64,000 nucleotides of DNA from Wuchereria bancrofti (lineage: Eukaryota > Nematoda > Chromadorea > Rhabditida > Onchocercidae). The translations under genes and the position numbers were made by a program. The stretch spans positions 5,781,564 through 5,845,563 of the forward strand of contig SSBO01000012.1 in the NCBI GenBank assembly GCA_005281725.1. Direction: 5' to 3'. Positions 1 to 64,000 of this stretch are shown here, one piece after another. Each line of letters starts with the position of its first letter. Position 1 is the first letter of the stretch. Below the pieces are notes generated by a model. That model worked only from the letters and a program-made list of their open reading frames with translations, had not been told where the DNA came from and made no database searches.

Positions 1-76
1 TTGGCATTGACGTAACTTAAAAAGTTCAACTTTACAATCTAGATAGCCCCTTACGCTAGATAACTCATTTAGTCTC

Positions 77-3000
77 TCAACCGTTCTTAAGATCAGGCAG
101 CAAACGCCGAGCTTTTCCGTAAATAACAGCCCATATTGCTTCATACAAGACTGACACATCAACTTTATGAGAAGATCTGCTCATTAGAAAAACGAAATGG
201 ACATAGGTAACATGAACAATAATAGACAAATATGTTTTAATGAGTCTACAGTGGTATTCGCACGAAAATAAACCATAATAAAAAAACAGCCAACACTCCT
301 TATATCATTAACATAAACTGCTTGACGGTATTTGCAGCAGATAAACGATTACTTGTATGACGAGCTATCTGCTGCATGTATGGGAGCATATCACAACAGA
401 TCATGAATTATTTTGGCTCTACTGCATCACCTCTTCAGTCAATTAGGCAAGATGCAGAAAAAATGACAGGAGCAATAAAAATAAGCTCCATAACCACTGT
501 GCTATAAACCTAACAACTTTACACTGAGGAGACTTCCAGCTAAGTTTAAGCTAGTTATGACCAAAATAGAACTTGGATATTTATGAAATTTTCTTTGGCT
601 AAACAATCTGTCAGTAAACTATTTGGGAATGCTTCATGCTTAAATTACGCGTTAAAGTTATTTACTTTCTTAGTTTAGCTTAAATCTTAACTAATTTGAA
701 TTACGGTTTTGCAGGATTTTCGGAATTCGCTGTTTCATACGTAAAGAGATAACTCACCGTTGAAATAATAGCTATAAGTAACACTATTCTATGTAATATA
801 ATGAACAGTCTGTGAGCTTGAGCACAGATATACAGGCAATAGGTCATAACGAAGCAGATATTTTTTATTCAGAAATCTATTCTGAATTATTTGCAAAATA
901 ATCTCACAATCAGGAAAATAAAAATAAAGAGAATCAGAAGTTCTACCATTTGCTACGCCGTTAGAAAGGAATTTGTCTATTGAGAAGGTCACAACATGGC
1001 GTCCAACTCATCCGTTAGATTTGCAGCATACAACCAATATCGTTCAGTAAATTATCATTACTCGTTGGTGTTGAATGACTTCAATTGTGCAAACAAAGTG
1101 GGAAAGTATTAATACCAATAGTCATTAATTCCATAACTTTGCTTTTTAATTGACGGGTTTGGACATATTACTTATTCTTTTCTGCAAAACTCAGTATTTC
1201 TCGAAAAAATTTCTGTTCAAAACTGTGTTATAAACACTAGAAAAAAGCGTTGTTGTGGATTGAAAACTCTTATTTATATTTTAGACTGACTAAACTAAAT
1301 TCCTGGTGAAAATCTTTGTGGAATAAGTTTACCTGCGACGTGATGCCTTCGGCCATGGAAAACTGGTACTTGCCGATCCTTCACTACATTTGTACCCTAA
1401 CAATAAGCTATCACTTTTTACTGTAGCACAGTTATCTTTTGCAAATGATAGTTGCTCCTTTAAAGAGAAAGAATTAATCTCATTATAGCACTGTTCAAAA
1501 TTATTACCATTTGCTGTGCTTGATTCAGCTGTTGCTGCCATTGTCGATTCATTAAATGCCGATCTCAAAAGCTCGATGGACCCCTCACATGCTAAGGGTG
1601 CTGAAATGAACCACTTTCAAAATGAAACAACTGTCATAGATTTCTTGATTGCCTTAGGTTTTTTGGGAAGCATGCGGAGTTTCTCCTACTTCGAATCCCT
1701 CTTTCTTGTTTCTGTGTATTATTAATAAATTAAGTTTAAACTATATCCATTTATATTTTACTCTCCCGTAGTAAACTACTTAGGCGCTTTTCTGTCCACA
1801 GCATTATCACAACCGTTGATGGATAATGTCGAAACGTTTCAGGTATGTGGAGAGAATGCACAGAGAAAACGCTTTTTACAAGTAATGTCAGAGTAAAGAG
1901 TTGTTAAAAAATAACCAGGAGGAGGCGGATAATCTTCTGAATCAGAACTGATTGAATTATCAGTGGTACTTAGTATTTTAGCCAGGAGCACAGGCCTGAT
2001 GATAGAATGCTTCTGGAAACTTTCATCAGAAAGAACTCGAGAAATACGACATAGATTTATTTGCGGTGAATCTGATTCTTGCTTATTCAAGCCAGCTTCC
2101 AGCGACTGTCCACCACATCCTTGCAAATGGTAGGGAACCGCCTCGTTCGCTACATTTAACTGATATTGTGGGTAAACCTAAATAGAGCAATATCCAAATT
2201 AACGAATATTCTGTGTTCTAAATTTTTACCTATAGTGCAAGTTATTTGGATTACTTGTTCTTGTGCATGCGACTCAGTGGGGAAGACCTCATGAAGGTGC
2301 GAACATTGTTTCCCTGGTAATATAATTATCCATAAGTTATTTAAACTACTGAATACAAAGCGGATGCAGCGACAGGACGTGGTGGTATCAGGTGTGAACG
2401 TATCTGTGGAGAGTTTATCTGGGGCAAAAAATGAACAAAGAGAGCACTGAAAAGATGGAGAAAATGATCATGTTTTAAAAACTGTTAATAAAATGGCTAC
2501 ACATAACAGAAAACTCGCCTGAGAACCTATCTTGTTCTGATGCACTGCAAAAGTTCCGACTTGCTGCAGGCTATTATTCGATTGAATTTGACGAAATTCA
2601 TAGTCCTGTAAGCAGTTTGATAAATGCATTATTTACACAACTTGTAAAATATAACTGCTCTAAAAAATCTTTCCCATCAATAATCAATTTAACTGCGCTC
2701 TAAAATGAAACCGGAAATCTGGTTTATACCATAAATCGAAATTTCAAGTTCAGGAATTCCAATTTGATTTGACTGTTTGAACAAAACATAAAAATATTCA
2801 GAATAATGAAAATTCTGGAAGCACTCCATGCAGTCTAGATTTTAACTAATAGATGGTAGTTTTTTCGGTTTGTTCGATGCTTCTAAAGATAAATTTGCCA
2901 ACTAGAAGACTGTAATTACCCTTCCACAAAATGTCGAAACATATTAGTTCGACGAAACTGCTTTATCAAAAGCGCAAAAATAATGCTGCTGATACAGCTC

Positions 3001-5150
3001 CGAACGTGTCCCAAAACAATCAACATGTGCCGAGATATATGCCCAATAAATACTTAAACAAAGTTAGCAATAACAGATAAACCTTCATTTTTCTGATAGC
3101 AAGACCAAGACGCTTTAAATGTCCCAGCTTCTTGATGCCAATATCTTCGAAGTCTTCCCACGTAAAATTTTTAACTTCACCAATTCTGCAGTATCCTTGA
3201 TCCTCGAATAAAGCAACATATTCAGGAAGGCCGATTAACGGAAGCCAATCTCTAAAGCATTAACAACAGATATTAGTTTTGTTTGAACAACAAAACAATC
3301 AAACAATTAAAAATTTGATCAAAAACCAAAGATTAAAAATGAACACTATTGAAAATAGAACAATTTAAATCCCGTATTAAACAAAAAACTAATAGCAATA
3401 GAAACAACCTTAACTCTCCCGATGGTACCAGTGTAGGCCAAGTATTGGTTATATGCCACCTATGAATTTCAGAGATGAGAAATCTTCGATGAGTTGGATG
3501 GGTTATTCCCAATGCTGTCAGATCTTCAGGTGTAATCCGTGCGATCGTCGAGAGATCGTAGCCTTGAGTCAAGAATGTTGTTAAATATTCCGGATATCCT
3601 AAACCACCCAGCCACAGTGCCAAAATTTCTGCTTCCTGTAACATGCTTGATAAGTTGAATTTAATTCGATCCCATAAAATGGCATGAATCTTTTACGCAA
3701 AGTATAGAAAATGGCAAAAAGGGACCAACAAAAAAAAAAAAAAATATGAAGCGAAAGAAACACCAGACTTCACCAATGCATAAATGTCACAAAAATAGCG
3801 ATTGAACTATTGCAAAAATGAAAGTGTTAAAAACCACCAGCGAAAAAAGAAAGAATTAAATACAGGACATGAAGGTGTTGGGATTAAATTGATCACAACA
3901 AATAAGTTCACTTTAATATAAATCGAATTTTACTTCCGTCGTATTTATATCACTAAAAACTTCTGCATTTATATAAATTTTTATGTGTGTAGCATACCGA
4001 CATTCTTTTGATCATTATGTCAGAAAACGATAATCTAGAAAAATTCTTTAAATTATCTCCATGCAAATGTTCAGCTCCTGAATCGTCGAACATGTTCGTC
4101 ATATTATTTATGATTAAAGAAGCATCACCACTACTATTGCTCTGTATCGAAAGACGCGATTGCGAACTGTTCAGCAATAGGCCCGATGACGATCCATATA
4201 CTGCAATTAAAATCGAAACTTAAGACATCATAGCTTGATGTTTTTTGATGTTTTGAGGCCAATAAGTTATTAGTTCACAAAAAATTTGCGACTGAAACAG
4301 CTCAAAGTCAATAAAGTGTCGATACAGATAAGAAAATCTGCAAAAGAGACAAACTTGTAGATGAAGTTCTTAAAACTGCAGAATTACTACCAATAGCGTC
4401 TTGAGTATCAATTGCTGAACAAACATGCGAGGAACCGTTCTGAAACAAGCTAACCATTCAAACAAACAAAAATTTTGATTTTGCTATTGCTCTATTCGAG
4501 ATACTTAAAACTGAAGTGTTCTTGCCTTAATCTTATTTCACTGCTTGCAATTCACTGAAATCCTATTTTGAACAATTTTTATTAAAATATTAAAATTTCC
4601 TACCTCAATCAAGAAGCAAGTTTCGGAACTTCCGCTTATAAAGTTACAGTTTATTTGTACTTTAATATTTTACCTAGCCAGTGAATTTTGTATTTTTTAC
4701 TTAGTCAATTAATTCCGATCTCTCTGAAAAATATTTTACGAAAGCTAACCCTTTATACTGAGGACTTCAATAATAACGTCCAAAAATTTAAATTCGAAAA
4801 AAATCTTACGCATCACAAAACCAATACGTTTTCACAACAGCAGTAATGAAGAAATTATTGTCATTATTTGAATGTTGTGAAAATGATAGCAAACCGAAAA
4901 ATCTAGGCACCTTCATACTTTCAAAACCAGAACTGCCATAACTTGAACTAGAATCGGTTGAATTCCGATGGCATCCATTACAAGACAAATCATTAGAATG
5001 TCGTCCATTAACATAAAGGGATCGTTGTTTCAAAGAAAACAATGAGGATGGTGATAGATTGACTAAATTTTCCTGACATTCTTTTTCTAAGTTCATAGAA
5101 CAATCTGAAAGTTTTCTCGACATCCTTTTAACCAACAGCTTTATTGAATG
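77..5150 (-). CDS. caskin: Caskin-like scaffold protein, 3' half with tandem SAM domains
   Basis: Cytoplasmic neuronal-type scaffold protein; in animals Caskin binds CASK and its tandem SAM domains polymerise. Seven exons are seen, read right to left: ~5150-4919, 4200-3998, 3635-3409 (SAM1), 3251-3083 (SAM2), 2177-1916, 1600-1333 and 176-77 (stop TGA at 79-77). Phases agree at every join. SAM1 carries GYDLSTIARITPEDLTALGI, close to the Caskin signature. SAM2 carries NFTWEDFEDIGIKKLGH, also Caskin-like. The exon at 5150-4919 is Ser-rich with SSYGSSGFE; the exon at 2177-1916 ends in an acidic then proline-rich run (SEDYPPPP). The last exon encodes a basic tail ending RRLLPDLKNG. The ankyrin repeats and SH3 domain expected at the N-terminus are not identified. 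The acceptor near 5150 is uncertain, and extra exons between SAM2 and 2177 or between 1333 and 176 cannot be excluded. Family assignment is strong; the non-SAM exons rest on phase and composition. Confidence 0.8.
177..1332 (-). other. Last intron of the Caskin-like gene
   Basis: Bounded by a GTAAAC donor at 1332-1327 and a GCAG acceptor at 179-177. The phases on both sides match (phase 2 then one base). AT-rich; no further exon is supported. An open minus-strand stretch at 992-789 has no convincing splice sites and was not called. Confidence 0.45.
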
Positions 5151-7831
5151 ATTTATGTGATATTAAGACACAAAATGACTGGGAAAGTAATTGTCAAAAC
5201 TGATAATGGAAATAATCAAATGGCAATCGCAATGGTCATAGAAACTTAATAAGTGTGGTCTGCAAGAAAGATAAGTTTTCAGTATTAAGTATAAGAGCAA
5301 AAAGACTTTAAGAATCATATTTTTGTTCAAAAACTTTCAAACCTATCTCACTGAAAAGATTCGAGTTATACCGAAAAGTTGCGAGTTCAGTGTTAGATTT
5401 TTAAAGAAAGCATCAAGAAGAAATATCAAGAAGGAATGCAACATTTAAAAAGAGTTTAGAGGTAGGCAGCAGGAAAGGAATCCAAGACTTTCATTAACTA
5501 TTGACTTACGAAATAGGTAAGGATTTTTCTCGAATCAGTAATACATTATAAAAAATAAATAACTGGGACGTCAAGAATTTTATATAGTCCGAAAGAAAAG
5601 TGATGAAATTGGAGTTGGTGAGAAGAAACACAACCATTAAATGTTCAATCAATTCCATTAAATTTCGGAAATGAGTACAAATGAAAATACAGCTACTTGT
5701 TTGCAAAATATACATCTTTCATGAAGATATGCGTCAGGTAAAGGATTGCCATTTGGTTGGGAAAGTGGAATTGGTCTAATTCGTTGAGCCATTCACTCTG
5801 CAACAATTCTCATCCAAAGTAAAATAAAAGTCGCATCTCAATCTAATATCACGTGCGATCTTGTTCTATTTATAGCAACTTTCTGATGATAGTAATGAGC
5901 ATCTGCTTGATAAAACATCATTTCATAACACAAATATAGTTACGCTAACTTCACACTTCACAAAAAAGGATTGCCATACAATGTTTCGTAATCACTATTT
6001 TTTTTCCACTATTCTATCCTTGGATCCTTCTAACTACTTTTTGCTCCACTTAACTTTAAGGTTACATACTTATCTTTGGACAAATACGTTTGCAAATGAA
6101 TGGAACACGATTGATAGCACCGAAAACCGATGTCCATCAAATTTCCGTTAACAAAACTTGTCACTCCCTTGATATAGAATCATACTACGTAGTTAATTTA
6201 TTACAAAAGCAGCAAACACATGACAAACATACAAGAATCATTGTCGCAGCCATTACAACAGTGATGTACTACTGTGAACTCTTTCGCTGAACCAATTTAT
6301 TCACCTCTCTTTCCGCCACAACATTTTCTATTAATCAAGTGCATTCAAGTTAGAAAACTGCCACTGTTACCTTCAAATTAAAACTGATTTCCCACTATTA
6401 CTTCTGTACAGCGTACAACTCAGCGCAATCCTCTTAAGGCAATATTGTATTTGTTGGTAGGCCAAAGAAAAAATTTCCATGATTAAGAAGCAATATGCTC
6501 TAGTAACGAAGGGATCAAACACCGTTATCAGTCACTGTTATTTTGAGATTCCCGTTTGAATAAGTTAGATAATTTTTTTAGTAAAGAACACGATCGAGAG
6601 AGAATTCAGAAAAATATCAGTAAAGGGAAGAAATGGAACAAAAATCAAGCCCATGTAAGATTGAGCAGCTGAACTCCGCACAAACATCTGGTCGATCAGC
6701 AAAAAAAATCAGTCCGAAAAACCTTCGATATCAGTAAAGAAATTCATAACACACATTTTTGCAATCAAAAATTTTTTTTAAAAATCTGAACCATCACGAC
6801 CAAATTATATTAAAAATGTTTATTGAGGATTGGCTCAGTTTATTTTCACTCGTTTATGGATTTCCGATTGCACATGTGCCATCGATTAAAGGTTTCGTAC
6901 AATATTACTAAATTCACAACCTATATTGAATTGAAATTCTCACTTTAGATATGTAATAAAATTTACCACTCGTGCTCATATCACATTTCTAAAATCGCGT
7001 GTGTACCAATAGAAAAAATGAGTGCCAATACAACTTAATTTAAAGTTTTAATTAACGTTCAAAGAAAAAACTGAAAAATCATAATTCTTCTATAGTCAAC
7101 TACAGAGTCAACAAAGCTGCTTCAAATCATCTTATGCCGCGTAATAAAGATTAAGGAACAACATGGTGTTTAGAGAAAAATAAGTCTCAAAACAAAATGA
7201 AAGAAGCTAAATTCTTTCAATCAACGATTTCTTAAAACTATAATAGAGTTTAACTGTAATATTAATTCATCAAATCTAACACTGGAAAATGGGGTCTCGT
7301 TGATGAAAAGCCTCATCTTAGTAATTTCTTGTTGAACTTTGAACCATTACAACTCAGCTTTGATGGCTTTATTCCCCATGTTTTCCTGTCTTATATGCAC
7401 ACAGACCCTGTTCTTACAGTATCAGTAACCGGATTAGAATGAGCGATGGACAGAGTTATAAAGCTGGTGGAGGATGATCGGGACAAAACAGGTATCGGAT
7501 GCACAAATTAAAGACCAGATAGTAAATGAAAATGCCAGTAGAGATGCAGTAAAATTCTGGAACTGAAAACTGATCTAAAAGCAGGTGGTAAATAATGAAA
7601 ATTTGTAGTGCAGAGGATGGAGCGCGTTTACTCGAACGTTCATTTGTCATCAACTTCAAGTAACTGAGTGAACGTGTAATTCTAGCCAAGAATTTTACAT
7701 TTTTGGCAGTAATATACGTATGGCCATTTCGATAACTACTTTTTGGAAAAACAATATTCTCCAATCGTTTTGTCATTTAACCTCTTGATTATTTGCATGC
7801 AAGAATAAACAAGATAAAAAGCACCACGAAC
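5151..7831. other. Intronic or intergenic sequence
   Basis: AT-rich sequence between the Ser-rich exon and the candidate exon at 7832. Open frames are short, lack splice signals and resemble no family I know. It is probably an intron of the Caskin-like gene. Confidence 0.4.
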
Positions 7832-8888
7832 CTTTCCTTTTGCTGAACAACGAACGCACAGAATATGAATCGTCGCCGAAACAGAAGCTTGAAGGGACCA
7901 TTAGTGTTGTCGTGCTAGTGCACGGTACATGATGTAACACATTTGTCAGTGACTTGGTATCTGCAACTGCTATTTCGCTCACATAAAAAATTCACAGAAC
8001 TCCCAAAAAAAGTACTATAATCGAATTCTGTTATCATCCAAATTTCCACTCCTTTATCTTCGAAAACAGCAAAGAAAATTTTTTTTATTAATTTCAGAGG
8101 TTTACAGAAATATTACGATTCAAAAGGAGAGAAGCTTTTATTGCATCATCCAAAGGTATGAAAGTATATTAAAAGATAGTAAAAATGAAATTCAATCTGT
8201 AATAGGGAACAGAGTTAATCCAGAGGGCAGGATAACTTGAAAAAGAAGCTTAAGTATACTTGTAGGAAGTTTGAGAGCAAATTTTTATCCATTGAAACTT
8301 GATCTAGTCTCACTGGAATATATCCAATTTAATATCAATGAGCAAAGAATGCCCTGACTTGCTTTCCTAAAACTAAATATAACTAGGTCCCTTATTAATT
8401 CAAACGTTGAGAATGCCTAAAAACTATTTATCGTTTCGGAATAATTGCGGCTACTAGGAAATAAAATAAAATAGTTTGAAGAACTGTTTATCGCTCGTTC
8501 CTAACAAATGCTCTTCCATTTCCTATGTTGCAAATTCATTTCAAATCTTGTACGGAAAAAGAATGATCAATTATCAAGATGGGAATAAAATAAATCCTTT
8601 TTCGAATCGTAATTCGGACTTTATGCTGAAAAATTGACTAGTAAATTACTTTAGCTAAGTAGGGGAAATCCAGGAAAAATTACTTTGAGGGAAATTTTTT
8701 TACATAGAAAAACTATGAAGCTTACTTTTATTATATTTTCCGCATTCCAATAAGCCATTCCTTTGCTGCAACATAACAGAATGTTCCAGTTCGTGAAAGT
8801 CCTCTGTCACAGTTCCTTCTCCAATAACATTCATCTCATATATCCCGTACTTCTGAGTAGTAATGTCAGGTACTACAGGTACTGAGAC
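7832..8888 (-). CDS. Two candidate upstream exons, possibly of the Caskin-like gene
   Basis: Exon 8888-8726 follows a TTTCAG acceptor, is open for 54 codons and ends at a GTAAGC donor in phase 1. Its product (containing VVPDITTQKYGIYEMNVIGE) is not recognised. Exon 7969-7832 can follow in phase if the weak acceptor AATAG is used. It is rich in Ser/Thr, ends SVRSLFSKRK and stops at a GTTCGT donor. Both lie upstream of the SAM exons on the same strand, so they may encode the linker between the SH3 and SAM regions. They could equally belong to another gene. No ankyrin or SH3 motif is visible in them. Confidence 0.35.
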
Positions 8889-10143
8889 CTGAAATTATCC
8901 CTTAACATACAGTTTATGACTTATAAGTGTGTATAAGTATGTATGACTCACAGCCAAATAGACTAGAACAAACACTACCAGATATGAAATTTGCATCTCT
9001 TAAATCTACAGTTTAGAATTTATAAGATTTTTAGGAAGAACAAAGAGTTTTTAAAAACAAACTTTTTTAATCTGTCGTGGTATTTGGTGCATTACCGTAG
9101 ACCCTGAACGTGACCCCAAAAGTGATGGCATTGCAATTACTGAAAACGAACAACTATATCGTAAAATCGAGACAGAGTTCATCTCATTATCAGTAAAATA
9201 TCGGTAGAACAAAATATATTTCGATAAATTCGTGTGCTATAGCAAATTAGATATATGATCAAGAGGAAGTAGAGCTAGAACGTATCAATAAATCATGAAT
9301 TCTGTCTAATTATTTCTGTAGAAGCAAATTCCAGTTCGTAAGAAGCATCTGTATATTCAAGCATCACTGGACCTCACAGCTGCAACATCAGCACCCCAAA
9401 AATTACAAAGTTATTTCCGAAGCACTGCTGAAAGATTATTTACTAAGTTCAGTGAACTCTTCACTGTCTTTCCTATTCTTCTTTGTCTAACTCCTTCTAT
9501 GTTCGACAAATTAATGTTTGTTACAAAGCAATAAAATATATATGTCAAAAACTGGTTAGGAATTCTTGAAAATATCTTAGTTAAGAATTGTGATTATTGA
9601 ACGTCCACCAAGAGAGCGGTGAATATGTACTTGAAATAAGCGTGGGGAAATGGAAATAATTGTGCATAGCTTCCCGAAGACCGTAAACCGGTTTGAGTAT
9701 TACTTAAACCAAAACTGGAAAAATAACTGTAGCTTAAAGAGATATACGGCAGATGCAAGAAATGTGGAGTAATTCTGAAAGTATTAGAAAAATGCAATAT
9801 TCCATATTTTCTGTTTGAAGCTTTTGTTAATGAATGTAAAAAGTAAGCGAGTATAAGTAAAGTAGGTAGAAATGGAACTAACCACGATTAGTTTTATCAC
9901 TGATACCAAAATTCATATGTTAAAGCTGATATAAGAACTCTGATAATTCAATGAAGGCTTCTGTGTTCCACAGTAGATAAAAGTTAGGAAAAGTTTTACT
10001 ACTGTGTTTTTTATGGTAGTATATGCTCGAGAGCTTGATAATGGTATCAAAATGACTGATTTGAAGAGATAATATTTTTTTTATCAAGATGACTGATTTG
10101 AAGAGATAATATTTTTGAAAGAGATACTACAAGTGTAGCTCTT
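8889..10143. other. AT-rich sequence with a short tandem duplication next to the foldback element
   Basis: No gene supported. At 10045-10116 a ~37-base unit containing atgactgatttgaagagata occurs twice in tandem, ending about 30 bases left of the foldback arm. Missing N-terminal exons of the Caskin-like gene could lie here, but none could be identified. Confidence 0.5.
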
Positions 10144-10446
10144 ATCCATAAAGAAGTTTAGTAAATATAATTCCCTTTCAGGACTTGGTGCCTGACAGTA
10201 TCTAGCACACAGGACCGCCAAAAGGCACTTTAATAACTTCTAGGACAATCGGTTAATAAGAAATTAAGTGAAATGCGGAAAATATGTAACATAATAAAAA
10301 AAGTAAAATATAAAAGCATGCAAACTATTTAGAATAGACTACATTTTAATATGATGAAGTCAATTATGAAAATCGCATAATCATCCTTTTACATTTCACA
10401 CAAAATTCAGCCACTGACCTGTATAAAAGCCGATGATGCAGAACAC
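10144..10446 (+). repeat. Left inverted arm of the foldback element
   Basis: About 303 bases. The outer end starts atccataaagaag; the inner end is gcagaacac. Pairs with 12212-12519. The main difference from the right arm is an extra T-rich insertion in the right copy near 12425-12440. Confidence 0.8.
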
Positions 10447-12211
10447 AAAACCAATAAAGTGCTGTATATCCAGAGTCAACAAACTGTATTGTTGAATATG
10501 TTTTGCTGACGAACCGGTCAACTAAACACTGGTTAACTCCAGTTTAAGCTACGAAGACATAATTAATAACAATAATAGTAACAACAATAATTAGTCATAA
10601 TGATAATTTCTGTGAATATTTTCCCTTGTCCATGCCAAATTTTGCAGTGAATCGATTTGTTAAACATTTAACACTATTTAAATGAAAAATACTATCTGAA
10701 GGTAACAGTGGCGGTGCCGTCAACATGTAATAATGACAAATATAAAATCCAGAGGAAAGATTCGCTGTTAACTGTATTTCAGTGGAACAGTTCCATTTGT
10801 TACATACATGCAGAGAGATAGAGCATTCCAGTTCCTTTACATTTCAAATGTAAAGGAACATCAAATACGGATTGCTAAGGGTTAAGAGGCAGCAGGGAAA
10901 AAGACAAATGCATCCGGCACTAACAACTCTCAGCCTATTTTAAGTGTTCTACACATAGTATATTGATTTCACAAGCGATTCAACCAATATGACTTGTCAC
11001 TTGCCATCAATGATGGTTGCTTCCTTCTTCAGTCTTCGGATTATCATATGTCTTATTATTTACCGTCAACAATCAGCATCGTTACTACGGCACTCTATCA
11101 TTTGGAGTTGTCGAGTAAAGCTTCTCCTTGACCAGAACAGCTGATTTGAGTTTTAAACTGAGCGTTAAGCTGGAGATTTATACCTCAGGATATCACAAAC
11201 TTATGGATTCAGAAATTAAAATATTCTTCACCCGTTCATAATCGTACATGTTAAGGAGACAAGAGAGAGCAGTTTCTACCTTTCTTTAAATGATTTAATT
11301 CCAACAGTAATTTTTAGGATGACATTTACAAAAAGAATATGGACAAAAACTAAATACGATTCAAATCTTTACGAAGCAAATGCAACAAGGAGGAACCATT
11401 GTGGAAAGACAGCGCAGCACGGTCCAAACACATACGGTAGGCGCCATAGTCGTCGCATCTTCACGGTCAAAACCTGGTGACCGAGTAGGACAAACAGACC
11501 GACCATTCAGCAGTGAAACATATACAAGCACACAAATACACACAAACGTACTCAAACAGAAACACATGAACACGCACACAGAAACACAGACACACAGTAG
11601 ATGCATGTAAACACTTTGCACATATGCATATGTGACATTAAATGAGTTTGCCGTTTGCCAGAAACATGTGAGCACTGACGTTGTCTATTGTGCAGTACAG
11701 TGTGCAGATTCAAAGTTTTCTGGAAGACCGCATTATAAAACTTCTTTCTTAGGAGTGCTGAAGGAGGAGTTGCTTGTCTTTAAATATTAAGATTTCTACT
11801 TTGTTAGGAATCCCGTAAAAAAACCCTTCCATTACTCTTTCATAACCTTCATGAATCTGGAATAAATAGTTCACTAACCGTCCGATTTATCATAGTAATA
11901 GATTGACCAAGTGCCAAAAAAATGAAAGGTTTGATATACATTCTATAACGGATAATTGAAACTGCAGAAAATCAGTGCGAACTCATTTTTTTTCTGACGT
12001 GGAGGTCTGAATTTAAGATTTTGAATTTGCGTGAGGGAATCTGTGGTCAACAAATAACTTCCTGCAAGACCGTTAATGTAGAATCGACGATTTCTCCAAA
12101 TGTGGGTGCGAAAATTTGAGTTTTTTTTAAGTGTAGGTCCGAAAATTTTTTTTTTCCAAATATAGGCCTGAAAATTTTTTTTTTAATTTTGTACGTTAGT
12201 TTTTTTTTTTC

Positions 12212-12519
12212 GTGTTCTGCATCATCGGCTTTTATACAGGTCAGTGGCTGAATTTTGTGTGAAATGTAAAAGGATGATTATGCGATTTTCATAATTGACT
12301 TCATCATATTAAAATGTAGTCTATTCTAAATAGTTTGCATGCTTTTATATTTTACTTTTTTTATTATGTTACATATTTTCCGCATTTCACTTAATTTCTT
12401 ATTAACCGATTGTCCTAAAAGTTGTCTTTTTTTTTGTCTTTTGGCGGTCCTGTATGCTAGATACTGTCAAGCACCAAGTCCTGAAGGGGAATTTATATTT
12501 ACTAAACTTCTTTATGGAT
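12212..12519 (-). repeat. Right inverted arm of the foldback element
   Basis: About 308 bases, the reverse complement of the left arm. An open frame at 12339-12521 lies wholly inside this arm and is not considered a gene. Confidence 0.8.
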
Positions 12520-15500
12520 AGATTTGTAACACTAAGAATAAACTTCAGTACATCTAATAATTATTTTTTATAAGCTAGCTTCAGCTACTCTCCCATTCCT
12601 GTCAGTTTTGAAGTTGATATTTAGTACTTTCGCTGACGATGTTTTGATGCTTACCAAGAAGTATAAAGTTCTACTTGATTTGCATGTAAGAGCGAAAGCA
12701 GCACTGCACTTTAACAGGAATGAGTATCTTTTTTTCTTTTTTGCTTTTGCCGCGTTATATTGCGCAATTTTCCTTCTCTTTTGTTGTGTAGTATATTTCC
12801 CATGAAATTTATTTTTGTTGAAGTGGGTGTTCATCAAGCTGCGGAAGCTTACATTGTTAGAAAACTAAAGAATGAATGTTTTTTAATGGAAATTTCTTGT
12901 AAAATAACTTTTAATGCTCCTCTGTTCTTGTGTCTTTTTATGTCTTATATAGCAATATGTGGTTCTGAAGGTAGGAAATTATGTCGAGAAAAAAAGACGA
13001 GTAAAGTCATACATTGTAGGCTTAACAAAAACCTTTTTTCGTCTGAACTTAAAATTTTTGGGAATTAACTTTCTCGATATAGCACCGTCTTTTAATCTTT
13101 ATTAATACTTCATTGAAACAATGTATTCGGGATAGGTTCGATAGAGAGTTGTATAACTAGTTTGTTTTATTAGTTGACCATTGAGTAGGAACAATTATTT
13201 CTGAATGCAGGATTTTTTCAGGTTATAGTTTTGCATCATTTGATAGTGGGAATGTATCAGATTTATTGAAGTGATTTTTGAAGTTAGCGTATCCCTCGGT
13301 TTACAAAAGGCTCTACTGTTTACCTCTGAAGAAGACATGAATGATTTGAACAAACAGCTGTGAGAAATATTCTCTGACATGTTGTAGTGCAAGCTTTCAA
13401 AAAAAAAACCACATGCTGTAGGCGCAATGTGGAATCCTTCGTAAATCGAAATAGCACGGTTTCTACAGCAGTGGCGCAGTGCTTTTTCATCTATTTGTCA
13501 ACGATAACATGACATTTACTTTCGTGGAATTTCTTCTAATGATCTCATGAAGACTTATTCAGGACCAGTATATGTCATGAACGGACAAGTTACATTTAAT
13601 GGGCAGTGAACATGTTCGGAATATATTTAACTTAGTTTTCGTTAATTATTGCTTTGCGATTTAACAATGAAATGATTTAATCATAAACTGGTGAATTGTT
13701 AAGCAGCACAATATCTTCATTAGCAACAGTAGCGTTCGAATTCGTCTATTTATTTTAAAACATGGTCTATCTGGATTCTTCATCAATCCTTCCTTTTAAT
13801 GTTGAAATAGAGACTCTTACTATGCTGGGGAAATTTTGGTGCTATTGAAATATTAACACAAATTTGCGGAATATTTTTTAAACTTATTTAGTAATCCGGC
13901 ACAACTACATACTAAAACAAAATCTCTTCATTTATGCATTGATAAAACCCAAAAACTAAGGGTTTGTTTTCAATTTTTTTATGTTGAACTGTGAGAGATC
14001 ATAGTTAGAAAATAAATTGTCATCCTTTTTGCCTCCTGAGGGAATCTATTTCAAGAAAGTTTTCTCTTCTTCACTAAATTTTCCATTGTAAATCTGATTT
14101 TTGCTAGTAGCTTACAGAAACATTTCACTTTGCACTAAGCAGAAAAAGAATAATGCGGTTTGCCTCTAAATTATTGCAGGATGTACAGCCTCTGTGCATA
14201 TTTGCCTTGCATCATATATCCTGTGTTTTGAACGTCATTTCTATTTTAAAATATTCATTTTAATCTTGTTTTGGAGCTTCACACACAATCACTGCGTGAT
14301 GAAAAAAAATAAACTAACGTACAAAAATACAAAAAAAAAGTATCATGTAACGGGAAACAAATATTTACAGAATATCAGTGTTATTGTGGTGTCATTATAT
14401 TTTTCCATCATTCAGATTCATATTGCATGACAAGTTGAATGAGCAGATTATTATAAATAACTCGATTTCTAAATTTTTCTGATCTACAGGGAAAGTAATC
14501 CAATCATACGCGGTCGGATAAAAAACTGATAAATACTATTACTTTTTTTTAATACAGCGTCATACCATAAGCATTGAGACGATGAAAGCAAGATCCCTCG
14601 TCATCGCTAATAGACATGGAAATTGAAAAGACTAATATTTTTGTCACATAAATATTTGACATAGTTTTTCATCATATGGGTCCTACTTCAGTGACCGAAC
14701 AAACTTCATTGCGACGTCAACTTATAGTGAGAGTTAGAAGAATGTAGTGAAAAAATAAAAAGTAAAATCGAAAAAAAAAATCAAGCTAAGCATAATTCCA
14801 TTTCTTTCATTCATTTGTTGTCAACACTATCTTTCTTGAAAAAGAGCAGCAAATTAAATTACGGCTAATAATGGCATAAAATTACATTGAATTCTAAAGG
14901 CAACAAATGGTAGAACAGGAAAAAAGTTCCTCTTGTAAGTGGATTTTGTACCTATCATACTTTAACTTGGAAAATGACTGAATCAGGATGAGAAATGAAT
15001 CGAAAAACGAATAAATTTGAATCATGGTCTCAGTGATGAACTATTGAAGCATATTTATTTTCGTCAACAATGATTGCATTTCTCATCAAAGTTTCAAGAT
15101 CAACACAGGAAGAGAAGCATGTATTATACAATGGAAGTAGTGTGTTTACAAATATCAAATGATCTTGGCGGTTAAAAAAAGGCAATGATAAAAATTTCCT
15201 ATGCATACATAGATGCAGAATCAAGGACGAAAATATCGTAGAAGATACCAAAACAAATCGCACAACACACTTCTCGACCCTCACATTCCTTTTGCTCTGA
15301 ACCTTAATCTTACTAATTACAATCTTCAGTTACTGCTACTTCTTTCCCGTGATTCCCGATGTTAGTTTGCAATAATTTTCCAATAATACTTGTAACAGAA
15401 GTTCACGGATTTCTGATCCAAAATCATAGGAAAGCAATTGCTACTTAATGAACAGTGTCTCAAGATTTATCTTTACCACAAAGGTTTACAGATTCTAAAC

Positions 15501-15647
15501 GCAGTTAAAAACAACATGATAACAACAATTATATTCCATTGCAATAATAACGTACCGACTCACCTTTCCCCATCAGACACCATTCAAAGTATATTGGCTC
15601 ATATATTGCCTTACCAACGCTGCATCAACAGAATCTGAAGCGAACAT
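12520..15647. other. Gene-poor AT-rich stretch
   Basis: No gene supported. Weak minus-strand exon-like pieces occur at about 13380-13325 (begins ATG, ends at a GTAAAC donor, about 19 codons) and near 12710-12655 (acceptor- and donor-flanked). Neither has homology or a partner exon. A minus-strand open stretch at 15284-15030 is hydrophobic but begins with GTG and is not called. Confidence 0.4.
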
Positions 15648-15874
15648 TTATTTCACTTCTTCAACCACTATTTCAGGAATGTCAACGACACTACCAGTTC
15701 TCTTTCTCATCTCCCATATCTGAGAATAAAGCGCTATCGTCGCTAAGCGCCACATGATAACAAATCCTGCGCATTCGCCACGCATATAACGAATCCTATT
15801 CATATCCCTGTAGAAAGCGGGCTCATTTCGTCGACATTTTAAGATCTTTTCCATTACTGTACTGATCACTCTTT
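15648..15874 (-). CDS. Orphan terminal exon of an unrecognised gene
   Basis: A minus-strand open block of about 75 codons follows a TTTTACTAG acceptor and ends in TAA. Its composition is richer in G+C and more protein-like than its surroundings. It encodes RRNEPAFYRDMNRIRYMRGE, then a moderately hydrophobic stretch (FVIMWRLATIALYSQIW), then a basic/acidic tail ending IPEIVVEEVK. I do not recognise the family. The layout could suit the C-terminal end of a small single-pass membrane protein. No upstream exon could be linked to it across the AT-rich DNA to the right. Confidence 0.4.
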
Positions 15875-16227
15875 CTAGTAAAATATATGTGAATTCATAT
15901 TCTGATAAAAAAAAAGATTAAAAACCAAAACAAACAAGAAAGGAAGACTAGAACATCGATAAGCGGCAATTTTTTGCTGCAACCTTATATTCATTTTTAT
16001 CTCCGTCAATACGAGAGCAGTATTTAGAAAGAAAATTCATTTTGGAATGAAATAAATGAAAATTATTTCCTATAAAGTCATAAACTATTTGTTGACATGA
16101 ATTAGAATCAGTTGCCTTATAACTTCGAACTGTTTTAAACTACAGGGCAAATTTCAAATTACGAATTAAGGCGAAACAACTGATTGATAGAATTATTGAT
16201 TCTTTCATCATGAAAATGTCAAAGTAC

Positions 16228-16268
<41 letters not shown>

Positions 16269-19200
16269 AAATTCATAGAAGTCTCTTCCAAATTAGCATA
16301 AATCCATAAATTAATGGAGAAAATGATGAAAGTCATAAAAAAGCAGAGGAACATTTCATAAATGTCGAAATAATGGAATGACAAAAAAATCAACGCAGAT
16401 TTGTCCAAAAATCTTCAAACGTCCGCATTTATTTACGGATATTATTATGATTTACATGTAAACAACAAAGCAGAAATGCTTATTCAGTTTTATAAAAAGA
16501 TTAGAGTGATCAACTATTTCAACCGATTTATACTTTTTCCTTACATCCAGTTCTTTAGTTAAACAGAGAACTTGTTATCATTTACTCAACGTTGAAAAGA
16601 TATACAACAAGAAACTGAGTGGATATCTTTCTTTTAACTTTGTTTCGGATTATATATATGTATATATATACATATATATAACATATTTCATAGGACTAAA
16701 AACGCTATTTTAAAATGGGAATACAAAAGAATTAATTAAATCCGTCATCGGGACAATCTACAACATACTACACCTAAAGAATCCAAACGGTAAGTCTCAA
16801 AATGTATAGCGAGATTCTTATCATTTGAAAAAGAGAATCATCTTTAAAGTGTTTAACATTTTTAAATGTCTTAAGTATAAATTTAATTTATATTTTTACA
16901 CTCAGTCCTTTTTCTTTATATGAATTTAAAGTTACGATAATTTTCATTACAATTTAAAAAAAATGCTTTGCAACACGAGCTAATTCATAATCAGAAATCT
17001 CGAAAAATGAATTTGAGTTATATGAACATTGCTGCCACTGCGATAAAATGAGTTTTCCTTAAATGTGACTCATCTTCATAATTCATTATGAAAACTTGGA
17101 AGTCATACAACTTATCTCCATAAACAAGAAAATTGGTAAAATCGCTTCGTTGAAAAAAATTCAGAAGAAATGGAAAATAAAGTGATGAAAAAGATTGGAA
17201 AGATTTTACATAAAACTTTCCTGACACATGTCCACTTTTGTGTTAATTGACAGATGCGAGCAACATACATTGTTGAACGATTGAAACTTGAGATGAACGT
17301 AGAATAATGGAAAAAAATGCAAGGAAAAAAGCACGCAATTATCACCGAAAAAGATACTTAGAGTTTTTCTCTACTACACGTTTCTACTCTGTCGGGAAAA
17401 AACTAATATTAGCTGTTAAGCTCTCAATTAATGAGATTTCGAATCATTATTTCGTCGTATTGTTGTCCACGTTTACAAACATAAATATCTTTTGTGCAAT
17501 AAAATGTTTTAACAAGATAATTAGGAAAATCATCTCAAAGATATGAAATGCCAAAATCGAGCTGGAATGTGAACTGAGTGACCGTAATTTCTCACATTAA
17601 CGGATTGGATCAAACAACGTCAATTGACCAAACAACGCGAATTAACGATGCGAAATAGTTCGCAAAAAAGACGTTTCGTTCAGTACATTTCCTGTTTTAC
17701 TTCGGGTAGACGATGGTCTATGCCATTTCGTCAGTTACTTGCCGCTATGAAAGTTTTGAGAATATGCTCCAGTATATTTACAAAAATTAATACTGATCGC
17801 ACATAACAAAATTATATGAGGAATGAACGGTCAAGGTCGTAAGAGTTGACACCGTCCCCTTTTGAGAGCAATCATATTATCTTGGCCTCTTGGCCGTTTC
17901 TTGCAACAAGCGGTCATCGATAATTAGGATTGCTATCGTAGTCCTTGTTTGCTTAACAATTTCGTCTTATGAACAAACTATTTTGATAAAAGTCTTGTGT
18001 CGGAGGTTTATTAACAACTTTGAACTCTTCTGCTTACCTCTTAGCCCTATCATCTTTTGTATACTTGATGAGTTTTTTTACATGCAACTCTTCAAAATAT
18101 AGCAAATTTCCCAAGATATAGGATCTTACTTTAAATTTTTGCAAATGCCTGTTTGCTTGAGTCATCTATGCAAATAATTTCAAAAAGAAGAAAAAGAAAT
18201 GATGTCTTGAGTTCTACCAAGGTCGTCGAGCCCACCTGTGAGATTTACAGCATCATCAGTTTTTTAAGATTAGTGAATCTATATTGGATATAGAAATAGC
18301 CTGTTTTCCGCTTATGCAGCACGAATACGAATTACATATGTGTTTACAGAGCGATAACTGTTTTCATAATCAAAATCAAACATGTAACATATATATCCAC
18401 ACACTGAATAGATTTAAGTAAGTAATCCAAATTTCAAATGCCCTACAATAACAGAAGAAATAATAGTAGCATACATCAACATTGTAATTGACTTGAACTA
18501 AAAGCGTTCTCAAACACTACACTTCGACGATGACTTTCATAATGCACTCCATCAGTGGTGTCGATCGTAAACACTGATGTTAGTCTTAAACGTTTCACAT
18601 TATTTTATTTATACGCCGAATGTTCTTAGTTTCTAGTAAATAACTCACAGTTAAAGTTTGCCTGAATAAGTTAACTTGCACAGTATGTGATTGCACAATT
18701 CATTTTTCAACCAGAGGTCAGAAACGAATAGAGTGGTGAACAAACCATATTAATCGTTATATTAACGGATGTTAAGCAGTTATTAATGTTACTTAGTAAA
18801 TACTAGTAAATACAAACATAGGATGCGACTGCAAGAAGTAGTAATAGTAGCATACATCAACATTGTAATTCATGTTGTAATGTACACAATCAGTAAATGA
18901 ACACAAACAATTAAAATACACAATAAATGTCCCCTTTAGTTGTTTCTACCTTCCAATGCCTTCCTGGTTTGCTCATTTCACTTTATTCATAATTCAGATC
19001 CATCTGAAATATTACAACAAAGAGATAACGAAATATTACAACAAGGAGATAACGATTTCCAAAAAAAAAGAAAAGTCTAATAGTGTAAATTTAACGGACG
19101 ATAATGAAATGATCAATTCTAAGGATTTTTTTTCCAGTGTGATGACCTGTGAATTTATCTAGAATTTATCCTCATATAAATTATTTCATTTAATAAGCAA

Positions 19201-22168
19201 GTATATATATATATGATTAAAACCAACATACAAATTAAGTTAAATTAGATAGCAAAGCCTTTCTTGAAAACAAATAATTGTTGCAAGGTTTGTAATGTGA
19301 CATGGCGCGCAAGTTTTATTTGATTTCAAAGATCGCCGAAAGTGTGAAGCTTATGCTAAGCTGGTTGTCATAGACAACTAGTAGAGCCTGCAGAATCGAC
19401 GTTAATAATTATTCACTGAAACAGTTGAAATAAGTGATAATTTCTGCAAAGACTAAAAACACTCGAAGCTCATGGCTTCCTGTGCTTTATAGTATTAATA
19501 TTACTCACTTAGTGATTCATCAGTAAACTTCTCCGTAAGACTTGTTCAGACTTAAGAGATTATCATTAGAAGTTTGTCAACTTAAGAAATTATCATTAGA
19601 ACCATTTTCAAGTTAATTTGCAAAGGTTTCAGTATAACTGCAGTCAAAAATCAAAGTTATGACAGCTTCAAACTCACGTCACGTCACATAACAAAGCTTT
19701 TTGAATTTATATGGAAGTATTACATTTTTATTGACGAGCTTATTGATTAGTTACAAGACACTTCTCGCCAAATCGATTTCTAAAAAGACTGTTCCAGATG
19801 CATGAAATTACATTCTATATTCAGCGGCAAATTAATTTAGTTGTTCCACTTTGTAGATTGTTTGCAAACTAATGCTAGATATTTTTTTTAAATTATTGGA
19901 AAAAAGGTTATTTATATTAAGAATTAGAAGTGGTAAAGCAAAGATAATGAAAAGTGTTCACTATCAATTAGCTTTAACAAGAAGATAACACGTTTTGAAA
20001 CACAATAAAAGGAAGTCGAAGAGGTGTACTTGTGGTCATATCTGCTTACCGCATTTCAAGATCTCGCCAGCTACAAAACTAAAGCAGGACTTTTTTGAGA
20101 CTCAACCTCTTCCATTCTGCTATACAAATTCGAAACATAAGACTTCAAATTTTCTAAAGAAACGGTTGGAAAGATTTAACTAGCAACGGAACAACACGTA
20201 GCCAATGATTGCGACAGACGGTACGGGTAAAACAAGAACATGTAGTCTGAGGCATTAGGAATATTGTGAAGAAAACAAGGATAGAGCTGGTCATTTGTGA
20301 GGAAAAAGAGCTAAATAACAAAAAACAAAAGCGGGAAAGGATACATTTTTTAACAAATATTTCATTCTTGTAATTGTCTTTTCTAACTATTCCATTTATA
20401 ATTTCAGACATTAACCGAGACGTTCAAAATGGAACTGTTGAAGATTGAAGATTTGCCTAATCAATTTATCAGAACCAAACTTTAAGCTGAAGTAGTAGTA
20501 CCTATTAGATTAATTCCATTAAGTAAAGAGAAAATTTAATACACTAATCGCTTTAATAATGTAATGTTAAAAAGGAACTTTGATGCTTTTTCCATTACTG
20601 CTTTTATACAAAATTTAGTCCTTTACTTTAATGAATTTATAGCTTTACACTCTACCAATTGTTAGTCAATTGTTCCACGTGTTGAATATTGCTTTTTTAT
20701 CAACAACAATATTTTGATACATTTGTCTGTAGATCGTCGAACTGAATCTAAAATGATCTCTAACAAGTGCAAAACTGCTTTAGTTAAGCCGGTAGGAACT
20801 TTTTTCCAGAGTTAATAGCTAATCCAGCTTTCAGATAATATATAATCCAAGCCTTATTTTTAGTATCAACAGAATTTCCATATAAAAAAAAAATGAGATG
20901 TGATACAAGAAAGGAACACTTATAATGCTAATTAAATATCACGAGTGCATGATTTACTATCGCATTTTTATTAAGGAAGACGACAATTCTCAATGAAAAC
21001 GAACATTGAAAAGCTTTTTATACACAACGTTGATTTGGAAAACTAGATTTGAAATTTTCAAAATATTGTTTATAAAAAAGATTTTGGGTGTAAGTGCCAA
21101 ACTTAAGATTTTTTAGAAAAGGATTGTAATTGCTTTCATGATTCAGTTGATATCGTTCATTCCGAAAAGGAACATTTGTTAAAACTTGTTTATTCTTTGC
21201 GAAACTGAGAGTCTCTTTCTACTGCTTGTTTTCAATCCCCTCAGCTCATACAGTATACCTCACTCATATATATCTGGCATTTATTTTAGAGTTTGAGGAT
21301 GATAGTGCAACTCTAATTTTGGTAAAATTATTGATAATTTGTTATTTTTAACTGAGATATTGCCATGCCATGCATCAAGTGGTATGAAAAAATATCAAAG
21401 GTTTTTGAAACAAAGATATTATTCTGAAATTCTGACTAAAAATTTTGATGAAATTTCGATTTTTAAAGACAAACACTTCAGTTTTTTTTGCTGTAACAGT
21501 CATTAAATTGTTGTGATTTGTCAGGAAATTGTATAAACGCAACAAATATCTATCGAACAATTTGGTTTTCATGACGTTGTTGTGTGAAAAAATGAAATAC
21601 ACAGCCACTGTGCAGCAATACATATTCGTTGAAATATTCTTTCAAATTGTGTTGTGAAGCAAGGATCGACTACAGTTTGAATTTCCGGCTACAAAATGTC
21701 ATTTTTTTAGCATCTGTTTGCTCTTTACAAATCTTCTTGTTTCAACGAACTTTTTTCCCAAGGTTTTTATATCATACTACTGGAGATGTAAAGAATAGTT
21801 TATGAAAATATAATCTCAAAATTGCAGGAAACCTTATGCGAGCAGTTGCTTATCGCCTCCTTAGAAATAAATATGTGGAAATTTTCTGATTTACCGACAG
21901 ACAAACAAGTTAGTAAGTTTCATAATTTCGGAAAATAAGTTTTTTCTCCTTAAGTGCTGTATGTTGAATTTAATTCGCTTTTTATATTTAAATCCTGAAA
22001 TTTTCACAGTTACGTTGTAGACTGCAACATTGCTTACTGCGATGCCATGTACGGTCAATGTTACTGATGTTTCAAAAATAAGTAAAGTAAGTTCCATTTT
22101 TGTGAAGTGTTTAGAATACCATGCCGAAATTGGTGCAACGAATGTTCAAAAATCTCTATGCTTATGAC
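15875..22168. other. Gene-poor AT-rich stretch with microsatellites and short duplications
   Basis: No gene supported. It holds a (TA)n tract at about 16232-16263 and an imperfect TA palindrome at 16651-16680. A 29-base direct repeat (taatagtagcatacatcaac and on) occurs at 18461-18489 and 18842-18870. A 24-base tandem pair lies at 19006-19029/19030-19053, and a 21-base pair at 19551-19571/19581-19601. Confidence 0.5.
16232..16263. repeat. (TA)n microsatellite
   Basis: About 16 uninterrupted TA units. A second, imperfect TA-rich palindrome with interspersed tg/ca lies at 16651-16680. Confidence 0.95.
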
Positions 22169-22393
22169 CTGTGATAAGCATGGAAACATAGACTTAAATT
22201 TCGAAATGGTGCTTTGTTGAAACCACTGTAACAAAAAAAAAACAGGAGTTCCTTGCCTGCTCAATTTCAGTTTCGTAAGTGGAACATACAGGACAAAAGC
22301 CTTTTCATTCTCGATGTCATGAAGATAATGTTGTAATTTGTTCAAATTAGCAATAAATATGGTGAAGATGCAAACGAAAAATGAATGTAGCAT
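22169..22393 (-). CDS. Possible small secreted-protein gene, first two exons
   Basis: Tentative model. ATG at 22393-22391 opens a 35-codon exon ending at a GTATGT donor (22290). Its N-terminus MLHSFFVCIFTIFIANLNKL resembles a signal peptide. The second exon, 22225-22169, follows a strong T-rich acceptor (TTGTTACAG), is in phase, reads GFNKAPFRNLSLCFHAYH and ends at a GTCATA donor. Continuation is unclear. The same DNA also gives an uninterrupted 116-codon frame if unspliced. No family recognised; the call rests on the leader and splice pattern only. Confidence 0.2.
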
Positions 22394-22720
22394 TTTGAAA
22401 TAACCTTTCACTGAATTTTTTAGAAGCCTTCGGATGATTCACAGTTTTCAGACCAAACTTTTGAACATAGGGAAGTCTAAACTATAAAACAAGAATATAA
22501 TCTTTGGTCTTGTGAATAAGTTGTAAATTTAATTAATCTTCCAACTACTATGATGGTTGCTGTAGTTATCGCCAAAAGATCTAGAGCAAGTGCAATTTTC
22601 GGCTAACTGTCTTAAGATGATGAATGGAAATATAATTATTAGTACCCACTAATTTTTTTTTCCTTTTCTGTAAAAGAGATCATTCTTGCATTGACATGAT
22701 TATAACCGATGAAATTTCAG

Positions 22721-23294
22721 GAATTCTTGAATGATATTCAACGAAAAATGAGTAGATTGGCCTACATGTGCGAAGTTGAATATGATGATATTGGTAGGTT
22801 ATTCGAGTTTCACTTGTTTAGACAAAAAATTCTGTTTTTATAGAGATTTTTTTTGCCAACAATTCAAGGAAAAAGAATTTTGAAAAATACTACTTCACAT
22901 TTTCACGATTGCAAGGTTACATTTTATAATTTGATCAAATGATTAGCTCATATTAGCAGCCAGTTTGCTTTGTTATTTTAAAGAACCATTTAGAAAATTC
23001 ATAACTGTGTTATTTCCACTGTTGAAATGTAAATTGAAATAGCTTCATAATTTCTAATAAAATGCTAAACTCTCCAAGATATTCCATTTAGAGCTGTGTA
23101 AAGCAATGAATTCACTATACAACATGTGGAAAAGCAACCCCCTGGAAGAAATCGAAAACGATACTTTAGTGTACATTAAAAGTGCAAAAGAAAAAGTATT
23201 GACTGATGAAGATGTTGAAATTGTTATTGATTTTCTCCTCGAGATGTATATAGATCAGCTGGATAGATTTATCCAGACATCATGCTCTAAATAA
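22721..23294 (+). CDS. 3' end of an unrecognised gene, two exons
   Basis: Exon 22721-22793 follows TTTCAG and ends at a GTAGGT donor in phase 1. Exon 23092-23294 follows TTTAG, restores the frame and ends in TAA. The joined ~91-residue product is charged and predicted helical, with stretches such as EFLNDIQRKMSRLAYMCEVE and LTDEDVEIVIDFLLEMYIDQ, ending SCSK. There is no signal peptide in these exons and no recognised domain. Acidic-basic alternation and lack of long hydrophobic runs suggest a soluble protein. Upstream exons must exist, since the first exon here starts in phase 0 without an ATG at its head, but none was found. Confidence 0.5.
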
Positions 23295-26200
23295 TTAGTC
23301 GTTATCGGGGATTTTTTAAATGAATCGAATATATATTTCAGTGTTAATTCTGATTAAATACTTTACAAAAAGTACGCATCGTATTTTCCCAGTTATTGCT
23401 TAGAAATTTCTGCAATTTAATGTATGAAATTTAATGCATTGACAAAAACTAGTTTAATTTCAATTTACTAACAATATACCATACATACAGGATTAGATGA
23501 AAAAAGTAGCATCTAGAAAGAAATGAAAGTGAATAAAGTACCAGGTGAATTTCATCTGAGAATATGTAAAACTCTGAGACTTTTAATATGTAAAACTCTG
23601 AGACTCTGAGACCTTAAAGACACATTTAACTAATATTGTGAATCGCTACATAAATATTTCAAAATCTATATGGCATTGTCAAACCTTTCATTCTCGCCAT
23701 TTATTTATGACTCACTTTTCTGGAGAATATATATTCAATTGTTGAAATTTGAATTTGCAATAAAATCTGCAAAAAAAGATGTAAAAAGAGATTAATTAGC
23801 ACAAAACGTAGCAAGAATTAATTAGAAAGATTTAGATTTCTTAATATCAGACAATGATATTTTGGATCGGTTGCATTGTTCTTCCTTTGTTCACACTGAG
23901 TTTAAAGTTATTCCTGTCCGAATTTGTACATATTGTAATATCCCCATACTTAAGAAATCACTCACTGATCTATTTCCTGAAGTTTTGACTGGTCTGCTCA
24001 TACTTTTCAAGCCACTCATAAATCAAATGATATTTGATTCTCATTTTTTGACAGAGGTTGAGTCGGCTAAAAGCCAAGTTGAGATGGGAAAATCAATCAA
24101 AAAAGCGAACGACCTAAGAACTGCTCTAACAAGATGAAACAACTGTTTTTGGATGGGGCACTCATTTGTAAAATTATTTTCGTCTTTGCGCAGTTTTCAC
24201 TACAACAGTGCTCCACTTTTCTTTCCGGATTTCTACTTCAGCACCCCAATTCATTTTGTTCTTGCTCAGTGTTTATTCCTTATCAAATATCTCTTCTTCG
24301 ATTATAATTAATTGCATTGGTTGCCATAAATGTCAAGCATCTATAATTAAGCATTTTTTCAATCATCTTCATAGCCTTAATATTTGAAGGTTAAACTCAC
24401 ATTTTCAAAAATTTTTACCTCTAAGAAAAAATGGCTGGATACCTAGTATTTGGTCATTTATTCGTAATTCAGTAATGGGATGTTTTGACGGTTAGTAAAA
24501 AAGACATCCGTAATTATTGTGGTCACCCAAGAAGGAATCCATAATTTTAATAAGTTTCCTTATTTGCAATTTAAAAGACTGGGAGGCAAGTTTTACTACA
24601 CTGACAGTAATTTGTCTTACAAAACTGAAGAATTTCCAGAAAACTTGCAAAACGCATCTGTTATCGGGGCATAGCTACGGAAAGCGATCAAGCCGAAAGA
24701 GATTCCTTGAAGATCTGTCACCTGAAGAAGGCTTAAGATACCAAACATTTATATCAATTTACCAGTCAGGTTTTAAGAATTCTATGAAATGAATAGAAGC
24801 TGAAGTATTCCAGTAGAATTTAATTGTCGCTTCATTCTAGGCAGATTTTGGGGAGCACATTCATCTCAAAAAAGTTTGTATGTGGATGACTTGAAAAAAA
24901 AGTGTAGCGAATAAATTATTTTCAATGTAAGCCAGACTATGGATAGTCCTGTGCTGAATATACATTATTTCTGCTGCTATTATCGTTGTTAGCAACATCC
25001 AGAGCAATAGCTGCAGAAATAAAGTAGTAGCAGACAGACTTAACTGACAGATTGTTTAGGTTTGAACAGCATCTTAGCTTCCCCTATTTCAGCGCAGCCT
25101 TTTTCGAAAATTTTCAGCCACTTCTGTGTGTTATTTGAACAGCTGTTATAAACTGCATCCAACTTGAAATTTTTAAGTTTTAAGTGAGTGAGCATTAGCT
25201 TCTTTTTCACCTTTGGTTTCCTTTCATTTTATTTCTTCCGGCTTCTTTTTTACTATTGCATAAATTTCTGTAAATTACTGACTCACTTCATTTTAAGATA
25301 AAATTCTTCTCATACTCTTCTCATGCAACCGAAATTTGATCTGTGCATAAAGTGATAGTAGTTTGGTAATATTGTGTTTATATTTAACTGAAGATCAACA
25401 TTTTTGCTTTATCCTATAATTTATCTTTTATTCTATTCGCATTGCACTGCTATGCGTTCATAGCAAACTGTCCGGATGCTGAGCACAATAAGCCTCGCGG
25501 AGCTCTATGAGGAATACCGTTGGACTACCTCCTTTCATATAGCTTCCTCAATAGTCAGACGTCCAGGTGCACATTTAATTTGCCTACTGACAAAGCAGAC
25601 TATTAAGAAATCAATATAACTGAAGTTATCATTTTATACAATCTTACCAGTATTTGTAGCACCAATCATGAAGATCGAGAGGTACAACTAATCCTTAAAC
25701 CAGTATCATTAATTGACTGTTGATCGATGTAAAATTTCCCACTTTCTTCCTAAACTTCTTTTAAATCGAGTTCAAATTTTTTTGAGAATTATTTAAGATA
25801 AATTAGATCTATAATCTCGTCTTTCAAATGAGATTCATTTGCCAGCTGTTTTAGCTTTTTCTTATTCTTCAAATTTCTATATCTTTTTTTATACAAAAAA
25901 TTCATATACATTAACTATCAACATTGTAATTTTTGTGACAGGACTTTATATTTCATATTATAAGACGTATATAAAGCTCGTACTATGATACGTACCTTCA
26001 GTAATATAGTATATTCATTTTCTACCTTACGAGCGAAACTCAATATAATACAGACAAAATTTGGGTAATGTCGAAATCGAATATGGCTTGTTGGTAACGA
26101 TACCTGTGCTAATGTCTAAGCCATCGTACATTTTTACGAACACTTTTCCATCAAAAATTTCATATACAATGAAAGCTCAATATGCATTCATGGAATATGA

Positions 26201-27743
26201 GAGGATATTTATCGGCTGTTACAGAAAACAAAATGCCATTAGGAGTAAAGAAGTATTGTAATAAATTACTATCCATGTAGGATGCAGCTGTTGGAAATGA
26301 TAACTGTTAAGTTTCGCTCACACAAAAATCCTGCCGTTCAGTTTCTTCTGCCATTTACTATGACATCATTTCCATGAAGAATGAGAAATAAGTTAGATTA
26401 AAACTTAACCAAAAAAGAAAAGAAAAAAGTCTGATATTTCTGAAGAACTGAAGAATTTTATTCCGCATTAAACTTCTGCATGATTCGTCGATGTTTACAG
26501 TGATCGTGCACAGCGAGAGATTTTGGTATAATATAATTCATAAAGCCCTATAAAGCTTATCATTTACAAAACATTCGGAGGTAAGGATTTAATGCATGAT
26601 CTGTTGCAAATACTAGCCCTTTCAAATAATTAGAACGTGGAACTTTTTAAATAAGCTCATATTTGCCATACTTTTCCGCTCAAGAAACACATATATTTGA
26701 GTGAGGGTCACTGGTGATTCTCTTTCAATTTGAAACTCCATGGATATCCCAGTAATCTGTATTTTTAACTATATGACCCTTTCTTGCTTCACTTTTGCTA
26801 GCCTGTGGTCGAGAGAAATATTTTTGAAGACAACTGCGCTGCATCTAACTATTTTTGTGTGCCAAATGGCATGTTTTACCTTTATGGCTTTAGTTTATCA
26901 ATCTTTTTTATTGATGGCGGTCTTGGTAGTTGTTAAACTTTCATCCGAAATTAGTTTGAAAGACGAACTCTTCTTAGTGAAAATCTGCTTTCGACCAACA
27001 AATCTCAGAATCTGTTTTTTCCAGTCTTCTCCCATTTTCTCTTATAGTTAAAAGCATTCTGAGACTTTGCAATTGTGAGATCAAAAAGTATTTCAAAAAT
27101 CATTAAAATTTCGTTAGAATAATATAATATCATTAAAGTAATGTCATTTCGGAAGGGAAAAATATTAACGCTGGTATTTTGTCTTCCAAATAGTTTGGAA
27201 CTGCACACTTCTTGGTAAGAAAACACAAATAATTCAGTATACTTATGTTTTCCGTGTTAACAGTCATCTGCAATCTATTACTGAGGGGGTTAGTAACTGC
27301 AAAACTAGAGATCTGAAGCGAGCAGGCTGAGAATTACCTTCGCTCTTATAAATATCTTGACTTTACATTGAATCAAAATAATACAACTGACCTAGAAAAT
27401 ATGATTGGCCTAGAAAATGTTAGTTTGAAAATCAGTAAACCCACTTTATTGATATACTGGACTTTTTATATTATTCCGTTTCAAACAAAACTGTCGATAT
27501 TTGCTTAACAATTCTTCATTTTACCTGTAGTCAGCTTACTGTCGAAAACTAAGCTGAAACAGAAAGGATTTAATTTTTGAAGTAAAGATACAAAATGTAA
27601 AATGGTACAATATCTGGATTCTTCTACCGTGTTCCCACTGTGATTTTAACATTTCCAATGATATTGATCAAGAAAATTTTTGGAATATTGTTACAAGCAC
27701 GAATTTAAGACTTTTGCAAGGCTTTTCAAACTTTTAGCTCCGG
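23295..27743. other. Gene-poor AT-rich stretch
   Basis: No gene firmly supported. About 65 open plus-strand codons around 24489-24670 read protein-like (KFYYTDSNLSYKTEEFPENL) but stop at a TAG, and a further protein-like segment follows in another frame to 24790. This may be a decayed or spliced exon. A 103-codon ATG frame at 26740-27051 is hydrophobic with no known relative. Both are left uncalled as genes. Confidence 0.4.
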
Positions 27744-27909
27744 ATGCTAAGATATTCATATGTGAAAACATTTTTCGTTATTTTTTTTCACGTGGTTATT
27801 GTCAACCAAATGGATAAATTAAGAATACATATTGAAGTTTTGAGTTGTGAGCGCTCAAAGTTTGCAAATGTTTTTGTTAGGGACGCTGAACGTTGTAAAG
27901 TATTTAAAG
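27744..27909 (+). CDS. Possible first exon with a signal-peptide-like start
   Basis: The open frame begins at 27744 (that codon may not be the true start; an in-frame ATG lies further in, before DKLRIHIEVL). Its hydrophobic stretch is KTFFVIFFHVVIV, and it ends at a good donor GAAG/GTGAGT in phase 1. The following residues (VLSCERSKFANVFVRDAERC) are extracellular-looking with two cysteines. Joining to the next plus-strand gene at 28232 would give an immediate stop, so it is not an extra 5' exon of that gene. No homologue recognised. Confidence 0.2.
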
Positions 27910-27920
27910 AAGGTGAGTCG

Positions 27921-27963
27921 TCCTAGGTAGACGTTTGTTCAGTCCTAGGTAGCTGAACAAACG
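27921..27963. repeat. Hairpin interlaced with a direct repeat
   Basis: cgtttgttcag (27932-27942) and ctgaacaaacg (27953-27963) form a perfect 11-base inverted repeat. The 10-base loop tcctaggtag is itself a repeat of 27921-27930 just outside the stem. Confidence 0.9.
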
Positions 27964-28231
27964 GTTTTGATCTGCAAATAAATTTAATTTGAAAAAACTC
28001 GAAGCTCACTAATCACGCAATAGGCCGAATTCATTGGACTTATATTTTAGCACTTATATTTTTTTTTCTTTTTTTAACGAATGCTTCATCCTCATCAAAA
28101 CATCGTTCATTACAGCCTTGAATTAATTTCATGTTTAAATAATTAAAACTTGAAGCATTCGGAGTGAAAGCAAATTTTAAATTCGTTGGTACTGAAACAG
28201 AGTTCAAATTCAATGGTCTTATTTGCTTAGG

Positions 28232-29532
28232 ATGACGACCCACAGATCGCAAATGGTGTTTATTGTGGCTGTGGTTTTAACCTGTCTTGCTCTGCATCAT
28301 ATCCAAGCGATGCGGATAAAACGAGATCATTCTGAACAAGAAAACCGCAAAAATGAAACGGATATAAATCACGGTGAGCATCAAGAACATGGCCATGAAC
28401 ACCAAAACGATTCTAGCCATGAAAAACATGAGCATCACAACTGTTCTGGAAGCCATGAAAGTCATAGCAAGGAACACAGTGACGAAGATCTCCACGAAAA
28501 GAAAACCCATTATTACTGTAAATGCCGCGGCCATCATGACAATGATTCGGAAAGCCATGAACATGATGAACATGAGCGTGTTGGTGAAAATGACACAGAA
28601 ACTCATGTTCATAAAGGTATCCATGAACATGTAGGTAATAATTCAGATAGTAGTGAACATAATCATCAAGACTGTCGTTGCCATTGTCACTGTCCGAAAC
28701 ATAAAGAAAGCAATAATCAGGAACAGAAACGTAGGGGTCACAGGAAGGGAAGTCGGGAACACTGTCACTGTTTCTGTCATCATCACAGAGATGAACAGCA
28801 CAAGGGATCAGATCAAACGGAACGACATGATAAGGAGCACAGTGAGGAACACAAAAGTTAGCATTTCATTCTTCCCAAAGTACATTACTTGATTTTTTTT
28901 TTTCGTAATTATATACTAAATATCTATATATCTTTTTGCTTACAAAATTGAGAAGGAAAAATAATTTTATAACCATAAAGTGTCCTCAAAAAATTTCAGC
29001 CAAACAAATTATAATAAATGAATACGAAATTGTATTTGCTATCAGTGTTATTAATAAGATTCTTTTGTTTCAGAAGAGCCTGAAGAAAAAGAACACAAGG
29101 AGGACAAAGTAATTTTTTGCAACATACTTCCTAACTACAAATCAGCGGTAGTGAAACTTTCACAAATGCCCTAATGAGACACTGAAAACTTTTCGTATAA
29201 AATATTCTAGGTTAAAGGGTCGGTTACAAAAATCAAGGGAATTAAAGTTCATAGTAAACTTTACTTATAAGACAAAATAGATTACTTTACTGAATCTTCT
29301 GATTATTAAATATCAGGACTTCAGAGATCTTTTTTCGTTTTATCCATTTTTAATCTTAGCCAATTTTAATCTTAGAGCTTTTAAGACTCTTTATGGTCTA
29401 TTGAAAGTCTACAGCTTTTTTGTACCAGCAAACATGCTGTTTGGGAGGCACTTAAAATGGTCATTTTTTTGCATCGGTATTTACAGTTGTTTGTTTCAGG
29501 ATCAAGATCAGGTCATGAAACTACTGTTTTGA
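28232..29532 (+). CDS. Secreted histidine-rich protein with Cys/His clusters
   Basis: Three-exon model: 28232-28856, 29074-29108, 29500-29532 (stop TGA), 230 residues; all joins are in phase. Exon 1 ends at a GTTAGC donor, three bases before an in-frame TAG (28859), so an unspliced 209-residue form is the alternative. The ATG lies two bases after TTTGCTTAG, a possible trans-splice acceptor. Residues 1-26 form a signal peptide ending HHIQA, followed by the dibasic RIKR. The mature chain is dominated by His, Glu, Asp, Lys and Ser. It has three Cys/His clusters (YYCKCRGHH, CRCHCHCPKH, HCHCFCHHHR) and at least six N-glycosylation sequons. Exons 2 and 3 add an acidic-lysine tail (EEKEHKEDK then DQDQVMKLLF). 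I infer metal binding outside the cell or in the secretory path; no known family is recognised. Apparent antisense frames here are composition shadows. Confidence 0.75.
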
Positions 29533-32500
29533 AGTTTCAAATGTTGTGCAGTAAGTTTTTTCTTCTTTTCCTTTTTTTTTTAATTCTGAACAACCACTGA
29601 GCAAAATGAAGTCATTACACCCTTTCTGTAAATAAGTATCCTCCAATCTCCTTTTTTAATTGAGGTCGTATTCTTGGCGTTATTGGTGCTACTGCTAATA
29701 TTAATATTAAATATATTAAACACCACTTGTAGAAATTCATGCAACTGACGTATGAGAGGTCTTATTGAAAAACCAGTGTGAAACTGACTGCTGCTAACTC
29801 CTCAGTCAACATAGATGAATTGTTTTGGTTTTACACTTACATTTATCACAGAAAGTTCGCTACTGCTACTATTTAAGTAACCTTAAAAGCTGGTATAGTG
29901 ACCGACACTGAATTCAATAGCTTTTCCGGCAGTTCATTAAATGAATGCATTTTTAGAAGGAAATGTAATCTGAGACAAAAATTTGGGAACCTTTTATTTT
30001 TTCATCAAAGCGGAATTCACGTATTTTCCAGATACATTAACTGATTATATTCTCCATTATGCATATAAGGTTCGATTTCCAACAACTTCTAGCTTTACTT
30101 TTCAGGCATGATGTTAGCAAGCTAATTCTCTGCTGAAAAATGTGCAGTTATACGTAAACCTCGAAACTAGTGTGGAAAACTGTACCAAATATCTTTCAGA
30201 AGTTTAATGAATAAAAGTTTCATGCTTATGGTTATTATTTTCATTATTTTTGCCATTTGTAATTTAAATTCAATATTTAATTTATGACGAGCCTTTCAGG
30301 AAAATGATGATATTTGAAAAATGTTTCTCGTTTGATAAATTTCGTCGTAATTGTTTTTTTTTTTTCATTTTTTCAACAGGCTTACTTGCTACAAAAACAG
30401 CAAAACTGCTTACCACGTGAATGCCTTATTTTAAGGAAAAATTAGTCTTTAATTTAAATACATGATTCAGATAATGAGCAGCAACTGTTTATCATATTCA
30501 TGATGGTCTCTATTGCACTTACTGTTGTTAACAAATCATAAATACTAGAAATCACTTTACAAAGAAATTAACAAATTGATGCTATCTATCAACTATATGC
30601 CCACCTATAAAACTACTGACGTGTGATGTCGTCATTTTCATAAACTAATAATTCGTTACATAATGTGGACAGGCGAACAGAATTCAAACAATTTCTCAAT
30701 TTTGACAATCAAATCGTATTTTAAACTATCACTAACTGAGCTATGTCAGTATATGTTTTCAATATCATAGCAAAAATGGAGTTCATGCAAACGATAGCAA
30801 AGAGGCCAGTTTCTCACAATCAGTTCAAGTAACAATCAATTTGTACAACTGATTACTTAGAGCATATACATAAAAATAGCCCCTGTTAACCTTTAACAAT
30901 AATTGATTTTTCCTTGATAACAGAAAGCAAGTCCTTCGTCAGTGTAAAGTAAGTTACAATCCGTATAGCGTGCAATCTTAAGAAACCCTGAAATGCTGAA
31001 AATTTACAGTTGCTATTGAATTCAGAAAGCCGAAAGAAAAATTCACATTAATTGAAACAGCTTTACTTAGCTTTTTGAGCAAAAATAAACAAAGAGTAGA
31101 AAATTAATCACATACTGTTGTAGAAAAAGCCATGAGGAATATTGAAGGGAAATTAGCAAAAGTTGTTAAATTTTTCCGAAAAGCTTTTTTACATTTTTTA
31201 TCGAATATTTTGCGAAACCATTCTCTGCAAAAAAACGTAGCTATAAGTACCAAACAGCAGCAAATTAATAAATTAGAAAAATACGATAACTTTTAAAAAA
31301 GGTACACTAACGGCAAGATATATGTGCTGATGTCGGACTATCCAAGTATCTAAATCATCTAGTTGTGATTGACATTTGGATGTTACGAAAAGTGACTTCA
31401 CTTTCAATCCAAATAAGAACTCATGTATTCTGAATGCGGGGACTAGCGAAAGCATGCTTAACTTTTAATGACATGGAAAGAAGCAATTTTTCTCAGACTT
31501 AGAGAATAATATAATTTTGGATCTCTATAAAATCTAAACAGAAGTAGGAAATCCTTGCAGATGAGATAGTAGTAGCTAAAAGTTCTACATTTATAAGAAA
31601 CATCCAAAAGTTAAGAAGGTATAAGCACTTTTTTGTTATAATTATTTCTTCCATAAAGATTTATTAGCATAACTCGTTTTCCTTTTTTTCACCGGTTGAT
31701 TGTTACAACCTACGAGACGTGTAGAAAAGGAAAAGGTGGTGACAAGTGCCATTTTGAAACAATCATTATTTTTCTACTACTTCCAACTTATTTTCCTCTG
31801 AAATATAATAATTCTCATTGATCTGGACTTTCAAGTTTTCTACTTCATTTTGTCTCTCTTGAATTAATAAAATAAAAAATAATAATCGATCTTTGAACTT
31901 AGATTAATTGTTTGTTTTAACAACATTAGAGGACATGATACAAAAAATACTTTCCCGGTACGGTACATGGTTTATAACTTTTGCTTGTTGTTATTGAGAA
32001 TTAATAACAAAAAGACCAAAAAATATCAAAACTCGACAGGGAATAAATTTCTTTGTGAAGCACTGCTGCATTTTTAAGTAAATCAGATTCAAAAAGATTA
32101 CAGCCAAACGAAACGTTGATCACTGTTTGCTGTTATAGAAAACCGACCACTACTTGTATGTCTGAATTAAAGACGATGATGCCGTTTTTCGTCGCAGCAA
32201 AAATAGGAAGAAAAGAGTTCCTATTTCAAGCTTTTGTGTAGAAAAGATGAATTGAAAAAAATAAATTAATGCAGATCGCTGTAATCCTGTCTTTCTGAAA
32301 TCAATAAGAGCTGGTCTAGATCAGTTGATTTAAAAAACAACTTTTTGAGTTAAAACATTTCCGTTTCACTATTTCTTCCGTCTATTTCATTTTTGTTTTA
32401 CCATTTCGCTAGTTTATTATATATTGTAAAAATTGTTAACTATTACTAAATAAAAGACACTTTTGAACTTCATTTAAAATCATTTATCAATGGTTTTCTT

Positions 32501-34288
32501 TAATTTCCTTACCCACTATTTATTATTCACTTATCAAATTTTAACAGATGTTCTTAAGGTCCGGTTTAAATTTAAAAGATCATTTGAAAGCATTAACTTT
32601 ATATCTTTAATGAAACTATTTGTTTTGTCTTTCATCATAATCATTCTCTAACTTTAGTCACAATACATAAAAACAAAAGCACACTGCAGAACGAACGCAT
32701 AATGTACTTTTGCGCTTGTGACTATTGCTGTCATACGAACAAGTATAAATAGCAAGGGTGTGTTGGCGAAATAAGTGACCTTCAAACATCCTCATACCCC
32801 TCTTTTTCCTTCGTCCAAATTATACATCTACGGAAAATCGGCTGCTACTCTCCCGTACTTCCTTCATCTTACTACATTGATCAATGTATTCACTCGCACA
32901 AACAAACATATTGACGAATAAATGTCAGAACATGATACAAAAAATACTTTCCTGGTACGGTCCAACTAACAACTCTACTCTTGGATTGTAGACTCCTCTC
33001 TGGTCAACCTATTCTCCAATGATCATCGAACTTCACAGCAAATTTTTTTTGAAATTAAGTGCTCTGATCGCGCGCCAACCGACTATTCTAACGTCAACAT
33101 GTGTTATGGTATGCTTTCCAGCAATTACGTCAGATAAGAAACTAATCATGACCTTTGTATGTGGTTAATACATTTACCGATCTTTCGAATTAATATTATA
33201 AGAAAATTGTTTGAGAAAACTCTTAAAATATTCAGTTACCAACTGATTCTCATAAACAACTGTAAAAACTTCATCCTAATAAAGGTTTCGTACGAAAATC
33301 AGGATGTCGACATTAATTGTACCTAAGAAAATAGCCTTACCGGACTATGTTGTCTCTCGAAATAGAAAATTCTAATTTTATAATATTCTTTTGCTCAACT
33401 TGTCCTCCAATCAAAGTTGAATTTTATCATATTTTCGAATTCAAAAAAGCATCTCAAAACTTCGTCAAAGTTCCTAGTTCCTCTGCTCGCTAACTTTTGT
33501 TCCATAATTAACAATCCAGGCAGGTTTTGCTGATCTCCTTGTAAATAATGGATTCATTTAGCAGTAACAAGAATCTGCTCTTCCTCACTACTCCCCAGTT
33601 AATAAAAAAAATCATTTGGCAATTGCTTCAATTAATGTTCAAATAAAGTGGCTGTATTGTCGAAATTGAAACTGAAACAAATGTATTGTTGAAGAAAGAT
33701 TGAAGATCATTTAGGAGTACAAAACTGTTACAAAACAAGCACCCTAATTAATAAGTACCAAACAAAGGTGTAAAGATCCTGATCTAGTAGGCTAACAAAA
33801 GTAAGTTGCAAAATCGGCTCCTACATTTCGAATTATTAATTGGCGTTTTTGAAATACTCGAAAAAAAGAGGTGATGATATACATTCTGCTTAAACTTTTT
33901 CAGTGTTAGATTGATCCATTAGCAAGAACTCACCAAGATCGCTTAGGTTTCCAATGTTTTAAGTATGATGATATTATAAGTCTAGTTATGCCTCATCTGT
34001 CTTGAGCTATTTTTTTCTGTTTCTTTAACTTATTTCCTTGCACATCTCTCTCGTAAGTGACCATTTTCCATGATCGCTTTTATTCTCGCGGACGATACAT
34101 GATTTTCAGCGATTGTCGCTAAAATTAATTTTATTTTCTCTTAAACTGTATGACGTTTGTTAGCTATAGGTGCAATGTAATAAGCCTTATCCTTTATTAC
34201 AGTAGATGGAGATCGTAGCCCACATTGAGGTTCATGTTATCTTTTGGCTTTTTCATACTTTTATTTCTATTATATAAAACGATTTCAG
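29533..34288. other. Intergenic AT-rich stretch
   Basis: No gene supported. It contains a 32-base direct repeat with one mismatch at 31933-31964 and 32930-32961 (acatgatacaaaaaatactt and on). The first, membrane-spanning exon of the PTR gene should lie near its right end. A short candidate at about 34215-34238 (ATGGAGATC...) is in phase with the first called exon but does not supply a membrane helix. Confidence 0.45.
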
Positions 34289-37200
34289 ATAGCACTAGCA
34301 GCGTGTACTGCAAATTTTCACGCGAAGTTCAAAAATGATTTTCGTACAGACTTTTCTACGCCGTTATCAAAATCGTGGTCGGAGAGGGAATATTACCGAA
34401 GATTTTATAACTTGACATCTGACCCATATACGGTTATCCTTAATGCTTCCACTGTCAGAAAAGTAGTATAAAAAACTTATTTTTCGCTTCCTCTTTTTTT
34501 TTCCATCTTTTGCCTCTTAGCGATTGCTAACTTTTCATTTTAGAATGAAAGATCATATACCAATGATAACCCAAGCGAAATCTATAGTTACATAAATTCA
34601 GATAGTGCTTTTTGGTGAAAGCGTCGATGGAGGTTCCATGCTACGACCTGATAAATTTATTGCTATGGAACAGGAAGCAGAGCGAGGATTACGTATGCAT
34701 TTGGTCGGTGATGAGGTTAAGAATAGAACGCTTGGTTCTTATCTATACATTTCTTCAAAACCGTTTTATGAAGCTATTTCGGTTAGAATTTCATTGATAG
34801 GTACTACAGGTATGCTACACCCGTCATTTCTTTCATGAGATAAACACAATGATATGAGTCCACTTAATTCCATCCACATTTTTTAAAATTAGAAAGCAAA
34901 ATTGAAAAATCACAACTAATTAGTAACAAATGTAAACCAATTTTAGGAAGCGATCAAAATTCAATCAAATAAAAATGCTGTGCTTGGTTATCCAACGATG
35001 AATCTTTACGGTATTAACTTCACAACCAGGAACGTCTTTCGGCGTTATAGCAATGGTTTTGTTGGCATGCTGGTATACTCCTTTATATTTGTCGACCACC
35101 AGGATGTTGTTTCAAGTATAAAACGAGCTGAAGTTGAATGGAACAATAAGCTTAAGGTGTTTTTCGACTGGAAGCAAAAGAGTTCAATTACCGAAGGAAA
35201 TAAACGTCTAGGGATATAATCATAATTGAGATATCGAAATTGGAAAAATTACTGAAATATGAAAAATAATATATTCTAACGATTGGAATTCAGAAACGAA
35301 TATAAAATAATTTGTTCTCACAAGCAAATGATGGATTGAGTACAGAAATCCTTTTTTAACTCATTGTACATTTTAGCACTCAAATGAATCAGGTGTTCGT
35401 TTTCGATTATTTGGTGATGAAATTGTAAATAATGAAATATTTGTGGGTTCAGTTGGCTCCTTACCCTATTTCCTCACTGGTTTGCTTGCAATGGTCATCT
35501 TTATTTTTTTATCAATTCTTCATTACAAACAGGTTAGTTTTAAATAAATTCTGATTTCGATCTTACTTCCGAGAATGAAAAACGAACTAAACAGCAAATT
35601 AAAAATATCTAACAAAAAGTTGGTTCGAAACTTTTTGCAAAAATAATGAAAGCATTGTTAGTCTGTTATCATTAGTTTTGATAGTGTTTGAATCTTGCTT
35701 ATTAATGTAACGATAATTTTACTTCAGTCTTTTAATTTTATTGTATTTCTAGAAGATTATAATCCTCTAACTCTTGATATTTCTAGTTGAAGTCAAAATT
35801 GTTCGGGTCGTTTCAAATAATTCATTGATCACAATTTCAGACATTTTTGCAAACGGTTTTTTTGACACTGTGGACTACATTTTGTCCATGTCTGGCTGGT
35901 TTAACATCAGTTGCTGTATTTTCACTACTAGGCCGTACACTGAATTCATCCATGTCGGCTAATCTTACAGATCTACTATTAATGAATCTACTATTGCTAA
36001 TTTTCCAACTAATTATTTCTCAATCAGCGCATGTATTGATTTAAAATTAGTACAGGCACTTTATGGCAGTCAAATTATTGATTTAGATGTTTGTCAACCG
36101 CAAAAAATTTCATAATTATTTTTTTTGTCGGGTTTCATTTAAAATTTAAGATTTTTCATTTTAGACTTATCACACCATTCCTGGTATTAGCCGTTGGTGT
36201 AGACGATGCATTTCTAGTGTTACACAAATGGTTCACATCTGTTGAAATAGATTCCTTATCTCGTTTAACTTCAGTACTTGTAGAAATCGGTCCATCTATC
36301 ACCCTTACTTCAGTTACAAACATTTGTGCCTTTATGGTGAGTGTTGAAGTTATTTAGTTACTTGCTGAGAATGAAAGAATGTGCCGTAAGTTGAAATAGT
36401 AAACAAATGGTAAGCGTAATTCCAGTAAACATACTATAGGTTGGCAGTTTTTTTTCACCCAATGCAATTCGAGAATTTTGTTACTGTTCTGCTTTGGCAC
36501 TTATGCTTGATTGGATATTTCAAATTCTAGTATTTACTCCAATACTAGTAAAAATTCACTCTTGTTCATTCAACATTTCAAGGAAAGGCAACAAAAGGTT
36601 TGTTCCTTAAAAATTACTAGAAAACAATATATATATATATAATAAAACAAAAAAGTTGAAACTTAAGAAACTGAAATAAAGTGTTTATTTATCAAATTTT
36701 GATTCCTGAATAATTTCATGATGAATATACATCACACATTTTATTAATTTTTTTCAGATGCAAATCATCTTTCAAAAGTTATTGCGAATTTTTGATGCAT
36801 CCTGTTACGAGAATTACTTTATTGTGTATTCTTATTCCTTTTTGGATCTGTAATGTATATCTTGCACTTCGAATGGAGGAAAATTTTACACCGCAAAAAA
36901 CAATCCGATCAGATTCTTTTCTTACTGATTCGTTACCAATTCTTGAAAATGTACGCAATTCAGGTGTAGATCGGACGATGTATACATCCAGAAGTTCAAA
37001 CAAACTAAAATATTTAATTCGACTTAAGTTTAATCCAAAAAAGGCGAAGTCTACATAATAGTCAATATCCTTTCATTTTCTATTGCTATGAAATAGAATG
37101 AATCCAGAAAAAAGAAAATATAACAGTTTTGCATTAGTAAAAAAAAAAGTTCTTCATTTGTTTATGCTGAATTGAACTGCTCTAATTACGTATTTTACCA

Positions 37201-38978
37201 TTCTTGTTTTTAGGACTAACAAAATTTTTTTTTTTTTAATTTTTTTTTCTAACAAAAAAAAAAAAAGTTTTAGGCTTTTATGGAACATGAAATCTTCCCC
37301 GTCTTTGTGAAATACATTCCAGACAGGACGACAGAATTATTAGATATTGTGGCGCATGTACATAATCTTGACTGCTTGTGTCCAAATTATATAACTTGGA
37401 TTGAAGAATATGCTGCTCTATACGGCTACACAAACAGCACTACTGAAAATTTCTTTAAAAATATAATGAAATATCTTGATTACAATCCCGAATTGGCGAA
37501 GAATTTAGTTTTGCGATTTGATAGGTTCATGAATTTTTTTTTTTTGTTTACTTTCTGCGTTCAGAAAATGATTATCAGCACCACTGGTTGTTTTTAGAAA
37601 AAGTCGAAAATCTTCATTTATCAGAAAAATAGGATACTGTTGGGCAACCGAAACTTTTGTCGAACATTCGAATAAATTTAAATTGCATTATGATATGGAA
37701 CAAATTGATATAGACAATTTTACTGTAACCAAGTGTTTGCGATAAAGGTTTGTGTTGCAGGACAGTACATAACTTTCTTTTCATACACTAACTATATAAT
37801 AAGTTAAAAACTATAAGATGAAGATGACTGATCAAAGTGTTTAGCAGTGGAACTGCCACAGTTGACAAAATATCCTTTGACTTGTGCATTCATGGATATG
37901 GTAGTTGGCGTGATCGAGCTTTTATTCATAAACAGATCCGAGAAAAGATGCCTGAAGAAATGCTGGTATACGATTACGACTGCACTTTATTTGACATCAT
38001 ATTGACAGCTCGAGAAACGATGCTTCAGTCATGTGTCATAACATCCATCACCATGCTTGTCATTTGCACATTGTTCATCCCAAGCGCTCGAGCTACTGCT
38101 TTCGTCCTCCTTTCCATGATTTCAGTCACTACGGGTCTGTTATATTTCCATAAATTATTAGAAAAATTCTTTCCAAATTATTTAACAGTAAACAGCTTGA
38201 CGAAGAAGTAAAAGAAAATACTGACAGCTTAAATCTAAAGATTTTCAACGAACTCATTCACAGCAGTGTCCACTGCAAATTTCATTTTCGATTCAAAGGT
38301 AATTTTGCGATAATGTTTATTTTAAGCCAAGTATCTATTTCACCTTTTTACACAATTTATGAACCAAGTAATTTTCTTGCTGGAACTTTGTTTTCTAGTG
38401 AAATACTTTTATTTCGATAGTCATCTGTTTTTTTTGAAGTTGAAATTAATGATTGTATGAGGTTTTCAGGAATAGTAGGAGGTTTAAGTGCATGGGGCGC
38501 TGATATGGACATTATTGTAACCATCAGCGTTGTGATGGCAATCGGCTTGACAATTGATTATGCAGCGCACATAAACTATCATTATTTTGTAATGAATTCA
38601 ATGCTGCCTCCGATAGATCGAATGTCCTCTTCGTTACAAGCTATTACTTATGCTACCGTTCAGGTGAAATACTTTTTGGTGAAATTTCATGTTGTTTTGT
38701 TCATGCTTTTGGCAGGTCACATTTTCTGACTACCATTTAAACATTTTTGAGATCAATGTTTCGATCAAAATCAACTTTCTGAAAAACAACTCATTTCAGA
38801 TAGTTAATATATTTCTATACAATTTCAGGCAGCGGCAACTACACTTATATGCGTTTTGCCTCTTTATTTTTATAATGTATACATGTATGTTACATTCGCC
38901 GAAGCGATTATACTATGCGCCGTATTTGGCCTTCTACATGCTGTTGTTGTTATACCTTTTCTGTTGTTGCTCTTCTGA
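34289..38978 (+). CDS. Patched-related (PTR) membrane protein with sterol-sensing domain
   Basis: RND-type transporter-like protein of the nematode PTR family, which acts at apical membranes and in cuticle/moulting. Thirteen in-phase exons: 34289-34432, 34602-34781, 34947-35156, 35377-35532, 35841-35953, 36165-36336, 36440-36597, 36758-36950, 37274-37524, 37598-37732, 37845-38134, 38470-38663, 38829-38978 (TGA); 781 residues. First extracellular loop: SDPYT then IVLFGESVDGGSMLRP. First sterol-sensing half: FLTGLLAMVIFIF, LNSS, PFLVLAVGVDDAFLVLHKW, IGPSITLTSVTNICAF. Second loop is followed by the C-terminal bundle with MAIGLTIDYAAHI and a last helix ending HAVVVIPFLLLLF. The GVDD and TIDYAAH motifs are typical and intact. 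The family usually has 850-950 residues; the missing part is the first membrane helix. Exon 5 uses an unusual GTCGGC donor and exon 10 a GTGTTT donor, chosen because they restore conserved protein. Neighbour: a decayed paralogue immediately downstream. Confidence 0.85.
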
Positions 38979-39612
38979 ATTTCATTCATAATATATTTTG
39001 TAAAAATTATTTGTTTTTCACTTTTTTCTAATCTATTTTGTTTTTTTGTTTCTAATACATTTTGTAAAAATTACACCTTACTGTACTCACTCACTGCTTT
39101 CATATTCCCAATGTCTTGATTTGTTGGCTTTTTTGTTAATGGTTTGTATTGTATCGCATTCATCAAGTTTCACATCAGCCAAATATTTTCGAAAATACCA
39201 AAATATTGTACTTAAAATTGGTTTCAGTGATTAATCCGAAAAGTATGCAGAATTAAACAAAAATAATTTGTTCATATAATAACTTCTTGAATTACACATA
39301 TTTTAGTACAAACTAGAGCTACGAAAGAAATAAATTTAAAAATTTATTGTCCTACTTAAATGTAAAGGATTAAAATATATAAATTGGATAAGAATAAATA
39401 AATGGTAAAGTTCACTAATTGAAAGTCAGTGATTTATGAATTAATAAAGAAATACAGAATCGAAAGAAATAATTATTCAGAAAATCAAATATTATTTTCA
39501 TAATTTCTTTATACGTTTTATCAAATAGAATCTTTTTTCGGTTAGAAATCCACTTTGATACCACATGCAATTTTTTTTTTTTCAAACCCCTGCCTCTCTT
39601 CAAATATTTCAG

Positions 39613-42317
39613 GGAATCAGAATTGCTAATACGGTATTTTGTTTTCGATTCTTTTTCTTATGGTAATTTATTACTGAAAGATATCAAAAATGCTTGATTT
39701 CGATTTTTCAGAGATCCTGAAATAGTCAAACACAATTACATAAATAAGATTACTGTTGAATATAATGAGGTTCATGAATAATTTTATTTGACGATTGATG
39801 AAAAATGATGATCAGTTATGCAGAGCTTCCTTCTTTAAAGCATTTTACTACAAACGAATCTGCATGATAAATTAGAAGTTTTGTTTTCATGAACTCGAGA
39901 AAAGGCTAATTAAAAACGAAAACTGTTGATAATTTTATGAATTGAATGTTTTGTGAACCAGTGATGTTACATTTCACTTTGATAATCCTATTTATAATGA
40001 GGAATCTGCTGGATTTCATCTTTTCAAACAGAATCAGAATCAAACAGGATTTTTGCCTTTATTGTGCGGATAAAAACAAAAAGCTAATGAATGGGTAAGA
40101 TCGAATCAAAAGATATTATAAATTTCTGTGCAATTATACAAACTGCCAAAATTTTCGAAGGACTTTTGCGAGAATCTATAAAGAAAGAAGCTAGGAACAT
40201 AATGCTCCATAATCCATTTCTGGCCGCACACCGATATTTATTTTTTCTGCTGGATAATTATGTCTACAATTATGCAAACCAGTTTTCACGTGTAACTGCA
40301 TGTGTGAGTTCTTCATTTTTTTATGACTGATATTATAACCAAAACAATCATCAGAACAAGAGAACGGTATTTTATAATCCCTGAAACTTCAAGTATGCTT
40401 TAATGAGGGATCTCGTTAATGCTGTTTGGCGTTATTTATGATGTAACAGATGAATGGGACCGTGGTTCGAAACATAATTAGATTCTTTTATATCATAGCT
40501 TTGGGCATCAAGTCTTTAGCATATTGCCTTCAAAAATTAACCTGTTCTTCGCTCTACTTCTCTCAAATTTCGATTCCTCTCCAAAGTTTTTGATGATTCT
40601 TATGTGAGAAACAATATAGACCGAAAGCAATTCAATTCGTTTATGACGAAAAGTGAATACTGTTTATGTTCCTCTGTATGTATATGTAAAAAAAATATTA
40701 ACAAAAGCATTATTTCCTTATCTTTTAACATTTTTAGAAATCCTAATTTCTAGATACGTATCTTCCTAACCCCTGCAAAAAATACACTTCAAGGCTATTT
40801 TCTAAAGAACTCAAAATCAGTAGAAAAGCAGAACAAATTGCTGCTGTTTTACAATTATATAATGATGACAAACATGTTAGGAACATTTTATGTTTTTCTC
40901 TCTATGTTTTTCAGTGAAATTCAAAGCCAGAAATCTTCTTGCTTCTGATATAATCAAAGCTGCTGAACTTCAGTGGTATCAACAACTGAAAGGCAGGCGC
41001 TTTTCTATACAGTTACGTGAAGCAGACATTAGATCAGATACTTAAAGTTAATAGACCCCGATATTTTTTGATATTTTTCAAAAATCTTTTCTCCAATCGC
41101 GGGATTTCAAAGTTTTCTTCGGTACATTTATCATCTAGCAGTTGTACTGTACTATTAAACACTGTAGCATGATCACTGTAGCATTGTATGGCAATATGAA
41201 CAGTTCATTGAGTTCCAGTCAGTTATTGTTTTAATATTGCTGGTGGTCAGTGGAATCGCAGTTCGCTTGTGATTCAACAAGTTTTCTTTTTCATTTTCAA
41301 AGGAGCAAAGCACCATATTTGATTTTAGAAGCACAATGTAAATATGTTGTTAACTTTCATGACAATTTTCTGTCCAACGCTAGCTAGTGCAGTTACATTT
41401 GGTTTGTTATCGCTGATGGGTATGCACATCAACAGTATGATGTTTGCTTCGTGATCTTAATCTCATGTAATCAGACCAAGACTTTGTACAATGCCTTGGT
41501 CTCTCATTTTCAATATTTAAAATTTATTTATCTTTTCATTGCCCATTGATTTTGCAAACTGATTCAACATTGATGAAGCAATGATCAAAAAAATGTATCA
41601 TTTTGCGAGATGATGACTCCATTCTTCGTACTCGACGTCGGAGTGGACGATTCTTTTTGTTAATGCAATTCTGGTTTTGTTTAGAATCTATGCACAGTTC
41701 TCGTTTTTACATGATCTATACAGCTATTGGTTCCATCTATTACGCTTCTTTTATTAATGTTTTCCTTGTATGTCAATCCTTTATTTCATCCCTTTGATTT
41801 TTAGTTTTATTCCTAACTCCTACTGGTTATATGCCTTTAATCTGCATTTCATTGTTTACTTAAAAAAGTGATCTATTAAAAATTTACAGGTGGGATATAT
41901 CATGTCGCCACCAATTTTTGTCTTTGTTCAGCAACTGCACTTACATCATGCTGGCCATTTGAATTGTTTATTCTTGTACCTTAACTATTGGTTTGTAAAT
42001 CAAGGAAAGTATCATTAAATGAAAATGAAGGATTCTACGTATTAATTTTTTTGTACATTTCAGTAAATCCCATTGATTTCGGACCTGAGTAATACTTCAA
42101 AATGTATAGTGCTTTCCTTCAATTTTTCCTTCACTCATATTGTCATAATCTGCTATTATTTGCTTTACTCAGAAGTTGTATATTTATGACTATGAAATGC
42201 AAGGAAATTTTGTTCCTGAAAAAATATTTGACGATAACTCGTCGCTAGCGAAATCTCTTGCTTCGATGAATAAAGTTGATCCAATCTTTTGCAAAACTTT
42301 AAATAAATCGTTTTCTT
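39613..42317 (+). pseudogene. Decayed paralogue of the PTR gene
   Basis: Pieces matching PTR order along the plus strand: 40915-41045 (AAELQWYQQLKGRRFS, like AEVEWNNKLK in the intact gene); 41344-41454 (FCPTLASAVTFGLLSLMGMHINSMM, sterol-sensing helices); ~41609-41690 (MTPFFVLDVGVDDSF); ~41710-41765 (AIGSIYYASFINVF); 41891-41990 (two frames, GYIMSPP then LCSATAL...FELFILVP, implying a frameshift); 42174-42317 (GNFVPEKIFDDNSSLAKSLA, then TAA). The C-terminal half is absent. Possible N-terminal exons are 39613-39633 (GIRIANT) and 39712-39769, both weak. A frame at 40091-40330 lies inside the span but is not clearly PTR. Position suggests tandem duplication followed by decay. A divergent, still spliced gene is less likely given the frameshift and missing half. 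Confidence 0.65.
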
Positions 42318-45176
42318 AAGCAACATGGATTTGTCGAAACTATTTTTTCATTATACCCGAAAAAATTTCAAATACGATTAAAGGCTAAAGATGAAAATTT
42401 TCTGAAGATTTTGTAGATTAATAGAAATCACCAGATAATCGGAATAATAGTGAAAGAGCTGCCGAGGAATGCCACTGCGATGATATGACGCGAACTATAT
42501 TTTTTTTATTATCTGTGCCATAATTACACGACCTGGCTTGGTCTTTATGAAGAGCTGCACCATCCTTATCAATTGATATCCACGAATATTTCAGCCAACT
42601 ACCCAGTTTTCTCAAATGATATTCAGGAACTACGTATTTTGCATTATAATCATAAAAAGTAGATTTAATTTGCCCCAAGCAAATGATTTAGTCAAAAACG
42701 TTTTCAAAATAAATACATAAAGTGCTTCTTGTCGTTATAATCCTTCTAAAACCTTGTTTAGGAAACCTAAACTTTTGCCTATCTTGCTTACTCGCTGAAT
42801 TAACAGTTATTAATGAATGAGTTTCACAGAGAGATGTATCTGTAATGATTTGCTTTCTTACACACTTTATTTCAAGAATACTTTGTTGTCATTAAACAAA
42901 ATATCGTTTGAATTATGTTTGCAAGGATTTGCAAAGTGGTAAGATCGTGTCATTGTTGTAAACAATTTGAGAAGACTACTTGCCAACGGCTATTCGATGT
43001 TTTTGTATAATTCGCATATCTTAGATCTCATTTTATCAATCAAAAAAAACAGCTTTTGAAGCAGTAATGATAAAAGTTGTAATTATGGCTGTCATTTGTT
43101 TTATTTTTTTTTCTTGCTGATCATGAAAATAGCCATTTGCACGATACTTCCCTTATTTTCAGTTACTAAGCTTTAGTTAGCATAGTTATTTAAAGTTGCA
43201 AATTAAACTAAAGGTGATGCATTACCACGTATTGATTTCTCGTAAGACTCTGCAAATAAGGTATGATCACTATTTTGATCGTTGAAAACTATGCACCCAT
43301 TCATTGCAGGAAGCAGATCTTTGCGGGGGTACTGATGAGAAAATGAATATTGCTCTTATTTTATTTATGCCACTTCAGGTGTTAAGCTGTAACACTCAAA
43401 TGATAAAGTGATAGGAAATCTTTGTATATGGGGAGCGGAGTTGGATGTGGTGCTTGAGTTTCGTTATTTTTGGGTTTGATTTCTCAGTATTATTGGTTCA
43501 TTTTCATCAATAAACTAAGGTATTTAAACAGAGCAAACAAATGAATCTCAAATGACTGAAACAAATGTATAATTAATTGCAACCATATGAAACTCTTCGA
43601 CATCCTGAGAGAACTATTTAATATTACTTCCTTAGTTTTTTTGAAAAAATGGTTTTTATTCACGACCTTGTTAGTCACTCGTTACACGTAGGCAACATCT
43701 GGCTCATCCGTGCTGTATTGCTTACCGTAGTTTACATTCAACTGACTGATTTAATGAATTATTCTGTTCACATTATTCTAGTAATTAAGAATTTGACATA
43801 AAAAAAATCCGCTTTATTAATTTCTTGAAGAAATGGTTCAGGTCGGAAAGATCAGAAAAGCTATGTTAGATAGAAGGACAAGATGAATACAGACTAACTG
43901 AAAATGAAGAGGGCACTTCACATTCTTTTGTAGATTGTCTTTACATAATAAATACACTAAAACTGTATAAAAAGAATGAAAAACATGAAAATATTTGATC
44001 TCAGCAACAATTTGAAACGTGTTTCTTTTAATATATGCCTTACACATCAGTGGTGCGGTAATGGTAACACGCGAAAGAGCGGATTACCAACGCTGTAACA
44101 CACGAACAAGGCCATCTTGTCAGCAGCATTTATTTCATTACGGATGCCATATTCCTCAGAAGGCTTCAAGATAAAGTAGTTCCATCCATCCCTTTCGGCA
44201 TCAGTTAGCGAGAACGTCGTGGGTGGTCTCGTGTAGCAGTACGTGCTGATGCCAACAACAATGTAAAGCTCGATGTGTGGTCATTTTTGTCTCAATTTTT
44301 GATCTCTGTTGATAAATATTTTTGGTATTATCTCCATTAACATCTCTTTTCGTTCTATCCCAACAATCGCTCTTTTATTACTTGTTGTGGCACAATAAAC
44401 CTTTGACATTTGTGGCAATTTGTTGATACTTTCAGCTACTGTATCATCCTAAATTGTCGGTAATATCGATGTTACTAGTACTGTGACCACTGCTGTTAAC
44501 ATGTTGTAGTTGAGCAAGTCGTTTGCACAATCCAGCCGATGTGACAAATGTTTCTCACCCACTGCCCGTCTACTCATCCATAAAAATTGATAAGGTATTG
44601 GTATATGTATTATTGCTTTATTCTTATTCCGCCTATCTCGTTACTAGATATTCTTCTAAACTTTTTCGATTTTATATCAAGCACTCACACTACCATTTTG
44701 ATAAATACCATCCTACGTTTTCACAATTTATTACTTCCCTGCTTTACACAGCTCATTCAGATTTTGTCAATACTTATAATTAATTTGAGCAATTCTATGA
44801 TATCCATTGATAAGATGTGAAATTACTAACATATGCCTTTAAAATTTCTACTTTAATACAGTGTGCGCGTAAGTATTAGTCTTGAAAATAACCAGAGTGG
44901 GTTTTTCTCAATTTTACACAAACGATTTCCGACCACCATTTGTGTGTCGATTTTTTTAACATGTTAGTCGGCTGTTTCATCTCCTGTTTTGTCCATTGTT
45001 ATCGTTAATTTCTTTGGTAACTTTAAGCAAGACATACGTATCACCAACTTCTTTTTGTTGCTTTGTTTTTCTAATTCTCACTATTCAACTATTGTGTTTT
45101 TACGTGTTATTTATAGCCTTATTTTTACTGTTTGCATTTTCTAGCCCTTCAGAGGTTTCGGATAGCTATCTTCTAC
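42318..45176. other. AT-rich stretch with one protein-like minus-strand segment
   Basis: About 70 open codons on the minus strand from about 44270 to 44049, richer in G+C than the surroundings, read PPTTFSLTDAERDGWNYFIL and NEINAADKMALFVCYSVGNP before a TGA. This looks like an exon or relic but matches no family I know. The remainder holds only short, low-complexity frames. Confidence 0.35.
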
Positions 45177-45266
45177 TTGTAATAGTAGGGATCCAGAATT
45201 TAGTTCTTGAATTTTGCTGAATTCCATAAATTTGAAGAAGTAAATTCTGGATTCCTACTATTACAA
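45177..45266. repeat. 26-base inverted repeat (hairpin) upstream of the Hip copy
   Basis: ttgtaatagtagggatccag and on (45177-45202) pairs with 45241-45266 at 25 of 26 positions, with a 38-base loop. It sits about 20 bases before the first Hip-derived codons. Confidence 0.9.
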
Positions 45267-45287
45267 ACAAAAGTGATTTCATTCCGA

Positions 45288-45413
45288 AGTGGTTTTGGTA
45301 TGCCAAATATGCCAAAAAGAGTTCGAAAAAAATCTTTCAAGACTCGGAGGTTATGAGTCTGTTGCAAGATGGAGGCGTCCTTAAAGCCTACACGGACATC
45401 ATCAATAATCCAG
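45288..45413 (+). pseudogene. ST13: Fragment of Hip (ST13) C-terminal domain
   Basis: Reads GFGMPNMPK, then after a frame change IFQDSEVMSLLQDGGVLKAY and TDIINNP. This matches the Met/Gly/Pro-rich linker and C-terminal DP/STI1-type domain of Hsc70-interacting protein (Hip), an Hsp70 co-chaperone. It is separated from and placed before the TPR fragments, the reverse of the normal order. The frame break and the downstream inverted TPR piece mark it as non-functional. Confidence 0.65.
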
Positions 45414-45581
45414 TTTACACGTCATGGCTAGATTACGATGAGCCTCCACAAAATTGCCAAGTAACTTGTGAGCTCGTCCACGAAACTTATAACCTTGTGC
45501 TAAGTCTGCATTTAATGAAATTGCTTTATCACAATCGCGAATTGCACCGTTTGGTTTGTTCAACTTCAGAAGCGCATTCGC
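45405..45581 (-). pseudogene. ST13: Inverted fragment of the Hip (ST13) TPR domain
   Basis: On the minus strand, 59 codons encode [20 protein letters not shown] through [14 protein letters not shown] and end CKLDY. This is the second part of the Hip TPR domain, including the AIRDCDKAI and GRAHKLLG helices. It is followed by a stop. It overlaps the C-terminal fragment by about nine bases (aataatcca), possible microhomology at the junction. No intron is present. Confidence 0.8.
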
Positions 45582-45584
45582 CGA

Positions 45585-45964
45585 GCTGGATATGTCAGGA
45601 GTAATAAAGGGCGAAGAAGACAAACTGTTTCCAATGGGTGATGATAATAAAGAGATAACTGAGGATGATATGGAAAAGGTAACAACGCTGTAAAGGCATT
45701 TAATGAAGGAAACTTTGAGGAAGCTGTGCTGCATTTTACTAGTGCCATCGAACTGAACTCAAGATTAGCTGTTTTGCACGCAAAAAGGGCAAATGCGCTG
45801 TTGAAGTTGAACAAACCAAACGGTGCAATTCCCGATTGTGATAAAGCAGTTTCATTAAATGCTAACTCAGCACAAGGCCATAAGTTTCGTGGACGAGCTC
45901 ACAGGTTACTTGGCAATTTTGTGGAAGTTCATCGTGATCTAGCGATGGCGTGTAAATTGGATGT
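45585..45964 (+). pseudogene. ST13: Hip (ST13) TPR region, frameshifted copy
   Basis: Plus-strand [20 protein letters not shown] continues through EITEDDMEK and, after a single-base frameshift near 45681, [20 protein letters not shown], then three TPR helices ending GRAHRLLGNFVEVHRDLA and CKLD at ~45962. This corresponds to residues from the acidic linker through the TPR domain of Hip. Intronless structure suggests a processed retrocopy. Over the shared 58 residues it differs from the inverted copy at 9 positions, so the two are not a recent perfect duplication. Confidence 0.8.
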
Positions 45965-46629
45965 TGTTGGTAGAAAATTTTTTTATCTGAAGTTATTGGT
46001 AGTTGATTTGAGACAAATTTCCGTACTTATGTTACTTAATTGGTCTATCCTAAGACTTTCTCATAAAATACTGTTTTCTGGTTACTGTTTTCTTAAACTG
46101 TTCTGTATAGGTGTCAAAAATCATTTAAAAAAAAACTAATCATTTTGATTACAGCACTACTTAAAACTAGTAAAATTGCAGTAATACGAGTTTACATAAT
46201 TTCATGCAAATTTCCTAATCACTCATGACTGTACGTACCATTATTCAAATTGGAATAAATTTAATATAGACCGCAGTCATGTAGTACAATCTTTCTCTTG
46301 CAGGTGGTTTATCTACATGTTAGGGAATAATGCATTGTATCAAGAATTAATGTAAAAGAAATCTACTTTCTTTTTTTGTTGGTCAATTTTCCATTATTAT
46401 GTCTGGTTTTGTTATCATAGAGCTGATGCTTGTTTTTGTTTCTTTGTAACCTACCTATACTCCATTGGAAAGGGAATAAAAGAATTGATAAGATGAATGG
46501 ATTGTTGTGAATTACTTATACTATCCAACAGGATCTGTAGCTTTAACTACTGCTTCTGATATTAATTATGTTTTGAAACTTTTTTACCGCTCTCCGGACA
46601 GTTATTTCCTTCGCAAATACAGTGCAGTG

Positions 46630-46935
46630 ACAAATTATTGAGCAATTTCAGTCAGTTCAATGCTTATAATATTTCATATTATGGTCATTGCACCTATAAA
46701 CATGAATCAAAATCTGTGAATTTTTTTTTTTGAAAATTCCTGCACAAATATGGGAAAGTTATAACGAAACACCGTTTTATCAACTCAAAGTATGCGAATT
46801 GGTAAAATTTCTGCAGTGTATATCATTCAGAAGCAACTCATCGACCAATCGGTCAAATATTACACAAATTATTGAGCAATTTCAGTCAGTTCAATGCTTA
46901 CAATATTTCATGTTATGATCACTGCACCTATAAAC
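46630..46935. repeat. Pair of 72-base direct repeats
   Basis: Copies at 46630-46701 and 46864-46935, each running from acaaattattgagcaatttc to cacctataaac, offset by 234 bases, about four substitutions. Confidence 0.9.
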
Positions 46936-48740
46936 TTTATCTGATGATAGATTAAAATGTTCTCACATGAGATGTGAATATTTTTGTCGTATATAACCTT
47001 CCACTGAAGGTCATGTGTGAGAATACCATAGTTAAGGACCATTTTAAAATGTTCTTTCATCTCATCATCTTATTGTTCGTCCCTTCATCTTACTGATAAA
47101 GAAGGCTTAAAATCACATTACCGTAGCATATCACCGCATATTGTTACTTGTTGCATAGCTTGTCGCAGTATTACTTACAACGAAAATAACATCAATGCAA
47201 ATTAGTCACTGGTGTGCTCCTTGACCTGAGAATGACATCTTTGTACGGTCCAGTGGGCTAATACTACTGTCATTGTTTATACGGTGATAATGACAGGTTT
47301 GTGAAACTTGTAGATAGCTTAGAAGGATAACGAACTGCAAAAACGACCATAGAGCTGCTTGTACTGCTTAATTTGCCATGATCGAAATCCTGATCAAAGT
47401 ACAGCTATGTCTACTTAGTAGCACTACCATTACTTGAGAACGGTGTTATACAGATTTGTTATTTGCAACTAACACGGTACTACTGTGTGTGTTATCTGTA
47501 GTTGTTACTGAGTTGAAAGTGTCCTGTTTGCTGGCACAGTAATATGTGCTATCGTTGTTGCTATTCATATCCCAGTCGTCTGCAGTTTGTTTTCTTCGCT
47601 CTGTAAGTTGATATCGGGATCCTTATCATTAAAGTAGGAGATAAAATGCTAATCCAATCATCTGCCTAACCATTTCCCGAGAGTTCATCAGCTTTGAATT
47701 TGAACAGAAAATTTTTTAAGACAGTCTATGATGAATTTTGTTTTGCTTTAAAAACACTCAAGAAATTAGATGACATTCATCAGTGAAACATATTCATGTT
47801 TATTTTGCCACGAGTTTAGCACTGTCAATGTGAATTGCTCGTTGACATCACTTATTTCTCTGATTCCAACAATTACCAATTCAGTTCAATTTTAGTGAAA
47901 CTTGTTTTTCTATATTTTATTAAAATATCGAAGTGATCCATTAATCAAATATAAACTTAACTTCACCGTTTATTCGATTTCTGACTTTTTCTCTTAAATT
48001 TCCTTTTATACTGCGCTTCATGCAGTATGTGAAGTCAGAAAGAACAGAATTATGATTCCATCACCACCCATCTAATTTTTATTATGGATGACGTAGTAAA
48101 GAGATTATAAGCCAAGATTATATTGGATTAAAGAAATAAAGTAGACGCTGAAATACTGTACTGAATGGGAAACTAGACTAATTGGTTGCTTTCGGGAACG
48201 ACGACAAAAAAGGAAATATGGTAATTAAGCTATGAAGATTAATAAGCAAGATGTAACAAAAGCTTAACAGCTAAAAAGATTGCTAAACTTAATGATCCGA
48301 AAATTTAAGAAGGTGTATGCAATATTTGAAGTAAATGGTCGTACAGCTCATTTGGACTTAGTTGACAATCTCTGTAAAATTTCGCATTAAAAGTTTTTGT
48401 TGTGGGGGGATTCAAGAAAGATATATCATTTCATCATAGACACAAACGGTAAAGATCGTAGCTCCAGTGAATATTACATAGTGTAATTCTCGTGTCGGTA
48501 ACTATTGCTATACTTAATTAGAGAACAAATTAGAAAGGAAATGTTTCTGAATAAATTTGATTCGCAAAAAAGAAAAAAAAGGCAACGATCAATTTTTATA
48601 CAGTGAATGAGCAACTTTATACTAATAATTTGTTGTTTTCGATGGATAAATTGATAAAAGAGACAGGCAAAGCGTAATTTTAGTCGACCAGTTAATACTA
48701 AGTTTATGTTCTGCCCGTAACAAGCGCAGCAAGTTCCACA

Positions 48741-48850
48741 TAAGTTTATTAATAATTTACAAGTATTAATTTTATTAATAATTGCTTAAGTTTATTAATA
48801 ATTAAATTTATTGGTAATTTTATTAATAATTTAACTATTAATAATTTACG
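48741..48850. repeat. AT minisatellite
   Basis: Four to five imperfect copies of tttattaataattta spaced about 20-28 bases apart. Confidence 0.85.
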
Positions 48851-51219
48851 TTAGCTGACTGTATTGTAAATCATCGCTCTGACAACATAAATTGACGCTG
48901 CTTTAAAGTTAATCAATTTTTGCGTCTACTGATAAAATGGAAGAATGAGGCACAAGCATATCATTAAATCGCTTCATGGAGGAGCTTATTTAAACTTTTG
49001 TGGATATTGAGAATCAGACAGTGTGAAATACAACCACCTAAATGCAAATTCCTTTACGACACAATCCACATTTTGTGCTAAGAGGAATGCCATGTTTCCC
49101 AAAGCAAAGTTTCTATTGCAGTTGAGCTTGCATCTGTATACCAATACGTTAGTAAGTCGGAAAGTAGTCCATGAAAAAAACTGCGAATACAGAGAAATGA
49201 AAAAGCATCCAAATACTTGTAACCAATATCGTTTGATATTGAATTCTTGAAGCTATATCACAATAACGTTAAATCCCAAGTTCCAAACAGACGCTGGATT
49301 TTCTTAGCTCGATGAATCCGAATGTCTACTTTGTCTTTATTCTTTAGAAAACTAGTCCTTTTTTTGAAATTCTTGAAAATTCTGTCGTCATTCTTGAAAA
49401 TTATGTTTCAGGCGACGTTTTTGTTTTCAACGGAACATGAAGCAATCCCAAAACAATGCATTTCGGTGCTTAACAATCCTGTGAAGCTCATATTCGAATC
49501 ATTTTCATAAATAAAAAAACCTACACTTAGGTTTCAACTTTATTTCTAAACTACTCTACTTCATTCTTAGATTCCCTTGGCATAGTAGGACTCGTTATAC
49601 ATTTGCAGTGATTTCTACAATAATCTTCGTAACTTTTTCAATGTTTGGACGAGTTCTAAATATTCTTATTAATGTTATCATAAAATTTTGATGTTCACTC
49701 CGTAATCTACACGCCATGCTTAGCTTTGCATGCGTATTCTTGTTGTTATTGTCATATCATGGGCTTCATTGAATCTGTACCAAGGCAAGCTTTTCCGCAT
49801 GTGTGGTTTGGAAATTTCATAAGATTAAAACTACAAATACTACAATGCCGAACAGAACTCTCCGATCGTACACTTATTCACAATGTTTTCAAACCGACAG
49901 TTATTTCGAGTTTAGGGTTAGAAAAAGCTGTATCACTTGAGGATCTTTGAATTGAAAATTGTCTAAAAATGGTTTTTTTTTGTGAATTCTGGATGCACAC
50001 TCTGTAAGTTTGTTAGTATTATTATGTAACGAATTAAATTCATCCGTGACGTTTATTACCCACCTGAACATTGAATGAGTCTTCCTGACCAAATTTGGTA
50101 ACCAGTTTCTCACTGCTATTCGATTGAAACGGTTACCACCCATCTGTGAAGGTCTGCTGAAATATGCATGCTTCCTTCATAACTTTTCTATAGACAAGTA
50201 ATAAGTACAATGTAACCCACTTGGAACCAACGCTGCCCTAAAGGATTACATTCTCTATAGAAATGCTCAGTATTTTAAATTCCCTTATATTCTTGACAAA
50301 TCATTACGAATTTCTTTCAGCAGTTTTCGTTTCTCGTCATGAGATCTATTTTGGGCAAGGTTTACAGTATGTTTTATTCCTGTTCAAAATTAAGTTTGAA
50401 AACTGTCAATTTAGGATAGCTTTCAGTCCTCACATTTTAACAAAAACCTTGTTCATCCATGCACTATGGCTTAAACTATATTCTAAACCAAATACTGATC
50501 CAACTTCACTAAATTTACTTAACAAAAAAGAACGACATAAACTAATAACTTGTCACAATAGCACAACTTATGTCGCGGATTTTAATATCGCGAAACTCTA
50601 AAATATTATATGAAAGTTGTGAATATGAGTAAGAAATATGTTCTATGAAATTCTTTGCAATAATGTTTATTCTTTGGACTCTTTGTTTCCAGTCTTATGT
50701 TTAGCTTGTAAATTTTTTACACATTGTTTACACGATATCAGCTTCTTATTTAGTTGACCTCTACTGTGTCGCCACTAACTGTAAATTATCTTTGAATCTA
50801 TGAGGTTAACAACTTTTGCTTAACTGATATCCTTTGCGGTTTGTCAACTAGTAAGTAGATTTGCTTGTAAACCAGGTCAACAGCTCTTTGTTAGACCGAT
50901 TACTCTTTCGCCAGGTCAACCTCATATTGTAAATCATATACTTTGTTTACGCATATTGCTTGTTATATGAGGAGGTCACTCTTGTTGAAGGGGACATTGT
51001 GTGTTTTTTATCAAGAACGAGGAGAGTTCAATTTCAATTGTTCTCTATCAAGTTATTATACTATTGCTTCTGTTAATAAAGGAATTATTATATTCCTCTT
51101 TTACCCCACATATTTACATCTACATCCAACGAATCTCCCTGCATTCAACAACCTCTCCCAAAATAATAAATTAAATTATCAAATCTTCCACGACAAATTT
51201 TGCTTCCACGAACCGGGAA

Positions 51220-52799
51220 ATGCCTGCAACTATAACATTAAGCGCACGACCGGCAAAAGAAAAATTGGAAGCTCTTCTCAAAGAAATCCAAGAAATGGAT
51301 CTAACGCCTTTGGAGCAAATGTTGACCAGAGAAGAAACCCGTCAACAGCACGAGGCTCGAAAAAGAATTATTGAAGAAAGAACAATGCGTCTCAAGCTGC
51401 ATATTAGCACACTTGAGACAATTAGTACTAACTGGATCCAATACATACAACAGGTCCCAGCAACGAAGAGGAAACAAGAAGAAGACAAATACGCCCAAAT
51501 GGTCGAAGATAAAGAGGTATTTTAAACTTAATAAGTGAAGGCAAAGAAGTCATCATAATCTTAGATATGTGTATGAATGACTCAGAGTTAGTAATCCAAT
51601 GCCTTAAAGAAGGCGAAATAAAGGAGCAACCAACTCAGATAACCTATTATCCAACGGTTAACTTACTTCAACTACCATTGTCTACCTTCAAAGAGAAAAC
51701 AAGAAGTGATAATCCTGAACTATGGAGAGGATTCTGGAGTAGCTTTGAAGCTGCAGTCCATTTACAAAAAATATCAGACATCCAAAAATTAAATTATTTA
51801 ATTGCATGTCTAAAGGGAGATGCTTTATTGGCTATTAGAGGTTATGATATAACCCCAGGAAATTATGATGTGATGCGGAAAGTCCTTATTGAAAAATTTG
51901 GGTAATCACACATCATTAAAAAATCGCTCTATAATAAGTTATATACCGTCAAGAAGAATGATCGAGAATGGAAGGTAACATCGAAGCTACTGAAAGGATA
52001 CTTCGACAACTTAAAGGAATGGGTGAAAATCTCGAACAATCCAGTATTGAAATTATTATTGAAAATAAACTGTCCGCCTGGATTCTGGAGAGTATATCAA
52101 CAAAAGGAAGAACAAAAAATATGGTCAGTAGCTAAACTACGACAATTTTTAGCAAAACTGATCCAAAGAAACGAAGAAGTTACAAGAGGCCAATCCTTTG
52201 ACATCATGAAAGAGCAAAAGGAATCTAAAAATAAACTTGGTCCACGGTCAACGATATTTTACAGACGAAACTTCTGCTCTAATTGTAACAACACCGCAAA
52301 CAAATAAGCTAATATAAAGATTAGCAAAACCCAAAAACCATGTGCCTTTTGCAATAAGAACCACTGGGATAATGAATGCCAAACTTATCCTAGTCTAAAA
52401 AGAAGAATGCAACCACTGAAAGAAAACAACGCCTGTCTAAACTGTCTTCAACCAAGACATATGACAATTAATTGTAAGACAAGAAAACGTGTTTCTATTG
52501 CAAAGGTCACCATTATACCGCGTTATGCTACACTAAGTATAACGATCAAGCACAATCAGTGGGGTAAATCGAAGAAGATACAAAGACGGTAAAGGTAATC
52601 AACCCAGTTATAAAGCATTCGACACGAAACGATAGAGAAGCATTTTGCATTTAAAAAGCATTTTGCTTTTTAGCAAAGAAGTTGAAGTAATTAATTTAGA
52701 CATGCCAGAAGTTTCAAATAAAATTGTAGTTTTATTCGATAGCGGTGCTCAAACAACGTGTATATCGAAGAAACTAGCAAAAGAATTACACCTAGAAGA
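51220..52799 (+). pseudogene. Broken gag and protease region of the BEL/Pao element
   Basis: Starts ATG at 51220 with a charged, coiled-coil-like segment. The core contains NPELWRGFWSSFEAAVHLQK and ACLKGDALLAIRGYDITPGN, typical of the DUF1759 gag core. Cys/His knuckles read CAFCNKNHWDNEC, CLNCLQPRHMTINC and, in another frame, CKGHHYTALC. Breaks include TAA near 51523 and 51903, frame changes near 51970-52090, a TAA at 52305, a frame change near 52480, and one after the protease motif at ~52800. These make a functional gag unlikely. Protease active-site motif DSGAQ is present. Confidence 0.75.
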
Positions 52800-54974
52800 A
52801 ATTATGAGCAAGTGACATTCGCGAGATTCAGCAGTAGGAATCCTCAAACATCGCTTTTTGCCAAAGTGCGAATTGGAATAAAAACGATAGAAGCAGATAT
52901 TATACCTATTGTAGCTACAGCAGTCGACTATTTAACAAACAAAATAAGGGTAATCTCTGTAGATCAAGACAATGCATCAGATATTTCAACTCTATTTTCA
53001 TTAACAGAAGAAATTAGCAGTTGGAAACAGCCGGAGCTAATTATCGGAGTTGACTATTTCTTCAAGTTTATCTCTTTAGAGAAAGCCCAAACTATAAATT
53101 CAGGGTTTTCTTTAATCAACACAATAGTCGGCCCTATGATTACTGGAAGAGGATACATAAACAAACATCCTAATCGTCAGCGTAGTAATCACCTCAACAA
53201 AGTGGTAACACAGAGCACATGTTGTTCCGTTCAGAATGAGGATCAAACTACCATTACACCTATTAATAGCGACATTCCAGAGATTGATCGATTCTGGAAA
53301 TTAGAATTCATAGGAATACAAGAACAACCTAATCTACAGGATGACGAACAGGTTTTAGAGAGGTTCAAAGAAAATATCACAAAAAACAATGGTAGATACC
53401 AAGTTGCTTGGCCATGGAAAGAATCCAGAATCAAATTAAACGACAATTTCGGATTGTGTCTTGGTCGCCTAAGATCTTTAAGTAAACGACTTCAGAACGA
53501 TGAACGTTTACTTCTCAAATATGACGAAGCGATTAGTGAACAGTTACAATCTGGCATTATCGAGAAAGTATGTCCAGAGATGGACCAGGTTGATATTATT
53601 CACTATTTACCTCATCATGAAGTTATAACTCCAAACAAGGCTACAACCAAAATTAGAATCGTGTATGATGCATCTTCACACCAAAAAGGAGGAAAGAGTC
53701 TGAATGATGTATTATACCGAGGACCCATAACTCTTCCCGATTTAGTAGGAGTACTGCTTCGTTTCCGAATGATGGAAATTGTGATAGTAGCAGACATTGA
53801 GAAAGCCTTTTTACAATTGGAGTTACTACCAATAGAAAGAAATTGCACACGATTCCTTTGGTTAAAGGATATAAAGGGACAAGTAACAGAAGATAATATT
53901 GAACATTATCGATTTAAACGAGTCCCATTTGGAGTAATATCTTCACCATTTTTATTATCGGCTACACTTAACTATCATTTGGAAAACTGCGACAATGAAC
54001 TCGCTAACGAGATCAGAAAAAATCTTTATGTCGACAACATTATAGTATCAACCAAGTGTATCGATGAGGCTCTACTCAAATATCAAGAAATGAAAAACAT
54101 CTTTAACGATGCCTCAATGAATGTTAGAGAATTCTTATCAAACAACAAAGAATTCAATTCTAAGATTCCCGAACAACATCGAGCAGAAACAAATGAGTTT
54201 AAAAGGATTCTTGGTATCAATTGGAACCCAGATGAAGACATAATTCAAACAACCCTAAAACCTTGGAAGGATCAAGTACCAACAAAAAGAACAATATTAC
54301 AGTTCCTAGCTTCTCAATACGATCCCTTAGGATTCCTAGCCCCATGTACAATGCCGATAAAATTATTTCTTCAAAATCTTTGGAAAAAGAAAGTAAGCTG
54401 GGACCAATTAATAAGTATGGAGGATCGGAAGAACTGGGAAGAACTTATAGATGCATGGCCAATATATGTGAAAGAGATACCACGTGTCGTAATAGACACA
54501 TCACTACCCGCAAGAATTCATGTTTTCGCAGATGCTTCTTCAGCTGCATATGCAGCTACGGTATACGTCACTCAAAACAGGAAAGCTTCTTTAGTTTTCG
54601 CCAAATCGAGAATTGCTCCCATCAAAGGTATGACTATTCCAAGATTAGAATTATTAGCCGTGCTGATAGGAGTACGCATTGTTCAATTTGTTATTAAACA
54701 AATGGAATTAGAGAATATTAATGTCACCTTATGGTCAGATTCCAAATGCGCTTTACATTGGATACAGAATCATTCTCGCCTATTACCAAAATTCGTTCAA
54801 AATCGAGTTGAAGAAATAAGACAAACAAAGCTCTCATTTCGCTATCTTCCAACTGAATTTAATTCAGCTGATGTGGCCACCAGAGGACTTTCCCCACTTC
54901 GTCTTACACAATTTGAATTATGGTGGAAGGGAACAGATTGGTTAGCAAAAGAAGAATCAACATGGCCAGTCTGA
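52758..54974 (+). CDS. BEL/Pao Pol fragment: protease end, reverse transcriptase, RNase H
   Basis: A 738-codon frame; homologous sequence begins around 52800, so the first ~14 codons are probably out-of-frame protease. Reverse transcriptase: RIVYDASS (~300), VADIEKAFLQLELL (~345), FGVISSPFLLSATLNYHL (~395) and NLYVDNII (~424). The last corresponds to the YxDD box but has Asn in place of the second Asp. RNase H: HVFADASSAAYAA (~590), TIPRLELLAVL (~628) and LWSDSKCALHW (~658), so the three acidic residues are present. Ends ESTWPV then TGA, where BEL elements normally read on to integrase. Length and openness suggest a fairly recent insertion, but the missing integrase and altered YVDN box argue it is not autonomous. 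Confidence 0.85.
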   Translation: MYIEETSKRITPRRNYEQVTFARFSSRNPQTSLFAKVRIGIKTIEADIIPIVATAVDYLTNKIRVISVDQDNASDISTLFSLTEEISSWKQPELIIGVDYFFKFISLEKAQTINSGFSLINTIVGPMITGRGYINKHPNRQRSNHLNKVVTQSTCCSVQNEDQTTITPINSDIPEIDRFWKLEFIGIQEQPNLQDDEQVLERFKENITKNNGRYQVAWPWKESRIKLNDNFGLCLGRLRSLSKRLQNDERLLLKYDEAISEQLQSGIIEKVCPEMDQVDIIHYLPHHEVITPNKATTKIRIVYDASSHQKGGKSLNDVLYRGPITLPDLVGVLLRFRMMEIVIVADIEKAFLQLELLPIERNCTRFLWLKDIKGQVTEDNIEHYRFKRVPFGVISSPFLLSATLNYHLENCDNELANEIRKNLYVDNIIVSTKCIDEALLKYQEMKNIFNDASMNVREFLSNNKEFNSKIPEQHRAETNEFKRILGINWNPDEDIIQTTLKPWKDQVPTKRTILQFLASQYDPLGFLAPCTMPIKLFLQNLWKKKVSWDQLISMEDRKNWEELIDAWPIYVKEIPRVVIDTSLPARIHVFADASSAAYAATVYVTQNRKASLVFAKSRIAPIKGMTIPRLELLAVLIGVRIVQFVIKQMELENINVTLWSDSKCALHWIQNHSRLLPKFVQNRVEEIRQTKLSFRYLPTEFNSADVATRGLSPLRLTQFELWWKGTDWLAKEESTWPV

Positions 54975-56139
54975 GAATGTAATTTCAATAGAAATCATAG
55001 CGAATATGAAAGCGAAGAAAAAGGCCAAAAGATTGTAGCACGTTTCACTATCGATAAAACCTTCAAATTAATGAATTGAAACAATATTATTGGACAAGAA
55101 ACAATTGTGAATTTTGATGAAGAATGTTCAAAAAATAAAGAAAGGCAAACTTTTCTTAGTAAAAGTCCCTACGAAAAGAGAGAGAGAGGACAGAAGAGAG
55201 GAAGAAAAGACAGATCAAAGTATTAAAAGTAAAATACATTTAAGTTGGGTAACACACTAGTAAAACGCATTTGAAAAAAAAAAAGTTTTAATTTCTGTGA
55301 TGCAAAACTTAACTTTCATAAATTAATTACAAACTGATTTTCGAAATTTTATGACATTTATTATTAGTAGTATTATTTGTTATTAGTATGATTATTATTT
55401 GAAAAAAAAATTGAACACTTCTATATAATGTTAGAAATAAAATTATTTATTATTATTACCACTTTTTTGGCGCTAGGTGAAAACAATGCCGCTTTATTGG
55501 TGATATGTTTCACGACATAAAATTCGCGACAAATATAAATCGTATTCCAAGTTATTACCACTATTTTTTATTTCTGCATAAATAACATAATATAAAATAT
55601 ATCAAAAAAATAAATAAAGTTAATTACAAAATTGAAGCATATTTTTTAAATCATAATTTCAAAATTATTAATTGTAATATTTGAAATTCAGTTTTTTTCT
55701 TTTTTCTGAATTTAAAGCAGCAGTTTCATTTTTTTTTAATTATACAAATTCATAGTAAAATAAGATGAAGCGAAGGAAAACACTGAAATCAATGATAGAA
55801 TGTAGCTTATGATTTTAGTCCAAATTTTAGGGTAGTTTTTTAATTTTATATTTGTAATTTATCTTGTTTATACCCGAACATTCTCTCGAATATATTATTA
55901 AAACATGCCTTCAAGATATTGATGACCTAGAAAAGCCAGATTAATTGTTTTATAGATATTAAGAAAATATGCCATAATCATTAGTAATTTCAGTAAAAAT
56001 TGATTTAATCGAATCATCGAGTAGAATGTATTAAATGAGAGTAATTAAGTCTGATTTTGATTGAATTTAAAAACTTGATTTATTAAGTTAAGAAATTAGA
56101 TTAAGTATTAGAGCTTTACTTTTATCAGTTATCTTTTTA
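54975..56139. other. 3' flank of the retroelement, end of first contig
   Basis: About 100 bases of pol-like read-through, then AT-rich non-coding sequence. The whole block reappears after the N at 56140 (56544-57710). Confidence 0.7.
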
Positions 56140-56140
56140 N
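56140..56140. other. Single-N scaffold join 1
   Basis: The 1570 bases to the right (56141-57710) repeat 54572-56139, so the two contigs overlap rather than abut. Confidence 0.9.
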
Positions 56141-56543
56141 TCAAAACAGGAAAGCTTCTTTAGTTTTCGCCAAATCGAGAATTGCTCCCATTAAGGGTAT
56201 GACTATTCCAAGATTAGAATTATTAGCCGTGCTGATAGGAGTACGCATTGTTCAATTTGTTATTAAACAAATGGAATTAGAGAATATTGATGTCACCTTA
56301 TGGTCAGATTCCAAATGCGCATTACACTGGATGCAGAATCATTCTCGCCTACTACCAAAATTCGTTCAAAATCGAGTTGAAGAAATAAAACAAACAAAGC
56401 TCTCATTTCGCTATCTTCCAACTGAATTTAATTCAGCTGATGTGGCCACCAGAGGACTTTCCCCACTTCGTCTTACACAATTTGAATTATGGTGGAAGGG
56501 AACAGATTGGTTAGCAAAAGAAGAATCAACATGGCCAGTCTGA
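56141..56543 (+). pseudogene. Second copy of the RNase H end of the BEL/Pao Pol
   Basis: Matches 54572-54974 and ends at the same TGA. About eight substitutions fall in the first ~270 bases (for example ENIDV for ENINV, WMQN for WIQN), then almost none except a GA indel near 56755. It is either the other allele of the same insertion or a paralogous element collapsed onto it; it is not an independent gene. Confidence 0.8.
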
Positions 56544-58577
56544 GAATGTAATTTCAATAGAAATCATAGCGAATATGAAAGCGAAGAAAAAGGCCAAAAG
56601 ATTGTAGCACGTTTCACTATCGATAAAACCTTCAAATTAATGAATTGAAACAATATTATTGGACAAGAAACAATTGTGAATTTTGATGAAGAATGTTCAA
56701 AAAATAAAGAAAGGCAAACTTTTCTTAGTAAAAGTCCCTACGAAAAGAGAGAGAGAGAGGACAGAAGAGAGGAAGAAAAGACAGATCAAAGTATTAAAAG
56801 TAAAATACATTTAAGTTGGGTAACACACTAGTAAAACGCATTTGAAAAAAAAAAAGTTTTAATTTCTGTGATGCAAAACTTAACTTTCATAAATTAATTA
56901 CAAACTGATTTTCGAAATTTTATGACATTTATTATTAGTAGTATTATTTGTTATTAGTATGATTATTATTTGAAAAAAAAATTGAACACTTCTATATAAT
57001 GTTAGAAATAAAATTATTTATTATTATTACCACTTTTTTGGCGCTAGGTGAAAACAATGCCGCTTTATTGGTGATATGTTTCACGACATAAAATTCGCGA
57101 CAAATATAAATCGTATTCCAAGTTATTACCACTATTTTTTATTTCTGCATAAATAACATAATATAAAATATATCAAAAAAATAAATAAAGTTAATTACAA
57201 AATTGAAGCATATTTTTTAAATCATAATTTCAAAATTATTAATTGTAATATTTGAAATTCAGTTTTTTTCTTTTTTCTGAATTTAAAGCAGCAGTTTCAT
57301 TTTTTTTTAATTATACAAATTCATAGTAAAATAAGATGAAGCGAAGGAAAACACTGAAATCAATGATAGAATGTAGCTTATGATTTTAGTCCAAATTTTA
57401 GGGTAGTTTTTTAATTTTATATTTGTAATTTATCTTGTTTATACCCGAACATTCTCTCGAATATATTATTAAAACATGCCTTCAAGATATTGATGACCTA
57501 GAAAAGCCAGATTAATTGTTTTATAGATATTAAGAAAATATGCCATAATCATTAGTAATTTCAGTAAAAATTGATTTAATCGAATCATCGAGTAGAATGT
57601 ATTAAATGAGAGTAATTAAGTCTGATTTTGATTGAATTTAAAAACTTGATTTATTAAGTTAAGAAATTAGATTAAGTATTAGAGCTTTACTTTTATCAGT
57701 TATCTTTTTAGCTCATTCATTTCAATCCTTTTCAATGAATTTATTGTGCGCTAATTATCAATCATCTTATCAGCTTAAAAATTGATTCAAATTTGTTTAA
57801 TTTTATAAAAGTAATGAAAAAATTTCCTTCTTAAGAAATTTTGTTGAAAAAAAGGGAAAGGAATATTCGTTTTACATTACTGGCATATATGATGTTTTTT
57901 TATCAAAATACTTAGTCAAAATATTGAAATGCAATGCGATTGAAAATAAAAATTAATAAACTCTGAAATGTTTAAAACTCTAAGAGTATTAAAGATGAAC
58001 TTTAAGAGTGTGTGAACTTGATTGTATCATTTGTTATTTTCAGATTGAATTGAATTTGACAAATACAAAAAAAAAGGAAAAAAACTGTATNTTCAAATTT
58101 GTTTAATTTTATAAAAGTAATGAAAAAATTTCCTTCTTAAGAAATTTTGTTGAAAAAAAGGGAAAGGAATATTCGTTTTACATTACTGGCATATATGATG
58201 TTTTTTTATCAAAATACTTAGTCAAAATATTGAAATGCAATGCGATTGAAAATAAAAATTAATAAACTCTGAAATGTTTAAAACTCTAAGAGTATTAAAG
58301 ATGAACTTTAAGAGTGTGTGAACTTGATTGTATCATTTGTTATTTTCAGATTGAATTGAATTTGACAAATACAAAAAAAAAGGAAAAAAACTGTATGTAA
58401 ATTTCTTTCTAGCTTCATTTTATTTTTCAATTTTCAATTTTTTTTTTTTTAAAAAAGAATGCCAACCAATCATAAATGATATAAAACAATTTGCATATGT
58501 ATTATGATAATATTTGGAAAAAAATTTAAATAATAATATATGAAATTCATTCACTCATTATTTTCCATCAGCTATCA

Positions 58578-58787
58578 GTGATCAGTTCTTTTTTCCGTTT
58601 TCTTTTGATTGAATATACCAAAGGTATGCTTCAATTGCTAATCATTGGTTATGTTATCTATGAGATTATTCGTTTATCGAATTTACCGGATGCTGGAGGT
58701 TATGCCATACCACAACAGTCACAACAATCAATTCCGGTTCCTTCTTTTAAATTTTGCTTTTACACCTTTTTGTCTTTGAAATTTTGA
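58578..58787 (+). CDS. Possible orphan exon with a membrane-like helix
   Basis: 69 codons following an acceptor-like ATCAG and ending in TGA, with no clear ATG (the frame opens at GTG). It contains LQLLIIGYVIYEIIRL, a likely membrane helix, then SNLPDAGGYAIPQQSQQ. I do not recognise it. The sequence reappears unchanged at 60087-60296 because of the unmerged contigs, so only one locus should be counted. Donor and partner exons are unclear. Confidence 0.25.
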   Translation: MISSFFRFLLIEYTKGMLQLLIIGYVIYEIIRLSNLPDAGGYAIPQQSQQSIPVPSFKFCFYTFLSLKF

Positions 58788-59400
58788 CACGCCTACTTAA
58801 TTACCTGAAAAGGAAATTTTACATTTTTGATAATTTTGAAATGGTGAAACTATTAGAATAGCTTGTATGGCAAGAATTTCACTTCTAAAATTCTAGAATA
58901 CTAGAACGAATAAAAATAAAAAACTATTTCATAAAATACAGAATTACAGAATTACTATTTTGGAAAACAACAAATTGTAGCAATTAAGAAGTTTATCAAT
59001 GTTTATCAAATGAACTTTATCAAATGCTTCAATGAATAATTAGTTTAAATATTTAAAAGGAAAAATTTAATTCGTTATTTTCGACTATCTTATTATCTTT
59101 ATTTATTCATTCATTATTTTTAGCCCGAAAAGAAAGCAAAATAATTGAACATGATGAAAAAGAAAGAATTGAACGTATTCATATATCAATCATAAATTTT
59201 AATTTTTCTAATAAAAATTTTTAAAGTGTATTTCTTTCTGAATATATAAAAAAAGTATTTTCAAAAAAAGATATATTTTATGTTCATAAATAAACAAACT
59301 ATTATGAAAATAAATCAAACAGTAATATTTGCGTTAAAAAAACACCTGTAATTATGTAATGAAATAAAATATAAAAGTTAAAAAATTGTTCAATTGTTTT

Positions 59401-59571
59401 GAATGAAACTCATTATGTAATTAATTATGCAAATTAATATTTGTTTTTTGATGGGATAACATTTAAACATGGAATGAAACTCATTATGTAATTAATTATG
59501 CAAATTAATATTTGTTTTTTGATGGGATAACATTTAAACATGGAATGAAACTCATTATGTAATTAATTATG
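59401..59571. repeat. 71-base tandem repeat (VNTR), longest version
   Basis: Unit starts gaatgaaactcattatgtaa and ends catttaaacatg. Two full units (59401-59471, 59472-59542) plus a partial one cut by the N at 59572. The other contigs carry one full unit (60910-60980) and none (after 61220). Confidence 0.9.
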
Positions 59572-59572
59572 N

Positions 59573-61350
59573 TCAATCATCTTATCAGCTTAAAAATTGA
59601 TTCAAATTTGTTTAATTTTATAAAAGTAATGAAAAAATTTCCTTCTTAAGAAATTTTGTTGAAAAAAAGGGAAAGGAATATTCGTTTTACATTACTGGCA
59701 TATATGATGTTTTTTTATCAAAATACTTAGTCAAAATATTGAAATGCAATGCGATTGAAAATAAAAATTAATAAACTCTGAAATGTTTAAAACTCTAAGA
59801 GTATTAAAGATGAACTTTAAGAGTGTGTGAACTTGATTGTATCATTTGTTATTTTCAGATTGAATTGAATTTGACAAATACAAAAAAAAAGGAAAAAAAC
59901 TGTATGTAAATTTCTTTCTAGCTTCATTTTATTTTTCAATTTTCAATTTTTTTTTTTTTAAAAAAGAATGCCAACCAATCATAAATGATATAAAACAATT
60001 TGCATATGTATTATGATAATATTTGGAAAAAAATTTAAATAATAATATATGAAATTCATTCACTCATTATTTTCCATCAGCTATCAGTGATCAGTTCTTT
60101 TTTCCGTTTTCTTTTGATTGAATATACCAAAGGTATGCTTCAATTGCTAATCATTGGTTATGTTATCTATGAGATTATTCGTTTATCGAATTTACCGGAT
60201 GCTGGAGGTTATGCCATACCACAACAGTCACAACAATCAATTCCGGTTCCTTCTTTTAAATTTTGCTTTTACACCTTTTTGTCTTTGAAATTTTGACACG
60301 CCTACTTAATTACCTGAAAAGGAAATTTTACATTTTTGATAATTTTGAAATGGTGAAACTATTAGAATAGCTTGTATGGCAAGAATTTCACTTCTAAAAT
60401 TCTAGAATACTAGAACGAATAAAAATAAAAAACTATTTCATAAAATACAGAATTACAGAATTACTATTTTGGAAAACAACAAATTGTAGCAATTAAGAAG
60501 TTTATCAATGTTTATCAAATGAACTTTATCAAATGCTTCAATGAATAATTAGTTTAAATATTTAAAAGGAAAAATTTAATTCGTTATTTTCGACTATCTT
60601 ATTATCTTTATTTATTCATTCATTATTTTTAGCCCGAAAAGAAAGCAAAATAATTGAACATGATGAAAAAGAAAGAATTGAACGTATTCATATATCAATC
60701 ATAAATTTTAATTTTTCTAATAAAAATTTTTAAAGTGTATTTCTTTCTGAATATATAAAAAAAGTATTTTCAAAAAAAGATATATTTTATGTTCATAAAT
60801 AAACAAACTATTATGAAAATAAATCAAACAGTAATATTTGCGTTAAAAAAACACCTGTAATTATGTAATGAAATAAAATATAAAAGTTAAAAAATTGTTC
60901 AATTGTTTTGAATGAAACTCATTATGTAATTAATTATGCAAATTAATATTTGTTTTTTGATGGGATAACATTTAAACATGGAATGAAACTCATTATGTAA
61001 TTAATTATGCAAATTAATCGCGCTTTAGCTTATTTCTTTTTTTCTCTCTTCAACTTCTCTTTTTCTCTTGTTACTGCTAGTAATTTACTATGATATATAT
61101 TTCAATTTACTANAAACTATTATGAAAATAAATCAAACAGTAATATTTGCGTTAAAAAAACACCTGTAATTATGTAATGAAATAAAATATAAAAGTTAAA
61201 AAATTGTTCAATTGTTTTGAATGAAACTCATTATGTAATTAATTATGCAAATTAATCGCGCTTTAGCTTATTTCTTTTTTTCTCTCTTCAACTTCTCTTT
61301 TTCTCTTGTTACTGCTAGTAATTTACTATGATATATATTTCAATTTACTA
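59573..61350. other. Redundant contig copies across joins 3 and 4
   Basis: 59573 begins at the equivalent of 57758, so this contig re-covers the end of contig 2 and all of contig 3, including the 69-codon frame (60087-60296). After the N at 61113, 61114-61350 repeats 60805-61112 minus one 71-base unit. Nothing new is encoded. Confidence 0.9.
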
Positions 61351-61868
61351 TGATAGATTTGCACGAGATTTTGTGGGAAAAAATGCCCTTTTATTTTGTT
61401 GTAACATTGATTACTTACTTTTCTTATGTGATTTTGAGAAGTGATAGAAGATAAAGTCGCATTGATAAAATGAACTGATAGCAGTGTGAGACCAAAAATT
61501 AAATTAATCATATCTGATAGAATCATAAACCTACCCGGAAGCTACCAAATTGATTAGAACAGTTTTTGCTACCATTAAAGCATTTAGATAATTTTATACT
61601 TCAACGATTTACTCGTGATTTACTCTTGAAACGAATTTCTGTATACTATTCGATTTGTAGTTTTTTCTTTCTGCGTGGAATTGTTTCGAAGGTATTTGCG
61701 GAGAGTAAAGGAAAGGTAGTAATGGAGAGAGAGCTCAACAGGGCTTGATAGATTTGCGTGAAATATTTCGAGTTAATAGGTTAATTGCGAAAAAAGTCAT
61801 TGTATTGTATTAAAGGTGTAAAATTAATGTATCCTAATGTTACTTTTTGCCTATCTTAGTTGTTAAGA
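61351..61868. other. AT-rich spacer before the PWP1 relic
   Basis: No gene supported. Frames at 61326-61526 (minus) and 61566-61748 (plus) lack homology. Confidence 0.5.
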
Positions 61869-63500
61869 ATGTCATTGATAGCAGATTTAACATGGATAAA
61901 ACGTGGAGTACCAAAAGCTATACCGAACAAGGTAAAGTCATCGTCAAAAGAAATCAGAACATTAATTCAAGGTTAGAACTTCAAAAGATTTGTTTAATTA
62001 ATTTTGTTTTGAGCTTCCAGTTGTAGCATCAAAATTCAGCTAAATTCAAGAGTAAAAAGATCTTTACTGGATTAGCTTACTCTTTTCTATTCTTTAGTTA
62101 TGATTGTTGGAGCACTGGGAAAGAGTATAGGCCAAATAATGTTCTTAGTAAGATACTAAGCGTGATGGCAGTGTGCAAAAACATTCTGGTGCTTTAGCAT
62201 GGAATCGTTTAACGGAACATATTCTGGCATCTGGAGGTGCTGATAATTCCGTGATTTTCTGGAATCTTAAAGAAGTGAAGTCTGCAACAGTTGCAACACA
62301 TTTCCATGGGATGATAATTCAATGTATTAGTTTTTTGTTTTCGTGAACTTTTTATTTGTTTTAAGTGAAATAAACATTTTTTATATGTATATTTGCATGA
62401 GAGATCTCTCCTTCGAGACTTGCTGATGCGCTTTTTATTGTCTATAATCATGAAATTTTAAGGTGCAAGCTGTGGAATAGTATCCAGTGAATCATCTATT
62501 TTGTTAACAAGAACGTTATCAAGTCAAGTTGGATTAACAGATTGTAGGGAATTTAACAATTTATCAAGGCATTGGGAAGTAAGTGGTGAAGTGGAACGAT
62601 TTACATGGAATCATTTCTCTCCATTTTATTTCTTTGTCGTCACTGACAATGTTTAATTTTATCTGCAAATTATTCTCATATTTTACAAATCGGATTTTGC
62701 TTATTTACATTTATATATATTTTTCATGTAAGAACTATCTGTTTAGTAAGTGTATTATTTTGGTAATGAAGTAGATGAATGAGTAATAGCCCTCATATAC
62801 AGCTGTTATACGGTTTTTGTTGTACCTACTTATTAGTTATACATATTGCAGAGTTAATGAAGCTATCATATTTTTCTATGTATTGATTTCGTAAGAGGAA
62901 CGTTATCAAGTCACATTAAATTAATAGAATGTAGGGTGATAAGACTTTTTTCTGTTGCACGTATTCCTTATTTTAGGTCATTTCTATTACATGGGATACA
63001 CGTAAAAATGAACCTGCTATATCGAAAAAAGTGTATGAAGGAGGTGCTCGTAGCGTAGTGCAAAGTTGTTAGGTCAAAGGCTTATAAACATATGGTGAAG
63101 ATGGTATAATTTCTTTTTTCTTTTGGTAAGTTTTCAGCAGTTTTACACAGACTTTATACCGAAATGTAGGCTTTATATTAGATTTATGTAAAATTTTCAT
63201 GTAGATTTTTTATGGTTTTTCAAAAATTTCATATAATTTTCCTCAGTTTTTTTAGCTCTTAGATTATATATAGGTGTAAATATTTTCAAGTACATATATA
63301 TTTAAGTAATAAAATGATTTTTTGATTTTCATCCGCTTGGAAGAACATATATTATGTGTGATTTGGAACTTGTTACAGAACATAATAGCTATGTCGTTCT
63401 TCACTGGATTCTGGAAGTGTCCTTGCAGTTGATGATGAGAAAGAAGTAAAAATTATTGAAGTCAGCAAATTCGAAAAAGTACGAACAGCATTCAGTTGAT
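61869..63500 (+). pseudogene. pwp1: Relic of PWP1 (WD40 ribosome-biogenesis/chromatin protein)
   Basis: PWP1 is a nucleolar WD40 protein. Recognisable pieces in order: first exon 61869-61971 (DLTWIKRGVPKAIPNKV, ending at GTTAGA); 62158-62324 (ALAWNRLTEHILASGGADNS, a WD repeat with VIFWNL); ~62463-62650 (KVQAVE, then TAG where Trp is expected, a frame change, then GEVERFTWNHFSPFYFFVVT); ~62976-63110 (ITWDTRKNEPAISKK, TAG inside SC-VKGL and a further TAA); ~63395-63500 (GSVLAVDDEKEVKIIEVSKF). The match to the middle and C-terminal parts of PWP1 is clear. The acidic region and first WD repeats are missing, and at least three stops and one frameshift are present. Retained introns show it is a decayed genomic copy, not a retrocopy. 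Confidence 0.75.
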
Positions 63501-64000
63501 GCTTTAATGAAATAAATATAATAGTTAATAAATATCCATCTGCCAGTTAAAGATTTTTCAAATACTTTTGCAAAATTAAACTAGCTGGTTCATCGAAATG
63601 ATCAAGCAATGCTCAAAAACATGTCGTAGAATATTATTGCAATAATTTTTGTGACACATCATATGTATCGATCAAACTAAACAATCTGAATTTATTAGAG
63701 CATGATGTATTGATCCATGTATTGATTGTCAATTATGTGAATGAATATGCACATTTTCAAGTATATATTATAAATAAGGATTGTAATGATTTGGTAATCT
63801 AAATTTTTATAGCCTAATATATTCGAATTGTATTATTAAATTAAAAAAAAAAAAACCAAAGATGATAGAACTATTTAATACAATCATATGTTTGTCAGGT
63901 TATATTCTGAATTTATTGGAGCATGATGTATTGGGTTACATTCTCAATTTCATGAAACATTCTGATATTATTAAAATTGGTATCTTAAAATGGTATCTGT
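63501..64000. other. AT-rich end of window with a short direct repeat
   Basis: tctgaatttatt[a/g]gagcatg and on occurs at 63686-63713 and 63906-63933 (28 bases, one mismatch). No coding sequence seen. Confidence 0.6.

Follow-up and report, generated by a model that had tools for sequence, protein, structure and literature searches.

The locus described here lies on the plus strand of a 64-kb stretch of the Wuchereria bancrofti genome (hereafter the window, meaning the whole stretch of DNA that was analysed), which sits on a 24.1 Mb contig. An ATG at 28232 opens a frame that runs to a TAG at 28859-28861 and encodes 209 residues, 42 of them His and 11 Cys. Splicing 28232-28856 to 29074-29108 and 29500-29532 gives a product of 230 residues that ends at 29532, reproducing the product proposed in an initial annotation of this DNA; length and end match that earlier reading, and the inner boundaries were placed in this analysis. 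The 230-residue form contains 43 His (18.7%), 33 Glu, 11 Cys (4.8%) and six N-glycosylation sequons, together with 3 Phe, 2 Tyr and 2 Pro. Its C terminus would be MKLLF, and that of the 209-residue form HKS.

Exon 1 (28232..28856, plus strand; 208 codons plus 1 base) holds nearly the whole protein and, if left unspliced, reads into the TAG. Proposed exon 2 (29074..29108, plus strand; 35 bases) would encode KEPEEKEHKEDK with a split first codon, and proposed exon 3 (29500..29532, plus strand) would add DQDQVMKLLF and a stop. Scored with approximate nematode splice matrices, the acceptors at 29074 and 29500 are strong (top 0.8% and top 0.4%, respectively, among the 3346 plus-strand AGs of the window), and the donors at 28857 and 29109 are weak (top 5% among 3041 GTs). 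At least 10 E, D, K or H residues are found in only two of 63965 11-residue segments read on the plus strand, and since both lie in exon 2, this exon is in character with the body of the protein. Set against the strong acceptors and this body-like composition are the weak donors, at least four rival acceptors of similar or better score at 30032-30300, up to 800 bases downstream, and an AATAAA at 29013..29018 (plus strand), a hexamer common in AT-rich DNA but one that might provide the poly(A) signal if the transcript is left unspliced, and compatible with the 209-residue form. In addition, skipping of exon 2 leads into a different open frame that reaches a better donor at 29551. From the letters of the DNA, the three-exon model, that is, both 3' exons, is plausible but uncertain; the initial annotation had proposed all three exons, of which the 230-residue product and its end are reproduced.

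Immediately in front of the ATG, an acceptor-like TTAG scores poorly (top 22%). Further upstream, a 57-residue frame at 27744-27914 has a hydrophobic start and ends at the strongest plus-strand donor of the window (27913, AAG/GTGAGTC). No Pfam match was found in this region, and the one other genome match of the frame is weak (E 0.06). It was rejected as a first exon of the gene, because joining it to 28231 brings an immediate stop in its own frame.

The flanks of the gene were scanned for domains in six frames (23280-28232 and 29500-34452, with stops treated as residues and introns ignored), and nothing exceeded the cut-off; the matches below it were DUF3176 (E 0.001) and TAF1C_beta-prop (E 0.019), both on the minus strand. 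The possibility that the exon is the His-rich part of a ZIP or CDF zinc transporter was rejected, as neither flank gave such a match up to E 0.1, and with introns ignored the flanks scanned contain no transporter or other domain able to own the His-rich exon. Rfam returned nothing at gathering level within the 64-kb window. Further away, the window contains a SAM-domain exon (3333-3692, minus strand) and an exon with Patched and sterol-sensing matches (36082-36357); by eye, frames at 34947-38729 resemble further exons of one Patched-related gene, and the one that was searched (37828-38211) gave no match. TPR (Hip-like) exon sequence is duplicated in inverted orientation, with arms of 175 nt at 45408-45582 and 45788-45962 that are 205 nt apart and 90% complementary; frames are open on both strands, and their TPR peptides are closely similar. 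A Pao-type retrotransposon at 52743-54974 carries a frame of 743 codons that matches Peptidase_A17 and reverse transcriptase; adjoining frames, beginning at 51175, are possibly part of it, and a frame at 56112-56543, whose first residue is undefined, repeats the end of the Pao frame almost letter for letter.

Measured from stop to stop, the His-rich frame spans 221 codons, a length exceeded in the window only by the Pao retrotransposon frame. This length was reached in none of 100 simulated 64-kb windows (first-order Markov; longest frame 168 codons). The His-densest 200-codon stretch, which crosses one stop, contains 43 His, and elsewhere in the window the count does not exceed 19. Both synonymous codons are in use for His (CAT 28, CAC 14) and Glu (GAA 23, GAG 5), no 5-residue word is repeated within the 209 residues, and the only tandem repeat inside the frame is a 19-base stretch; the frame is therefore not a recent DNA repeat.

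The predicted protein begins with a signal-peptide-like segment, MTTHRSQMVFIVAVVLTCLALHHIQA (28232..28309, plus strand; residues 1-26, with a putative cleavage point at its end), whose residues 8-20 have a mean Kyte-Doolittle hydropathy of 3.0, as against a GRAVY of -2.27 for the mature chain. This start, which is signal-like by sequence and in the structural model described below, agrees with the signal peptide of the initial annotation, and the dibasic site read there is likewise present, as a furin-like RIKR at residues 28-31 (28313..28324, plus strand) that would be a cleavage site. The mature chain of 204 residues contains 40 His, 10 Cys and 50 Asp and Glu against 32 Lys and Arg, and nowhere is it hydrophobic (15-residue means reach -1.1 at most). 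Three short Cys/His clusters interrupt it: YYCKCRGHH at residues 94-102 (28511..28537, plus strand), CRCHCHC at residues 148-154 (28673..28693, plus strand) and CHCFCHHH at residues 178-185 (28763..28786, plus strand), the latter two having been named in the initial annotation. A further basic motif, KRR, is located at residues 166-168. With RIKR just past the signal-like start and KRR further on, the protein could be a precursor that is cut at basic sites to release bioactive peptides, the His/Glu-rich body serving as spacer; we regard this as very improbable, because 5-residue words never recur in the 209 residues and the Cys/His clusters would be left unaccounted for.

A single-sequence AlphaFold model has a mean pLDDT of 52, falling below 50 over residues 63-146. 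It contains one helix (residues 3-47), with mean pLDDT values of 76, 95 and 82 for residues 1-10, 11-20 and 21-30, and two short low-confidence strands where clusters 2 and 3 lie. Low pLDDT is what is expected of a disordered chain, and although a single-sequence model is weak evidence for disorder, it is consistent with a chain that is probably disordered behind the signal peptide.

Motif counts were compared with those in 5000 shuffles of the mature chain (204 residues) that the 230-residue form would yield. CxC occurs six times versus 0.42 in the shuffles (reached in 0 of 5000), CHC or HCH five times versus 0.46 (reached in 2) and HE or EH 21 times versus 12.95 (reached in 38). The sequons, given as six or more in the initial annotation, number six versus 1.25 (reached in 3 of 5000). 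The many His-x-x-His spacings that it had also singled out turn out to be at chance for the composition, with six HxxH observed versus 7.58 (reached in 4098 of 5000). HxxxH is not enriched either (seven versus 7.58, reached in 3369), HxH does not go beyond chance (10 versus 7.58, reached in 977), and HH is rarer than in the shuffles (four versus 7.66). What stands out beyond composition is the Cys/His clusters and the sequons, not the His spacings.

In agreement with the initial statement that the protein belongs to no known family, no relative was found in Pfam, in the PDB or among 5.8 billion proteins. The protein search returned 15 candidates in a length range of about 126-402 residues, none of them a match up to E 1, and with a longer range (about 220-700) the same collection returned 10 candidates, none matching up to E 10. 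A scan of viral contigs gave no match. For the 209-residue form, Pfam (up to E 10) gave one match of 10 bits, far below its cut-off, the four NCBIfam matches scored 6-10 bits versus cut-offs of at least 50, and the PDB sequences gave none up to E 1. As control, we searched with the TPR frame at 45669-46139 of the same window, for which 39 of 66 candidates matched, with named rows from eight filarial genera. The best was from W. bancrofti (97%), every listed match from outside Wuchereria being at 80% or less, which accords with the parasitic nematode origin assumed in the initial annotation. The Wolbachia surface-antigen family PF01617, sought as a pointer to the host, had no match. The TPR frame is a conserved gene, so that the control shows the presence of filarial proteins in the database and not the complete annotation of small, fast-evolving ones. 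With a composition correction of 90 bits applied, the self-score of the query is 439 bits, and pieces 100-109 residues long reach 203-216 bits; given such a self-score, an orthologue that is close, annotated and of suitable length would be expected to surface. The protein searches cover annotated proteins, and genes lacking a model as well as own-species or very near records may be left out of that coverage. Among the titles and abstract openings listed by one open library for the terms used, none reports a secreted His/Cys-rich filarial protein.

The search of the worm's own genome (86.5 Mb, 108 contigs) for a second copy matched only the gene itself, a count to be read as a lower bound. The matches of three degenerate DNA patterns were not far above background, as judged against a reversed control: the CRCHCHC-type pattern, with at most two mismatches, had 127 versus 89 (eight loci inspected), the HEH-type pattern 25 versus 22 (25 loci inspected) and a third pattern 42 versus 27 (30 loci inspected). 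In the CRCHCHC-type list, which is ordered by mismatches, cluster 2 of the gene is the only row with zero mismatches. Loci were filtered for frames of at least 60 codons, with L010-L064 scanned on the plus strand only. L045 and L046 share a CHCFCH-coding string that lies in no long His-rich frame. L006 and L007 contain short frames rich in Cys and His, of 66 and 97 codons, respectively, that look repeat-derived by eye. The 97-codon frame of L007 (G000:C3, around 2007244-2007264) is Arg-rich, has 20 Cys and probably originated from a short DNA repeat. A match of the HEH-type pattern (L033; G000:C12, around 21842024-21842038) falls in a His-rich loop that is followed, by eye, by a CDF zinc transporter-like stretch.

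The absence of a homologue from two protein searches and of a second copy from the genome search would fit a locus that is no functional gene, be it an open frame peculiar to the lineage, a copy in decay or a piece of another gene that has been misread. The weak donors point the same way, as does the strongest donor of the window, just upstream at 27913, from which splicing to the weak acceptor preceding the ATG runs at once into a stop in its own frame. Yet the length of the frame relative to the simulated windows, the intact signal-like start and the enrichment of sequons and CxC make this reading improbable. We regard the locus as a probable real gene that is an orphan as far as the searched collections go and has a candidate role in metal handling.

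Tentatively, and at somewhat less than an even chance, we favour the explanation that the gene encodes a secreted, probably disordered N-glycoprotein that buffers, stores or sequesters Zn or Cu outside the worm's cells. The filarial gene would give rise to an acidic secreted glycoprotein of about 200 mature residues, from which the signal peptide is removed and whose chain is perhaps trimmed at RIKR. Soft metals (Zn or Cu) would be bound tightly at the three short CxC/His clusters, and the intervening His/Glu/Asp-rich stretches would offer many weak, pH-dependent sites, so that the protein could buffer, store or sequester transition metal extracellularly, in the pseudocoelom, the cuticle or secretions. 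Support for the gene and for a metal buffer comes from a frame beyond chance and from CxC, Cys-His alternation and sequons above shuffles; metal binding itself is what we infer from composition and the CxC/His clusters. A published nematode precedent is provided by the Fe, Ni and Zn measured in Ts-PCHTP (PMC2954182) and by the zinc-dependent glycosaminoglycan binding of p43 (PMC12238268). Counting against a metal buffer are the chance-level HxxH and HxxxH and the lack of a homologue in two protein searches. Moreover, in the oxidising secretory pathway the cysteines may be disulphide-bonded instead of metal-bound. Haem, which the initial annotation had listed among possible ligands, finds no backing: the protein contains a single CP dipeptide, its HxxH spacings are no more frequent than chance, and nothing in it points to haem in particular.

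CxC clusters spaced along a flexible hydrophilic chain, with no folded domain recognised by Pfam or in the AlphaFold model, would also suit a structural protein of the extracellular matrix (microfilarial sheath, eggshell, cuticle or copulatory material) whose His and Cys form cross-links via metal bridges or disulphides. This alternative is doubtful, though it deserves attention: the chain has no regular repeats and few aromatics (3 Phe and 2 Tyr in 230 residues), and six sequons would be more usual for a soluble glycoprotein. It is unlikely, in our estimate, that the protein faces host or microbes, withholding or scavenging Zn or Cu (or haem) in host fluids as an antimicrobial or against host metal withholding. 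The signal-like start and the His/Cys content are compatible with such a chelator, and a report on black-fly saliva suggests that the His-rich acid proteins found there are chelators of Zn or other ions and antimicrobial (PMC3285218). These Simulium proteins are secreted, acidic, His-rich and lineage-restricted like the filarial protein, and have HG, HPH and QPE repeat regions (PMC3285218), whereas the filarial protein has no HP or PH dipeptide, two HG in 209 residues and 2 Pro in 230. Against a host-facing chelator also stands Ts-PCHTP of Trichinella, which is reported as not excreted (PMC2954182). Nor does the filarial sequence itself display any preference for haem.

Several well-known proteins share part of this combination. 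Vertebrate histidine-rich glycoprotein is secreted, N-glycosylated and very His-rich, binds metal and haem, and has cystatin-like domains and HHPHG repeats. The filarial protein resembles it in predicted secretion, sequons and His richness and differs in domains and repeats: no cystatin-like domain is among the Pfam matches of the 209-residue form up to E 10, and HHPHG and GHHPH are both absent from the protein. The histidine-rich calcium-binding protein of the sarcoplasmic reticulum (HRC) has a signal peptide, a disordered His/Glu/Asp-rich chain and a Cys cluster, as well as acidic tandem repeats and a CxxC-type C terminus. The signal-like start, the predicted disordered His/Glu/Asp-rich chain and the Cys cluster are common to both, whereas the tandem repeats and the CxxC-type C terminus are found in HRC only, and no HRC repeat or domain matched the filarial protein in Pfam up to E 10. 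Metallothioneins are cytosolic proteins of about 60 residues with about 30% Cys, few His and CxC motifs for soft metals. The filarial protein shares the CxC motifs (six versus 0.42 in the 5000 shuffles) and not the short, Cys-dominated, His-poor build without signal peptide (4.8% Cys, 18.7% His, hydrophobic start), and metallothionein is not among its Pfam matches. Plasmodium HRP2 has HHAAD and AHH repeats, neither of which occurs in the filarial protein. Filarial worms belong to Clade III of the nematodes.

The nearest published nematode analogue that we found is Ts-PCHTP, whose defining motifs are absent from the filarial protein. It combines a signal peptide with poly-Cys domains and a His tail and carried nearly two equivalents of Fe, Ni and Zn; it was localised to cuticle and tissues, and the worm is reported not to excrete it (PMC2954182). 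The related p43 is a disulphide-rich lipid carrier of the p43/dorylipophorin (DLP) family of Trichinella and Trichuris (PMC12238268), with zinc-dependent glycosaminoglycan binding (PMC12238268, Discussion). The filarial protein is like these in being a nematode protein with a signal peptide, here predicted, and many Cys and His. PCHTP is unlike it in its size of about 48 kDa, its two homologous poly-Cys domains (CxCCC.., CGxCS) and its seven-His tail, whereas the filarial protein has no CC dipeptide and no CGxCS, has no HHHH (the longest His run being three) and alternates CxC with His. The history of PCHTP/p43, in which Cys/His richness was first read as metal storage and the protein was later found to be a lipid carrier, is a warning for the present case. 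By analogy, the filarial protein may work like PCHTP/p43, histidine-rich glycoprotein, metallothionein or HRP2. It lacks those of their defining features that were compared, CxC of metallothionein apart, and we do not class it with any of them.

A more far-reaching version of the metal buffer, which we consider rather unlikely as a whole, is that a secreted glycoprotein restricted to the worm's genus and perhaps its nearest kin independently joined metallothionein-like CxC/His clusters to a disordered chain like that of histidine-rich glycoprotein. It would then be a newly arisen extracellular metal buffer and a possible genus-specific antigen, possibly acting against host metal withholding.

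No annotated protein that we found resembles the product, although filarial proteins are well represented in the database. The gene bears on whether the lesson of PCHTP/p43, that Cys/His richness taken for metal storage may later prove to belong to a lipid carrier, extends to filarial worms. If truly taxon-restricted and secreted, the protein would be a candidate marker antigen; if secreted as predicted, it would be a candidate for carrying metal in the body fluid or at the surface of the worm.
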